Part shown: piece by piece, positions 1-64,000 of the stretch
Layout: the number at the start of each line of letters is the position of its first letter
Numbering within the stretch: the stretch's first letter is position 1
Assembly (NCBI GenBank): GCA_007922195.1
Contig: ML682123.1
Span: 202,050-266,049, forward strand
Source of the DNA: Podocnemis expansa
Taxonomy: Eukaryota; Chordata; Testudines; Podocnemididae
DNA: 64,000 nt
Direction of reading: 5' to 3'
Notes under the pieces: model-generated
What the model was told of the DNA's origin: nothing
Seen by the model: the letters and a program-made list of their open reading frames with translations, nothing else
Database searches by the model: none
Translations under genes and position numbers: made by a program

Positions 1-113
1 TCCCCTTTTCAGGTTGGGGAATTGTTCCTGCCCTTTTCAGGTTGGGTAGGGGACCCGTTGGACGGGTCGGACCTGTTGGACAGGTCGGAAAGGGACGTCC
101 GCCTAGGGTGACA
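1..113 (+). repeat. 5' LTR tail and proviral leader
   Basis: Bases 1-20 repeat the 3' LTR end. A second similar block, CCCTTTTCAGGTTGGG, follows at about 31-46, then G-rich short repeats lead to the gag start. The LTR/leader border cannot be fixed because the upstream sequence is missing. Confidence 0.6.
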
Positions 114-1817
114 ATGGGACAGGGTCAGTCCATCCCGGAGAATAGTCCCCTAGGAAAAGTTCTGGTAAATTGGAGTCGACTTGCAGGCACTGGGGTCTTA
201 AAGAAACAGAAATTGACCAAGCTGTGTTACCAAAACTGGCCAGGTTACACCTATGAAAATCCAAATCTGCAATGGCCCCAATTAGGAAGTCTGGATTTGG
301 ACAAATTGAGGTACCTCAGGAAAATTCTTAAAATTCTCCGCCCTAAACAACTAGATTATTGGCATGTATGGGCAGCCATGCAGGATCTGGATGCCCGGCA
401 GGCAAAATTGGAAATGACTGCCTGCAAAATTCCTGCACCCCCTCCCTATCAGCTGGCTAGCGCTCCAGACCCTGAAGAATGGCGACCCCTCGCCATGCCT
501 CAGTCTCTGGACCCTTCACAAGATCGAGCTGCATCTTCCTCACCCCCACGTACCTCTCCCTTGACCTCACCCTCTGGGCTAACGACGCCAGTCCAAACCT
601 CCACCCCGTTCTCCTCGCCCTCGTCAGAAACTGCTGGGTCTGCAGGACTGACTGGAGTTAGCCTGTCTCCTCCTGATCTCTCGTATCAAGGCCCTTCTCC
701 CACAAATTTGGCCTCCATTCTAGACTCAGGAGCCTCAATCCAGTTGTCCTCATCCTCTGCGAACAACCCAGCAGACAGTATGCTAGTCACGTCACCAACC
801 CGTTTCGGAGTTGACAGTCGGGGCCTAGTCCATGAAATGCCGCTCCGACAATATCCTGTACCAACCCAAACTGGCATTGAATACCCTCATACCCATTTCC
901 CTTTTACTCCGCAAGATCTCCAGGCTTGGCAACAGGGGACCCCTAAATTTAGAGATGACCCTGAAGCTGTTCGTCGAAAGATCCAAACTATAATCTCTGC
1001 CCATGATCCCACTTGGGTGGATATGAACCAACTGCTAGATACCCTCCTAACATCAGCTGAAAAACTGGATATTATAAATCAGGGAAATCAGTGGCAGCTA
1101 GAAGATGCCAGTAACCGAACAGCCTGGCCACTCCAGGACCCTCACTGGCAAATGAATGGGGTCCAAAATCAGCGTTTACTTTTACAGAGGGCCAGGGAAA
1201 CCCTGCTTGAAGGTATGAAACGAGCAGGGCAAAAAACTAAAGACTGGACTAGAGTGACCTCTAATGTCCAAGGGTTGGATGAACACCCCCAGGACTATTA
1301 TAGCCGCTTGCTGAAAGCTATAGAAACCCATGGAGGGGAGTTTGATGTTTCTGCACCCCAGAATCAGGGAATCCTTACGTCCACCTTTATTGGGGGTTGT
1401 GCAGCAGATATAAAGAAGTTTATCATTAAATATCACCCTGATTGGAACACTAAAATGATGTCACAACTCTTACATTTGGCTGTTCACACATATGATAGGC
1501 GCCCAGCGGCGCAGAAAGCAGAAAAGTTAAAACAAAAACAGCAAGAGGCAAAGTTTTTGGCAGCTGCTCTCAGCTCTCATTTTCAGCCACGCGGCCGTGG
1601 ACTGGGTACCCCTCAATCCTTGCCTGTCCCACCTTCAGGTGGATTGGGGGCTCGCCCTTGTCCCAATAATATCTGTTTCTACTGTAAACAGTCTGGCCAT
1701 TGGAAACGTAATTGCCCAAATCAACCGAGGGGGCCCCCTCCATCACATGGACGCAGAAACAGGGGCTACAGCACCACCCTCAACTCAAGTGCAGATCCCT
1801 GGAACCAAAGTCTTTAG
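114..1817 (+). CDS. gag: ERV Gag polyprotein (567 aa, open frame)
   Basis: Gag would form the virion core (matrix, capsid, nucleocapsid). I chose the ATG at 114 because it gives the N-terminal MGQGQS, a typical myristoylation signal. An in-frame ATG at 42 would add a low-complexity leader and hide it. Visible parts are an N-terminal matrix-like block, a late-domain PPPY in a proline-rich stretch at about residues 110-112, a Ser/Pro-rich linker, a capsid-like region, and one zinc knuckle CFYCKQSGHWKRNC near the C-terminus. The frame ends at TAG 1815-1817. A second in-frame TAG at 1863-1865 is followed by GGA, as in the gammaretroviral readthrough context, so the first stop may be a later mutation. 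Long and open, but expression is not shown. Confidence 0.88.
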   Translation: MGQGQSIPENSPLGKVLVNWSRLAGTGVLKKQKLTKLCYQNWPGYTYENPNLQWPQLGSLDLDKLRYLRKILKILRPKQLDYWHVWAAMQDLDARQAKLEMTACKIPAPPPYQLASAPDPEEWRPLAMPQSLDPSQDRAASSSPPRTSPLTSPSGLTTPVQTSTPFSSPSSETAGSAGLTGVSLSPPDLSYQGPSPTNLASILDSGASIQLSSSSANNPADSMLVTSPTRFGVDSRGLVHEMPLRQYPVPTQTGIEYPHTHFPFTPQDLQAWQQGTPKFRDDPEAVRRKIQTIISAHDPTWVDMNQLLDTLLTSAEKLDIINQGNQWQLEDASNRTAWPLQDPHWQMNGVQNQRLLLQRARETLLEGMKRAGQKTKDWTRVTSNVQGLDEHPQDYYSRLLKAIETHGGEFDVSAPQNQGILTSTFIGGCAADIKKFIIKYHPDWNTKMMSQLLHLAVHTYDRRPAAQKAEKLKQKQQEAKFLAAALSSHFQPRGRGLGTPQSLPVPPSGGLGARPCPNNICFYCKQSGHWKRNCPNQPRGPPPSHGRRNRGYSTTLNSSADPWNQSL

Positions 1818-1865
1818 CAATATGTGGGGCACGACGTTGAGAATACCAACAACGAACAACAATAG

Positions 1866-2630
1866 GGACTCGGGGGGCTCTTCCACATGATGTACCTTGG
1901 GGAAGCAAATGTGTTATCTTTTCACTGTTCTCTCTCCTCTCCTTACATTCCTATTCAGGTTGCAGGGAAAGAATATCCATGTTTGATTGATACTGGAGCA
2001 GACCTTTCTTCACTGGGTGTTTCCCCGGGAGATGCGGGGTTAGCAGTTCAGGGATCAGAAAGAATACTGGGTGTCACAGGATCATCTATGCAGGTTCCTT
2101 GCAGCTCCCCGGCCCGAGTTAGAATAGGACCTCTCACAGCAGAGCATTCGTTTCTTCTCGCAGAGGGCACTCCTGTCAATTTACTAGAAAGAGACCTTCT
2201 GTGTAAACTACATGCCACCATTGAGTGTTCCCCTTCAGGAATTACCTTGCTGCTCCCTACCACCCAGCTGGACACACTACAGATGGTGCTCGCTACCTCC
2301 TCCTCTCCTTCCTGTACCCTTCCAACTGACTTGCAGGATTTACCACCTTCCCTATGGGGATGGTCCTCAACTGACGTGGGTCTCCTCAGATTGGCTGATC
2401 CAGTTCAAATTAAGGTAAAACCAGGACCTCCACCCTCTATACCACAATACCCTCTGTCCAGGGAGGCGGAGGAGGGTCTGGAACCTATTATTGACAGCTA
2501 TCTTAAACAGGGCATCCTGCGTGAATGTTTTTCTCCCTGTAATACACCTATTTTACCAGTCAAGAAGCCAAAGCCTGGTCCAGATGGCAAGCCGGTGTAT
2601 CGATTTGTGCAAGACCTACTATTAATAATT
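1866..2630 (+). pseudogene. pro-pol: ERV protease and start of reverse transcriptase
   Basis: This stretch is in the same frame as gag, after the UAG at 1863. It carries the aspartic protease motif LIDTGADLS at about 1983-2009, then a Pro-rich linker and the RT N-terminal part ending in the conserved block around VYRFVQDL. The same-frame gag-UAG-pro layout is the gammaretroviral readthrough arrangement. The frame is lost between about 2610 and 2640, where the RT reading moves to another frame, so the polyprotein is broken here. Confidence 0.85.
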
Positions 2631-4440
2631 ATGTTATCCCATGTCACCCTGTGGTTCCAAATCCAACTACAATAATTACCTCTATCCCTGCATCTGCACG
2701 ATACTTCACTGTCATAGACTTATGTGCTGCTTTCTTTAGTATACCTGTTCACCCTGATTCCCAATACCTTTTTGCTTTCACCTGGAAACATCATCAAATG
2801 TGTTTCACCCGTTTGCCTCAAGGATTTGTGGAATCCCCCAGCTTATTTTCTCAGATTTTACACAAAGATTTGTCCACTATAATCTTAACTGCAGGATCTG
2901 CCTTAATTCAGTATATAGACGACCTTCTCTTGGCAGCTCCTACTGAATCGCAGTGTAAAACAGATACTAAAACCTTGTTACATGGACTGGCCGCTAGAGG
3001 GCATAAGGTGTCTCCAAATAAGCTGCAATATTGTCAACCTGAGGTAGAATACCTGGGCCACCTTATAAGTCACCAAACCCGAAAGCTGTCTCCTGGGAGA
3101 GTCCAGGCTATTCAAAATCTCCCCAGACCTCGGACTAAACGACAGGTCCGGGCACTTTTAGGGATGGTCAGTTTCTGTCGCCCCTAGATTCCAGCATTGG
3201 GCGAAATGGTTAAACCCCTGGTAGAGGCTACTACCAAGGATGCCCCTGAAATGCTTATATGGACCCCTACACTTGAAACAGCTTTTCACCAGGTTAAGCA
3301 TGCTCTCATGTCAGCTCCCACTCTGGGGTTACCAAATTATTCTAAACCTTTCACTTTATTTGTACATGAGAATAAGGGTGTTGCTTCAGGAGTGCTGGTA
3401 CAACCCAGGGGTACCTCGCAAAGACCAGTGGCTTACTACTCTGTCCAGCTTGATCCAGTGGCCCGAGCTGCGGTTCCCTGTCTTCGTGAAGTGGCTGCTG
3501 CTGCTCTTCTTGTGGACAAGGTACAGGATTTGGTCCTTGGTCACCCTCTGACCGTTAAAGTTCCACATGCGGTTGAAGCGCTTCTTCTACAGCATAACAC
3601 TCAACACTTCTCCAATCAACGACTAAACAGGTATGAGGCATTACTGCTGGCAGCAGACAATGTTGTTCTACAGCGATGCTCTGCCCTTAATCCAGCCACC
3701 CTTATACCTCCTCCAGATTCGGGGGAACCCCATCATGACTGCTGTGCGCTTGTTGAAGTCCAGGAAAAACCACGACAAGATTTGCTAGACACTCCTTTGC
3801 AAAACCCTGACTATGTCATGTTCACAGATGGCTCTGCCTTTGTTCAGGAGGGAGTCCGGTGTGCCGGGTACGCTGTAGTCCTCTCTGGATGGGTATGGGA
3901 GGGTCGGCCTCTACCCCCAGGTACTAGTGCCCAGGCTGCAGAACTCATAGCCCTCAGGCGAGCCTGTGAGTTAGCTGAACATGCATCAGTAACAATCTAT
4001 ACGGACTCTAAATATGCTTTTGGGGTGTGCCATGCTACAGGCCAACTGTGGAAACAACGGGGTTTCCTAACTTCGGCCGGCCACCCTATTGCTAACGCCA
4101 CAGAGGTATCTGAACTGTTGCATGCTATACACCTCCCGGTATCAATTGCTGTGGTACATTGTCCTGGACACTCTAAAGAGGATTCTGACGTGGCTCGGGG
4201 TAATCAGCTTGCTGATTCTGCTGCAAAGTCGGCTGCGCTGCAACCTTTTCCTGTTCACACTCAAGCAGCACAGGTAATTTTGCCTCCCCTGGCTTCAGTT
4301 TACCAGGCTGTTCCCTTGTCAGAATGCAGTCTATGGCAAACAAGATGGGAGGCGACTTCTGATCAGGGGGTGTGGCGTGTTCCAGATGGCCATCCCATTG
4401 CTCCCCGTTATCTTCTTCGGACACTGCCCTTGATGCCCAC
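2630..4440 (+). pseudogene. pol: ERV reverse transcriptase, connection and RNase H (broken)
   Basis: RT catalytic motif YIDDLLL lies at about 2914-2934, preceded by LPQGF at about 2815-2829. After the connection domain come RNase H motifs: FTDGSAF with its catalytic Asp (about 3821-3841), a Glu in AELIALRRA, and IYTDSKYAF (about 3998-4024). An in-frame TAG at 3185-3187 interrupts the end of RT. The frame then stays open to 4456, but integrase continues in another frame from about 4430, so a second frameshift lies between about 4380 and 4445. Non-functional as it stands. Confidence 0.88.
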
Positions 4441-5625
4441 CGATGTGGTCATGTAGGGAAGGGGGGAATAGCCCAACAGGTTCTCACATCTTGGTTTGCA
4501 CCAGGAATTCATTTGGAGGCAGCTAGAGTGGCTCAAACTTGCCCTACCTGTCGAGCATTTAACCAACAGCCAGTTCTGTCCCGACAGAAGGGAGGACGTC
4601 CATGGGCCTATTTACCATTTCAGAAACTACAAATTGATTATATTGACTTACCCAAAGCGAATGGGTACAAACACTGCCTGGTCATAGTCGACCAGCTCAC
4701 AGGATGGACTGAGGCTTTCCCTGCAAGGAAGGCAGATGCTGCTGCAGTTGTAAAGGCTCTCCTAAAAGACATTGTACCAAGGTTTGGACTTCCAGAAGAA
4801 ATCAATTCTGATTGTGGCACTCACTTCACTGAGAAAGTCCTGCAAGAGGTGTACAAGGCGCTTGGTATTGTAGCCTGGTTTCACACCCCTTACCACCCTC
4901 AGTCCTCAGGGCAAGTAGAAAGAATGAACCAGAATATTAAGACCCTGTTAGGAAAGATCTGCTCTGAAACTAGGTTAAAATGGCCAGATGCACTTTCAGT
5001 GGCATTACTGGGTCTCAGAACCAGGCCAAAGAAACCATTGGGCCTGTCTCCTTTTGAACTGCTGTTTGGTCATCCTCCTGTGTTGTATAAAAGGTGATCA
5101 AACCCTCATGTTAGTCTTCTGGGGGGAGATGATGGGCTAACTGATTATGTTTTATTGTTGCAGAAGTCTTTTCGTTCTCTTCATAAGTCTGCGGCCTTGG
5201 CTCAACCGGTACCACTGGACTGTAACCTACATTCTTATCAGCCAGGCAACTGGGTCTGGATCAAACAATATAAAAGAAAAGACGCTCTTGCCCCGAAGTG
5301 GACCGGACCATACCAGGTGCTGCTCACCACACATTCTGCAGTTAAAGTTGCTGAAAAGGATAGTTGGATTCATCATACTCATCTCAAGCCTGGACGAGAA
5401 CCAACTCCTGTGGCAGTGACTCCTGTGGTTTCTGACCCTCAATTGCAAGAAGAGGAAAAGGAAAAGGCATTAATTCCACCTATCTTGCTAAAAAGACTGA
5501 GTGAAGACCATTGGACTGTAAGTAATGCTTGGACTGGAAGGTTCCTTTCCCATTTTCTTTGTACTGGGATTAGGAATTTTAGGACTCATTTGGGGTTGCT
5601 TCTGTTGGAAGCATCGGCAAAATAA
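4430..5625 (+). pseudogene. pol: ERV integrase (broken)
   Basis: An HHCC zinc domain opens with HRCGH and closes with CPTC near 4540. The catalytic core follows: the Asp in QIDYID (about 4630), the Asp in NSDCGTHF (about 4806), and the Glu in SGQVERMN (about 4907-4930), giving D,D-35-E. An internal TGA at 5095-5097 cuts the frame, and the C-terminal SH3-like part resumes in the same frame (5155-5625) with GNWVWIK and WTGPYQV. The end of pol overlaps the start of env, as in gammaretroviruses. Two independent lesions flank the core. Confidence 0.87.
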
Positions 5626-7560
5626 TGAGGTTCCAGGAGCATCGCTATTTTGTGGTAAAGATGCAGTGGAAAATAGTTTTTATCACTTGCCTTCCTCTGT
5701 TACACGCATGGAAATATAGTGCAGAAAATAATGTTTTTGTAGAGTTAGCTAGCACCAGTTGTAGGGGAAAATCTAACTCTGGCCCTCAGCTTCAGAAAGA
5801 GGCACACCAGAGCCTTCCCAATGAAGCAGACCCGTTCCCAGCTGAGACTCCAATAGGCAGAGAACGAGGTGTGGTTCAAAGTTTATTATTCAGCTGAACA
5901 ATAAAAGGAACTGCATCAGAGGGAAGCAAAGAGAAGCTAGCCTCTCTGAGCAAGAACCCCCGGTATAGGGCTACAGGTCATACATACTTTTTAACATGCA
6001 AAATACGATATACATAATGCAACAAGCTCATGCATAATACAACAAGTTACATCATGCCTAAAATCCATACATGGTATTACTACTTTTAATATGCAGGTTA
6101 CATAATTAGATTATACTTAATAGGCAGCATATAGTTAGCCCACCTCTGTTGTTGTTTACAGCTTATTTGGGTACTAATTATTGCTCTTGACCAATGAGAG
6201 TGGCCAAACTCCTGTGACCCCTTGGCTACCTGGCCCCCGTCAACCTGTTTACCAGATTAGGGTGATAGCTTCCCATCAGGCTCCAGACAGGAGGGATTGT
6301 CTTATAATCAACTTTTGTGGATTACCTCTTGTATCTGTAGAAACAGTCTACCTTCTTTTCAATCTAAACCCGTAGGTCTCCTGACTTATGCCTTAATAAA
6401 CTTGTCTAAGCAAACACAGAGCCTCAGACACAGAACTTCCAGACCAAACTTACTCCATCTTTAAACTTCCTTTACACAGTTTAGGTAGCTCCCACTTTTG
6501 CGTTGCCCCTGCCCTAACTGTGGCAGGAATAGGTAAAACCCGCTTTTATGGCATTCCATTTCCCTTTGAACAGCTGGCCAATGATACTGCCTGGCCCTGG
6601 ATAAATTATCAGGGCTCTGTGTTTTGGACTTCGGGGTGGTACCGGTTTGGATCCACTCCCCGGCCTACTAACTGGACCAATTTTCAATAGCTGAAAATAG
6701 GACTTATGGGGGTGGCCCTTGCAAAAACCTGTATACGCTTGATCTCTAATGGTTCAGCCCCCTCTGCTGGTCATATTAAGTACAGTCTCCCAGATGGTTT
6801 AAATTGCTCTACCATCTATAATACCTCTTACATAAGCAGTAACCTTTATCTTCCAAGGGGATTCATGATGCTTTGTGGCAATTTTGCATATTCTTATGTA
6901 CCTGCAAATACCACGGGTGGCCCTTGCTGTTTTGGCCGCCTTTCCTCCCTATATGCACTACTGTGGGTAAGGCCCCACACCAGAAGTATCCGGTCACTTC
7001 CACCAGACTGTGACAGTGACCTCACTTTACTATCCAAAACTGAGGTGCTTGCCCTCGCTTTTTCCCTTGTTGGTGTACCAGGGTTAGCTGAAGGGGCCTA
7101 CCTACAGGTGATTAAACTGGCCTGTGCCCTAGCCAAAACTATTAATCAAACTTCTACCTTAATTCAATTACTCAATGAAGAACAGGCCCAGTTAAGAGAA
7201 GCTGTTTTGCAGAACCGGGTGGCTTTGGATTATTTGTTATTAAAAGCTGGACATGGGTGTGAAGAGTTTGCAGGACTGTGTTGCTTTAATCTTACTGATA
7301 ATTCACATCGTATTGAATCACGCCTAGCAGATCTCAGAGCCCTGGAAACAAAATTAAGCCAGCATGAGGATACTGCCCTCCTCTCTTGGTTATGGTCTTG
7401 GATACCTGACCTAGGGGCTCTTGGCAAACGGCTTTTATCCGGTTTTATATCTCTCATTGTGTTCATTACTTCTTTCTATGTGGGCTGCAAATTGCTGTGT
7501 TCCTTTCTTGGGAAATGTGAACACCAACCTCAAATTAAATACACTAATGGTCCTGTGTGA
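5625..7560 (+). pseudogene. env: ERV envelope gene, interrupted by an antisense LTR
   Basis: The frame opens at 5625, with a second ATG at 5658 that starts a hydrophobic signal-peptide-like stretch. It runs only to about 5785, where an inverted LTR (about 5782-6478) interrupts it. Surface-subunit sequence resumes after about 6480 and has a stop near 6688. From 6706 to 7560 a 284-codon frame covers the end of the surface subunit and the transmembrane subunit: N-glycosylation sites, a heptad region, LQNRVALD followed by CEEFAGLCC (a CX6CC covalent-TM motif), and a C-terminal membrane span around residues 241-263. The interruption rules out a normal Env from this copy. Confidence 0.85.
5782..6478 (-). 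mobile_element. Antisense solo LTR inside env
   Basis: The reverse complement matches the 3' LTR at 7608-8340 along nearly its whole length. Shared landmarks include TGTG at the start, TCTAATTNTGTAAC, and CAGCTGAATAATAAAC with the AATAAA signal (plus-strand 5882-5887). The two differ at many positions and by small indels, so they are old relatives rather than copies of one insertion. No internal retroviral sequence lies between its ends, so it is a solo LTR. The right end (6478) is sharp. The left end is uncertain by about 10 bp, and no clean target duplication is visible. Confidence 0.9.
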
Positions 7561-7595
7561 ACATAGATCGACCAGCGAGCTTTCGCTCTTGGTCG

Positions 7596-7606
7596 AAAGG
7601 GGGGAG
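7596..7606 (+). other. Polypurine tract
   Basis: AAAGGGGGGAG sits directly before the TGTG start of the 3' LTR, where a retrovirus primes plus-strand DNA synthesis. Confidence 0.7.
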
Positions 7607-7607
7607 T

Positions 7608-8340
7608 TGTGGGCGGGGGGGTGTCTAAAGATGGAGTAAATTTGGTCTGGAAGTTCTGTGCCAGGGATTGTTGTATTTGCTTAGACAAGTTTAGTCAGTC
7701 AAGGGAGCTAAGGGGTTTAGACTGATAGGAAGTTAGACTGTTTCTATAGATACAAGAGGTAATCCACAGAGATTGATTATAAGACAATCCCTCCTGTCTG
7801 GACCCTGATGGGAAGCTATCAACCTTGTCTATCCCCTGATGGGAAACCATCAACCTTGTTTGATAAACAGGTTGACGGGGGCTAGGTAGCCAGGAGATCA
7901 CAGGAGTTTGGCTGCTCTCATTGGTCAAGAGCAATAATTAGTACCCAAATGAGCAGTAAACAACAACAGAGGCGGGCTAACTATATGCTGACTATTAAAT
8001 ATAATCTAATTTTGTAACTTGCATATTAAGAGTAGTAACACCATGTAGGGACTTTAGGCATGATGTAACTTCTTGTATTATGCATGAACTTGTTACAATA
8101 TGTATTTTGTATTTTGCATGCTGAAAAGTATATATGATCTGTACCCCAATAATCGGGGAACTTGCTGGGGGGGAGACTAGCTTCTTGTGCTACTCCCTGT
8201 TGCTGTTCCTGTTATTATTCAGCTGAATAATAAACTTTGAACCACACCTCGTCCTCAGATTATTGGAATCTCAGCTGGGAACAAGCCTTCACCTGTGGGA
8301 AGGATTCGGAGTTCCCCTTTTCAGGTTGGGGACCCCGGAC
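7608..8340 (+). repeat. 3' LTR of the provirus
   Basis: It starts with TG after the polypurine tract. It holds an imperfect tandem duplication (CCTGATGGGAAGCTATCAACC-like units at about 7804-7860), a TATATA-like element near 8130, and AATAAA at 8229-8234. Its last bases match window positions 1-20. The exact 3' edge is uncertain within about 8326-8345. Confidence 0.85.
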
Positions 8341-9416
8341 CAGTTTTTCCCTGACACTGTTTCAAACAAGGAGTCCTGTAGCACTTTAAAAACTAACAAA
8401 TCTATTAAGTCAGGATTCCTTGTTTGTTTTGCAGCCATTAGTGTTTCCCCCCAGTTGCCAAACATCTGTAAATTTACAGACAGTCAGTAAAATAGTATGC
8501 AAGTTTCTTACTGTCCATGAGTCTGTAATTAAAAAGAAAAGTCTGTAAAAATCTCTCCCTCACCAGCAGCCTGTTGACTGCCTCCTCCTTTAGCATAGGA
8601 ATCCCAGTCCCCAAGCAAGGCAGTCCATCTCCTGCAGGCAGCCTGAACCAGGGCCCCCTCCTATGCAGCACAGCAGGGAAGGGAGACCTGAGTTCAACAA
8701 GGCTCCCCTCCATCTGAGTCAGGACACTGTCCTGGGGCTACAGAACCAGCTCACGTATGTTGGCTGGGAGCAGATTGTCTAGGACAGAGGCTGCTCCAGA
8801 ACCCCATCAGTGATCGCTAAGAAGAACTGAGCAAAGCCCCAAGCCGCTCACACTGCGTATCATGTTAGGTTGGAATCTGATTCGCTGCCAGGATTGAAAA
8901 ACCCTCCTTGTGTTTTTAAACATCAAAAGTTTTGTTTATAACCCAAATTTCCACACACACATACACACTTACCTCCCCCAGTCCTCCCCTCTAACTCTGT
9001 CTCCCCATTTCCAGTTAGCCTAGGCTAGTTCCAAAAGGGGTAGCAAAAGTCTAGTCCAACAAAACAAGCAAGGAGCCCTGTGGCACTTAAAGACTACATC
9101 TGTCAGTCTTTAAGTGCCACAGGACTCCTTGCTTGTTTTAGCATAGGTTGTTTCTCCAGACCAGAGTCTGGACAGATTGTTACTATGGTTCTTCTTTGAG
9201 CCTGACCTTCCCAGTTCCTTCTTTCCACCCTCAGCAATGGTACTGGAACAACAAGGAGTTGTGTGGCACTTTAAGACTAACAGATTTATTTTTTGCATGA
9301 GCTTTCGTGGCAGGAGATCCCACTTCCTCAGATACTTCAATGGGATACTGGAACAGCCCACCTTGCAATTAAGCAAGCACCTCTCTCAGTCACCTTTGTT
9401 ATTATGAGTAAAGATT
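8341..9416. other. Spacer between provirus and DIRS element
   Basis: No gene seen. It holds three copies of a dispersed motif close to AGGAGTCCTGTGGCACTTTA (about 8367, 9068-9130 and 9257), a CA-rich run near 8953, and the hairpin listed separately. The rest shows nothing I recognise. Confidence 0.6.
9061..9139. repeat. Near-perfect inverted repeat (hairpin)
   Basis: Two arms of about 34 bases, AACAAGCAAGGAGCCCTGTG... and its complement, face each other around a loop of about 9 bases (ACATCTGTC). Both arms carry the dispersed GTGGCACTTAAAGACT motif, so two copies lie head to head. Confidence 0.85.
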
Positions 9417-10070
9417 ATGCCAGGATTCAAACCCTGCACGGTTCACTACAAGGCATTCCTGATTGACAACCTTCATGAGAGATGCCTCTCCTGTCTGGGT
9501 GAGTCTCATCTGGTGGACAAATGTCCCATATGCAAGTTGTTCAAGAGAAGAACCCGTAAGGATAGGGAGTGGAGGCTTCGGAATATCACCCAGGATCGGG
9601 CAAGGCTACTGGCTGTGGGTACGCCCACTAAGCCTAAGGACTTGCTGGGACCACATGCCAGATCAGCACCGGAAAAGACCTGGCACTGCTCTCCAGCTAT
9701 TACTAAAAAGCCACAATCGTCCTCTGACTCGGCACTACCTCGATGTTGTGCCACCTCACTGCCAGGTACTCCACCTCAGAGAAAGGATTCAGTGCGCATC
9801 CCCATCCCCTTGACACCGGAGGCATTTGTGGTGGCAAGAGCCCTTTTGGAACCGACATCCCTGGCACCACATAGGTCATTACAGTCAAAAGGGAAATCGC
9901 CCCTCTCAGCCAAGGAGTGGTACTCTATGGCAGAGACGGCACCAACCTCGGAGCCGACAGCAGAGTCATCCCTGATACTGGAAACAGGCACCACCCCGGG
10001 ACCAGAGGAGGAGTCAGCCAATGGTTACCTCTCATCACCCGTATTGGTACACGAACTGTTGGTACCATGA
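9417..10070 (+). pseudogene. DIRS gag-like ORF with zinc knuckle
   Basis: A 217-codon open frame. Residues 23-36 form C-X2-C-X4-H-X4-C, followed by a further CPIC and a basic stretch (KRRTRKDREWRLR), then a Ser/Pro/Thr-rich region. This pattern recurs in reptile 'lamina-associated polypeptide 2-like' gene models that come from DIRS elements. The frame is open but the downstream element is ruined, so I treat it as a relic. Confidence 0.65.
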
Positions 10071-10410
10071 TCACAGGGATCAAGAAGAGCACGATCAACT
10101 TCAGCTTCATTGGCATTGTCAGACGACGAACCGCAGCACCATCAATCTCCATCATCCCCGGAACCGACTTCCAGCAGGGGAGAAGCATGCTGGTAAGTGG
10201 CGCCGTAAATGCTCCCCAGCTCCAAAGCAACTCACCCCTCAGTACCCAAGCGTGCACACCTGCGGCACCATCTCCCTCACTGACCCAACTAGCACCGGGG
10301 GGAATATGGAGCAGGCCCCAGAGTGGGTTTTATAGCAAGGGTGGCTCCCAAAAGGAGAAAGGACGCTCTGGGGCAGACCTCAACTCCACCCCTAGATCTT
10401 TCCAGGAAAA

Positions 10411-10597
10411 CAGGGGTGGCCAAACTTATGGAACTCAAGAGCCACACAAGTTGATTATTAAACCTTCAAGAGCCGCACTGAGGCATATAGCCATATATTT
10501 TTACCTACTAAATTGATTTGCTTACATTCTTCCATGAGCCACGCTTTTTCATTCAAGAGCCACATGCAGCTGCCATGCCGCAGTTTGGCCATGCCTG
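10411..10597 (-). mobile_element. Short hAT-type MITE
   Basis: Ends are CAGGGGTGGCCAAACTTA and its near-complement AGTTTGGCCATGCCTG. Its body matches part of the larger element at 41978-42421 in opposite orientation (shared GAGCCACA and TATAGCCATAT words). No 8-bp duplication is clear at its flanks. Confidence 0.75.
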
Positions 10598-10888
10598 GTC
10601 TAGTAGGTGGCTCAGCTACCCTTCAGAGGATGAGCCTGCATCATTGCGACCCTCAGCACTGTCATCTCCTAGGTCTCCTTGCTCCTCAGACAACGAAGCC
10701 AACTCCAGCACCGCACGGTACCACAGATCATGAATTCTTTCTTCCTCTTCTCCAGACGAAGCAACTTACCAACAACTTTTATCGTACAGGGATGACCCTC
10801 GTGCCCAACAGGATCTACTTAGACGCATGGCAGCAAATTTGAATTTGGACCTGGGGGTCGTAAAGGAACAGTGCAACCCCCTATTTGA

Positions 10889-11395
10889 TTGGGGGATGCT
10901 GCCCCACCTACTAAGGTCTCAGTTCCACTACATGAGGGGGTCTACAGCATTGCAAAAGCACAGTTGATAACCCCCTCTTCCATTCCCCCCATGTCCAGAG
11001 TTGTGGACTGGAGGTACAATGTTCCTGCTAATAAATTTTCCTTCCTCTTCAACCACCCTACACCACACTCCCTGGTGGTGGATGCAGTTAACTATAGGGA
11101 GAGACAGGCCCAACCTAGCTCCACTCCCAAAAATAAAGAGATGATGAAACTTGACCTTTTTGGTAGAACGGTTTACTCCATCTTAGCTCTACAGCTCCGC
11201 ATAGCAAATTACCACGCCCTCATGGGGAGGTATGCTTTTAACCTCTGGGGAGCACTAGAAAGATTTTGTGATATGGAGCCCAGGGAACGCCTCAGGGATT
11301 TTGAGACATTGATTGAGAAAAAGGTATTGGTCGCCAGTGGCATGTTAATGACATTGTGGGACGCATCTGTCACTGCTTCTCGCAACATAGCCTAA
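10889..11395 (+). pseudogene. DIRS gag C-terminal (LAP2-alpha-like) block
   Basis: A 168-codon frame with a Val-Asp-Trp-Arg-Tyr block near residue 39 and helix-rich sequence around FGRTVYSILALQLRIANYHAL, typical of the DIRS-derived LAP2-alpha C-terminal fold. Low-complexity Gln-rich sequence follows at 11600-11690 in another frame. I saw no sign that it is a host exon. Confidence 0.6.
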
Positions 11396-12084
11396 GCAGT
11401 GTCGATGTGCAGATCGGCCTGGTTACACAGCTCTGGTTTGTCACAACAAATGCAGCAAAACATTCAGGACCTTCCTTTCGAAGGCCCAATACTGTTTGCA
11501 GAATCTACTGATTCTAAACTGCACAGGATGAAGGACTCTAGGGCCACCCTAAAATCCCTGGGCATGTATGTGCCACGGGAGGTTAGACATTTGTTCAGGC
11601 CCCAACAGCCTCAGGAACAGTCCCAGCAGCTGCAGCAACAAAATCAAGCATGGGGGTCACAGCAGGGGTCTTGCCAGCAGCCTCAGCATTCCTGTGGGGG
11701 GCTGGAGATGGAAAGGAACCGGGTCCTCAAAAACCCAATCTTCAGCCCAGACAACCTGCCAAGGGAACAGTAGCTCCTGATTGGCCAGCCAAAAACAGTG
11801 TTTATGACAAACAGTTAGAGGGCCCCTGTTCCCCTACTCAGCCCCTATTATTCAGCAATGGTTTGGCTCAGTTTCTACCTCAATGGGTCAGAATCACAAC
11901 TGACTGCTGGATATTTTGGATATGATATCCAAAGGATACTCAGTTCAGTTCAGATCCATATCCTGAGACAAGACCCCAACCCCTTGTTCATTTCTCGGGG
12001 ATCCAGAGCTAGATCTTCTACTACAAAGGGAATGCAAAAAGCTGCTCTCCCTAGTGGCCATAGAAAGGGTCAATGGGAAAAAGG

Positions 12085-13200
12085 GTTCTACTCCTGTTTT
12101 TCCTAGTTTCTAAACCAAATGCCAACCTGAGACCCATCCTGGACATCAGGGCACTAAACAAACATCCAAAGAAAATAAAATTTCATATGGTTTCCTTTTT
12201 GCAAATCATCCCTGCTCTAGATCAAGGGGATTAGTTTGCAGCCCTCAGCTTAAAGGATGCTTACTTTCACAATGCAATAAGGTCAAAGCACAGAAGGTTT
12301 CTCAGATCTGTAGTGCAAGGGAATCGCTATTAATTCATGTCCCTCCCATTAAGGCTCACCTTAGCCCCCACGGTTTTCACAAAATGTATGGTGGCAGTGG
12401 TGGCACATCTGTGGCGGTAGGGCATAAAGATTTACCCATACCTCAACAACAGTTAATAAAAGGAAAGTCCAAGCATCATGTTCACCACAGCATCTCCATG
12501 GTAAAGAGACTGTGCAATCGCCTGGGGCTTTGCATAAAGAAAGAGAAAGCCAAACCTGTTCCAACCCACAAACTAGAATTCATCGGAGCCTTACTGGACT
12601 CCAAGCAGGGCAAGGCTTCACTTCTCCATCCAGATTTTCCATCATCTCGGAACTCCACAGGACTCCAGTTACCACAGCCAGACAGTACCTGCAGTTATTG
12701 GGCCACGTGGCGGCCTCAATCTCAGTGATAAGCACAGCCCATCTAGGAATGAGATCGTTCCAGCTCTGGGTAGCCTCAGCCTTCCATCCCCAGAGAAACC
12801 TCAAGAACAAGGTATTGTTAATTCCCCACAAAGTCTTAGAAACTCTTGAAATATGGAAGGACCCACTCTTTGCCAAGGGCAGGATTCCCTTCGAGACCTC
12901 GAATTCCAGTGACTCTGATCACAGATGCATCAGACACAGGTTGGTGGGCACACATCTCAGGGGGAACTTTCAACCCAAGGGACATGGGCCCTCGTATATA
13001 AACCCCTTCACATAAATGTGAAAGAACTCAGAGCCATTCGTCTAGCTTGCCAGGTTTTTCTGGACCTGATAAAGAGGAAGACAGTCCATGTTCTAACAGA
13101 CTACACAACAACCATGTTTTACACAAACCGGCAGGGAGGAGAGCACTCCCCGATCCTCTGTGCGGAAGCCCCAGCCTTTGGGAACTCGCTCTGAAACACA
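12085..13200 (+). pseudogene. DIRS reverse transcriptase and RNase H remnants
   Basis: Around 12130-12250 one frame reads ILDIRALNKH, then a KFHMV block, then LKDAYFH, the DIRS RT start motifs, broken by a TAG near 12233. RNase H-like sequence lies at about 12915-13150, with TDAS, HINVKELRAIRLA and VHVLTDYTT spread over frames. Several stops and shifts separate the parts. Confidence 0.65.
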
Positions 13201-13763
13201 ACTTCACCCCAATAGCAGCTCTCTAGCGGGGGTGGAGAAGAGTGCAGCAGACTCACTGAGCAGAACCTTCCTGTGACACCATGAATGGTCGCTGTACACG
13301 GAGGTGATGTCCCACATCGTCAGCAGGGTGGGCCGTACCTTGAACAGGCCTATTCGCAACACATCAGAATTGGAAGTGTCGACAATTCTGTTCCCTCAGA
13401 GGATGGGAGAAGGACTCCATTGCTGATGCCCTTCTGATCCCATGGGGGGGAGGTCCACTGATGTACGCTTTCACTCTGATCCCTGTGATCTACTGCATAC
13501 TCTTAAAGATAAAGAGGGATGGAGCAGACATGATAGTGATAGCTCCAGAATGGCCCAGGCAACACTGGTTCCTGATCATGCAAGATTTGTCAATAGATAC
13601 CCCATTTCGCCTTCCTCTCAGACAGGACCTATTAACGCAGAACTCGGGCATGCTACGGCACCCGAATCTGAGATTGCTTCACCATGCCTGCACCCATCGT
13701 TTCTTCTGAAGATGATCTCACCATTCCTCCTGAACCTGGACATTTGCCTTCCAGTATTTTTTC

Positions 13764-14465
13764 CAGAGGTGGCCTTTGGTAATTGGGGGCCCTAGGCAAA
13801 GGCTCTTTATGGGGCTCCCTATGAATCCCCAATGCTGCCCTCACTGGGGCTCTGGGCCCACGTTGATGCCCTAACTGCCCCCCACACGGGGAGAAGTGGG
13901 GGCTGCGGACCACCAGGTCCAAAAGCTTTGCCGCTTACCAGCCGGTGTACCAGCCAGACTGGGCTCTCTCCAGCGGCGGTGGAGCAGCACTCCCCGCCTG
14001 CTGCCAGCCGTCCGCGTCTCCCTAGGGGGAAGGAGGAGAGCAGCCAGTGCAGCACTGTGGCTTGCCCAGAGTGGGGCGCCCTGGAGCAGCCCCCTCCAAA
14101 GAGTTCAGGTCACTTTGCCCCCAGCCACCCCACACCTGGAAGCAGCCCAAACTCTTCGGAGTGTGCCACTCCAGGGGGCCCCCCTCCCAGCAAGCCGCAG
14201 TGCTGCGCCAGCCGCTTTCCTCCCTCCCCCAGGGTACGCGTGGAGGGCTGGGAGTAGGCAGGGAATGCCATTCTGCCCCTGCTGGAGAGAGGCCAGTCTG
14301 GCAGTCAGACGGCAAAGGTTTTGGACCTGGTGGTCTTGCTGCCCTCCTCCTTTCCACCGCCCCACAAGCGCACAGGTAAGTGAAGCAGGTGGCAGCTATG
14401 TGGCCCCCTTACAGCTCGGGGGCCCTAGGTGACTGCCTGCTTCGCTTCCCCACAAGCCGCCTCTG
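13764..14465. mobile_element. Foldback hAT element nested in DIRS
   Basis: Ends are CAGAGGTGGC and GCCGCCTCTG, flanked on both sides by the exact 8-bp duplication ATTTTTTC (13756-13763 and 14466-14473). The interior is a long imperfect inverted repeat centred near 14115. For example, ACCACCAGGTCCAAAA at about 13909 reappears in complement near 14325. It is GC-rich and codes for nothing recognisable. Confidence 0.92.
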
Positions 14466-14479
14466 ATTTTTTCCAGACT

Positions 14480-14893
14480 CTCAGGTTGTGGAAAACCAAC
14501 GAAAGTGGCACACCCTGGATGTCAGACGAACACTCTTGACATACACTCAGCGTACGCACCTGTTCCACCAGTCCTCCCAGCTCTTCGTCGCCATTGCAGA
14601 GAGGAAAAGAGGACAACCAGTGACTACCCAGTGCATTTCCAGATGGATAGTGAGCTGGATTAAAGACTGCTACAGAAGGTTGGGTACACCCCTCCCAAGG
14701 AGAGTTCAGACCCACTCAACTAGAGCCCAGGCTTCTTCTATGACCTTGCTGGTACAGGTCTCGATCCAGGAGATCTGCAGAGCAGCCACATGGTTGTTGG
14801 TACATAGTTTTGCAACGCAGTACGCTATCGTCCAACAGGCAAGAGAGGATGCCACATTGGGCAGAGCCATACTCAGTGTGGGTAAGCTGTAAC
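14480..14893 (+). pseudogene. DIRS tyrosine recombinase-like C-terminal remnant
   Basis: A 134-codon frame resumes right after the nested hAT element. It includes SIQEICRAATWLLVHSFATQY followed by a terminal segment, which fits the C-terminal part of DIRS tyrosine recombinases by position and wording. Catalytic residues cannot be assigned firmly. Confidence 0.5.
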
Positions 14894-14939
14894 TCTGCCC
14901 ACCATCCTGGGTGTGGCTAGCAGTCACCTGTAACTGAAT

Positions 14940-15390
14940 GATGTGAGCAGCACTTGAAGAACAATGGTAGGTTACCGATGTAACCCATCCTTCTTCAAGA
15001 TGGGCCATTCAAAGCATCTGATGAAGTGGGATTTTCTCCCATGAAAGCTCATATGAAAAACAAATCTGTTAGTCTTTAAGTGCCACGCGACTCATTTTTT
15101 TGGGTTTTTTTTGCTTTACATACATTCAGACCCCTTACACCATCCCTGCTACTCTGCGTTGGCGAAAAAAAGGGACCGGGGGGGTCAGGGTCAGGGTCAG
15201 ATAATCAGCCACAGTTGCAGCACAGAGAGGGCGTTGGCCGCTAATCCTTACCCAACAGGCTAGGGCTAAAAGGCTTTCCGGACTACTGTGTGCTGTGACA
15301 CATAGATACCTTTAAATGAATGCATGTGAGCAGCCCATCTCGAAGAAGGACGGTTACATCAGCAACCCACCATTGTTGGCATTCTAGGAA
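14940..15390. repeat. Inverted repeats at the DIRS 3' end
   Basis: GATGTAACCCATCCTTCTTC (14968-14987) faces its near-complement at about 15338-15361, and the flanking words match as well. Such complementary terminal regions are typical of DIRS elements. Between them lie a dispersed GTCTTTAAGTGCCAC copy (about 15012-15095) and three GGGTCA units (15182-15199). Confidence 0.65.
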
Positions 15391-15599
15391 CGGCCCAGAC
15401 TCTGCAACACCTGCAGACTGACCACCTACAGGAGGAAAATGCTCCACAAGGCTCCGCTCTGCTCCCTGGAACGGATGCAATCAATTCACCCTTGGACGTG
15501 GATTCCCTGGGCCCTCATCCTGCCTGCGGCTGGATCCCCACAATTCCTACCCCAGGGCGTGTCCCAAAGTGCAACATTACGATATGATACAAAGTCACC

Positions 15600-15735
15600 G
15601 TATCAGAATCAATAGAATGGAACCAAATCATAGGGTTGGAAAGGACCTCACGAGATCATTTGAACCCAGGATCCTCTGCAGGTAAAGCAGATGTGCCAGC
15701 CCCTACACTGCATTGTTCAGGCTGTTTTTAGGGAA
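15600..15735 (-). mobile_element. tRNA-derived SINE with CR1-like tail, antisense
   Basis: Read in reverse it gives a tRNA-like head with a promoter B-box-like GGTTCAAAT and the tail word AGGTCCTTTCCAACCCTATG. It matches the sense copy at 44697-44815. SINEs of this build are known from cryptodiran turtles. Confidence 0.75.
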
Positions 15736-15983
15736 AGTCTACCATGTCAGGAAGGGAACTCATCTTTGGCTCTTGGTCTCAGCAAAACCTAAAATGCCTC
15801 GTGGGAAAGCACAGATTTTCCCCGCTTCCACTAGCATGTCCAGCGATCCTGACCCTCCTGCTTTTTCCCCCACTCACCGCGCCCCCCTAGACCGACCATC
15901 CCAGAAACCCTCGTTGAATGGGGCAGGGCCCTGGGAATGGCCAGGGGCTGGAGGGGGCAGGACCAGTGAGCCGGCTGCTCCGC

Positions 15984-15998
15984 TTTCGGTTTCGTTTC
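15984..15998. promoter_or_regulatory. Interferon-stimulated response element-like motif
   Basis: TTTCGGTTTCGTTTC contains TTTCNNTTTC, the reverse of the IRF-binding GAAANNGAAA core, plus a third TTTC. It lies about 625 bp before the CARD start codon in GC-rich sequence. The motif is seen directly; that it drives the CARD-GTPase gene is inferred. Confidence 0.6.
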
Positions 15999-16276
15999 CT
16001 CGCCCTCCGCAGTGTGAACGGAGCCCGACCCGAAAGCCGGGCGTGGGCGGCGGTGGAAGAGACGCGGCCAAATCTTTCCCCAGGTTGCAGAGCTGTGGGG
16101 CTGGCTCGGGGGCAAAGGAGGGCGAGGCTTGGGGAGCCTTTTGGAAAAGTCCCAGAGCAGCCTGTTGGTGCATGGGCTCCTCACCCTGATCCCCTGCTGC
16201 CCTATGGGCAGGGGCACCCCAATGCGGGCAGGGGCACCCCAATGCGGTGGGCAGCCCAGGAGCAGCCCTGCCCCCT

Positions 16277-16540
16277 GGCAGCCAGGGTTGGGCTCATTGC
16301 CCCATGCAGCTGTGGGGGGCGCTGTGCTGCACAAAGGCATATAGGTAGCTTTCTTGGCGGGGGGAGCGCATTCCCCTAGCACTCAGGGTTGGTCCCTTTA
16401 CCCCTGTGTGGCACTAGGGGTGCTGTGCTGCAAGGAGGCAGAGGATAGCGGTTTTGGGGGCACTTTGTTCTGGCAGTCGGGGCTGATCCCAATGTCCCCG
16501 TGCGGCACTAGGAGACGCTATGCTGCCCGTGATGATTTCC
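16277..16540. repeat. Diverged tandem repeat before the CARD exon
   Basis: About three units of roughly 100 bp share GGGTTGG(G/T)..., CCCC(A/T)GTG..., GGCACTAGG.GN..GCT and TGTGCTGC words. Two exact GGGCAGGGGCACCCCAATGC-like copies sit just upstream at about 16206-16245. Confidence 0.6.
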
Positions 16541-16621
16541 GTGTGGGTTTGAGGGCATTACAACCGCCACCTGAAATCGTTTCTCTACAAATCCCAGCCA
16601 AGCCCTGAGGAGCTGGGCCCA

Positions 16622-16892
16622 ATGGCATTCGAGACGATCCGCCAGGGACGGGAGCGACTCATCGCCCTCCTAATAACAGCCCCCGACCTCGTTTTGGATG
16701 AAGTGGCCTCACTGGGAATAGTCACTGAAGAAGATTATGAGGCCCTGGAGAAGCTCTCGGAGCCCAGGGAGAGGATCCGAAGGCTGCTGATAAAGGTCCA
16801 GAGGAAGGGGGAGCGCGGCTGTGAGCAGTTCCTGGAGTGTCTGAAGAGCCTCTTCCCAGACTTGCCTCCAGATTTACAGCCCCCAGCACACG
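16622..16892 (+). CDS. Exon: CARD domain
   Basis: It encodes about 90 residues with the six-helix CARD pattern: [12 protein letters not shown] (helix 1), [18 protein letters not shown] (helices 2-3), [11 protein letters not shown] (helix 4) and [16 protein letters not shown] (helix 5 to end). The domain fills the exon, as usual for shuffled CARD exons. The donor is ACG|GTGAGC at 16893 and leaves phase 1. The ATG at 16622 has G at +4. The frame stays open upstream to at least about 16570, and TCTACAAATCCCAG at 16584-16597 could be an acceptor, so a 5' exon or longer start is possible. Confidence 0.85.
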
Positions 16893-19800
16893 GTGAGCTG
16901 GGGACTCCCTAATCACTTCCAGTTTTGAGCTTAATTGAGTGGAAGAGACACAAAATGTGACCAGGACACAGCACCAAATGGCTGCATGTTGGTGACATGG
17001 GAACTAAAGGCTGCAGGGGTGGGGCTGGGTGTCCATACTCCTGGGTTCTATCTTTGACATTTGGTGGAGCTTTCCAAACAGATCGACCTCTGTGTCTGCA
17101 ACATTCCTTGAAACCTGAGGATTTAACCCCAAATCCCCCCATTCTGACCCTGCCCTTAAAAAATTTGTTACAGTCCCCTCACTCATGTAACATCCTTCCA
17201 CCATAGACCATAGGATTTCTTTATCTGTTTTTAACCATTTCTCTCTCTCATGAGGAAACTAAAAAGTAGGACAACAGCCAGCAGACTCAGGAAAGCAGCT
17301 GAGTGCTCAACAGGCTACAGAGACATATCCCCCTTCTTTCGTAACCAAGTAAGTGCCCTGAATTGCAAAGAAATCTGTAAGATGATTTGTTCTCATTGTT
17401 TTCCCTTTGCAGGGTGCATGACTCAGACAAATGAAGCCGAGAATCCAGAATGTGGCACATCTTCTGAGAAGAATGGAGAAGAAAATCCAGAAGCTGCCAT
17501 AACCTTGGGGAAGAATGAGCTAGAGCACCCGGGAAATGCTCTGCCACATGAGGAGAATAAACTAGAGTCTCCAGAAACCACTCTACCATGTGATGCCAAT
17601 GATCTCAAGGATCCAGAAACTGCTGTACCACATGAGGAGGATGGTACAGAGAATCCAGACTGCATCCCATCTTCCGGGAAGATTGATCCACAGAACACAG
17701 AAGATGCCATGTCCTCAGAAAAAAATGATCCAGAGAGGCCAGAAGAACCTGAAAAGTCAGAAACAGTGTTGTCCTCAGGGAAGGGACCAGTGACACCAAA
17801 TTGTGCCACATCCCCAATGCAGGATGGCTCAAAAAATTCAGAGACTGCTTTTTCCTCAAAGAAGAATGATCCAGAGAGCCCAGAAGGTGCCAGATCCCAA
17901 GAGAAGGAGGCAGCTGCTGTGTCCTCAGAGACAGCAGATTCCAAAGGTAACAGATGGGTCTCTATAGACTTGCCTGTAGGACAATATTTAAGCAGTATTG
18001 CTGGTTGTCCTGCACTGAGCACAGGACCCCAGGGGGTTCTCCTCAGCACCAGATGAAGAGGGACTAAAGGGAAGCTGTGCTAGAATGCAGTTGTAGGAAA
18101 GGTCCCGTTCTGGTGTGTTTGGATCCCTTCTGAGAACAGAAGGTGCTTTGGGCTGCATGGACCCAAATGGAAATGATTGCTCGGATGGGTTGGGGTGGGG
18201 GTGGATAGAAGGTGCTTCTCCTAATCCACACAGCTCTGTGGAGCCAAGTCAACTCAGCCAGAAACCCCATTTCACACAGCCTAGCACCTTGTGCTCAGTT
18301 CCAGCCACTTCAGCTACAAGATGGGTTCCTCCTCTATCATTTTATCAAGGCTGAAGTAAGACTTCAGGCAGTCTGGTGCACTTAAAGGGATTCATTGGGT
18401 GGAGCAAGAATCAAAAGACACTCCATAAACATTGGGCTGGACAAAGTCTGTGGCCCAGATCTACAGGCTTCAACCTTCCACTGGTCTGAACCTAGAAGAC
18501 TTTCGCTTTTATTGTTTTGTAGGGTCTGGAAATAGCCCCAGCCATGGAGAAGAAATAAGTCCCACTGCAGTCAAAGGGAATGTTGAAGGTAAGGTCTCTC
18601 CTCAGACTCTACTGACACCTCAGGGATAACTTGGGGAACTATTCAAGGATGCATGGAAAAGAACCTGGTCTGGTGGGGTAGAACAGGAGGGGTTGAGAGT
18701 CAGGACTCCTGAATTCTATCCACAGCTCTGAGAGGGGAGTGGGGTTTAGGGTGTTAGAAGAGAGGGAGACTGGGGGTCCAGGCTTCCAGGTCCTAAACTT
18801 ATCTCTGGTTGGCCGGATGGTGTTTCAGGAGAACAGGTTTGAGGGAGGGGGGCAGAGATCAAGAGGATTCTCTGGGAAGGATTCAGGCCTGGTTTAGTTC
18901 AGTTCTGCACTGGCTTAAAGGTTTGATCTGTAGTCAATAGAATTAAATCAGTTGTATGTGTCTCATAGACCTTAAGGCCAGAAGGGACCATCATGGCCAT
19001 CTAGTCTGACATTTTGCACATGGCATGCCACAGAACCTCCCCTGTCCACTTCTAGAATAGAGCATTAGCCTCTGGCTAAGTTATTCAAGTCCTTAAGTCA
19101 TGCCTGTAAACACTAAATTAGCGAGAATCCACCATTGACACTAGTTGAAATCTGCAGGTGACCCAGGCTGCAGAGGAAGGGGAAAACTCCCAAGGTCTTT
19201 GCCAATCTGACCTGGGGAAAAACTCCTTCCCAGCCCAAATGTGGTGATCAGTTAGATCCTGTCATGTGGGTGAGACCCAGCAGCTAGACACCAGGGAAGG
19301 AATTCTGCATAGTAACGCAGAGCCCTCACCATCTAGTGTCCTGTCATTGGTCATCAGGGATATTTGCTGCCGGCAGTCACGGATCAGTGATGTGCCATTG
19401 TAGGCTGTCCCATCCTCTTCATAGACTGACCAAGCTCATTCTTGAAGTTAGATAGGTTTTTTGCCCAGACTGCCCCCCTTAGGAGGTTTTTCCAGCTCTG
19501 ATGGTTAGAAACCTTCCTCTAATTACAAGCCTAAACTTGTGGCTGGCCAGTTCTGTCCATTTGTTCTTATGTCCACATTGGTGCTTAACTTAAATAATTG
19601 CTCTCCTTTCTTGGTACAGCTAGTCCTCACTTAGTGACCTACTCGTTTAGTGACCCCTCAGAGTTATGACCGGCTCTCTGATGAGTTGGTATTATGGCGA
19701 TGTACGAGAACTCGCATCAACTCTCTCAGATTACCTATATTTACAGTACACTATGCAAACTAAGTTCAGTACATTAGAGCTTAAAACATTTAAAATATAT

Positions 19801-22800
19801 ATGAAAAATGTTATAAATGATGCAAAGGTGACATTAAAACTATCTACCGATGGTTGAAAAACCCACTACCAGTAAAGTACATTATGCCTGAAATACCGGT
19901 AAGGGCTGCTCCTCGTTTAGTGACCAATTCGTTTATCAACCAGGTTTCAGGAACGGAACCCGGTCACTAAGTGAGGACTACCTGTATTTATCCCTCTGAT
20001 GTACTTATAGAGAGCAATCATATCTCCCCTCGGCCTTCGTTTGGTTAGCTTAAACAAGCCAGGCTCTTTGAGTCTCCTCTCATAAGGCAGGTTCTCCGTT
20101 CCATGGGTCATCCTAGTAGCTCTTCTCTGCACTGGTTCCAGTTTGAATTCACCTTTCTTAAACATGGGAAACCAGAACTGCACATAATATTCCAGATGAG
20201 GTCTCACCAGCGCCTTGTGTAACAGTACTAACGCTTCCCTATCTGGAAATTCACCCTGATGTACCATAGAACTGCATGAGCATTTTTCATGACCACATCA
20301 CTTTGGGGATTCGTAGTTATCCTGTGATCAGCCAGTACACCCAGATCTTTCTCCTGCTCTGTTGCCTCCAACTGGTAAATCTCCAGTTTACAGCATAAAT
20401 TCCTGTTGTTAGCGCCTATGTGCATGTCCTTGTACTTTACACTATTAATCATTCCATTGCTAATTCTCCAGTTTTCAAGGTCATCCAGATCATTATAGAC
20501 CCATCCTTGGCTGTAGTAGTAATACCTCCCAACTTTGGGCCATACATCGCACATTCCCACTTTTTGTGCTAAGGTCACTAACAAAAATGTTCAATAAGAT
20601 TGGCCCCAGGATCAATTCTTGAGGAGTTCTGCTAGTAACTTCTCTCCAGCCTGACAGTTCATCTTTCAGTGTAGTCTCCCCTTTAATCAGTTCTTTACCC
20701 ACCTTTCAGTTCTCAAATTAATCCCCATCTTCTCCAATTTCACTGATTATTCCCCCTGTGGAACTTTATCAGATGCTGCACTGAAATCCAGGAAAATTAG
20801 ACCTACTGCATTTTCCTTGTCTAAAAAAATCACATATCTTCTCAAAAAAAGAGAGAGGTTGGTCTAGCACAATCAGCCTTTGGTAAAACAGTGGGATTTT
20901 TTTATGCCAGTTATGATTTAGCTCTATGTCCTTAACTATGCTCTCTTTCAAAATTTGTTCCAGGGTCTTGCATACAAATGAGGTCAACTTAACAGCCTTG
21001 TCAATTCTCATATCCCTTTTTCTTCTCTTTTTTTTAAAAAAAAAAGTTATTAGGTATTACATTAACAATCACCCAGTCATGAGGTCTAACCCAGGGGTGC
21101 CCAAAGTTTTCAGACATGGGGGCCGCAGAGCCTGATTGGTGCAGGCCCACAGGCTGCAAAATTCTAAAACCAGTTCTTTTTGCACTATACATGATAGACA
21201 GTTATAAATTTTCAGTATATATCTATTGTACTCTTTCATCACTGCTATTTTTTGCTAGCAAATTAAACACAGGTTTTCTGTCATGCTCAATAACCTTTCC
21301 CTTACACCCCCACCTTGCACCGTCATTTCCCCTGAGTCCTCAGCCCCTTCCCTTACACCCCCGCCCTGCGCCACTGCTTTCCCCAAGTTCCGGCCCTTGT
21401 CTCACACCCCTGCCCTGTGCCGCCACTTTCCCTGAGTCCAAACACCTTCCCTCATGGCACAGCCCTGCATTGCCACTTTGCCCGAGTCTCAGACCCTCTC
21501 CTTTACACAGCTGCCCTGACCACTCTGGAAGCCATGCCATGTGGCAGGGCTCCCATCCAGAGCATGCTCTGAGCGTGCTTAGGACAGGAGATTTTCAGAA
21601 CTCCCAGGCTGGGTTGGGCTGCTCCCTGCCACAGCAGCCGTATTTTTTCTATTTCCGGCACTGCGGCTGACCTGGTTAAAATTTTTTATTTGGCAGGGCT
21701 GCGGAAAAGCTGTTTGTGGGATTCATGTGGTGTGAGGGCTGCACTTTGGGAACCTCTGGTCTAACCCCCAGGTTTAAGGATTTCTTAAAAGTCCTGCTAT
21801 TGGCTTGCAATATCATGTGCCAATTCCTTTAATGTTCTTGGATGGAGGTTACCCAGATGCACTGATCTGGTCCCATTAAAATTATTTGAGTTTGGTTTCT
21901 ATGTCAGATGTGATCACTCTACCTCCATATCCTTGTTTGGAGGATTAGGTACTGTCTAATCTGGAGGCCTCAAAGCCCTCTTGGAATCATGCCATTAAAT
22001 TGGTACAGCTGCGTGCCTCAGTTTCCACATTCACCACTCTTAGTACATGCCCAAAATTTTACTAAAATTCTACACACAGTACATTTAACTATAAAGATTG
22101 CATGCATATCAGAACCACTACTACTTAATATAACATCAGCATCAAATTGTCTTCATAGCTGGGTGCTTACAAGTATGTGCCCATACAGCACCCTTTGTTC
22201 ATGCAGTCTGGTTCCAAGGTTGATTTAACCCTTTGCCCTAACCAACCTCCTCCTGGATCCTTATGATGTTGAAATCCCAGGATTAGGGGTAACAAGAATG
22301 TGGGGAGGATCCTGCATGCCAGCTGGCCCCTTGTGGATACATTCCCCAGTTCCTGGACTATACATGTCTAGGTGGTCACTCCGTGATTCCCCTGACTAGC
22401 ACTGCATTCCTTCTTCCCTCCCTGTCCTAAGGGGCTGTCAAGTGATCCCTTTGGGCTGCTATGGTCTGCAGCTGGTGTATTCAGCACAAATGCATCAGTG
22501 TCACCTCCACAGTGAAACTGCCCTTCCTTCTGTCAGCAGTCAGGATAAAATATTACCAAACTGGATTTTCTGACATAAAGAAGCAAAGTTAATTTTCATC
22601 GTCACCTCAAGATAGCACAGTCCCCTCCTGAAAGCCAGGGTGCAGCCTGAGTATCTGTGTACAGAGACCCTGAGTCAGCCCCTCCCTCTTGGGCACCCAT
22701 CCCCCAAGTGAGTAGTGGACAGACACTCCTGCACCTACACAAATTCTTCCTTAGCCGTCATCTCTGGTTCCTGCCCTGGGGCACAGCCCTCCAGGGCCAG

Positions 22801-25800
22801 TGCTGCCTCCTGGGGTAGATAAGAGTCACCTTCCACCCTCCCCCCACCAGGAGAGGTGCTGGCCTCCTCCATTGTAAATCCTGGGGTTTCACCTCCCCTT
22901 CCTGGGCTCTCAGCAGGGTGCCCCTGGCTGTTGGCCCGTTCACCAGCACCCCATTTTAATGTTTCCCCAATTGACACCTCATTGTACACAGACAACCTAA
23001 CTTCACCAGATAACTCTGTGCGAGTAGAAGCTTTTGATTCTCCAAAAATCTCAGGGTCAGCACAAGGCTTTACAACAATGAGAAAGTTTTCTTTAAGACA
23101 ATTAGTCTCGTGGCCGCCAGGAATCAGTTCATCACAGCTGGTGTTGCAGGTGTTGTAGGAGGCTCTGGAATACCTGGAATGACTGCCTTCCTGACACTGA
23201 TTCTCTGCCAGATTTTCTTCTCCTTCTCTGGCTCTCTCTATAGCTTCTTTGATCTTCTGCATAGCTTCTTTGTAGTTTCCTGCACCGGTCTGAATTGCAG
23301 TCAGAGCTTCGTCTACAAGCTTCAACTCCAAAGCATTTCTGCAGGCAGTTTCTTAGGCCTCTCTGGCCATCTCTTCTGTCATTTGCATCTCTGCCTGACA
23401 TCAAATCACATTCTCTTTCTCTCTTTCTTAGCGTTCTTTGTCCTCTTCTTGCAGCCCTAGCAATCTCCAATTCTACTTTTGCCTCCCTAATGTCAATTTT
23501 TTCGGTTTCCCTGTGCTTAATTCCTTCTCCCAAAATAAAGAAACAGAAAACAACAAACCATGGCCTTCTGACAGTTCCATCACTATGCAGATAACTTACT
23601 TAGAATTGCTCAATAAAAGCAACAGGCTGGGGCACAAAACTTTGCTCTCTGCACCACTGTGACAGGCTGCTCCCCTGATCTGGTCTGGTGTGCTGCTGTG
23701 ACCTGCCAGTTCCCATGCCTGAACCCCAATTCACCCCTCTTTGCCAAGTGACCACTCCTTAGTCAGTCCATTCCAGCCTCTTGCTTGCAACCAGTCCCTG
23801 GCAGTGGGTGTATGCCCTTGGCTGACTTGAGGGACAGTCCCCAAGCGAGCACCCCTGGCCCCAGATACCACTATAGGAGCCACTGTCTCAAGAGATTGGG
23901 ACCCAATCCCAATCACCATCCACTCTAGTCTGTCCATTTAACAAAGAAATGGATCGTACGCAGCCTTCTTCACTCACACCTTCTAAAGATCACACAGCTT
24001 TAGATAAAACAACTACCAGTTTATTGATCAGACTATAATTCTAAGTGAGAATATGGCAAATCATGGCAGAATCACCATATAAATGAGTCAGGAGTGACCA
24101 CAAGGAGAAAAGAGGTAAAATATGCATACTAGCTTAATAGCTCTACCAGAATTGACCTCATAGTCCAAGTTCTTGCTGAAGATGTTTGACTGTCAGATGT
24201 TTGTACAGCCAGTCTCTGCCTGAGACCAGGCAGGGCCCAGATTTTGCTTGGAGTTGTTTCAAGATGAAGATTCTTAGGCAAAAAGCCCCAAATCCCTCTG
24301 GCTATGTCTACACTTAGGAAGGTTAGTTTGAATTAACTTAGTTTGAATTAATTAATTGGAACTAATAATGGTTAATTTGAACTAAGTTCATTTGAACTAA
24401 CATGGCCCTACTAGAAACCCAGGTCGAACCAGCACATCCATGGACAGGACTTGCTGGTTCTATTTAGGAAGGGGGCATCATGGGAAGTGTGGCAACATGG
24501 CCCCCAAGAAGGACCCTGCTCCCACGCAATACATAGAAAGAAGAAGGCACCCTGCAAGAAGGAAGGGCAAACTGCATTCATTCGAACTAACAGTTAGTCT
24601 GAATTAACACAACTCCATTGGGTTAGTTCGAACTAAAGTGAGATTTTACAAGTTCGAACTAACCTTCCCTTAGTTTGAACTAAGGAATTCCTTAGTTTTA
24701 CTAATGAAAGCCAGTATAGCCATGCACTAATTCTGTTCAGATTAATCCTCATTAATTCAAACTAAATTCCAAGAGTAGACATACCCTCCAAGTATCTCTC
24801 ATTGTTTTCGCTCCCCCTGATCCCTCCCCTTCTGGGCAGAGGGGATCTCTTCGTCTCATCTGAGCCACCCCATTTAGTATATCTTTGTTGCCTTCTCAAG
24901 GTACTTGTTTGCTTACAGCTGTGGTTGTTAACATGTTGCCAGGAGAGAGTTCTGTCCGTATCCCACCCCTATGAGCCATGCGACACATCTGTACACATGA
25001 GGCTGCAGTAAACATATCATAATAATCATGTAGAATAGGTTGTGAGGATCCATAAAGAAACCTTGCATGGCATAATTGGCGTAAAAACATACAATCATGG
25101 TGCATAAGTGAACAGAAAAGTCATATAGATCATAACCCAGGGTGCACAGCTGCGCATTCTGTGACACATAGAAACTGCAAAGGACCATGAGAGGTCAATG
25201 AGTCCAGTCCTCTGCATCATGGCAGGACCCAAGTACCCTCTTTAGCCACCCCTGACAGGTGTTTGTTTAACCTGCTCTTAAAAACTTCCAATGATGGAGA
25301 TTCCACAACCTGCCTAGGCAACTTATTCCAGTGGTTAATCACCCCGACAGTTAGGAATTTTTTCCTAATGTCCAACCTAAACCTCCCCTTGCTGTAATTT
25401 ATGCCATCTTGCCACTACCCTTAAGCTGCTCATTTCCATTATTACCTTTATTAAAAACTGAGGCAAAGTATTCATCTAAGAGTTGAGCCATGCCTAGATT
25501 ATCTTTAACCTCCAGATTCAGTGCTTAATGGTACCACCTCTTCTTTTCTTTGTATTTATATTGCTCTAAAACCTTCTATTATTGGTTTTCTTTTCCTTTC
25601 CAAGATCCAACTGTGCTTGGCTTGTGGCTTCTCTCACTTTATTCTTATGCTTTCTGACCACAAAGAAGTAGCTTCCCTTGCAGACCACTCCCATTTTCCA
25701 CCCATTAGGCTTTCTACTTTCCTCTCATTGCCTGTTTGAGATACGTGCTCACTCAGCTTGGTCCACAACCCTTCTTTATGAACTTTTTCCCCTTGCTTAG

Positions 25801-28800
25801 GATCAGGCTTTAGACAGTTCCTGCAACATTGACTTAAGGTAAATCCAGGCTTTCTGTTCACTCACATCCTAGAGTTCCTCAGACCCATCCACTTCCTTGA
25901 CTAATTCCCTTCATTTTGTAAAGGTTGTCCTTTTTAAATCAAGGAACCTAGTTGCAAGCTTATTTGTGTTTATTCATCCATTTAGTGTAAACTGAATTAG
26001 CTCATGATCACTTGAAACAAAGTTATTGACTACAACCAGCTCTTTTACAAGGTCTTCAGTACACAAATAAAATGGCCTCCCCTCTTGTTGGTTCAACAAT
26101 TATTTGGTGCAGAAATCTGTCATCTGTCACCTCCAGGAACATCTAGGCCCTCCTGTTATTAGCGACACTCTTTCGGCAATCTATATCTGGGAAGTTAATG
26201 TCTTCCATAGTTGGACAATTCCAGTATTATTTATTTCATTAAAAACTTTAAGGAGGTCTCTATCCGCATCCAAAACGGATTCTCTGTGTCTGTAGCTTAT
26301 CCCACACACCATCCTGGGAAGCCTCTGGTACCTGTCTTCTCCAAAATGATTTTTTCCTTAACAGACTCTGTCTTATCCATTCTAGCACTTCTGATTTCTT
26401 CTACATCATCATTGACATAGTAGCGCCGCTACTCCACTCTCTTAGCCTTTATTTCTTTTCCTGCCCAACACATACTGTTCAGCAGGGGCATCGCTGGCGC
26501 TGGGCACACAGGGCACGTGCCCTGAATCCCAGCGCCGGTGCCCCGGGTCTGGCGGGGCTTGCCCCCTCCCACTCTCCAGCCTGACTGGGCCAGAGATCTG
26601 GGGCCCAGCCGCCTGCAGCAGCGGCATCCCCGTCCCCAGCTGGGGATCCGGGGCTCAGCGCCCCACGACAGCGGCAGCCGCAGCCCCGGCGGAGGATCCA
26701 GGGCCAGCTGCCCGTGGCCACGGCAGCCCCGTCCCCGGCCGGGGATCCGGGGCCCAGCCGCCTGTGGCCACTTCTGGCCCCATCCCTGCCTGGGGATGCG
26801 GGGCCTGCGGGCCGGGGGCAGGGCCTGGGCCTGTGCCCCGGGTCCCTCCCCAGGGCAGCAACGCCCCTGCTGTTCAGTACCTGTACTCGACATGTCTAAC
26901 TATTCTGCTATGTTTCTGTTTTCTTTGTATACATGGTTTCATGTCCTGCACCAGTAATTATAGATCCTCCACTTAGTTACCTAGGCTCCTTGCATTGAGG
27001 TACAGATGTCTTAGTTGCTTCTGCTTGACTTTGCACAGATTCTTCACCAGATTTCAGTAGTCATTCTACTGCTAGTATTGCCAACCTGATGGTTAGAGAC
27101 TTTGGCCCTATATTCCCCCTTCTCTGTTCTGCTGTCCACTGCTGTTCCTTTCTCCAGTGGTATATCTTCTTTTACTTGATTTTCCTCCTGGTCAATATTA
27201 AAATCAGGCATGGAGAGTCTATGAACATCTCCCCTGCGTTTAAGGCTCTTTTAATCAGTTATGCCAACCTCCATCCCAGAAGTCTATTTCCCTACCTACT
27301 TGGGTGGAGTCCATCCCATAATAAGTCCTCTGCCCATGAACACCTGCCAATGGGCAAACATCCTAAAGTCCTCTTTATAGCACCACTGCCTGAGCAATCT
27401 CTTGATAATCATCATGGGCTGTGTTCACACACAGGCATTATTTCAATACAAGTTGTATCGAAACAACTTGTATCGAAATAATGCCTTATTTCAAAATAAC
27501 TTAATTCAAATTAACAGTTTGTTAATTCGAATTAAGGAAAAAAGCTCAAAGCAAAATAGCAGTTTCAGGCAACAGTTATTTCGAAACAAGTCACTGTTGT
27601 TTCGAAACAACATGTTCGGACGGCATGGTTTCGAAACAATCGTTTCGAAACAACATTGTTTCGTCCCCACATGGGGTTTAAGTTGTTTCGAAACGCCGTT
27701 GTTTCAAAACAACGGGTGCCATTGTTTCGAAACAACCGTGTGTCGTGTGAACAGGGTATTTCTTATTTCAAAACAACCTCTGTTGTTTTGAAATAAGAGT
27801 GCTGTGTGAACACAGCCATCTGGTCCTGCTTTTGTTCTCCTCCTAGAAGGACAGACAAAATCCCACTGAAGACCACATGAGCCTCCATTTCCTCAAGCAT
27901 CTTCCCCACGCTGGCAGAGTGTCCCTTGAGGCTTTCCAGTGAGAAGCTAGTGACATCATTGTTCCCATGTGAAGGAAAATCAGCAAATTCTTTCCTACCC
28001 ACTAGGATGCTCCTCAGCCTCAGGTACACACCTAATATCTTAGTGCCGGGCACACAGCACACCCCTTGTGTTCTTCAGATCAGCTCTAGTGACAGGTCTC
28101 CCTGTTGTTCTTGGCAGGCAGTCACCAGTGTCAAAGACATGCCTTTTTCTGGTGTTAGTGCAATGCTCTGGTCTTCCTCCTGTTCCTTCTGGCTGCAAGC
28201 AATGTTTCCTCTAATCTGCTGGTTCCCTGACGCCCACCGGGCCCCTTCCCCACTGCCCGCCAGCTCTCCGAGTGCATCCATAACTTGTTCAGCTGCATCA
28301 TCAGCTTAGAGGGAGCATTAGCCACCACCTTTATAAGGCAACATGGTATCTACCTTGACTCTGCTTCACTCTAGCTATGCCAACAAAAGCACTACACCTC
28401 TCAGCGAGATGGTTTTATTTAGTTGAAAAATATGGCAGTTTTGTTGGCTAGGGGGATTACAGCGTGCACACCAGCACTGTTTTAGTTACAAAAGCTGACC
28501 TGCTGACAAATACTCTAGTCAATGCAGACCAGATCTAGACAGCTAGTGTACTGCACTCCAGAGGCAGTTGTATTTCAGTGAAGGCTAAAGTGATTGATCT
28601 GTATAGCTGGTGTACTCATTTGCAGCAATCTTTTGCTGTAATGCTTTCAAATGGAAGGAGCTATAAAATGTAAGATTCCAAAGAGTTTAAATGTGAAAAC
28701 TAACAAGACTCCAGCACTTATAATACGTTCCGAAAGGGAAAGAGCTGGTCATTTGAGTGAGAGGCTAGAGAATGGGATTACTCAAAAATCCCCACCAGTG

Positions 28801-31800
28801 CCAATGATTAACAAAACAAATTGCCTTTAAATCAAGTTTCAAGCATACCAGTAAAAATACTTTTTCTTTTGAAAAATAGTATACATGTGCATTACAATGA
28901 AAGTATCAGAAACTACTTTATACACACAAGTGTAATCCACATTCCTTCCTGTCCTTCAGCAGTCTTACATGTTATATTCCTATATGTTCATTATTTTCAG
29001 TATGGCGGATGCACGCATTTTAATAGAAAAATTTATTCTTGTCAGAAGACTTGCCCAATTACTTAAATCATACTGTAGAAAAATAAGGTGTCAGTACAAC
29101 AAGTAATTAAAGGGGCAATTTTGTCCTTAGACACTTGAAGTGATTTATTTTGAATAAGACAATACAGTGAAGTTAAAAGCAGTTAGGTCGTTTCAGATTT
29201 GTTCTTTAACACAACTTTAATTTAATCACAGGCAGATTTGCCATAAAAACAGTACAAAACAAGTCGCAAGAAAAATAATTCTCATGTCTGATCCCTGTAA
29301 GAAATCTTGGAAAAAGACTTCCAAAGCCAGCAGAGTGAAGTGTCTGTCAGTTATTTACTCATCTAAATCTCCTATCTCCTATGGCCCTAGCCTAGAATAT
29401 TTATAAAATTCACAGCAACAACTAGGACTGGTCAGTTAAACATGCACAAATGTTAAAAACAAAAGCCCTAAATGAGCTCTGTGTTCACCTGAGGCTGTTA
29501 AAGTGCATTCCTCTTTCTAACAGGAGGAATAGACCCAGCCACCTTTCCCTGCATGCATATAAAAGCCACTTTTTGCTAGAGTATCTTGGGTTTATCAAGT
29601 ACCTTCCCACCTTTCAAGAGGACACTTAAAATTTAGTTACTTAAACCAAAAATCCCAAACAGCATTGTTAAGGTCGTGTTTTTAACTAAACTTCCATGAT
29701 TTGCCACATCAACTTGAAAGCCATTTGAACTGAAACTGCATTCCTCCATCAGATTTACCTTATTCATAACTGGCAAGAAATACAAAGCTATAACATTAAA
29801 AAAGGATATTTTTTAGCATAACACACCAATGATTATTATGATAGGTGGTCAGGATGAAAACAGCAGAAAGAGTCTTTGAGCTTGAAATGAATGGTAGACT
29901 TTACCATCTCCTTGCCTCATGGTCTTAAAACCACATTACCTAGGTCCCAGCAAACATAGCAGACTAGAAAATAGTGTCTGTTGAATTCAGATCTCCACAC
30001 ACGGGTTAAGCCAGGGGTGGGGCTTCCAATGGAAATCTTTTGACCCCCGGGCACCTTCCCCGAGCCGCCTGCCAGCTCCCCAACCCCCTTCCCTTACCCA
30101 TCCTCCTGCCAGCCCTCGATTCCCGGGGCCCTTCCCCAGCGGCTCCCTGAGTCCCCAACCACTGGGCACCTTCCCCAAGCCGCCTGCCAGCTCCCCAGCC
30201 CTCTTCCTTGACCTGCCTGCCTGCAATCTCCCTGATCCCACAAGCCCTTCCCCACAAGCTCCCTGATCCCCAGAGGCCCTTCTGCCTTACGAGGCTGGAG
30301 CTGCAGGGGCGTCCCAGTCATTTCCTGGCCAGGCTGCTCCTGCCTTGAGCACACATCTAAGCATTCTCAGGGCAAGAGGTTGAAAACTCCCCAGCCTGGC
30401 CAGGGCCACAGCTCCCTGTGAGTCGGATAAGGGCTGGATAAGAGCCGTGCATGCATGGGCATCAGTCATAGGTGCGTGGCATGCAATGGCCTCATGCATG
30501 CTGCTCAGAGGGAACATAGGCTGCAAGACCTCTTGTCTCTCGTTCTCTCTTGCAGTCTTCTGCAAGTATCCGGCATCCTCCTGGGGCTCCAAACTGGTCA
30601 TCTCCACCAACTCTTCCTCTCTTCTTGTGGGGCTAGCTGTTCTCTTATTCCTTTTTCTCCCAACTTCTGTTACCACCTGCTGTGTCCCTTCTTCATTTTC
30701 CAACCCTGCACACCTGTTCCTCAGCTCTTTCTCCTTCACTCATCAGTCTTTTTGTCTGCCTCATTCTCATAGACTCATGCTTCCACTGGCTATTTTCCGC
30801 ATCCAGAGGTCAGACCAGCCTGTATCTGGAAGCCTTGACTTTTCCCCTCAGCCTCTCCTCATCTTCCCTCTATCGGCTTGAATCCCCTTCTGAACTCAAC
30901 CATAGCATCCTCCTGCATCTCCAGACTTCAGGATTTTCTCTTCCATCAGTTCCACCAGGTGGCATTTCATACAAACAAAGCTCTTTTCAGGTACCCACTT
31001 CAAGATAAGATATGTCCTGGAGCTTCCGCATATGGTCTTCTTCATTGTCATTTCCATTCATTGCATCATCACCACAATGACCTTGGTAGCTGTCAGAGTC
31101 TTCCTGCCTAAGCACCTGTCAAGGAAAACAAAACAAACAAAATGCCCAAACACCTTCGTCCAAGCCCCCTTTCAGTCTGCCATTCAAACTCCCAGTTTTC
31201 AGCTGTTTACTGACTCCTATGCTGCTGCTCCTGTCCAGGGCATCCATCAACCTCGTATCTGGGCCGTAGACCCAACCCCCATTCCATAGCTCTGTCCTGG
31301 GTCATGCTGTCTCTCAGTCTGTGTCCTGGATCATGCTGTAAATTCGGTAGAAAACTGACACCAAGGACACCAGGGCACTGGAAAGGACTAGAGCATCTGA
31401 GCAGCTTCTTTTCTGGATCCATAGATGGGGCAAATCCTGACTCTGATGTCACCACACTGGAGAGCAGAGCCAAGATACCAGGAGTTGCCATGTCGTTGGA
31501 GAGGCATGGAGCTAAAAGACCAGAAAGTTCTGCATCGGCTGAAACTCCAGAGACATCTCCCAACAAAGTTCATGGAGGTAGAATCCAGACTACATTCCCC
31601 CCATTCCTCTCCCAAGTGGGAAAATGAGAGCTGGGTTTCCATGGCCTATGCCATCCTTGGGCTTGCTGTCGGCCAACAAGCAAGTCAGTTAGGGCCCTCC
31701 ACCTTCCCATGGGTCTTCCATCCAACATCTCCACCTTTTTATACCTGCCACACCCAAGCTTCTGCCTGTCTCCTGTGTGTTCTCCATCTGTAAAGCATTT

Positions 31801-34800
31801 GGAAGATGCCAGGATTGTACATACCACTGGACAGGGAATGGAAAGTCTTTTTGGTAGTGGATTCTTAGATTTCAAAATGGGGATTTTTCTCCCTTGATTT
31901 GAACCAAATCCCCCAAAATCCTCTGTGGGAGAAAATTCTGGGGTGGATGGGAAAGAGGGGGAAATTAATTGTTTCTGGGCCAATAGACACACACATCCCC
32001 CACAGGACCAGGAAGCCAGCTGGCTCTGCACATGGTTACCTGGCAACCCAGTGTGCCCACCTGGTCCTAATAAGCCCGCAGTAAGTGGCTGTGCTCCCTG
32101 ATTGGACAGAAGGGCCCATAGATCTGTATTTAAGTCCATTGCCAGAGCAGCTGCTTAATGTGTTTCACGCCCCCAGCTGAACTGGGCCTGCTGCCTGTCC
32201 AGCTTTTCTCCACTTCTCGGCTGGTCTACTCCAGACCAGCACCCTGCCTGCTTCTGAATCCTGGCTCACTGAATATCTGTATCTCATCCTTGGCTGGTTT
32301 CCAGATCGTGCCTCCACTGGTCTCTGATCCAGCCAGTATGCTGCATTGCCTACACCTTGGTGTGTGACACCTGCCCCACCAGTGGAGGGATCTGGATAAG
32401 CGACATCTCTCTAAACATTAGCTGGGACAGAATGTGTGAGTGGCTGGGTGGGTGAGATCCCTTTGCTTCTTAGGTTTTGTCCCCTTCATTGAGATGAAAG
32501 GAGCCAGCGTTTGAAGAAGGTGGGTGTCTGTCCACATTCACATGCTGGTCTCACCTCCCTGCAGTGAGTCCACAGCTCAGGCCAGGCCCCAGGAGGAATC
32601 AGCTAGGGAATGTGGCTACTTCCCAGTCTGTGAGTGAGATTCTGTTGAGATCCCACCCCAGGTAGGTGACAGCTTGAGACCTAAATCCTGGGAAAAGAGA
32701 CCAAGAGGAAACCAAGGTACAGTTGTTCCTGAGCTGTGACACCATCCTGGTTGGTGATGTCTTTATTGTCTGTCTGCAGAGAGAAGAGGAGCCGTGAAGG
32801 CCGTCCTGTCCAAGCTGAGACTGAGGAAGTTCAGAAAAAGGAAGCTCCGGCTAAGGGATCTCATGGAAATCAGCCCAGAGAGTCTGAAGGATTGGACACC
32901 TCGCATCTTGGAAGACTTGCCTGGGCACTTCCTCAGAAAGCTCATGGCTCTGAATGGGACAGCAAGAAGCACAAGCCTTGGGCAGGGGACATCTGATGAA
33001 GACACAAGTGAGGATGAGGAGGATGGGATGAGAGGGGAGGTGTTTTCTCTGAGGGCTTACAACTCTAGGAATACTCTGAACCCCCTGGATGTTCTCTGTG
33101 CTGTTCTGCTTTGCTCAGACAGTTTCCTACAGCAGGAGATCCTGACTAAAATGTCTATGTGCCAGTTTGCCCTCCCTCTGCTGCTACCTGCCCTCGATAC
33201 CCCCAAGTGCACGCTCATGCTGTGGGCCATGAGGGACATTGTGAGGAGGTGGAGACCACACTCCCTGGCAGAGAGCAGAGGGTTCAGAGAGGAAAGCCTG
33301 GTGCTCACCAAAATGCCAACCATTTCCTTTGTGCGGATGGGGACCTGCAGCTTCTCCAAGTCCAAACTCCTCAATGAGGTTCTCAGCCCCTGCCAGCAGC
33401 ACCATGATTTCTTCATCCATCGGGACATGGAGTCTGGGAACATCCCCCAAGAAATTGCAGATGGATTGGTTGAGATGTCCTGGTATTTCCCTGCTGGGAG
33501 GGAGAATTCAGATCTTTTCCCAGAGCCCATTGCAGTTACAAACCTGCGTGGAGACATTGAGTCACACTGGTTGCAGTTCAGCTTTTTAACAGAGGTCTCC
33601 TCAGCTGTGTTCATAGTTACTGAGAGCATTGGTGAGAAAGAATATACGTTGTTATCAACTCTGCAACGATCAGCCACTAAATACTACTTCATCTTTAACA
33701 GACAGGCTGGGAAAGCCAAGGAAACGCTGGGACTCCTCAATAAATTAGCCCCACTTCTGGCTATGAACAAATCACAACTTCTGGTAAAAGAAAAGAGTAA
33801 CAATAATGCAGAGCTGGTGAAAAAGCTGCAATCCATCTTCCGGAGCATCATAAGCTCCACTCCCAAGAGCATGAGCATCCAAGATATGGCTGTGACAGCA
33901 CGGGAGCTAGGGATTCAGGTGGAGGAGGATGGTGGAGAATGTCGGACTGCACTGGAGCATGTTGAAGAAATCACTGCAGAAATACAGGATGTGGCAAAAT
34001 ACAAGAGGGAAATGTTGAGGCTCCAGGGGGATCTGTGGAAGAGCTTGGCAAAGGTGGAGAAAGAGCTGTGTCGGATGAAAGACCAACGGGACATGCCTCT
34101 GGAAGACTATATATCCCAGCTGAGAGAGAGGTGGTTGGAGCTACGCAGGCAGCAAAATCAGTGTGACCTCACTAGTGGGATGGTTAAATTTATTAGTGGG
34201 ATAGGACAACTGAATCCAGTTGAGAAACATCACTTCTTGAAATGGATGAAGTTCCACCTGGATCAGATTGCCAGGGGGAACCTTTCTAGGTTAAGGGCTG
34301 ACTATAAAGAGAAATGTCGCACTCTAGAGGACAATGCACGGCAGCTGGCAGAACTAGATGAACTAATCTCTGCCAGCTCCTTAGGGGTGGAGCATTTCAT
34401 GCGTGAGTTGGGGCAATTTTATGAGGCCGAATGCTCAATGGTGAAAGAAGGGAATATGGGGAATATCCAAAGACAATTCATCTATCTCCCAGGCATAGGA
34501 GCTGACTTGATGCTGGAAGGGTTTCCCATTGAGCTGATCGATGGAGATGCTTCCAACATCCCACTGCAATGGGTGACGGATGTTATGATGGAACTCCATG
34601 CCAAGCTGCAGGGAAGATCAAGAATGCTGGTTATAACCGTGCTAGGAGTGCAGAGCACTGGGAAATCCACCCTCCTCAACACCATGTTTGGCCTCCGGTT
34701 TGCAGTGAGCAATGGCCGATGTACACGAGGAGCCTTCATGTCACTCATTAAAGTGGCAGAGACCTTTCAGGAGGAGCTGGGCTATGATTTCATCCTAGTG

Positions 34801-44815: not shown

Positions 44816-46440
44816 ATCTCTCTCTCTCTCCTACCCACTAAGGGGGACTGTGAGTAGATACACAGGTCACAAGGGAGCAGTGTGGCCAAACACAATTGCA
44901 GCCATGAGGGGCAGTGACCACCAAAAAAAACCCCTACTTTCTCTTTCCCACACAGTAACCTAGTGCCCCCAGAGCAGGCCAGGGCTCAGGTGACCTCATC
45001 CATGTCCTGTTTCCACCAGTCACTGATCTCTGCTACTTCAGCAAAAGCAAGGGGGAGAATCCCAATTACTCCCATTCAGTTGTACAGCAGATAGGTGAAG
45101 ATATTTTTTCCTGACCCTTACAGCCATCAGGCTGCCCCCTGAAGTCTGAACCCCAAACCTTGTCATGCAGGGCTCAGCCTTAGGCTCAGGGTTCTGCAAG
45201 GCAGGGAGGGGACACTCCAATTTTTTAACTCTCCAGTGCCTGGGCTTACAGTTCAAACATAAAATGGGCATGGGGGGGGGGGGACAGAAGAGAGGGGGTG
45301 CTGATGGGATTATGGTGATGGGAGGCAACCCATGGTACCAGAAAGATTTCTGCAGGAGATACCAGATGCCAAGAGTCAGGGTAAATCCCCAAGTGGGGGG
45401 TCTGGCCCCTCTGATTCTATTGACACAAGTTGGGGGGTCTGGTCTTCAGAATCACTCCTCCATATTACCCTCAGCTCTCTGATCTGGTTGCTGCCCTTTG
45501 CATTCAAGGAGGTCCTGGCTTTGCAACAGAGACCTTACCAGGGAAGCGATTACCAGCCTCCACATGCCCTCAGCCAGGGGCAGCGGAGCAAGAAAGTAGA
45601 TCAGGAAGGATGGGTTTGTATTCCTCTACTAGCCCTCAAAAAGTATCCTCAGCCCTGGAGAGGTGACAGACAGGTTGCCAATCCCACCCATTTGGGGGCA
45701 ATGACTCAGGGGTGAGGCTCTCCAGACTGCAAGAGACACAGTGCTCATAACAGTTGCATCTGGCCTTGAATCCACTGGTTGAGCCTGTGGAATGGGGAAA
45801 TGTCCCCTAGAGATGGGGAAGCCCTACTGCTGGCCCTCTGAGTGCTCACATGGAAGCAAAGGGGAGAGCTACAAAGTCAGGGCACAATGGAAGAGATATC
45901 TGAGAGAAAGACGGATTGTGTAGTTACAATGGGAGCTGGGTGCCAGAACTCCTGGGTTCCATGCCCTGTAACCCCACCACCTGGGATGCCAAGCAAATCA
46001 CTGGAAACAGCTGTGCCTCAGTTCTCCCAGCTGTAAACCAGACAGAAAATCTGATTTGTAAGACTGCACGTGGATCTCAGTTGGGGCTGGTGGGGGCAAT
46101 GTGGTTGTGCCCCATTACAAATAAAGAAGTTACAAAAGAGTTCAAGTTTAGGAAGCCAAACCCAAGGTGCTTTCAAACCTGGCGCCCACATATACCCATG
46201 CCCCATTAAGCTCTCCTGTTGAAAACAGCTGGGACTGAAGGGTGGCCGTGAGCCCCCTGAAACAGTGAAAAGGGAAACACTGAGCAGGGCTGGTTTGACT
46301 CATGAAGCTCAAGTACAAGAGCCTCAGCTTTAGCAAAGCATTGTGCTAGCTCTAATATTTCCGACAACAAATGACACCACGGCAAATAAAGAGGACACAT
46401 CCTATTGTTTTTGGTTTTTGCCCCCCCCCCCCATACAGGG
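44816..46440. other. Gene-poor spacer
   Basis: A (TC)n run at 44817-44830 and a 14-base G run near 45271 are visible. A MIR-like segment lies at about 45930-46040 (GTGCCAGAACTCCTGGGTTCC..., GTGCCTCAGTTCTCCCAGC). No gene. Confidence 0.5.
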
Positions 46441-46565
46441 GCAGTGGGGTTTAATGGCTAGCACACTGTGACACTGACTCAGATGCTATTCTCAGCTCCA
46501 GCAGTGGCCTGCTGTGAAATCTCTGCCTCAATTCACCCATCTCTAGAATGGAGCAGATGGTGAGA
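46440..46565 (+). mobile_element. MIR-like SINE fragment
   Basis: It has a tRNA-like start (GGGGTTTAATGGCTAGCACA) and a conserved core end resembling CTCTGCCTCAATTCACCCAT. Diverged. Confidence 0.5.
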
Positions 46566-46571
46566 CCTCCC

Positions 46572-47415
46572 CATGGAACAGTGTGTACAGTTCTGGTCCC
46601 CCATGTTTAAGAAAGATGAATCCAAAATGGAACAGGTGCGGAGACAGGCTACAAGGATGACCCCTGGAAAGGAAAACGTCTCTTAGGAGAGGTGACTTAA
46701 AGAGCTTGGCTTGTTTAGCCTAACCAAAAGAAGGTTGAGGGGAGACATGATTGCTCTCTATAAATACACCAGAGGGATAAATAGCAGGGAGGGTGAAGAA
46801 TTATTTGAGTACAGTGCCAATGCGGCCATAAGAACAAATAGATACAAACTGGCCCTGAGGAAGTTTAGACTTGAAATTAGACAGTCTTCTAACCATCAAA
46901 GGAGTAAAGTTCTGCAATCGCTTTCCAAGGGAAGTCAGTGTGGGCAAAAAACCAAGCTGGCTTCAAACGTGAGCTAGATAAATTTATGGAGGGAGGCGGT
47001 GTGATGGGACAGCCTAATGTGCCAATTAATGCTCTTTGATTACTAGTGGTAAATATGCCAATGGCCTGTGATGCAAGACTAGATGGTGTGGGTTCTGAGT
47101 TACTACAGAGACTTCTTTTTGGGGTGTCCAGCTGGTGAGTCTTGCCCACATGCTCTGGGATTAGCTGATCTCTGTATCTGGAGTAAGGAGGGGATTTTTT
47201 CTCCAGGGCAGATTGGCAGGGGCCCTGAGGATTTTTTGCCTTCCCCTGTAACGTGGAGCATGGGTCACTTGCTGGTGGTTTTGCTGTACCTTGAACTCTT
47301 TAAACCATTGACGATTTCAAAAACTCAGTCACAGGTTAGGTTCTGATGCTGGAGTGGATGGGAGGTCCTGTGGCTGCATTGCGCAGGTCAGACTAGATGA
47401 TCAGAGTCTATGAAA
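46572..47415 (+). mobile_element. CR1 LINE 3' fragment, sense
   Basis: It starts inside the reverse-transcriptase C-terminus (CAGTTCTGGTCCCCCATG) with VRRQATRM-type and [16 protein letters not shown] words (46711-46977 open), then the 3' UTR, and ends CAGACTAGATGATCAG...TCTATGA. It mirrors the antisense copy at 18961. Confidence 0.88.
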
Positions 47416-47518
47416 AGTGCTAGATATTATTATATGGGTACAAAGACTGACCCCAGAACTAAACCAAACCACTTCCAACATAACACAGCTAAGCGCCTGC
47501 AGTTTTCAGCAGCCCATG

Positions 47519-48835
47519 CTGTTACAGGATGCACATCTGTGCACACTGGATTATGATCTATTTGATTTTCCTGTTTACTTGTACACTGTGATTGTAATGA
47601 TTGGATGCCATTTATACAATGCAATGTTCCTTTACGGATGCTCATAACCTTCTCTACATTATTAGTATGACACGATGTTTCCTACAACTTCATGCATGTG
47701 CACAGATTTGTGCCATGTTTAGCATGACTCAGGGGGACTGGGAGACAGAACAGCAGCAAGCAAGCACCTGGAGGAGATAAAGTCACAGTAATCAAGGTGG
47801 CTGGGAAGAGATCACCTCAGCCTAGAAAGGGAGGGGTTGAGGGGGTTTGGAGACAAAGAAAAACTCTTGGAGAGATATGAGGTTTTCAGCCTGTGACTGT
47901 CCATCTTGAAACAACTTCAAGCAAGATCTGGGCCCTGCCTGGGCTCACGCAGAGACTGGCTGTACACATATCTGGCCCCCAAACACTCTAAGCATAACGT
48001 TGGACACTGAAGTCAGTTTAAGTAGAGATATTAAGGTAGTGTGTGTGTTTTACCTTTTATTTCCTTCTGGTCTCTCCTGACTCATCTATATTGTGATTCT
48101 GCCATGATTGGCCATATTCTTAGAATTATAATCTGATCAATAAACTAGTAGTTGTTTTCTTTAAAGCTGTGTGGTCTTTAGAGGGTGTGAGTAAAGAGGG
48201 CTGCGCACAATCCATTTCTTTGTTAGATGGACAAAAGGATGATTGGGAGTGTAGTAAGCCCCAATCTCTGTAGACAGTGGCTCCCACACTAGCATCTGGG
48301 GCCAATCAGCCCGTGCAGGGCCCCACACCCCCTCCGGCACTGGGGGTTGTAGGCCAGCCCAGCATTCCCGCCCTTCCTGTGAGTCGGGGGCAGAGTGGGC
48401 CTGTCCAGGGGCTGGGCTCTGCCCTCCAGCCCTGGCCCACCCTATCCCCAGGGTGGAACAGCCAGCCCTACAGGTGGGGAAGAGCTGGCCCAGAACAGAG
48501 GCTGGCACTCAGCAAGGAGGGGGCAAGGGACAAGGTGGCCGTGGGGAGCAGCAGTCCAGACTCTGCACTCCCCTGCTCATAGCATGACAGCATGGGGCCA
48601 GGGATGATTGCTCTTCTTGCCCCCCTTTTAAAGATGGCGCTGGCTAGGGGACCATCCCTCAAGCAGCCAGAGGGCATACACCCACTGCTTGGGACTGGTT
48701 GCACACCAGAGGCCGGAATGGGCAGACTCAGGAGTGAGTGATCACTTGTCAAAGTGGGGCAAATCAGGGTTCAGGAGTGGGAAGCGGAGGGTCACAGTGG
48801 CACACCAAACCAGATCTGGGAGCAGCCTGTCATGC
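47519..48835 (+). repeat. Solo LTR, sense copy of the 23650-25165 family
   Basis: It begins TGTTACAGGATGCAC and contains GATTATGATCTATTTGA, ATCTGATCAATAAACTAGTA with AATAAA near 48139, and ends near CAGCCTGTCATGCC. It aligns with the reverse complement of the intron-3 copy. A GC-rich insert of about 300 bp (48300-48600) is absent from that copy. Confidence 0.8.
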
Positions 48836-51671
48836 CTGGGTTCATATTGGGATGGCACACACAAAAACAAAAAAAATAATAATCCAGCCTGAGTTGGGTT
48901 GATTTTTTCCTCAGTGATATTTTTAGTTAATTAATAAAAAACAAAACAAACATCTTAAATACAACGTATTTCCCTATACCACCCCTCCGCACACACAATT
49001 CTAATCCACATTTTTTTCTTTATATGAACTTTGCCCCCATATTTGCCAACGATCGGCTAGAAATAAGCTCCACCTCTGCTCTTGAAGGCCAGAGGACTTT
49101 TTTAAAAGAGAAGATTCCCCTGCCACACTAGATCAGATGAACTTAGCTAAAGAGATCAAGGTAGGCCAAGGCCATTGGTTCTACCTCTCTCAACCCCTCT
49201 ACAGAAATGTTTCTAGTAGACGATCTGTGACGAGAGATGATCAGAGAAAGATGAGGGGGGTTGTTAAAAGCGGTTGTTTATCCAACTACACACAATTTTG
49301 TCCTGACACTACCATGTCAGCTGGGGGTGATTTCTTCCCCCATGTTGTTAAAGCAGGACAAGCAAGCATGGAGGCTGTTACACAGATATAAATATGCCTT
49401 GTATTGATGTAGCTTAATCCCCCTTCCTTACAAGAATAGCTATGCCAGGAAAAGTACCTTTATATCTGTAACTTCATCCATGCTAGGGCCACTCTGTTTT
49501 TAACTACATCAGGTGAAAAGTTTTCATCCATAGTGTTGAGGAAGAGGGAGGGAATTGGGTTTTGGGGAAAAGGATAAGGTTTCCCCAGAAATCTTGGATT
49601 TTTTGGCAAAAAACAAGCAGCATAAAACTGAAATATGGTCTCATAGAAAGTGTAGTGCCATTACCTCCTGAGACTATATCCCCCATTATGTGCCATTATC
49701 TCCCATCTTGCAGAGATGTTCCATCATGTGAGACATAGTCCAACTTGAGAATGGAGAGCATGAAGTACATAAACTACAAATCCCAGGACACACTGCAGCA
49801 GCTCAAGAGGAAACACCGTGGTGCATCATGGGGGAAACAGGCCAAACAAGAAGCCCAGCTTATAAAATGGAAAAAGGAAGATGAAGCATCTGAACTAACC
49901 TCTTTTGAGGGACTGGAGAAGCCTTTCCAAATCAATATTCAGATGTCAGTTAAATAAATTTCAAATTTGCAGGAAAAAATTTGAACCTTCTCTCCCTCTA
50001 ACTTGAAAAAACAAATTTAGATTCCCTCTAAAATTTTCCCCATCGATGCTGGAATACAAGTTCTTGTTTGTGTAAGCCTAAGAAACTTAATGCCACCTTC
50101 ACAAAACCTGCCTTACAATGAGAAATATCAGATGGGATCAGGAGAATAACTATTGTTGCTGTCGGGTGGGCTGGGCTATATTTCAAAACAGACAAACCAA
50201 GAGAGACACAAAGATCAAGAAGCCGAGATGCCTGTTTATAAAACAGGCACTGGGTCTTTGCTGAATTTATAAGCATATCACAGATCACGCTGATGCACAG
50301 GGGTATCAAATCAGCCCTCTCCAGAGTTGGATGGAAAAATAAATCAAAGTCACAGGCTACTGAATAAGTCTGAAGGTTCAATAAAGGGCCCAGGGGGTGG
50401 TGCAGTATTTTGTATCCAGTTCTCCTTAGACTCTGAGCATAAGGGAAAACCATTTTATTGTTGATGGCAGGAGTTTTGAAAAAGGCACGTAAGAAGACTC
50501 AGATGCCCCAATCCAGACTCAGTTCTCTTAAGCGGCAACAAAATTTTAAAATAAATAATAAAACAATGTGTGTGTCATTATGCAGGTGGAAACTGCTGTG
50601 TGTGTATCACCATCAGCAACACACCTGGGAGACAGATGCATGTTTGCTGCAATACAGCCTTTCCATTATTTCTATCACCCTAGCACCTAAAGCCCAGCTG
50701 TGGGCCAGGACCATCGTGCAATGTACTGGACAGACAGAGATCAAGCAAGCAAGCTACTTAACGCTTTACTGCACCAGAAGGGAGGTAGTTAGAGAGCTGG
50801 GGAAACTGAGTCAGGCACTCCCCAGTCTGGGTCTAAGAATAGCCTCTGGTGATGGTGGGACAGAATGCAGGGACTGGCCCTGCAGAACAGCTCATGTAGC
50901 CCCAAAATTAAAGTCACTTTTGAATACTAGAGCTGAAGTTGAGGGAGCAAGAAACCCTAGATTTACTAATATTTATTCCACACAGAAGAGCCACCAAATT
51001 ATAGCTAGGTAAAGAACAAAGGGACAGTCACTTAAATATTAACACAGTTCCAAGAGGGGAGCAGGGAGTAATGGTTAGAGCAGAGGGAGGGCTGGGAGCC
51101 AGGTCTCATGGGCTCTGTCCCCAGATATGGGAGGGAAGTCGACTGGGTTACAGCAGAGGTTGGGAGTCAGATTCTATCCCCACTCTAACTACAAAACCAT
51201 CTTTTAGAACCACTCCAGGCATCAAGACTAACAGAGGACAAATTGAAAACTACAGGCAAGTGTTGGCTTTTCTAAATGTGAAGACCATGCGTGTGAGATC
51301 TGAGTACCATCAGGATTTCTGGAATACACTTACAGACTCTGCACCCAAGGATAATAAAAATATTCATACCTCTTGGATAGGTGCACAGTAACAACTATTT
51401 CTGGGAGGTATAACTATTTTTTAATCCCAATTCATGAAGAAGGAAATTTTTCTACAATCACAATTCAATAACCCTGCTGGGAAAAAAACCAAAACGAAAA
51501 ACCAAACCAACTTCTTCCCCCTAAAAAGACTAGCAACTCCCCCCACCCCCCCAATTTTCTCTCTCAAAACCAGTCTTTAAGCAAACTCCAGCAGAGTAGC
51601 CATGTTAGTTTAGTTCAGCAAAACACAGAGAAATTCATTAGTCTTTAGAAGTACCATGGGACTCCTTGTTT
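48836..51671. other. Gene-poor spacer
   Basis: No gene or clear repeat, apart from the turtle word GGGAGCCAGGTCTCATGGGC at about 51092 and another dispersed-motif copy, TTAGTCTTTAGAAGTACC, at about 51638. Confidence 0.5.
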
Positions 51672-51679
51672 GTTTAAGC

Positions 51680-52097
51680 CAGGGATGCCAAACGTGTAGC
51701 CCATGGGCCAGACACAGACCACGAACCTCTCCCATCCTGCCTGTGACTGCACTGTGAGAGACCACACTCTCTCCATGGGGGTGGGGATGAGGGGGCGTCT
51801 CACAGTGTCACAAAGTACAGTCTTACATACCCAGTGTTCTGCGATGCTATGAGATTGCCAGGTCTTGAACACTGCAGAACTCTGGGTATACAAGACAGGA
51901 GCACTCCACAATATTATGAGACCCGCTCTCTGTTAGGGAGAGAGCGTGGTGTTGCAGAGCACAGTCTTGTATACATAGCATTCTGCAGTGCCGCAGGAGT
52001 GCAGGCTTTACTATTTTAAATTATGGTGCGTACGGACCACTTGAAGTACATTCATGTCAAGCCTGGCCTGCCATAGCAAATGAGTCTGACCCCCTTG
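51680..52097. mobile_element. hAT-type element, 418 bp
   Basis: It starts CAGGGATGCCAAACGTG and ends GAGTCTGACCCCCTTG. The flanks GTTTAAGC (51672-51679) and TTTTAAGC (52098-52105) differ by one base, which fits an aged 8-bp duplication. Confidence 0.8.
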
Positions 52098-52105
52098 TTT
52101 TAAGC

Positions 52106-53263
52106 AAAGTGTTTCAAAAGGAATGTGAAGAGAATTTTGTATTTAAAGTTGGTTTAAAAATTGTATTTGTTTCTTTTCTTTAAACCAGGAAAAGGGTTTA
52201 AAACATGTATTTTCCTTTTCTCTATAAACAGATGTTTAATTTTTCTTTTTAAAAAGAATTTGTTTTGTTCAAAGAGGAAATGTCTTAAGTAAGACAATTT
52301 GTTCTCAGTAGAAAAAGTCTGGCTTTTCATTACTGGGGGGGGGGGGGGTTAAGTTTTTGTTTTTTAAAAGACCAACTTTTGTTGATTCTGAGGAAGAACA
52401 TTTTTAACAAATAGGATTCTCCCTCTCTTGCCAAAAAGAACCAAAAAAAAAAAAAAAGCCACATTCCAAAGGTGTATTTTTAAAGAGGGGTTGTTTTTAT
52501 TATTACAAATATTTTAAATTAAATATATTTAGACTTTTTGCTGGAGGCACGTTAACCAATTTATTTTGGGGGATGGGGCTGAAAAGGCTATTTCTTCCCA
52601 TTTGTGTCAATTTTGGGGGGAGGGAATGATCTTTGTAATGAAAGCAATTTTTAAAAATTTCCTTCTTCTCCTACAAAAGACACCATTTAAATAGGAGACT
52701 GGAATTGGACAAAACAAACCAGAAAATTAAATTCTACATACTTCAAACAAAAAAAATATGGCACCAATTATCATCATCATCATCATTATTATTATTTTAA
52801 ACCATGACGTTCAGGCCCCTGTGTAGATGACTGGTACATCATCTGAACCAATCTAAGTGGAATCCGTTGAAAATTACAGCCAAGTGAATTAAAACAATTG
52901 AAATCAACTGGATTTAAGCATGTGCTTAGAGTTAAGCAGATGCTTAAGATCTTTGCTAAATTGGGAACCAAAACAAGGTAAAATAGGGTTATGGGAGATG
53001 TTCTCAGAGACACAAAAAGACTGCAAAGAATCAAACTATATATGCTGCTTTCCCTCCTCCCCACCCACTGGAGAATTGGGCTCTGTTCCAAAACCCCCTT
53101 CACTCACTGTTCCCTGGCAGACGGGTACCTCTGCCACCCTTAATTTGTGGCTCTGAAAATTCCTCTCCTCCCTAACAATTTGGTGCTAAGACAACAATCG
53201 ACACAGACATCACCCCTCCATCTCTCTCTACCCCACACAGCCACACACACATTCACACAACCC
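52106..53263 (-). other. 3' UTR and flank of the ZNF646-like gene
   Basis: AT-rich, with (TCA)n and (TTA)n runs near 52772-52797. On the minus strand AATAAA occurs at plus 52495-52500, about 765 bp after the stop, the best polyadenylation candidate. Confidence 0.55.
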
Positions 53264-56200
53264 TCAGCTAACTTGTCCCACGGTGACAGTGGCACTACCG
53301 TCCACCCTCTCGTCCTGGCAGGAGCCTGCCTCAGGCCCCAACACCCCTCCTGTGACAGCAAGGCCAGCCTTGGCATGGCCACGGCAGGCCTTGGCATGGC
53401 TGGCCAGTCGGCTGGAAGTCCGGAAGACCTGGCCACACTCTGGGCAGCGGCGCCCTTTCTTGTCCGAGTGGGTGCGGAGGTGGTAGGTGAGGGCCAGGAG
53501 GTTGTGGAACTCCTTGAGACAGGCGGGGCAGCGGTAGAGACCAATAGTGTGGACCTTCTTGTGGTGGAGGAGGCTGCCAGCATGGCGGTACGTCCGCTCA
53601 CAACGGTCGCACTTGTAGGGGCGCCGGTCCACCAAGCCATTGGCACCAGGGGTGGCCCCAGCCTCCACCTGGTGCCGCCACAGGTGCTGGACCAAATCCC
53701 GAGAGGCCCGGTAGGCCTTGCCACACTCCGAGCACTCGAAACGCTTCTTAGTGTGGACCCGGCCATGGTTCTTGAGGGCTGATAGGCTGGGGAACTGTTT
53801 GGGGCAAGTTGGGCACTGGAAAGGACCAGAGGGTGCTAAAGAGGCACCAACTAGGGTTTGGGTGCCAACATCAACATTGCTACCTGAAGCACCACCAACA
53901 TGGCTACCTGAAGCATCAGCTGATGCACTGTCAATATGGGAGCCTGAGGTACCGCCAACCTGGCCGTTGTCAATATGGAAGTCTGAGGTGCCACCAACAT
54001 GGCTGCTATCAATATCAGAGCCTGAGGTACCGCCAACATGACCATCTGAGGTAGTGCCAATATGGCTGCCATCAACATGGCCACCTGAGGAGTCAATGTG
54101 ACCACTGCCCCGTTCCCTCCGAACAGCCCGCCATCTATGGACAGGGGTACTGCCCTCTGGAAAGGGACAGCCTGAGGAACTCCTACTACCAGGGCGAAGT
54201 CTGCGCTGGGCATGGACCAGCTGGTGCCTCACAAGCTGCCTCTGCCATTTGAAGGCCTTGCCACAGTCGGGGCAGCGGTGGCGCTTAACCTCAAAGTGGA
54301 TGCGCTGGTGGTTCTTGAGGGCCATGAGGTTCGGGTAGGCCCGGGGACAGACAGGGCAGCAATAATGGCCAGTCTTGTGGCTCTTGCGATGGTTGAGAAG
54401 GCTGCCGGCATGGCGGTAGGTCCGCCCGCACTGCTCACACCAGTATGGCCGCTCCTCGGGGTCAGGGTTCTTCATGGGGGCAGTAGGTGGCTCCGAGGTG
54501 CCAACAATATCAGTGTAGACCTTGCCTGTCCTCTTAACATGTGCCAGCTTCCTGGAGGATGAGGAGGGCAGTGGTGGTTTCCTCTCACGGTGGACACGCT
54601 GGTGGCTGACCAGCTGCTTCTGGAGGCGGAAGGCCTTGGGGCATTGACTGCACTTGTACCGTTTGGTCTCAAAGTGGATGCGATTGTGGTTCTTCAAGGC
54701 CATGAGATTGTAGAACAGCTTCTGGCAGACAGCGCAGCGGAAGAGGCCTGTCTTGTGGGTCTGCTTGTGGTTGATCAGGCTGCCCGCGTGCTTGTAGCTA
54801 CGCCCACATTGCTCACAGCAAAAGGGGCGCTCTGACGCTTCTTCCCCGCTGCCACCACCCTCCTCCTCTTCTTCCTTGGCAACGCTGACCATCTCCTCCG
54901 CCGGGTGCTGGGCGGCACAGTGTGCCTCCAGCCCTGATGCCCCTTTGCACAGCTCCCCACAGACAACACACACGTGTGGCTTGCACTCCTCGGCCTCAGA
55001 GCCCACTGGCCCCTGTTTGTCAGGAGCTTGGGCTGTGGCAGCCTCTCCAGCCTCCCTACCATACTGGAGCGCCAACTCCTTCCCTGTCCCGTCTCCACTG
55101 CCAGCTGGCCGGCTACCATTCAACTTACACTTGGGATGATTGCGAAGATGGTTGCGGAAGGCAGAAAGGTTGGGATACTGCCTAGAACAAATGCCACATT
55201 GGTAATCTCCCACCTGGTGGGTCTTCTTGTGGTTGACCAAGCTGCCACCATGCCGGTAGGTCTTCCCGCACTGTCCACAGGCATAGGGGCGGTTGTCTGG
55301 TGGCGGCAGACCAGATTTCTGCTCCTCCGGTGGCTCTGGCTGCGGTCCCAACCGCAGCTGGATGGTGGTATCAGCCAGTGCCGCTTCCTTCTCCTCACGG
55401 TGGCCCAAGCTGTGCTCTTCAAGGCTTGCCATGTCGTCAAATGTCTGCCCACAGTAGCCACAGATGTGGGAGAGAAGCATCTCTTCTTCCCCACCCCGCT
55501 CATTCGGCTGTCCATCTGCCTCCTGCTGGAGCCCAGGAAGAGCCATATCTTCATCCTCCTCCAGGCTGCCTTCCCGTGGCTCCCCTTCTCCATTGTGAGA
55601 CAGCCTGTGGTGGTGCTGAAGCTCCACTTCACTGGTGAAGATCATGCCACAGAGGCTGCAAAGGAAGGGACGTTCATCAGCACCAGTGCCTGGCTGCTGG
55701 GCCGTGGCATGGCTGCGGAAGTGGCTCTTTAGCGCTGCCAGGTTAGAGTACTCCTTTGGGCAGAGAGAGCACTGGTATATGCCCAGCTGCTGGGTGTCCT
55801 TGTGGTCCAAGATTTCACATTGGTAGGGCTGTGACCTGGGACTGCTAGGTGATAATGCTCTGGCCTTCTCCTCTTTCAGGTGCTGCCACCCATTCACCGT
55901 GCTGTTTCTCTGTAGACTGCAGGTCTGTGCAGGCTTCGCCTCACCTAGCACCCCCTCCTCTTCTACCCGGGGATTCTCCACACCATCACACCCAGCATCT
56001 CCACCTTCCTCCAGCTGCATCGTGCCATTAGGTGCATCTCGAGGCTCTGTCTCTACCACACCCTGTTCCTCTTCCTCCTCCACCCCTTGCCGGCTCTTCC
56101 TTGGCTTCTGGTGGCCACGTAAGTGACTCTTGAGGGCAGCCATGTTGGAGAAGCGTTTGGAGCACAGCGAGCACTCAAAATCTCCTGTCTGGTGTGTCTG

Positions 56201-58270
56201 TTTGTGGTTGATCAGGCTGCCTGAGTGGCGGTATGACTTGCCACAGAGCTCACAACTGTACATCCGCGTGCCCGCTGGCTCCACCTCACCCTCTCCCTTA
56301 CCAGGCTCCCCACCGCTGTGCACCAGGGTATGGCTCTGCAAACTGCTCAGGTCATGGAAGATCATGCCACAGCAGCCACAGATGTGGGACATTCCTGGTG
56401 CCGGCCCCACTGCCTCCAACTCCTTCACATCTTGCTTGATGGCCAGCAACAGTGCAGCCTCCTGCGTGTGGATGCTGCCTGGCTCCTCCTTCTCCACCAT
56501 CTTCTCCAGGGGACCACATCCAGGTGCGTGGCACAGCTGGTGCTGCTGGAACGCCACCTCCTCCTCAAAGCTCTCTCCACAGCTGGCACAGGTGTAGCTA
56601 CTCCGCTCCTTGCCCCGCGCCGCCCGGAAATGCATGCGGACATGGTTGCGGAGGGCCATCAGGTTGGAATATTGCTTAGGGCACAGGGAGCACTGGTAGA
56701 CACCTGTCTGGTGGGTATGCCGATGGTTGACTAGGCTGCCCCGATGACGGTAGGTCCGGCCACAGTCCCCGCAGCGGTAAGGCCGCTCTTCCGATGTCCC
56801 ATCCTCTTCATCCTCCGCACAAGCAGTCTCTGCCTCAAGAGTGCCTCCTCCCTCCATCTCCCCACTGCCCGGGAGCACCATGGCCTGCTCCCCCCCAGTT
56901 GGCTCCATGGGGCTCGGGTCAAGGTGGCAAGTGGCTTCTTCAGGTACTGGGGGGCAGGAGAAGCGGAGGCCAGGCCGAGAGGCCGGCTTGGATTTGAGGT
57001 GGATGCGCAGGTGGTTCTTGAGAGCTGCCAGGTTGAAAAGCTGTTTGCAGCAGATGTTACAGCTGTAGACACCCGTCTGGTGGCTCTTCTTGTGGTTGAT
57101 GAGGCTGCCAGCATGGCGGTAGGTCCGGCCACACTCCCTGCACTGATAAGGCCGTGCCTGCTCTCCGTCCTTGCTGCTGGTTTCCCAGGCCCCTTCCGAC
57201 TCCAGTGTGGGCTGGGCCAAGCCACCCCCATTCTCTTTCTCCTCTTCCTCCTCCGGGTACAGGCAGCTGTGGTTTCTCAACTCCCCTTCATCGGCAAAGT
57301 TCCCCCCACACCTCACACAAAGCTCCCCGTCTGGATTGCCCCGGTCCCCACCACTAGCCTTTGCCCCATCCTTCAAACTGCAAGGAGCGCCCTCCCCGCA
57401 TGTGGCAGGCGGCGGCTGATAGATGTCCAGCTTGGCTGAGGTCTCGATGGAGTCCTCCTCGGAGATGCTGTGTTCTGAGCTCTCGGAGGGGGCTTCCCCA
57501 GCCCACTGGCCTTTCTCATGGGCCTTCTGATGGCTCAGGAGCTCGCTGGGCAGGCGGAAAGCTTTGGAGCACAGCGTGCACTTGTAGGGACGGTATTCCG
57601 AGTGCAGCCGCGTGTGGTTCTTGAGCGCCATGAGGTTGGAGAACTCCTTGTAACACACAGCACACTGGTAGACACCCACTGTGTGGCTCTGCTTGTGGTT
57701 GGTGAGGCTGCCTGCGTGCTTGTAGGCCTTATCACACTGGTTGCACTTGTAGCGACGCTCTTCCGCTGGCACACCAGGGGCCTCCTGGCCTTCCTCCGCT
57801 TTGCCAGGGAACTCCAGCTGGGAGAAATCAGCCGGCACCACCGACTCAGCAATGTATTTCTCCAGGTTGCTCAGCAAAGTCCCAGCACCACCACCCTCCA
57901 GCGCTGGGAAAACATCGGCATCTGAAGACGAGGAGTCCTGCCCTTGCTGAAAATTATTCTCCTCTTCCAGGCCGCCGCTGGCATGGGCCGAGCGACGATG
58001 GCTGGCCAGTTGGGAGGCTATGCGGAAGCTGCGGCCACAGTCCAGGCACCGGTGGCGCCTCTCCTCAGTGTGGATGCGGAGGTGGTTCTTCAGGGCCATC
58101 GGGTTGGAGAAGTCCTTGCAGCACAAGAGACAGGTGAAAAGGCCCACTTCATGGGTGCGCCGGTGGTTGACCAGGCTGCCGGCATGGCGGTAGCTGCGCT
58201 GACACTGCCCGCATTTGAATGGCCGCTCCTCCCGCTGAGGCTGGCTTGGCTCACAGCCTGGCTCTTCCAT
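53264..58270 (-). CDS. ZNF646: ZNF646-like C2H2 zinc finger protein (1,668 aa)
   Basis: A probable nuclear DNA-binding protein. One uninterrupted exon holds about 31 C2H2 fingers. The signature is a recurring pair, a first finger with YRHAGSLxNHxxxH and a second with NLMALKNHxRxH, often followed by a third. This paired layout, with acidic spacers between clusters, is the hallmark of ZNF646, and the length is close to the human protein (about 1,830). Start: ATG at 58270 gives MEEPGCEPSQ and fingers begin at about residue 17. Acceptor TTCTGTTCCCATAG lies 134 bp before it. Odd points: a first finger near plus 55800 has lost its middle (YQCEILDHKDTQ), and a Gly/Ser/His/Asp-rich repeat sits at plus 53866-54110. 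Finger 7 is degenerate. Confidence 0.87.
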   Translation of the reverse strand: MEEPGCEPSQPQREERPFKCGQCQRSYRHAGSLVNHRRTHEVGLFTCLLCCKDFSNPMALKNHLRIHTEERRHRCLDCGRSFRIASQLASHRRSAHASGGLEEENNFQQGQDSSSSDADVFPALEGGGAGTLLSNLEKYIAESVVPADFSQLEFPGKAEEGQEAPGVPAEERRYKCNQCDKAYKHAGSLTNHKQSHTVGVYQCAVCYKEFSNLMALKNHTRLHSEYRPYKCTLCSKAFRLPSELLSHQKAHEKGQWAGEAPSESSEHSISEEDSIETSAKLDIYQPPPATCGEGAPCSLKDGAKASGGDRGNPDGELCVRCGGNFADEGELRNHSCLYPEEEEEKENGGGLAQPTLESEGAWETSSKDGEQARPYQCRECGRTYRHAGSLINHKKSHQTGVYSCNICCKQLFNLAALKNHLRIHLKSKPASRPGLRFSCPPVPEEATCHLDPSPMEPTGGEQAMVLPGSGEMEGGGTLEAETACAEDEEDGTSEERPYRCGDCGRTYRHRGSLVNHRHTHQTGVYQCSLCPKQYSNLMALRNHVRMHFRAARGKERSSYTCASCGESFEEEVAFQQHQLCHAPGCGPLEKMVEKEEPGSIHTQEAALLLAIKQDVKELEAVGPAPGMSHICGCCGMIFHDLSSLQSHTLVHSGGEPGKGEGEVEPAGTRMYSCELCGKSYRHSGSLINHKQTHQTGDFECSLCSKRFSNMAALKSHLRGHQKPRKSRQGVEEEEEQGVVETEPRDAPNGTMQLEEGGDAGCDGVENPRVEEEGVLGEAKPAQTCSLQRNSTVNGWQHLKEEKARALSPSSPRSQPYQCEILDHKDTQQLGIYQCSLCPKEYSNLAALKSHFRSHATAQQPGTGADERPFLCSLCGMIFTSEVELQHHHRLSHNGEGEPREGSLEEDEDMALPGLQQEADGQPNERGGEEEMLLSHICGYCGQTFDDMASLEEHSLGHREEKEAALADTTIQLRLGPQPEPPEEQKSGLPPPDNRPYACGQCGKTYRHGGSLVNHKKTHQVGDYQCGICSRQYPNLSAFRNHLRNHPKCKLNGSRPAGSGDGTGKELALQYGREAGEAATAQAPDKQGPVGSEAEECKPHVCVVCGELCKGASGLEAHCAAQHPAEEMVSVAKEEEEEGGGSGEEASERPFCCEQCGRSYKHAGSLINHKQTHKTGLFRCAVCQKLFYNLMALKNHNRIHFETKRYKCSQCPKAFRLQKQLVSHQRVHRERKPPLPSSSSRKLAHVKRTGKVYTDIVGTSEPPTAPMKNPDPEERPYWCEQCGRTYRHAGSLLNHRKSHKTGHYCCPVCPRAYPNLMALKNHQRIHFEVKRHRCPDCGKAFKWQRQLVRHQLVHAQRRLRPGSRSSSGCPFPEGSTPVHRWRAVRRERGSGHIDSSGGHVDGSHIGTTSDGHVGGTSGSDIDSSHVGGTSDFHIDNGQVGGTSGSHIDSASADASGSHVGGASGSNVDVGTQTLVGASLAPSGPFQCPTCPKQFPSLSALKNHGRVHTKKRFECSECGKAYRASRDLVQHLWRHQVEAGATPGANGLVDRRPYKCDRCERTYRHAGSLLHHKKVHTIGLYRCPACLKEFHNLLALTYHLRTHSDKKGRRCPECGQVFRTSSRLASHAKACRGHAKAGLAVTGGVLGPEAGSCQDERVDGSATVTVGQVS
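53866..54110 (-). repeat. In-frame minisatellite in the ZNF646-like gene
   Basis: About six units of roughly 13 residues (39 bp), such as SGSDIDSSHVGGT and SDFHIDNGQVGGT, form a low-complexity spacer of about 80 residues between finger clusters. Unit length varies by a few residues. Confidence 0.8.
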
Positions 58271-58404
58271 CGCTCACATCGAATGGAGGGAGGGCACAGT
58301 CTGCGCCAGCTTCACAGGGCTGGGCCAGCGTCCCCACAGGCCTGCATCCTCCACTGCTTCTTCCTCCTCCTCCTCTGGCTCCTTACAGCATCCAAAGACA
58401 GCAG
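58271..58404 (-). other. 5' UTR part of the ZNF646 coding exon
   Basis: It lies between the acceptor CTTCTGTTCCCATAG (AG at plus 58406-58405) and the start codon. It contains a GAG-rich stretch. Confidence 0.6.
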
Positions 58405-61053
58405 CTATGGGAACAGAAGTAAAGAAGACGGGTCAGGACATGGCCAAAGGAGTGCCCTGCATCCAAGCCTCATATTTGACTGATAAAGGCTCATAGTTTC
58501 ATCCACACCAGACCAGGGGAACTAAGCCCAAGGGGCAGGACAGAAATGGGTCCAGAAGAGGCTACTCTGGTGCACACAGTTTTATAGCCTTGTGGGTGGA
58601 AGGATATCAGACAGCAAAAGCCACAGAGCAGAGCCAGAGCCAGAGCCCGAACCCAGGTATCCTGGCTTTCCTCCTCTCTCCCCAGCTCTCAGCAGCTCTG
58701 ATGGGATACAAAGGAACTAAACTGTCTCCTCTAATGACTAACTCCCAGCTGAGCACAGCTCACAAATGAAATGTAGTCAGCAGGCGCCCTTCCTTGGCTC
58801 CCTCACTTGCATTGTCATTTGGATGAGTACTTGGTTTCAGAAAAGCCTGGGGCTGTGGTTCAGGACTGAGGGGCACCGGCAGACCTCTGGGATGTGGGTG
58901 GAACCCGGAGTGGGCACTGCAGGGGACTATGGGACAGAACTGAGATGCACTGGCAGAGCTGCGTGTGCCGAAGTCAGAGGTATACACCACTCACATTCAC
59001 AAACACTTGGTTCTCTCACAAATGGGGATTGGGCATCAAGACTCCCAAGTTCTACCCCAAGGCTCAACAGATCCCAGGCACAAGGTCATCTTGGCAACCC
59101 AAAATTTGACCATGGCGCCTAGGTGTGCCACAGTACTGTGGAAGCTGAAAGCCCCTTGACACCTAAAAAAAGAAGCCGCTGGTGGCACCTTCAGCAGTAC
59201 TGCCACACTGCTGCCACCAGTTTTGGTGGTGGCTCTTTTTTCCAGCAGCATGGGGCTTTCTGAAGTGCCACCACACAGCCAGGCACCTTAGCGTTTGGGC
59301 TGGCTCCTAGCTAGGAGGCTCATTTGTCAAGCCCTGTGTGATTCCCAGCTCAGAGAGGATTGGGGTAGGGGAGAGGGAATGGGGCTGGGAGCCAGGACTC
59401 CTAGATTCTATACCCTGCTTTGACAAAGCCAACAGAGCAAGTCATTTCCCTTCTCCCTGCCTCAGTTTCCCCACCTCTAAATGGGGTAAACAGATTCCAG
59501 CTTATGTCTAATAAGGATTCTATCAACTTCAGCAACAAACATGTTACCCTTTAATTGGCATGGCTAACTTAAGGCCTATCACTGTATTTGTTATAATTTA
59601 GCAGGTGCACAGCTATACTCTGCCACCCAGTAAAGCGGTAAATAAAAAGCTAACTATAACTCCAATGCACCACAGGAGAAAAAACAGAATTAATTAGCAC
59701 TTAATTCCTCCCCTTTTCTCCTAAAAACATAACACCAAGCAGGAATATTTCTGAGCACCACCAAACCATTTCTGAGGTTCTGAACCCTGGAAGCCAGCTT
59801 TAACAGGCTCCACTTTTTAAAGATCCACAAAACTTCAGGGTTGGAAAAAACAATACGCACCCGCTGCCCCTCCACCTGCTCTCCTCCAGGGGGACAGCAC
59901 CTCAGGCTCGGATTTCTGCAACAAGGCACAAATGACAATGTACGTTTTCCACCCTCACAAGCAAAGTTCATCATAGGGTTGGTATGAGGTAAAAGAAGTT
60001 CAAGACATAAGAATTTCTGGCAGCCTTACATGCAATCTGTGGGCAAAAACAATGAAAGTCCTGTGGCAACTTAAAGACTACCAGATATTTTGGGGCACAA
60101 GCTTTTGTGGGCTGCAACCCACTTCATCAAGAGGCACTGTGGCATCTGACAAAGTGGGCTGCAGCCCACAGAAGCTTATGCCTAAAGAAATCTATTAGTC
60201 TTTAAGGTGCCACAGGACTCTCACTGTTTTTGCTGTATACCAACTAACACAGCTACTATCTGTTGCAAAACTCTAACATTTGCAGAGGGTGTACCTCATT
60301 TGCCTTCAGTGGCCCAGAGACTGCTAAATGAACAACCTCCAAAGCAGGTCATCTGGGTTGTGTGGATAGAAGCTGCTTTCCAATCTGAAGTTGAGTAACT
60401 CTTTAAAATCTGGAACCTGTTTCAAAAACAAGATCCCAGATTTCTAGCCTCTATTGCAATTTGATCATCCCTGCAGCAATAGTGGGGTAGATTGGGCTGT
60501 TCCACAAGCTTAGCATAGAAAAACAGCTAGGTGTGCTTTTGGGGACACTACATTTCACTCACCGCTGAGCTGCGGCTGCCTCTGGGGTGGAGTGGGGGAG
60601 TTACCTGGATAACAGCTGCACAACACGACAGGATACAGGACACAGCAACTACACACAATTTTTAGCTAAGGACAGGAAGGACACAATCATATTTAATTTA
60701 AAATTGCAGGGAAGATGGAACGAGCAAGATTCCTGAGTTCTAGCCCCAACCAGAGAATAGGAGTGGGGTCTAGTAGTTGGGAGATGGGTTGGCCTGGGAT
60801 CCAGGACTCCTGGGTTCTATCCCCAGGTCTGGGAGCGGAGTTGAGGCTAGTGGGTTAGAGCGGGAGAGGCTAGGAGCCAGGACTCCTGGGTTTCTAGCTC
60901 TGATACGCATTCCCTTTGCAGCGCCAGGCAGCCTCTGTCTCTGCACCTCAGCTTACAATTCATAAAATGAGTATAGTAACATCCACCTATGCCCTAAGTG
61001 CAAAGGAAAAGTGCTTTCAAAAACCTGCATGTGGTTTTAGGATGCAGATGTGG
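58405..61053 (-). other. Probable first intron of the ZNF646-like gene, distal part
   Basis: No gene on either strand. It holds MIR-like traces (59440-59490 and 60940-61030), turtle GGACTCCTGGGTTCT words (60800-60900) and an inverted pair of the dispersed motif (60050-60230). Confidence 0.5.
60048..60232. repeat. Head-to-head pair of the dispersed motif
   Basis: AGTCCTGTGGCAACTTAAAG...GGCACAAGCTTTTGTGG and, further on, the complement AAGCTTATGCC...TCTTTAAGGTGCCACAGGACT form an imperfect inverted repeat with GGGCTGCANCCCACTT in between. Confidence 0.75.
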
Positions 61054-61061
61054 CCCTACAC

Positions 61062-62336
61062 CAAGGATTGGCAGCGCATGTTCAGTGAGCCACCTGTAGC
61101 TCCCTGAGAGTCCCCTTCCGGCTCCCTGGCAATCTCCTCCAGGGAGCCAGGCAGGGCCATACCTAGGGTGACGCAGCCAGACAAACTGCCCTCTGCAGGG
61201 CACCCTGCTCCCTGGCACTGGGGAGCAGGGCCGGCCAGCCCAGGGGAGGGGCAGACCCCTGTACTGCCCCCACTACAGCGGAGACCGGACGAGCGGCCCA
61301 GTTCTGCATGGCCAGTTTGGCCACCCCTGTCCCTCACCCCCATCCCCGCTGCCATGTGCACTGCTTTGGGCTCTGTGCGGGAGCAGCAGAGAAGAGGTGG
61401 GAGACAGTGTGGCTACGGGAGAGGGCAGCGATACCAGCTCTGCGCTGCCTCCCACCCCTTCCCCGCTGCTCCAGCATGGAGCCCAGAGCAGTGTGCATGG
61501 TGGGGGGAGGGTGGCTGGACTGGTAGTGCTGAACCAGGCCACCCTTTTGGCCGGCTCACCTGGTCCCCAGCACGGGGGAGGGCAGTGGTGCTGCCTTGTG
61601 AGGCCCCCCAAAGCGCGCGGCCCCGGGCAGCTGCCCTGGTCATTGTAACCTAGGGATGGCCCTGGAGCCAGGTGTGCTCCAGGGGCACCCAACTGGCACA
61701 TGCCCCCACGTGTGGAGTGCCAAGGTCGTTCCCACCCTCCCATCAGAACCACATGACCTGGAGGTGGCCCAGTGGCTATGCTCCAGCTCCTAGCACTGGC
61801 AGAGGGTGTGCAGGCAGCACACTCCCTCCATCCCTCTCTCTGCTGGTGGGTCAGAGCAGCGCTGCCCCATCAACCTCCTGCTGGCCATCCCTACCCAGAA
61901 CGGCCAGCGGAGAGCTGCAGCTTGTGGAGGCGAGGCCCTGGAATGGCCTGCTCTGTGGAGTTCAGGCCGCTTTGACCCAGACACTCCAGGCCTGAACAGA
62001 GACCACCTCGCCCCAAGGCCCTGGATCAGGCCCGTTCAGCCCTGGGGTGGCTGGGTCAAAGTGGCCTGAACACTGTGGAGGGGCCATTCCAGAGCCACAC
62101 CTCTGCCAGCTGCAGCTCTCTGCTGGCCACTCAAGAGGGATGGCGGGCTGAGGGTAGGCAGGACAGTGCTGCTCCGCCCCGCCAGTGGAGGGAAGGATGC
62201 AGGGAGCGCGTGCCACCCAAACACCCCCACCAGCGTTAGGGGGCCGTGGTGCAGCTGCTGGGCCAGCTCAGGCTCATGCAGTTGTGGCAGAATGGGGGGA
62301 CGTGGCTCTTCTGCTCTGTCGGGTTGCCGACTCCTG
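61062..62336. mobile_element. hAT-type element with two internal foldbacks, 1,275 bp
   Basis: It starts CAAGGATTGGCAGC and ends GGGTTGCCGACTCCTG, flanked by CCCTACAC (61054-61061) and CCCTATAC (62337-62344), an 8-bp duplication with one change. Inside are two GC-rich imperfect palindromes, at about 61325-61545 and 61845-62190. It lies in the ZNF646 intron. Confidence 0.8.
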
Positions 62337-62388
62337 CCCTATACAAACCCCAGGACTACCCAGCAGCCCAAAGAGCTAGCCTCTTACC

Positions 62389-63300
62389 TCCGGGCTCCAG
62401 TAAAGCATCCCAAAGGAAACACACAGGCCCAAAGCAGGAGAGCTGAAGCACTTTCCAGGCAGGGAGTTACAACCCAAGCAACTGCCAGATGTGGAGGCAA
62501 ACACAGGATCTCCAGGGCACAAAGAACAGAGGCAGTTCGCAGAAACAACCCCTAAAAACGGCAGGGCTGCCAGGGAAGGGAATGACACAGACTTCTAGTG
62601 CAGTTCAGTCTTCAGCCGCGGATCCTTGTAGGGTCTGGATACAGGGACACGCCAGAGACAGTCCAAGCCCTGCAAGCCTGAGTCCAGACAGCAGCTAGGG
62701 AGAGGTGGTGAGAGCTGAGGGAACAGAGCCCTGGACGGATGCTGTGCCCCAAGCTGCTGCCTACAGACGATACAGGGGGTCGGGGATGGTGCTGATGGAT
62801 CCCCAAGTTGCCGCCCACTGGAGCTCTCAGGGGACCGAGGCAGATCCCAGGCCGAGCAAATCCCGCTTTTCTGGCCCGAGGCCGATCCCACACCAGGCAG
62901 AGCCCTCGTCTCCGGCTAGGCAGCCTCTGCTAGGCTGCCTGGAGACCGATCTCAGGCCGGGCAGCCCCCCGGCTCGGGCTGCAGGGACCCCGCTCCTCCG
63001 GCCAGGGGGGACCCCGCGCGGGACGAACCGGGCCCCTCCCGCACCGGCCATCAAAGGCTCCGGGCCCCCGGGCGAGGCGAGACCCCCAGGCGGCCCCACG
63101 CCCAGGGACCCCCGGGAGGGGAATCTCGCCCCCCGCCGGGTCCAGCCCCGGGAGCCCCCCGCGGCCCTGCTGCTGGGGGGCCGGGGGTGTCCGCCGCCCC
63201 TGAGCCGGGGTCCGGGGCCGCGAGAGTCAGCCAGGCCGGGGCACAACAAACACTTCCTTTTGTTGCTAGGAAACAGGAAATGTGCAGCCCTGAAAGCCTC
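62389..63300 (-). other. Probable noncoding first exon and promoter side of the ZNF646-like gene
   Basis: A minus-strand donor CGGAG|GTAAGAG at plus 62388/62387 could join the acceptor at 58405. The transcription start is not visible and would lie somewhere upstream (higher coordinates) in GC-rich sequence. Open frames here come from composition. Confidence 0.5.
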
Positions 63301-63951
63301 CCCGAGCCGTGCGGCACTTCCGGAAGTGCGCCCTTTAAAAGCTTCCCCCGACACGCGCCGCGCCTGGAAGCAGCAGCCCACACCGCTGTGCTACCCTCAA
63401 AGCCTTCCCCCGGGGAAACCGTGACACGCCCCCACCAGGACTCCCGGCTGGTGGATGAAGGGGGAGGGTTCAGCGCCTGGCTCTCCCCCTCACTTTGCAC
63501 ATTTAACGTCCCCCATCCGGGCACCGGCCCGGCGGGGTTGCCCCTTTCGAGCGGCGGGCCCCGCTCCTGCCCGCCCACCCATTGGGGGACCAGGGCACCA
63601 CTTCCGGTTAGTCCTCCTTCCTTCCCAGCATGGCGGCCCCTGGCCACGCCACACTTCCGGCGGTGCCACCCCAACCCTTCCCGGCCCAACAGTCCCCCGG
63701 GAAAGAAGAGTCCTACCCTTCCAATCAACTCCCCGCCTCCTCACCCCCTCTGCTCCCTAGGCTGCAACACGCCCCAGCCCGATACACCCGCTCCCCAGGG
63801 CCGGAGAGCCGCGGGGTTAATATCCCTTTAAACTGCCCCTGTTCTTCCTCCCCTCCCCCACCCCTGCTCTTCTCCTCCCTCTGGGTCCTAGCGGCTGACT
63901 CATTCGGCTCCGGCGGGCGGCGCGGAGCGCACAGCGGCGGGCGGCGGCCAG
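62900..63951. promoter_or_regulatory. CpG-rich, probably bidirectional promoter
   Basis: Dense in CG. It has an RFX X-box GTTGCTAGGAAAC (63262-63274), a palindromic ETS site CACTTCCGGAAGTG (63315-63328), two more ACTTCCGG (63600-63607 and 63653-63660), a YY1-like ATGGCGGC (63630-63637) and TGACTCA (63896-63902). ETS and YY1 clusters are usual in housekeeping bidirectional promoters. Confidence 0.75.
63880..63951 (+). other. Probable 5' exon of a plus-strand gene leaving the window
   Basis: GC-rich sequence ends in a strong donor, GGCCAG|GTAAGG, at 63951/63952. The exon start is a guess. In human, ZNF668 lies head to head with ZNF646, so ZNF668 is the likely identity, but no coding sequence is inside the window. 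Confidence 0.5.
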
Positions 63952-64000
63952 GTAAGGAGGCGATGAGCCCGCTGCTAGCCCCTCAGCCGTGCATGCAGGC

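What the first reader, a model, noticed from the sequence alone, without database searches (positions are those of the whole stretch)
16622..37500. A CARD fused to a very large interferon-inducible GTPase
Four introns, all phase 1 with consensus ends and open frames, connect a complete CARD exon to a GVIN/URGCP-type GTPase with intact G motifs. Joining these gives a self-recruiting GTPase that could link pathogen-triggered assembly to caspase or adaptor recruitment. Death-fold fusions are known for GBP-type GTPases in fish; I know of no described CARD-GVIN protein. The exons and frames are seen, the domain roles are family knowledge, and the single transcript and any inflammasome-like role are inference.
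Basis: partly seen in the sequence, partly recalled or inferred. Interest (0 to 1): 0.88.

Follow-up and report, generated by a model that had tools for sequence, protein, structure and literature searches.

The report
CARD-tipped giant GTPase in turtles
A turtle gene joins a caspase-recruitment (CARD) domain to a giant antimicrobial-type GTPase, and similar fused proteins are predicted in other reptiles and in amphibians, which hints at a direct link between this little-studied defence family and cell-death signalling.

Summary
The five exons are as described: four phase-1 GT-AG introns join a CARD, a 251-residue acidic linker and a VLIG/GVIN GTPase into one 1914-residue frame. The fusion is conserved: 12 predicted turtle proteins share this CARD in front of a VLIG. 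In the ten turtle long forms aligned, the linker blocks follow in the same order, with small length differences. The CARD is 96% identical to Pelusios, the linker 75%. It is not unique: 68 of the 120 listed relatives (of 702) carry at least one such CARD, in turtles, alligators, squamates, tuatara, salamanders, a caecilian and a frog. Most bear generic names such as 'interferon-induced very large GTPase 1-like'; seven searches aimed at a CARD-GVIN paper showed none. New here: the CARD is nearest to ARC/NOL3 by sequence (profile E 2.2e-21, next 2.1e-7); exon 2 is a degenerate 14-residue repeat; eight short turtle proteins carry the CARD plus linker without the GTPase. Likeliest role: a GTP-driven coat that clusters CARDs to recruit a partner. 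That is inferred, and the ARC likeness leaves an inhibitory role open.

The parts
16622..16892 (+). Exon 1 (271 b, ends in phase 1): CARD; Pfam CARD match covers 16631-16879
   Evidence: Pfam PF00619 E 5.9e-14; model pLDDT 91.5
17413..17946 (+). Exon 2 (534 b): acidic linker of degenerate 14-residue repeats
   Evidence: borders; period; aligned in relatives
18523..18588 (+). Exon 3 (66 b): linker block SGN...VED
   Evidence: borders; block present in long turtle forms, with length differences
31425..31577 (+). Exon 4 (153 b): linker block GANPDSDV...NKVHG
   Evidence: borders; block present in long turtle forms
32780..37500 (+). Exon 5 (4721 b with stop): VLIG/GVIN body
   Evidence: open frame; Pfam
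33076..33975 (+). URGCP domain PF25496 (residues 99-398 of the exon 5 protein)
   Evidence: E 3.4e-125
34057..35247 (+). URGCP-like GTPase domain PF25683 (residues 426-822 of the exon 5 protein)
   Evidence: E 1.2e-203
34645..34671 (+). G1 P-loop GVQSTGKST (protein residues 964-972)
   Evidence: coordinates computed from it
34804..34815 (+). G3 DTEG (protein residues 1017-1020)
   Evidence: coordinates computed from it
17413..18056 (+). Frame that stays open past the exon 2 donor to a stop; would give a short CARD-plus-linker product if intron 2 were kept (hypothetical)
   Evidence: ORF 17235-18056; three short turtle proteins look like such read-through
15984..15993 (-). ISRE-core-like GAAACCGAAA about 0.63 kb before the ATG (weak lead)
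   Evidence: 10 matches in the window, 2.86 expected; not specific to this gene

Best explanation
A single gene of a turtle, probably side-necked, encodes a CARD-VLIG protein: an ARC-type CARD, a flexible acidic linker partly built of 14-residue repeats, then a VLIG/GVIN GTPase. It probably works like other interferon-type large GTPases: GTP-driven self-assembly on a microbial or vacuole surface packs many copies together, the long linker lets the crowded CARDs meet, and the CARD cluster recruits a CARD partner (ASC, caspase-1 or another), giving an inflammasome-like platform. Shown: reading frame, domains, predicted fold, conservation and spread. Inferred: expression, interferon control, assembly, partner and the sign of the signal.
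For: Frame and joints; domains; full-length relatives; CARD 82-96% identical in turtles and 57-68% in alligator and squamates, where the linker is 52-75% and 22-32%; one reptile clade of CARDs, 30 rows, support 100/98; predicted CARD fold; conserved basic residues in helices 1 and 4 and acidic ones in helices 2 and 3. Analogy: human GVIN1 forms a coat on bacteria (PMC11974893, passages and section 9); zebrafish Gbp4 enters the Asc speck through its CARD and needs its GTPase activity for caspase-1 activation (PMC4932187, passages); reptile GSDMA is cleaved by caspase-1 (PMC10948149, passages).
Against: No transcript, expression or binding data. The nearest CARD is ARC/NOL3, not a known activator CARD. 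52 of 120 listed VLIG relatives show no such CARD, so the GTPase does not need one. Short CARD-only forms exist in some turtles. The ISRE-like site is not specific.
Confidence: 0.5

Rival explanations
1. The fused protein is real but its CARD is a brake of the ARC kind: it occupies caspase or adaptor CARDs, so the GTPase coat restrains cell death at infected sites.
For: Nearest CARD by sequence is ARC/NOL3 by a wide margin and it ranks first by fold; an acidic stretch follows the CARD, as in ARC (recalled); short CARD-plus-linker forms in turtles look like decoys.
Against: Identity to NOL3 is only 32 of 79; by fold NOD1 is within 1 Z unit of ARC, a tie; NOL3's place among the VLIG CARDs is unresolved; ARC's inhibitory role is recalled, not tested here.
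Confidence: 0.2
2. The protein is made, but its main job is the GVIN-type coat that immobilises microbes; the CARD only tunes self-assembly and no caspase or adaptor is recruited.
For: Human GVIN1 coats bacteria and blocks actin tails (PMC11974893), and 'card' has 0 occurrences in that text; 52 of 120 listed relatives show no such CARD.
Against: CARD kept far better than the linker with conserved opposite charges, and multiplied to two or three in 12 listed proteins.
Confidence: 0.16
3. Two products: the CARD and exon 2 form a separate short ARC-like gene or isoform ending in intron 2, and the VLIG is read from its own start; the joined protein is mainly a gene-prediction product.
For: Eight short turtle proteins, four of them named 'nucleolar protein 3-like'; the frame past the exon 2 donor stays open to 18056 in the window; a CARD-less Natator protein with its own start.
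Against: Linker blocks of exons 2-4 recur in order in ten turtle long forms; CARD-VLIG is predicted in many species from several sources; in Malaclemys the short form differs in its CARD from the long one, so it is another copy; the Natator start got no hit in the window.
Confidence: 0.07

Closest known systems
Predicted reptile and amphibian VLIG proteins with CARD, 'interferon-induced very large GTPase 1-like' or 'up-regulator of cell proliferation-like' (e.g. P0004 Pelusios, P0019 Alligator, P0030 Heteronotia)
   Same: Same order CARD, linker, URGCP, GTPase; the turtle ones match over the whole length
   Different: Linker length and sequence differ, short in squamates; some relatives have two or three CARDs; no functional data seen for any of them
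Human GVIN1 (VLIG family)
   Same: VLIG/GVIN family GTPase; a flexible linker before the large GTPase domains (PMC11974893 section 9)
   Different: Described there as intronless, 1808 aa, with an N-terminal domain not called a CARD; 'card' has 0 occurrences in that text
Zebrafish Gbp4 (GBP with CARD)
   Same: IFN-gamma-inducible GTPase fused to a CARD that joins Asc (PMC4932187 passages)
ARC/NOL3 (apoptosis repressor with CARD)
   Same: Nearest solved CARD by sequence and first by fold; acidic stretch after the CARD (ARC's is recalled)
   Different: ARC has no GTPase (recalled); 32 of 79 residues identical; its place relative to the VLIG CARDs is unresolved

Membership tests
CARD domain | Profile match above Pfam's cut-off | tested here: met
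   52.3 bits against a cut-off of 23.9
CARD domain | CARD-type helical bundle | tested here: met
CARD domain | Opposite charged patches used in CARD-CARD contacts (recalled as type I interface) | tested here: inconclusive
   Basic residues in helices 1 and 4, acidic in 2 and 3, in 17 or more of 25 rows; acidic residues also in helices 1 and 5; no binding test
VLIG/GVIN GTPase | URGCP and URGCP-like GTPase domains | tested here: met
   E 3.4e-125 and 1.2e-203
VLIG/GVIN GTPase | G1 and G3 motifs | tested here: met
   GVQSTGKST and DTEG; canonical [NT]KxD not found
VLIG/GVIN GTPase | Body coded by one very large exon (recalled) | tested here: met
   4721-base exon 5
VLIG/GVIN GTPase | Induced by interferon | not testable with these tools
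   Only an ISRE-like site, in a window with more such sites than expected
ARC/NOL3 | ARC-like CARD | tested here: met
   Best match by sequence; first by fold but tied with NOD1
ARC/NOL3 | Small protein of CARD plus acidic tail without a GTPase (recalled) | tested here: not met
   The joined product is a 1914-residue GTPase; so not filed as ARC
Inflammasome sensor | Triggered assembly that activates caspase-1 | not testable with these tools
   Needs cell assays

The most novel reading that the evidence does not exclude
Reptiles and amphibians carry a whole undescribed class of giant immune GTPases tipped with swappable death-fold modules (one to three ARC-type CARDs, or a PYD) that act as GTP-driven inflammasome-like coats. 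ARC/NOL3 is the orphaned N-terminal half of such a protein, and turtles have repeated that split with CARD-plus-linker genes that may act as decoys for the full-length protein.
Probability: 0.25. Interest if true: 0.85.

Novelty: new variant of a known kind. Interest (0 to 1): 0.6.

Why it matters
The 2025 study of human GVIN1 says that the biological function of GVIN genes had remained enigmatic and shows a coat on bacteria (PMC11974893, passages and section 9). The eLife Insight on it (PMC12133148, whole text) asks whether the still unknown cofactors of GBP1 and GVIN1 take part in processes such as inflammasome activation. A reptile VLIG with its own CARD would make a link between a GVIN coat and death-fold signalling testable within one protein, and it offers a possible origin for ARC, a human death regulator (recalled).

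Tried and rejected
Own genome: the genome search (own, PF00619) was sent five times unchanged and not answered, so copy number in this genome is unknown. A SAM-like domain at the start of exon 5 was suspected: Pfam at E up to 10 gave nothing for its first 73 residues, and the model of the first 420 residues is poor (pLDDT 52.4) and was not used for a fold search. GAS-type TTCNNNGAA: 11 found, 18.67 expected. Poly(A)-like signals are scattered through intron 3 and settle nothing about a short form. The tree (89 rows, 83 columns) did not settle NOL3's place among the VLIG CARDs (branch 0.9, open fork), so the ARC-origin idea stays a hypothesis. A paper on the ARC CARD structure was searched for and not found; others (NOL3 evolution; mostly 'cardiac' papers) led nowhere. 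PMC4337061 (passages) reports a VLIG-1 strongly induced by interferon in salmon cells, no CARD link. No bird, mammal or fish is named in the 120 rows shown, but 582 of 702 hits were not shown, so absence is not claimed. The paper listings shown are also partial (20 of 232, 20 of 72, 20 of 961).

Full report
What is in the sequence. A first try with two wrong borders gave in-frame stops. Exon 1 is a CARD (PF00619, E 5.9e-14); exon 5 holds URGCP (3.4e-125) and URGCP_GTPase (1.2e-203) domains. G1 GVQSTGKST and G3 DTEG are present, a canonical [NT]KxD is not.

Is it one protein? The search with the joined protein gave 702 proteins, 120 of them listed; the best match over the whole length (Pelusios 85%, Emydura 84%). 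A search with the CARD alone among long proteins gave 15 proteins, 12 of turtles (10 named species) and 3 of geckos, all with CARD and VLIG domains in the precomputed Pfam column. An alignment of ten turtle long forms (P0017 is a shorter isoform of 1684 residues), the alligator protein and eight short turtle proteins shows the linker blocks of exons 2, 3 and 4 and the start of exon 5 in the same order in the long turtle forms. Lengths differ a little: P0005 has the exon 3 block twice, and P0004, P0012 and P0015 lack a few residues around its end. tblastn of 18 relatives' first 430 residues found in the window only the five exons and their edges; P0068, with a long N-terminal extension, gave no hit. 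The relatives are gene predictions; their reads were not open to me.

Selection. Against 19 chosen orthologues (9 turtles, 1 alligator, 9 squamates) the CARD is 82-96%, 68% and 57-67% identical, while the linker, counted on aligned residues only, is 52-75%, 28% and 22-32%. The GTPase domain is 77-92%. A CARD kept while its flank decays suggests a CARD in use.

Spread. With a CARD profile grown from the window's CARD, 68 of the 120 listed relatives have at least one CARD; 62 of these also have a CARD in the Pfam column. Fourteen have two or more hits; of these, P0011's second is a 28-residue piece and P0069's a 48-residue piece, which leaves 12, and P0023 and P0087 have three. CARD-positive sources include turtles, two alligators, many squamates, Sphenodon, Ambystoma, Lissotriton, Rhinatrema and Mantella. 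In the Pfam column, counted by eye with domain meanings recalled, 6 of 120 have a PYD (P0068, P0091, P0100, P0101, P0106, P0113) and 5 have Ig domains (P0080, P0108, P0109, P0110, P0115). A tree of 89 rows and 83 columns puts the window in a clade of 30 (100/98) with turtles, alligator and squamates, the eight short turtle proteins included. Pelusios and Emydura as nearest kin point to a side-necked turtle (inference).

The linker. 251 residues, 15% Glu, 12% Ser, 10% Pro, net charge -30. The exon 2 part has a 14-residue period: lag 14 z 7.7, lag 28 z 7.9, not reached by any of 1000 shuffles at lags 5-39. By eye, similar P/E-rich stretches stand before the GTPase in other VLIG proteins with a CARD (P0019, P0092) and without one (P0067).

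Evidence pulling the other way. Eight short turtle proteins have this CARD and part or all of the exon 2 linker; four are named 'nucleolar protein 3-like', three 'CARD domain-containing protein', one is misnamed TOM40-like. Three (P0127, P0128, P0129) look as if they read past the exon 2 donor, four (P0125, P0126, P0130, P0131) end at the same place, one (P0124) looks frame-shifted. Malaclemys has a long form (P0009) and a short one (P0131) that differ in the CARD, so the short one is another copy there. The shared end in Terrapene, Mauremys and Malaclemys suggests an inherited short gene (inference); others may be fragments. In the window the frame past the exon 2 donor stays open to 18056. 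The CARD-less Natator protein P0016 begins MDEGTAS before the exon 5 part; its match in the window starts at residue 9.

How it likely works. Human GVIN1 forms a coat on bacteria (PMC11974893, passages and section 9). Zebrafish Gbp4, a GBP with a C-terminal CARD, enters the Asc speck through that CARD and needs its GTPase activity for caspase-1 activation (PMC4932187, passages). Reptile GSDMA is cleaved by caspase-1 (PMC10948149, passages). By analogy the CARD-VLIG would assemble on a target and offer clustered CARDs. Expression, assembly, partner and sign are inferred; the ARC likeness makes a brake the main rival.

Novelty. Seven searches aimed at a CARD-GVIN or CARD-VLIG paper showed none among the rows listed; the other three were on ARC and fish GBPs. 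The library lacks most subscription papers. The proteins themselves are in public databases. I file this as a new variant of a known kind: a VLIG GTPase with a death-fold module, comparable to but distinct from fish GBP-CARD.

Noticed in passing
window 1866-7560 (+): Retrovirus-like pieces: aspartyl protease, RNase H, integrase and envelope domains in separate reading frames.
   Followed up: no
window 9408-13015 (+): Several open frames that look like a second retroelement from memory; the two scanned (9408-10067, 10889-11392) had no Pfam match.
   Followed up: no
window 53264-58273 (-): Very long C2H2 zinc-finger frame, 1669 aa; resembles ZNF646 from memory.
   Followed up: no
relatives P0068, P0091, P0100, P0101, P0106, P0113: Turtle VLIG proteins with a PYD (PF02758) instead of a CARD; five others carry Ig-type domains, which may be merged gene models.
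   Followed up: partly
relatives P0020, P0021, P0026: VLIG proteins with two CARDs beginning MGNGSS, which looks like an N-myristoylation signal (recalled).
   Followed up: no
relatives P0125, P0126, P0130, P0131: Short turtle CARD-plus-linker proteins that end at the same place: a possible inherited CARD-only decoy gene.
   Followed up: partly
relatives P0011, P0014 (Mantella): Frog proteins of over 3200 residues with a CARD in the middle (near residues 1613 and 1580); possibly two VLIG units in one model.
   Followed up: no
relative P0128 (Platysternon): A CARD-plus-linker protein deposited under the name of a mitochondrial import receptor subunit TOM40-like protein.
   Followed up: no
window, whole: GAAANNGAAA cores are more frequent than in shuffles: 10 found, 2.86 expected, 0 of 100 shuffles reach 10.
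   Followed up: no
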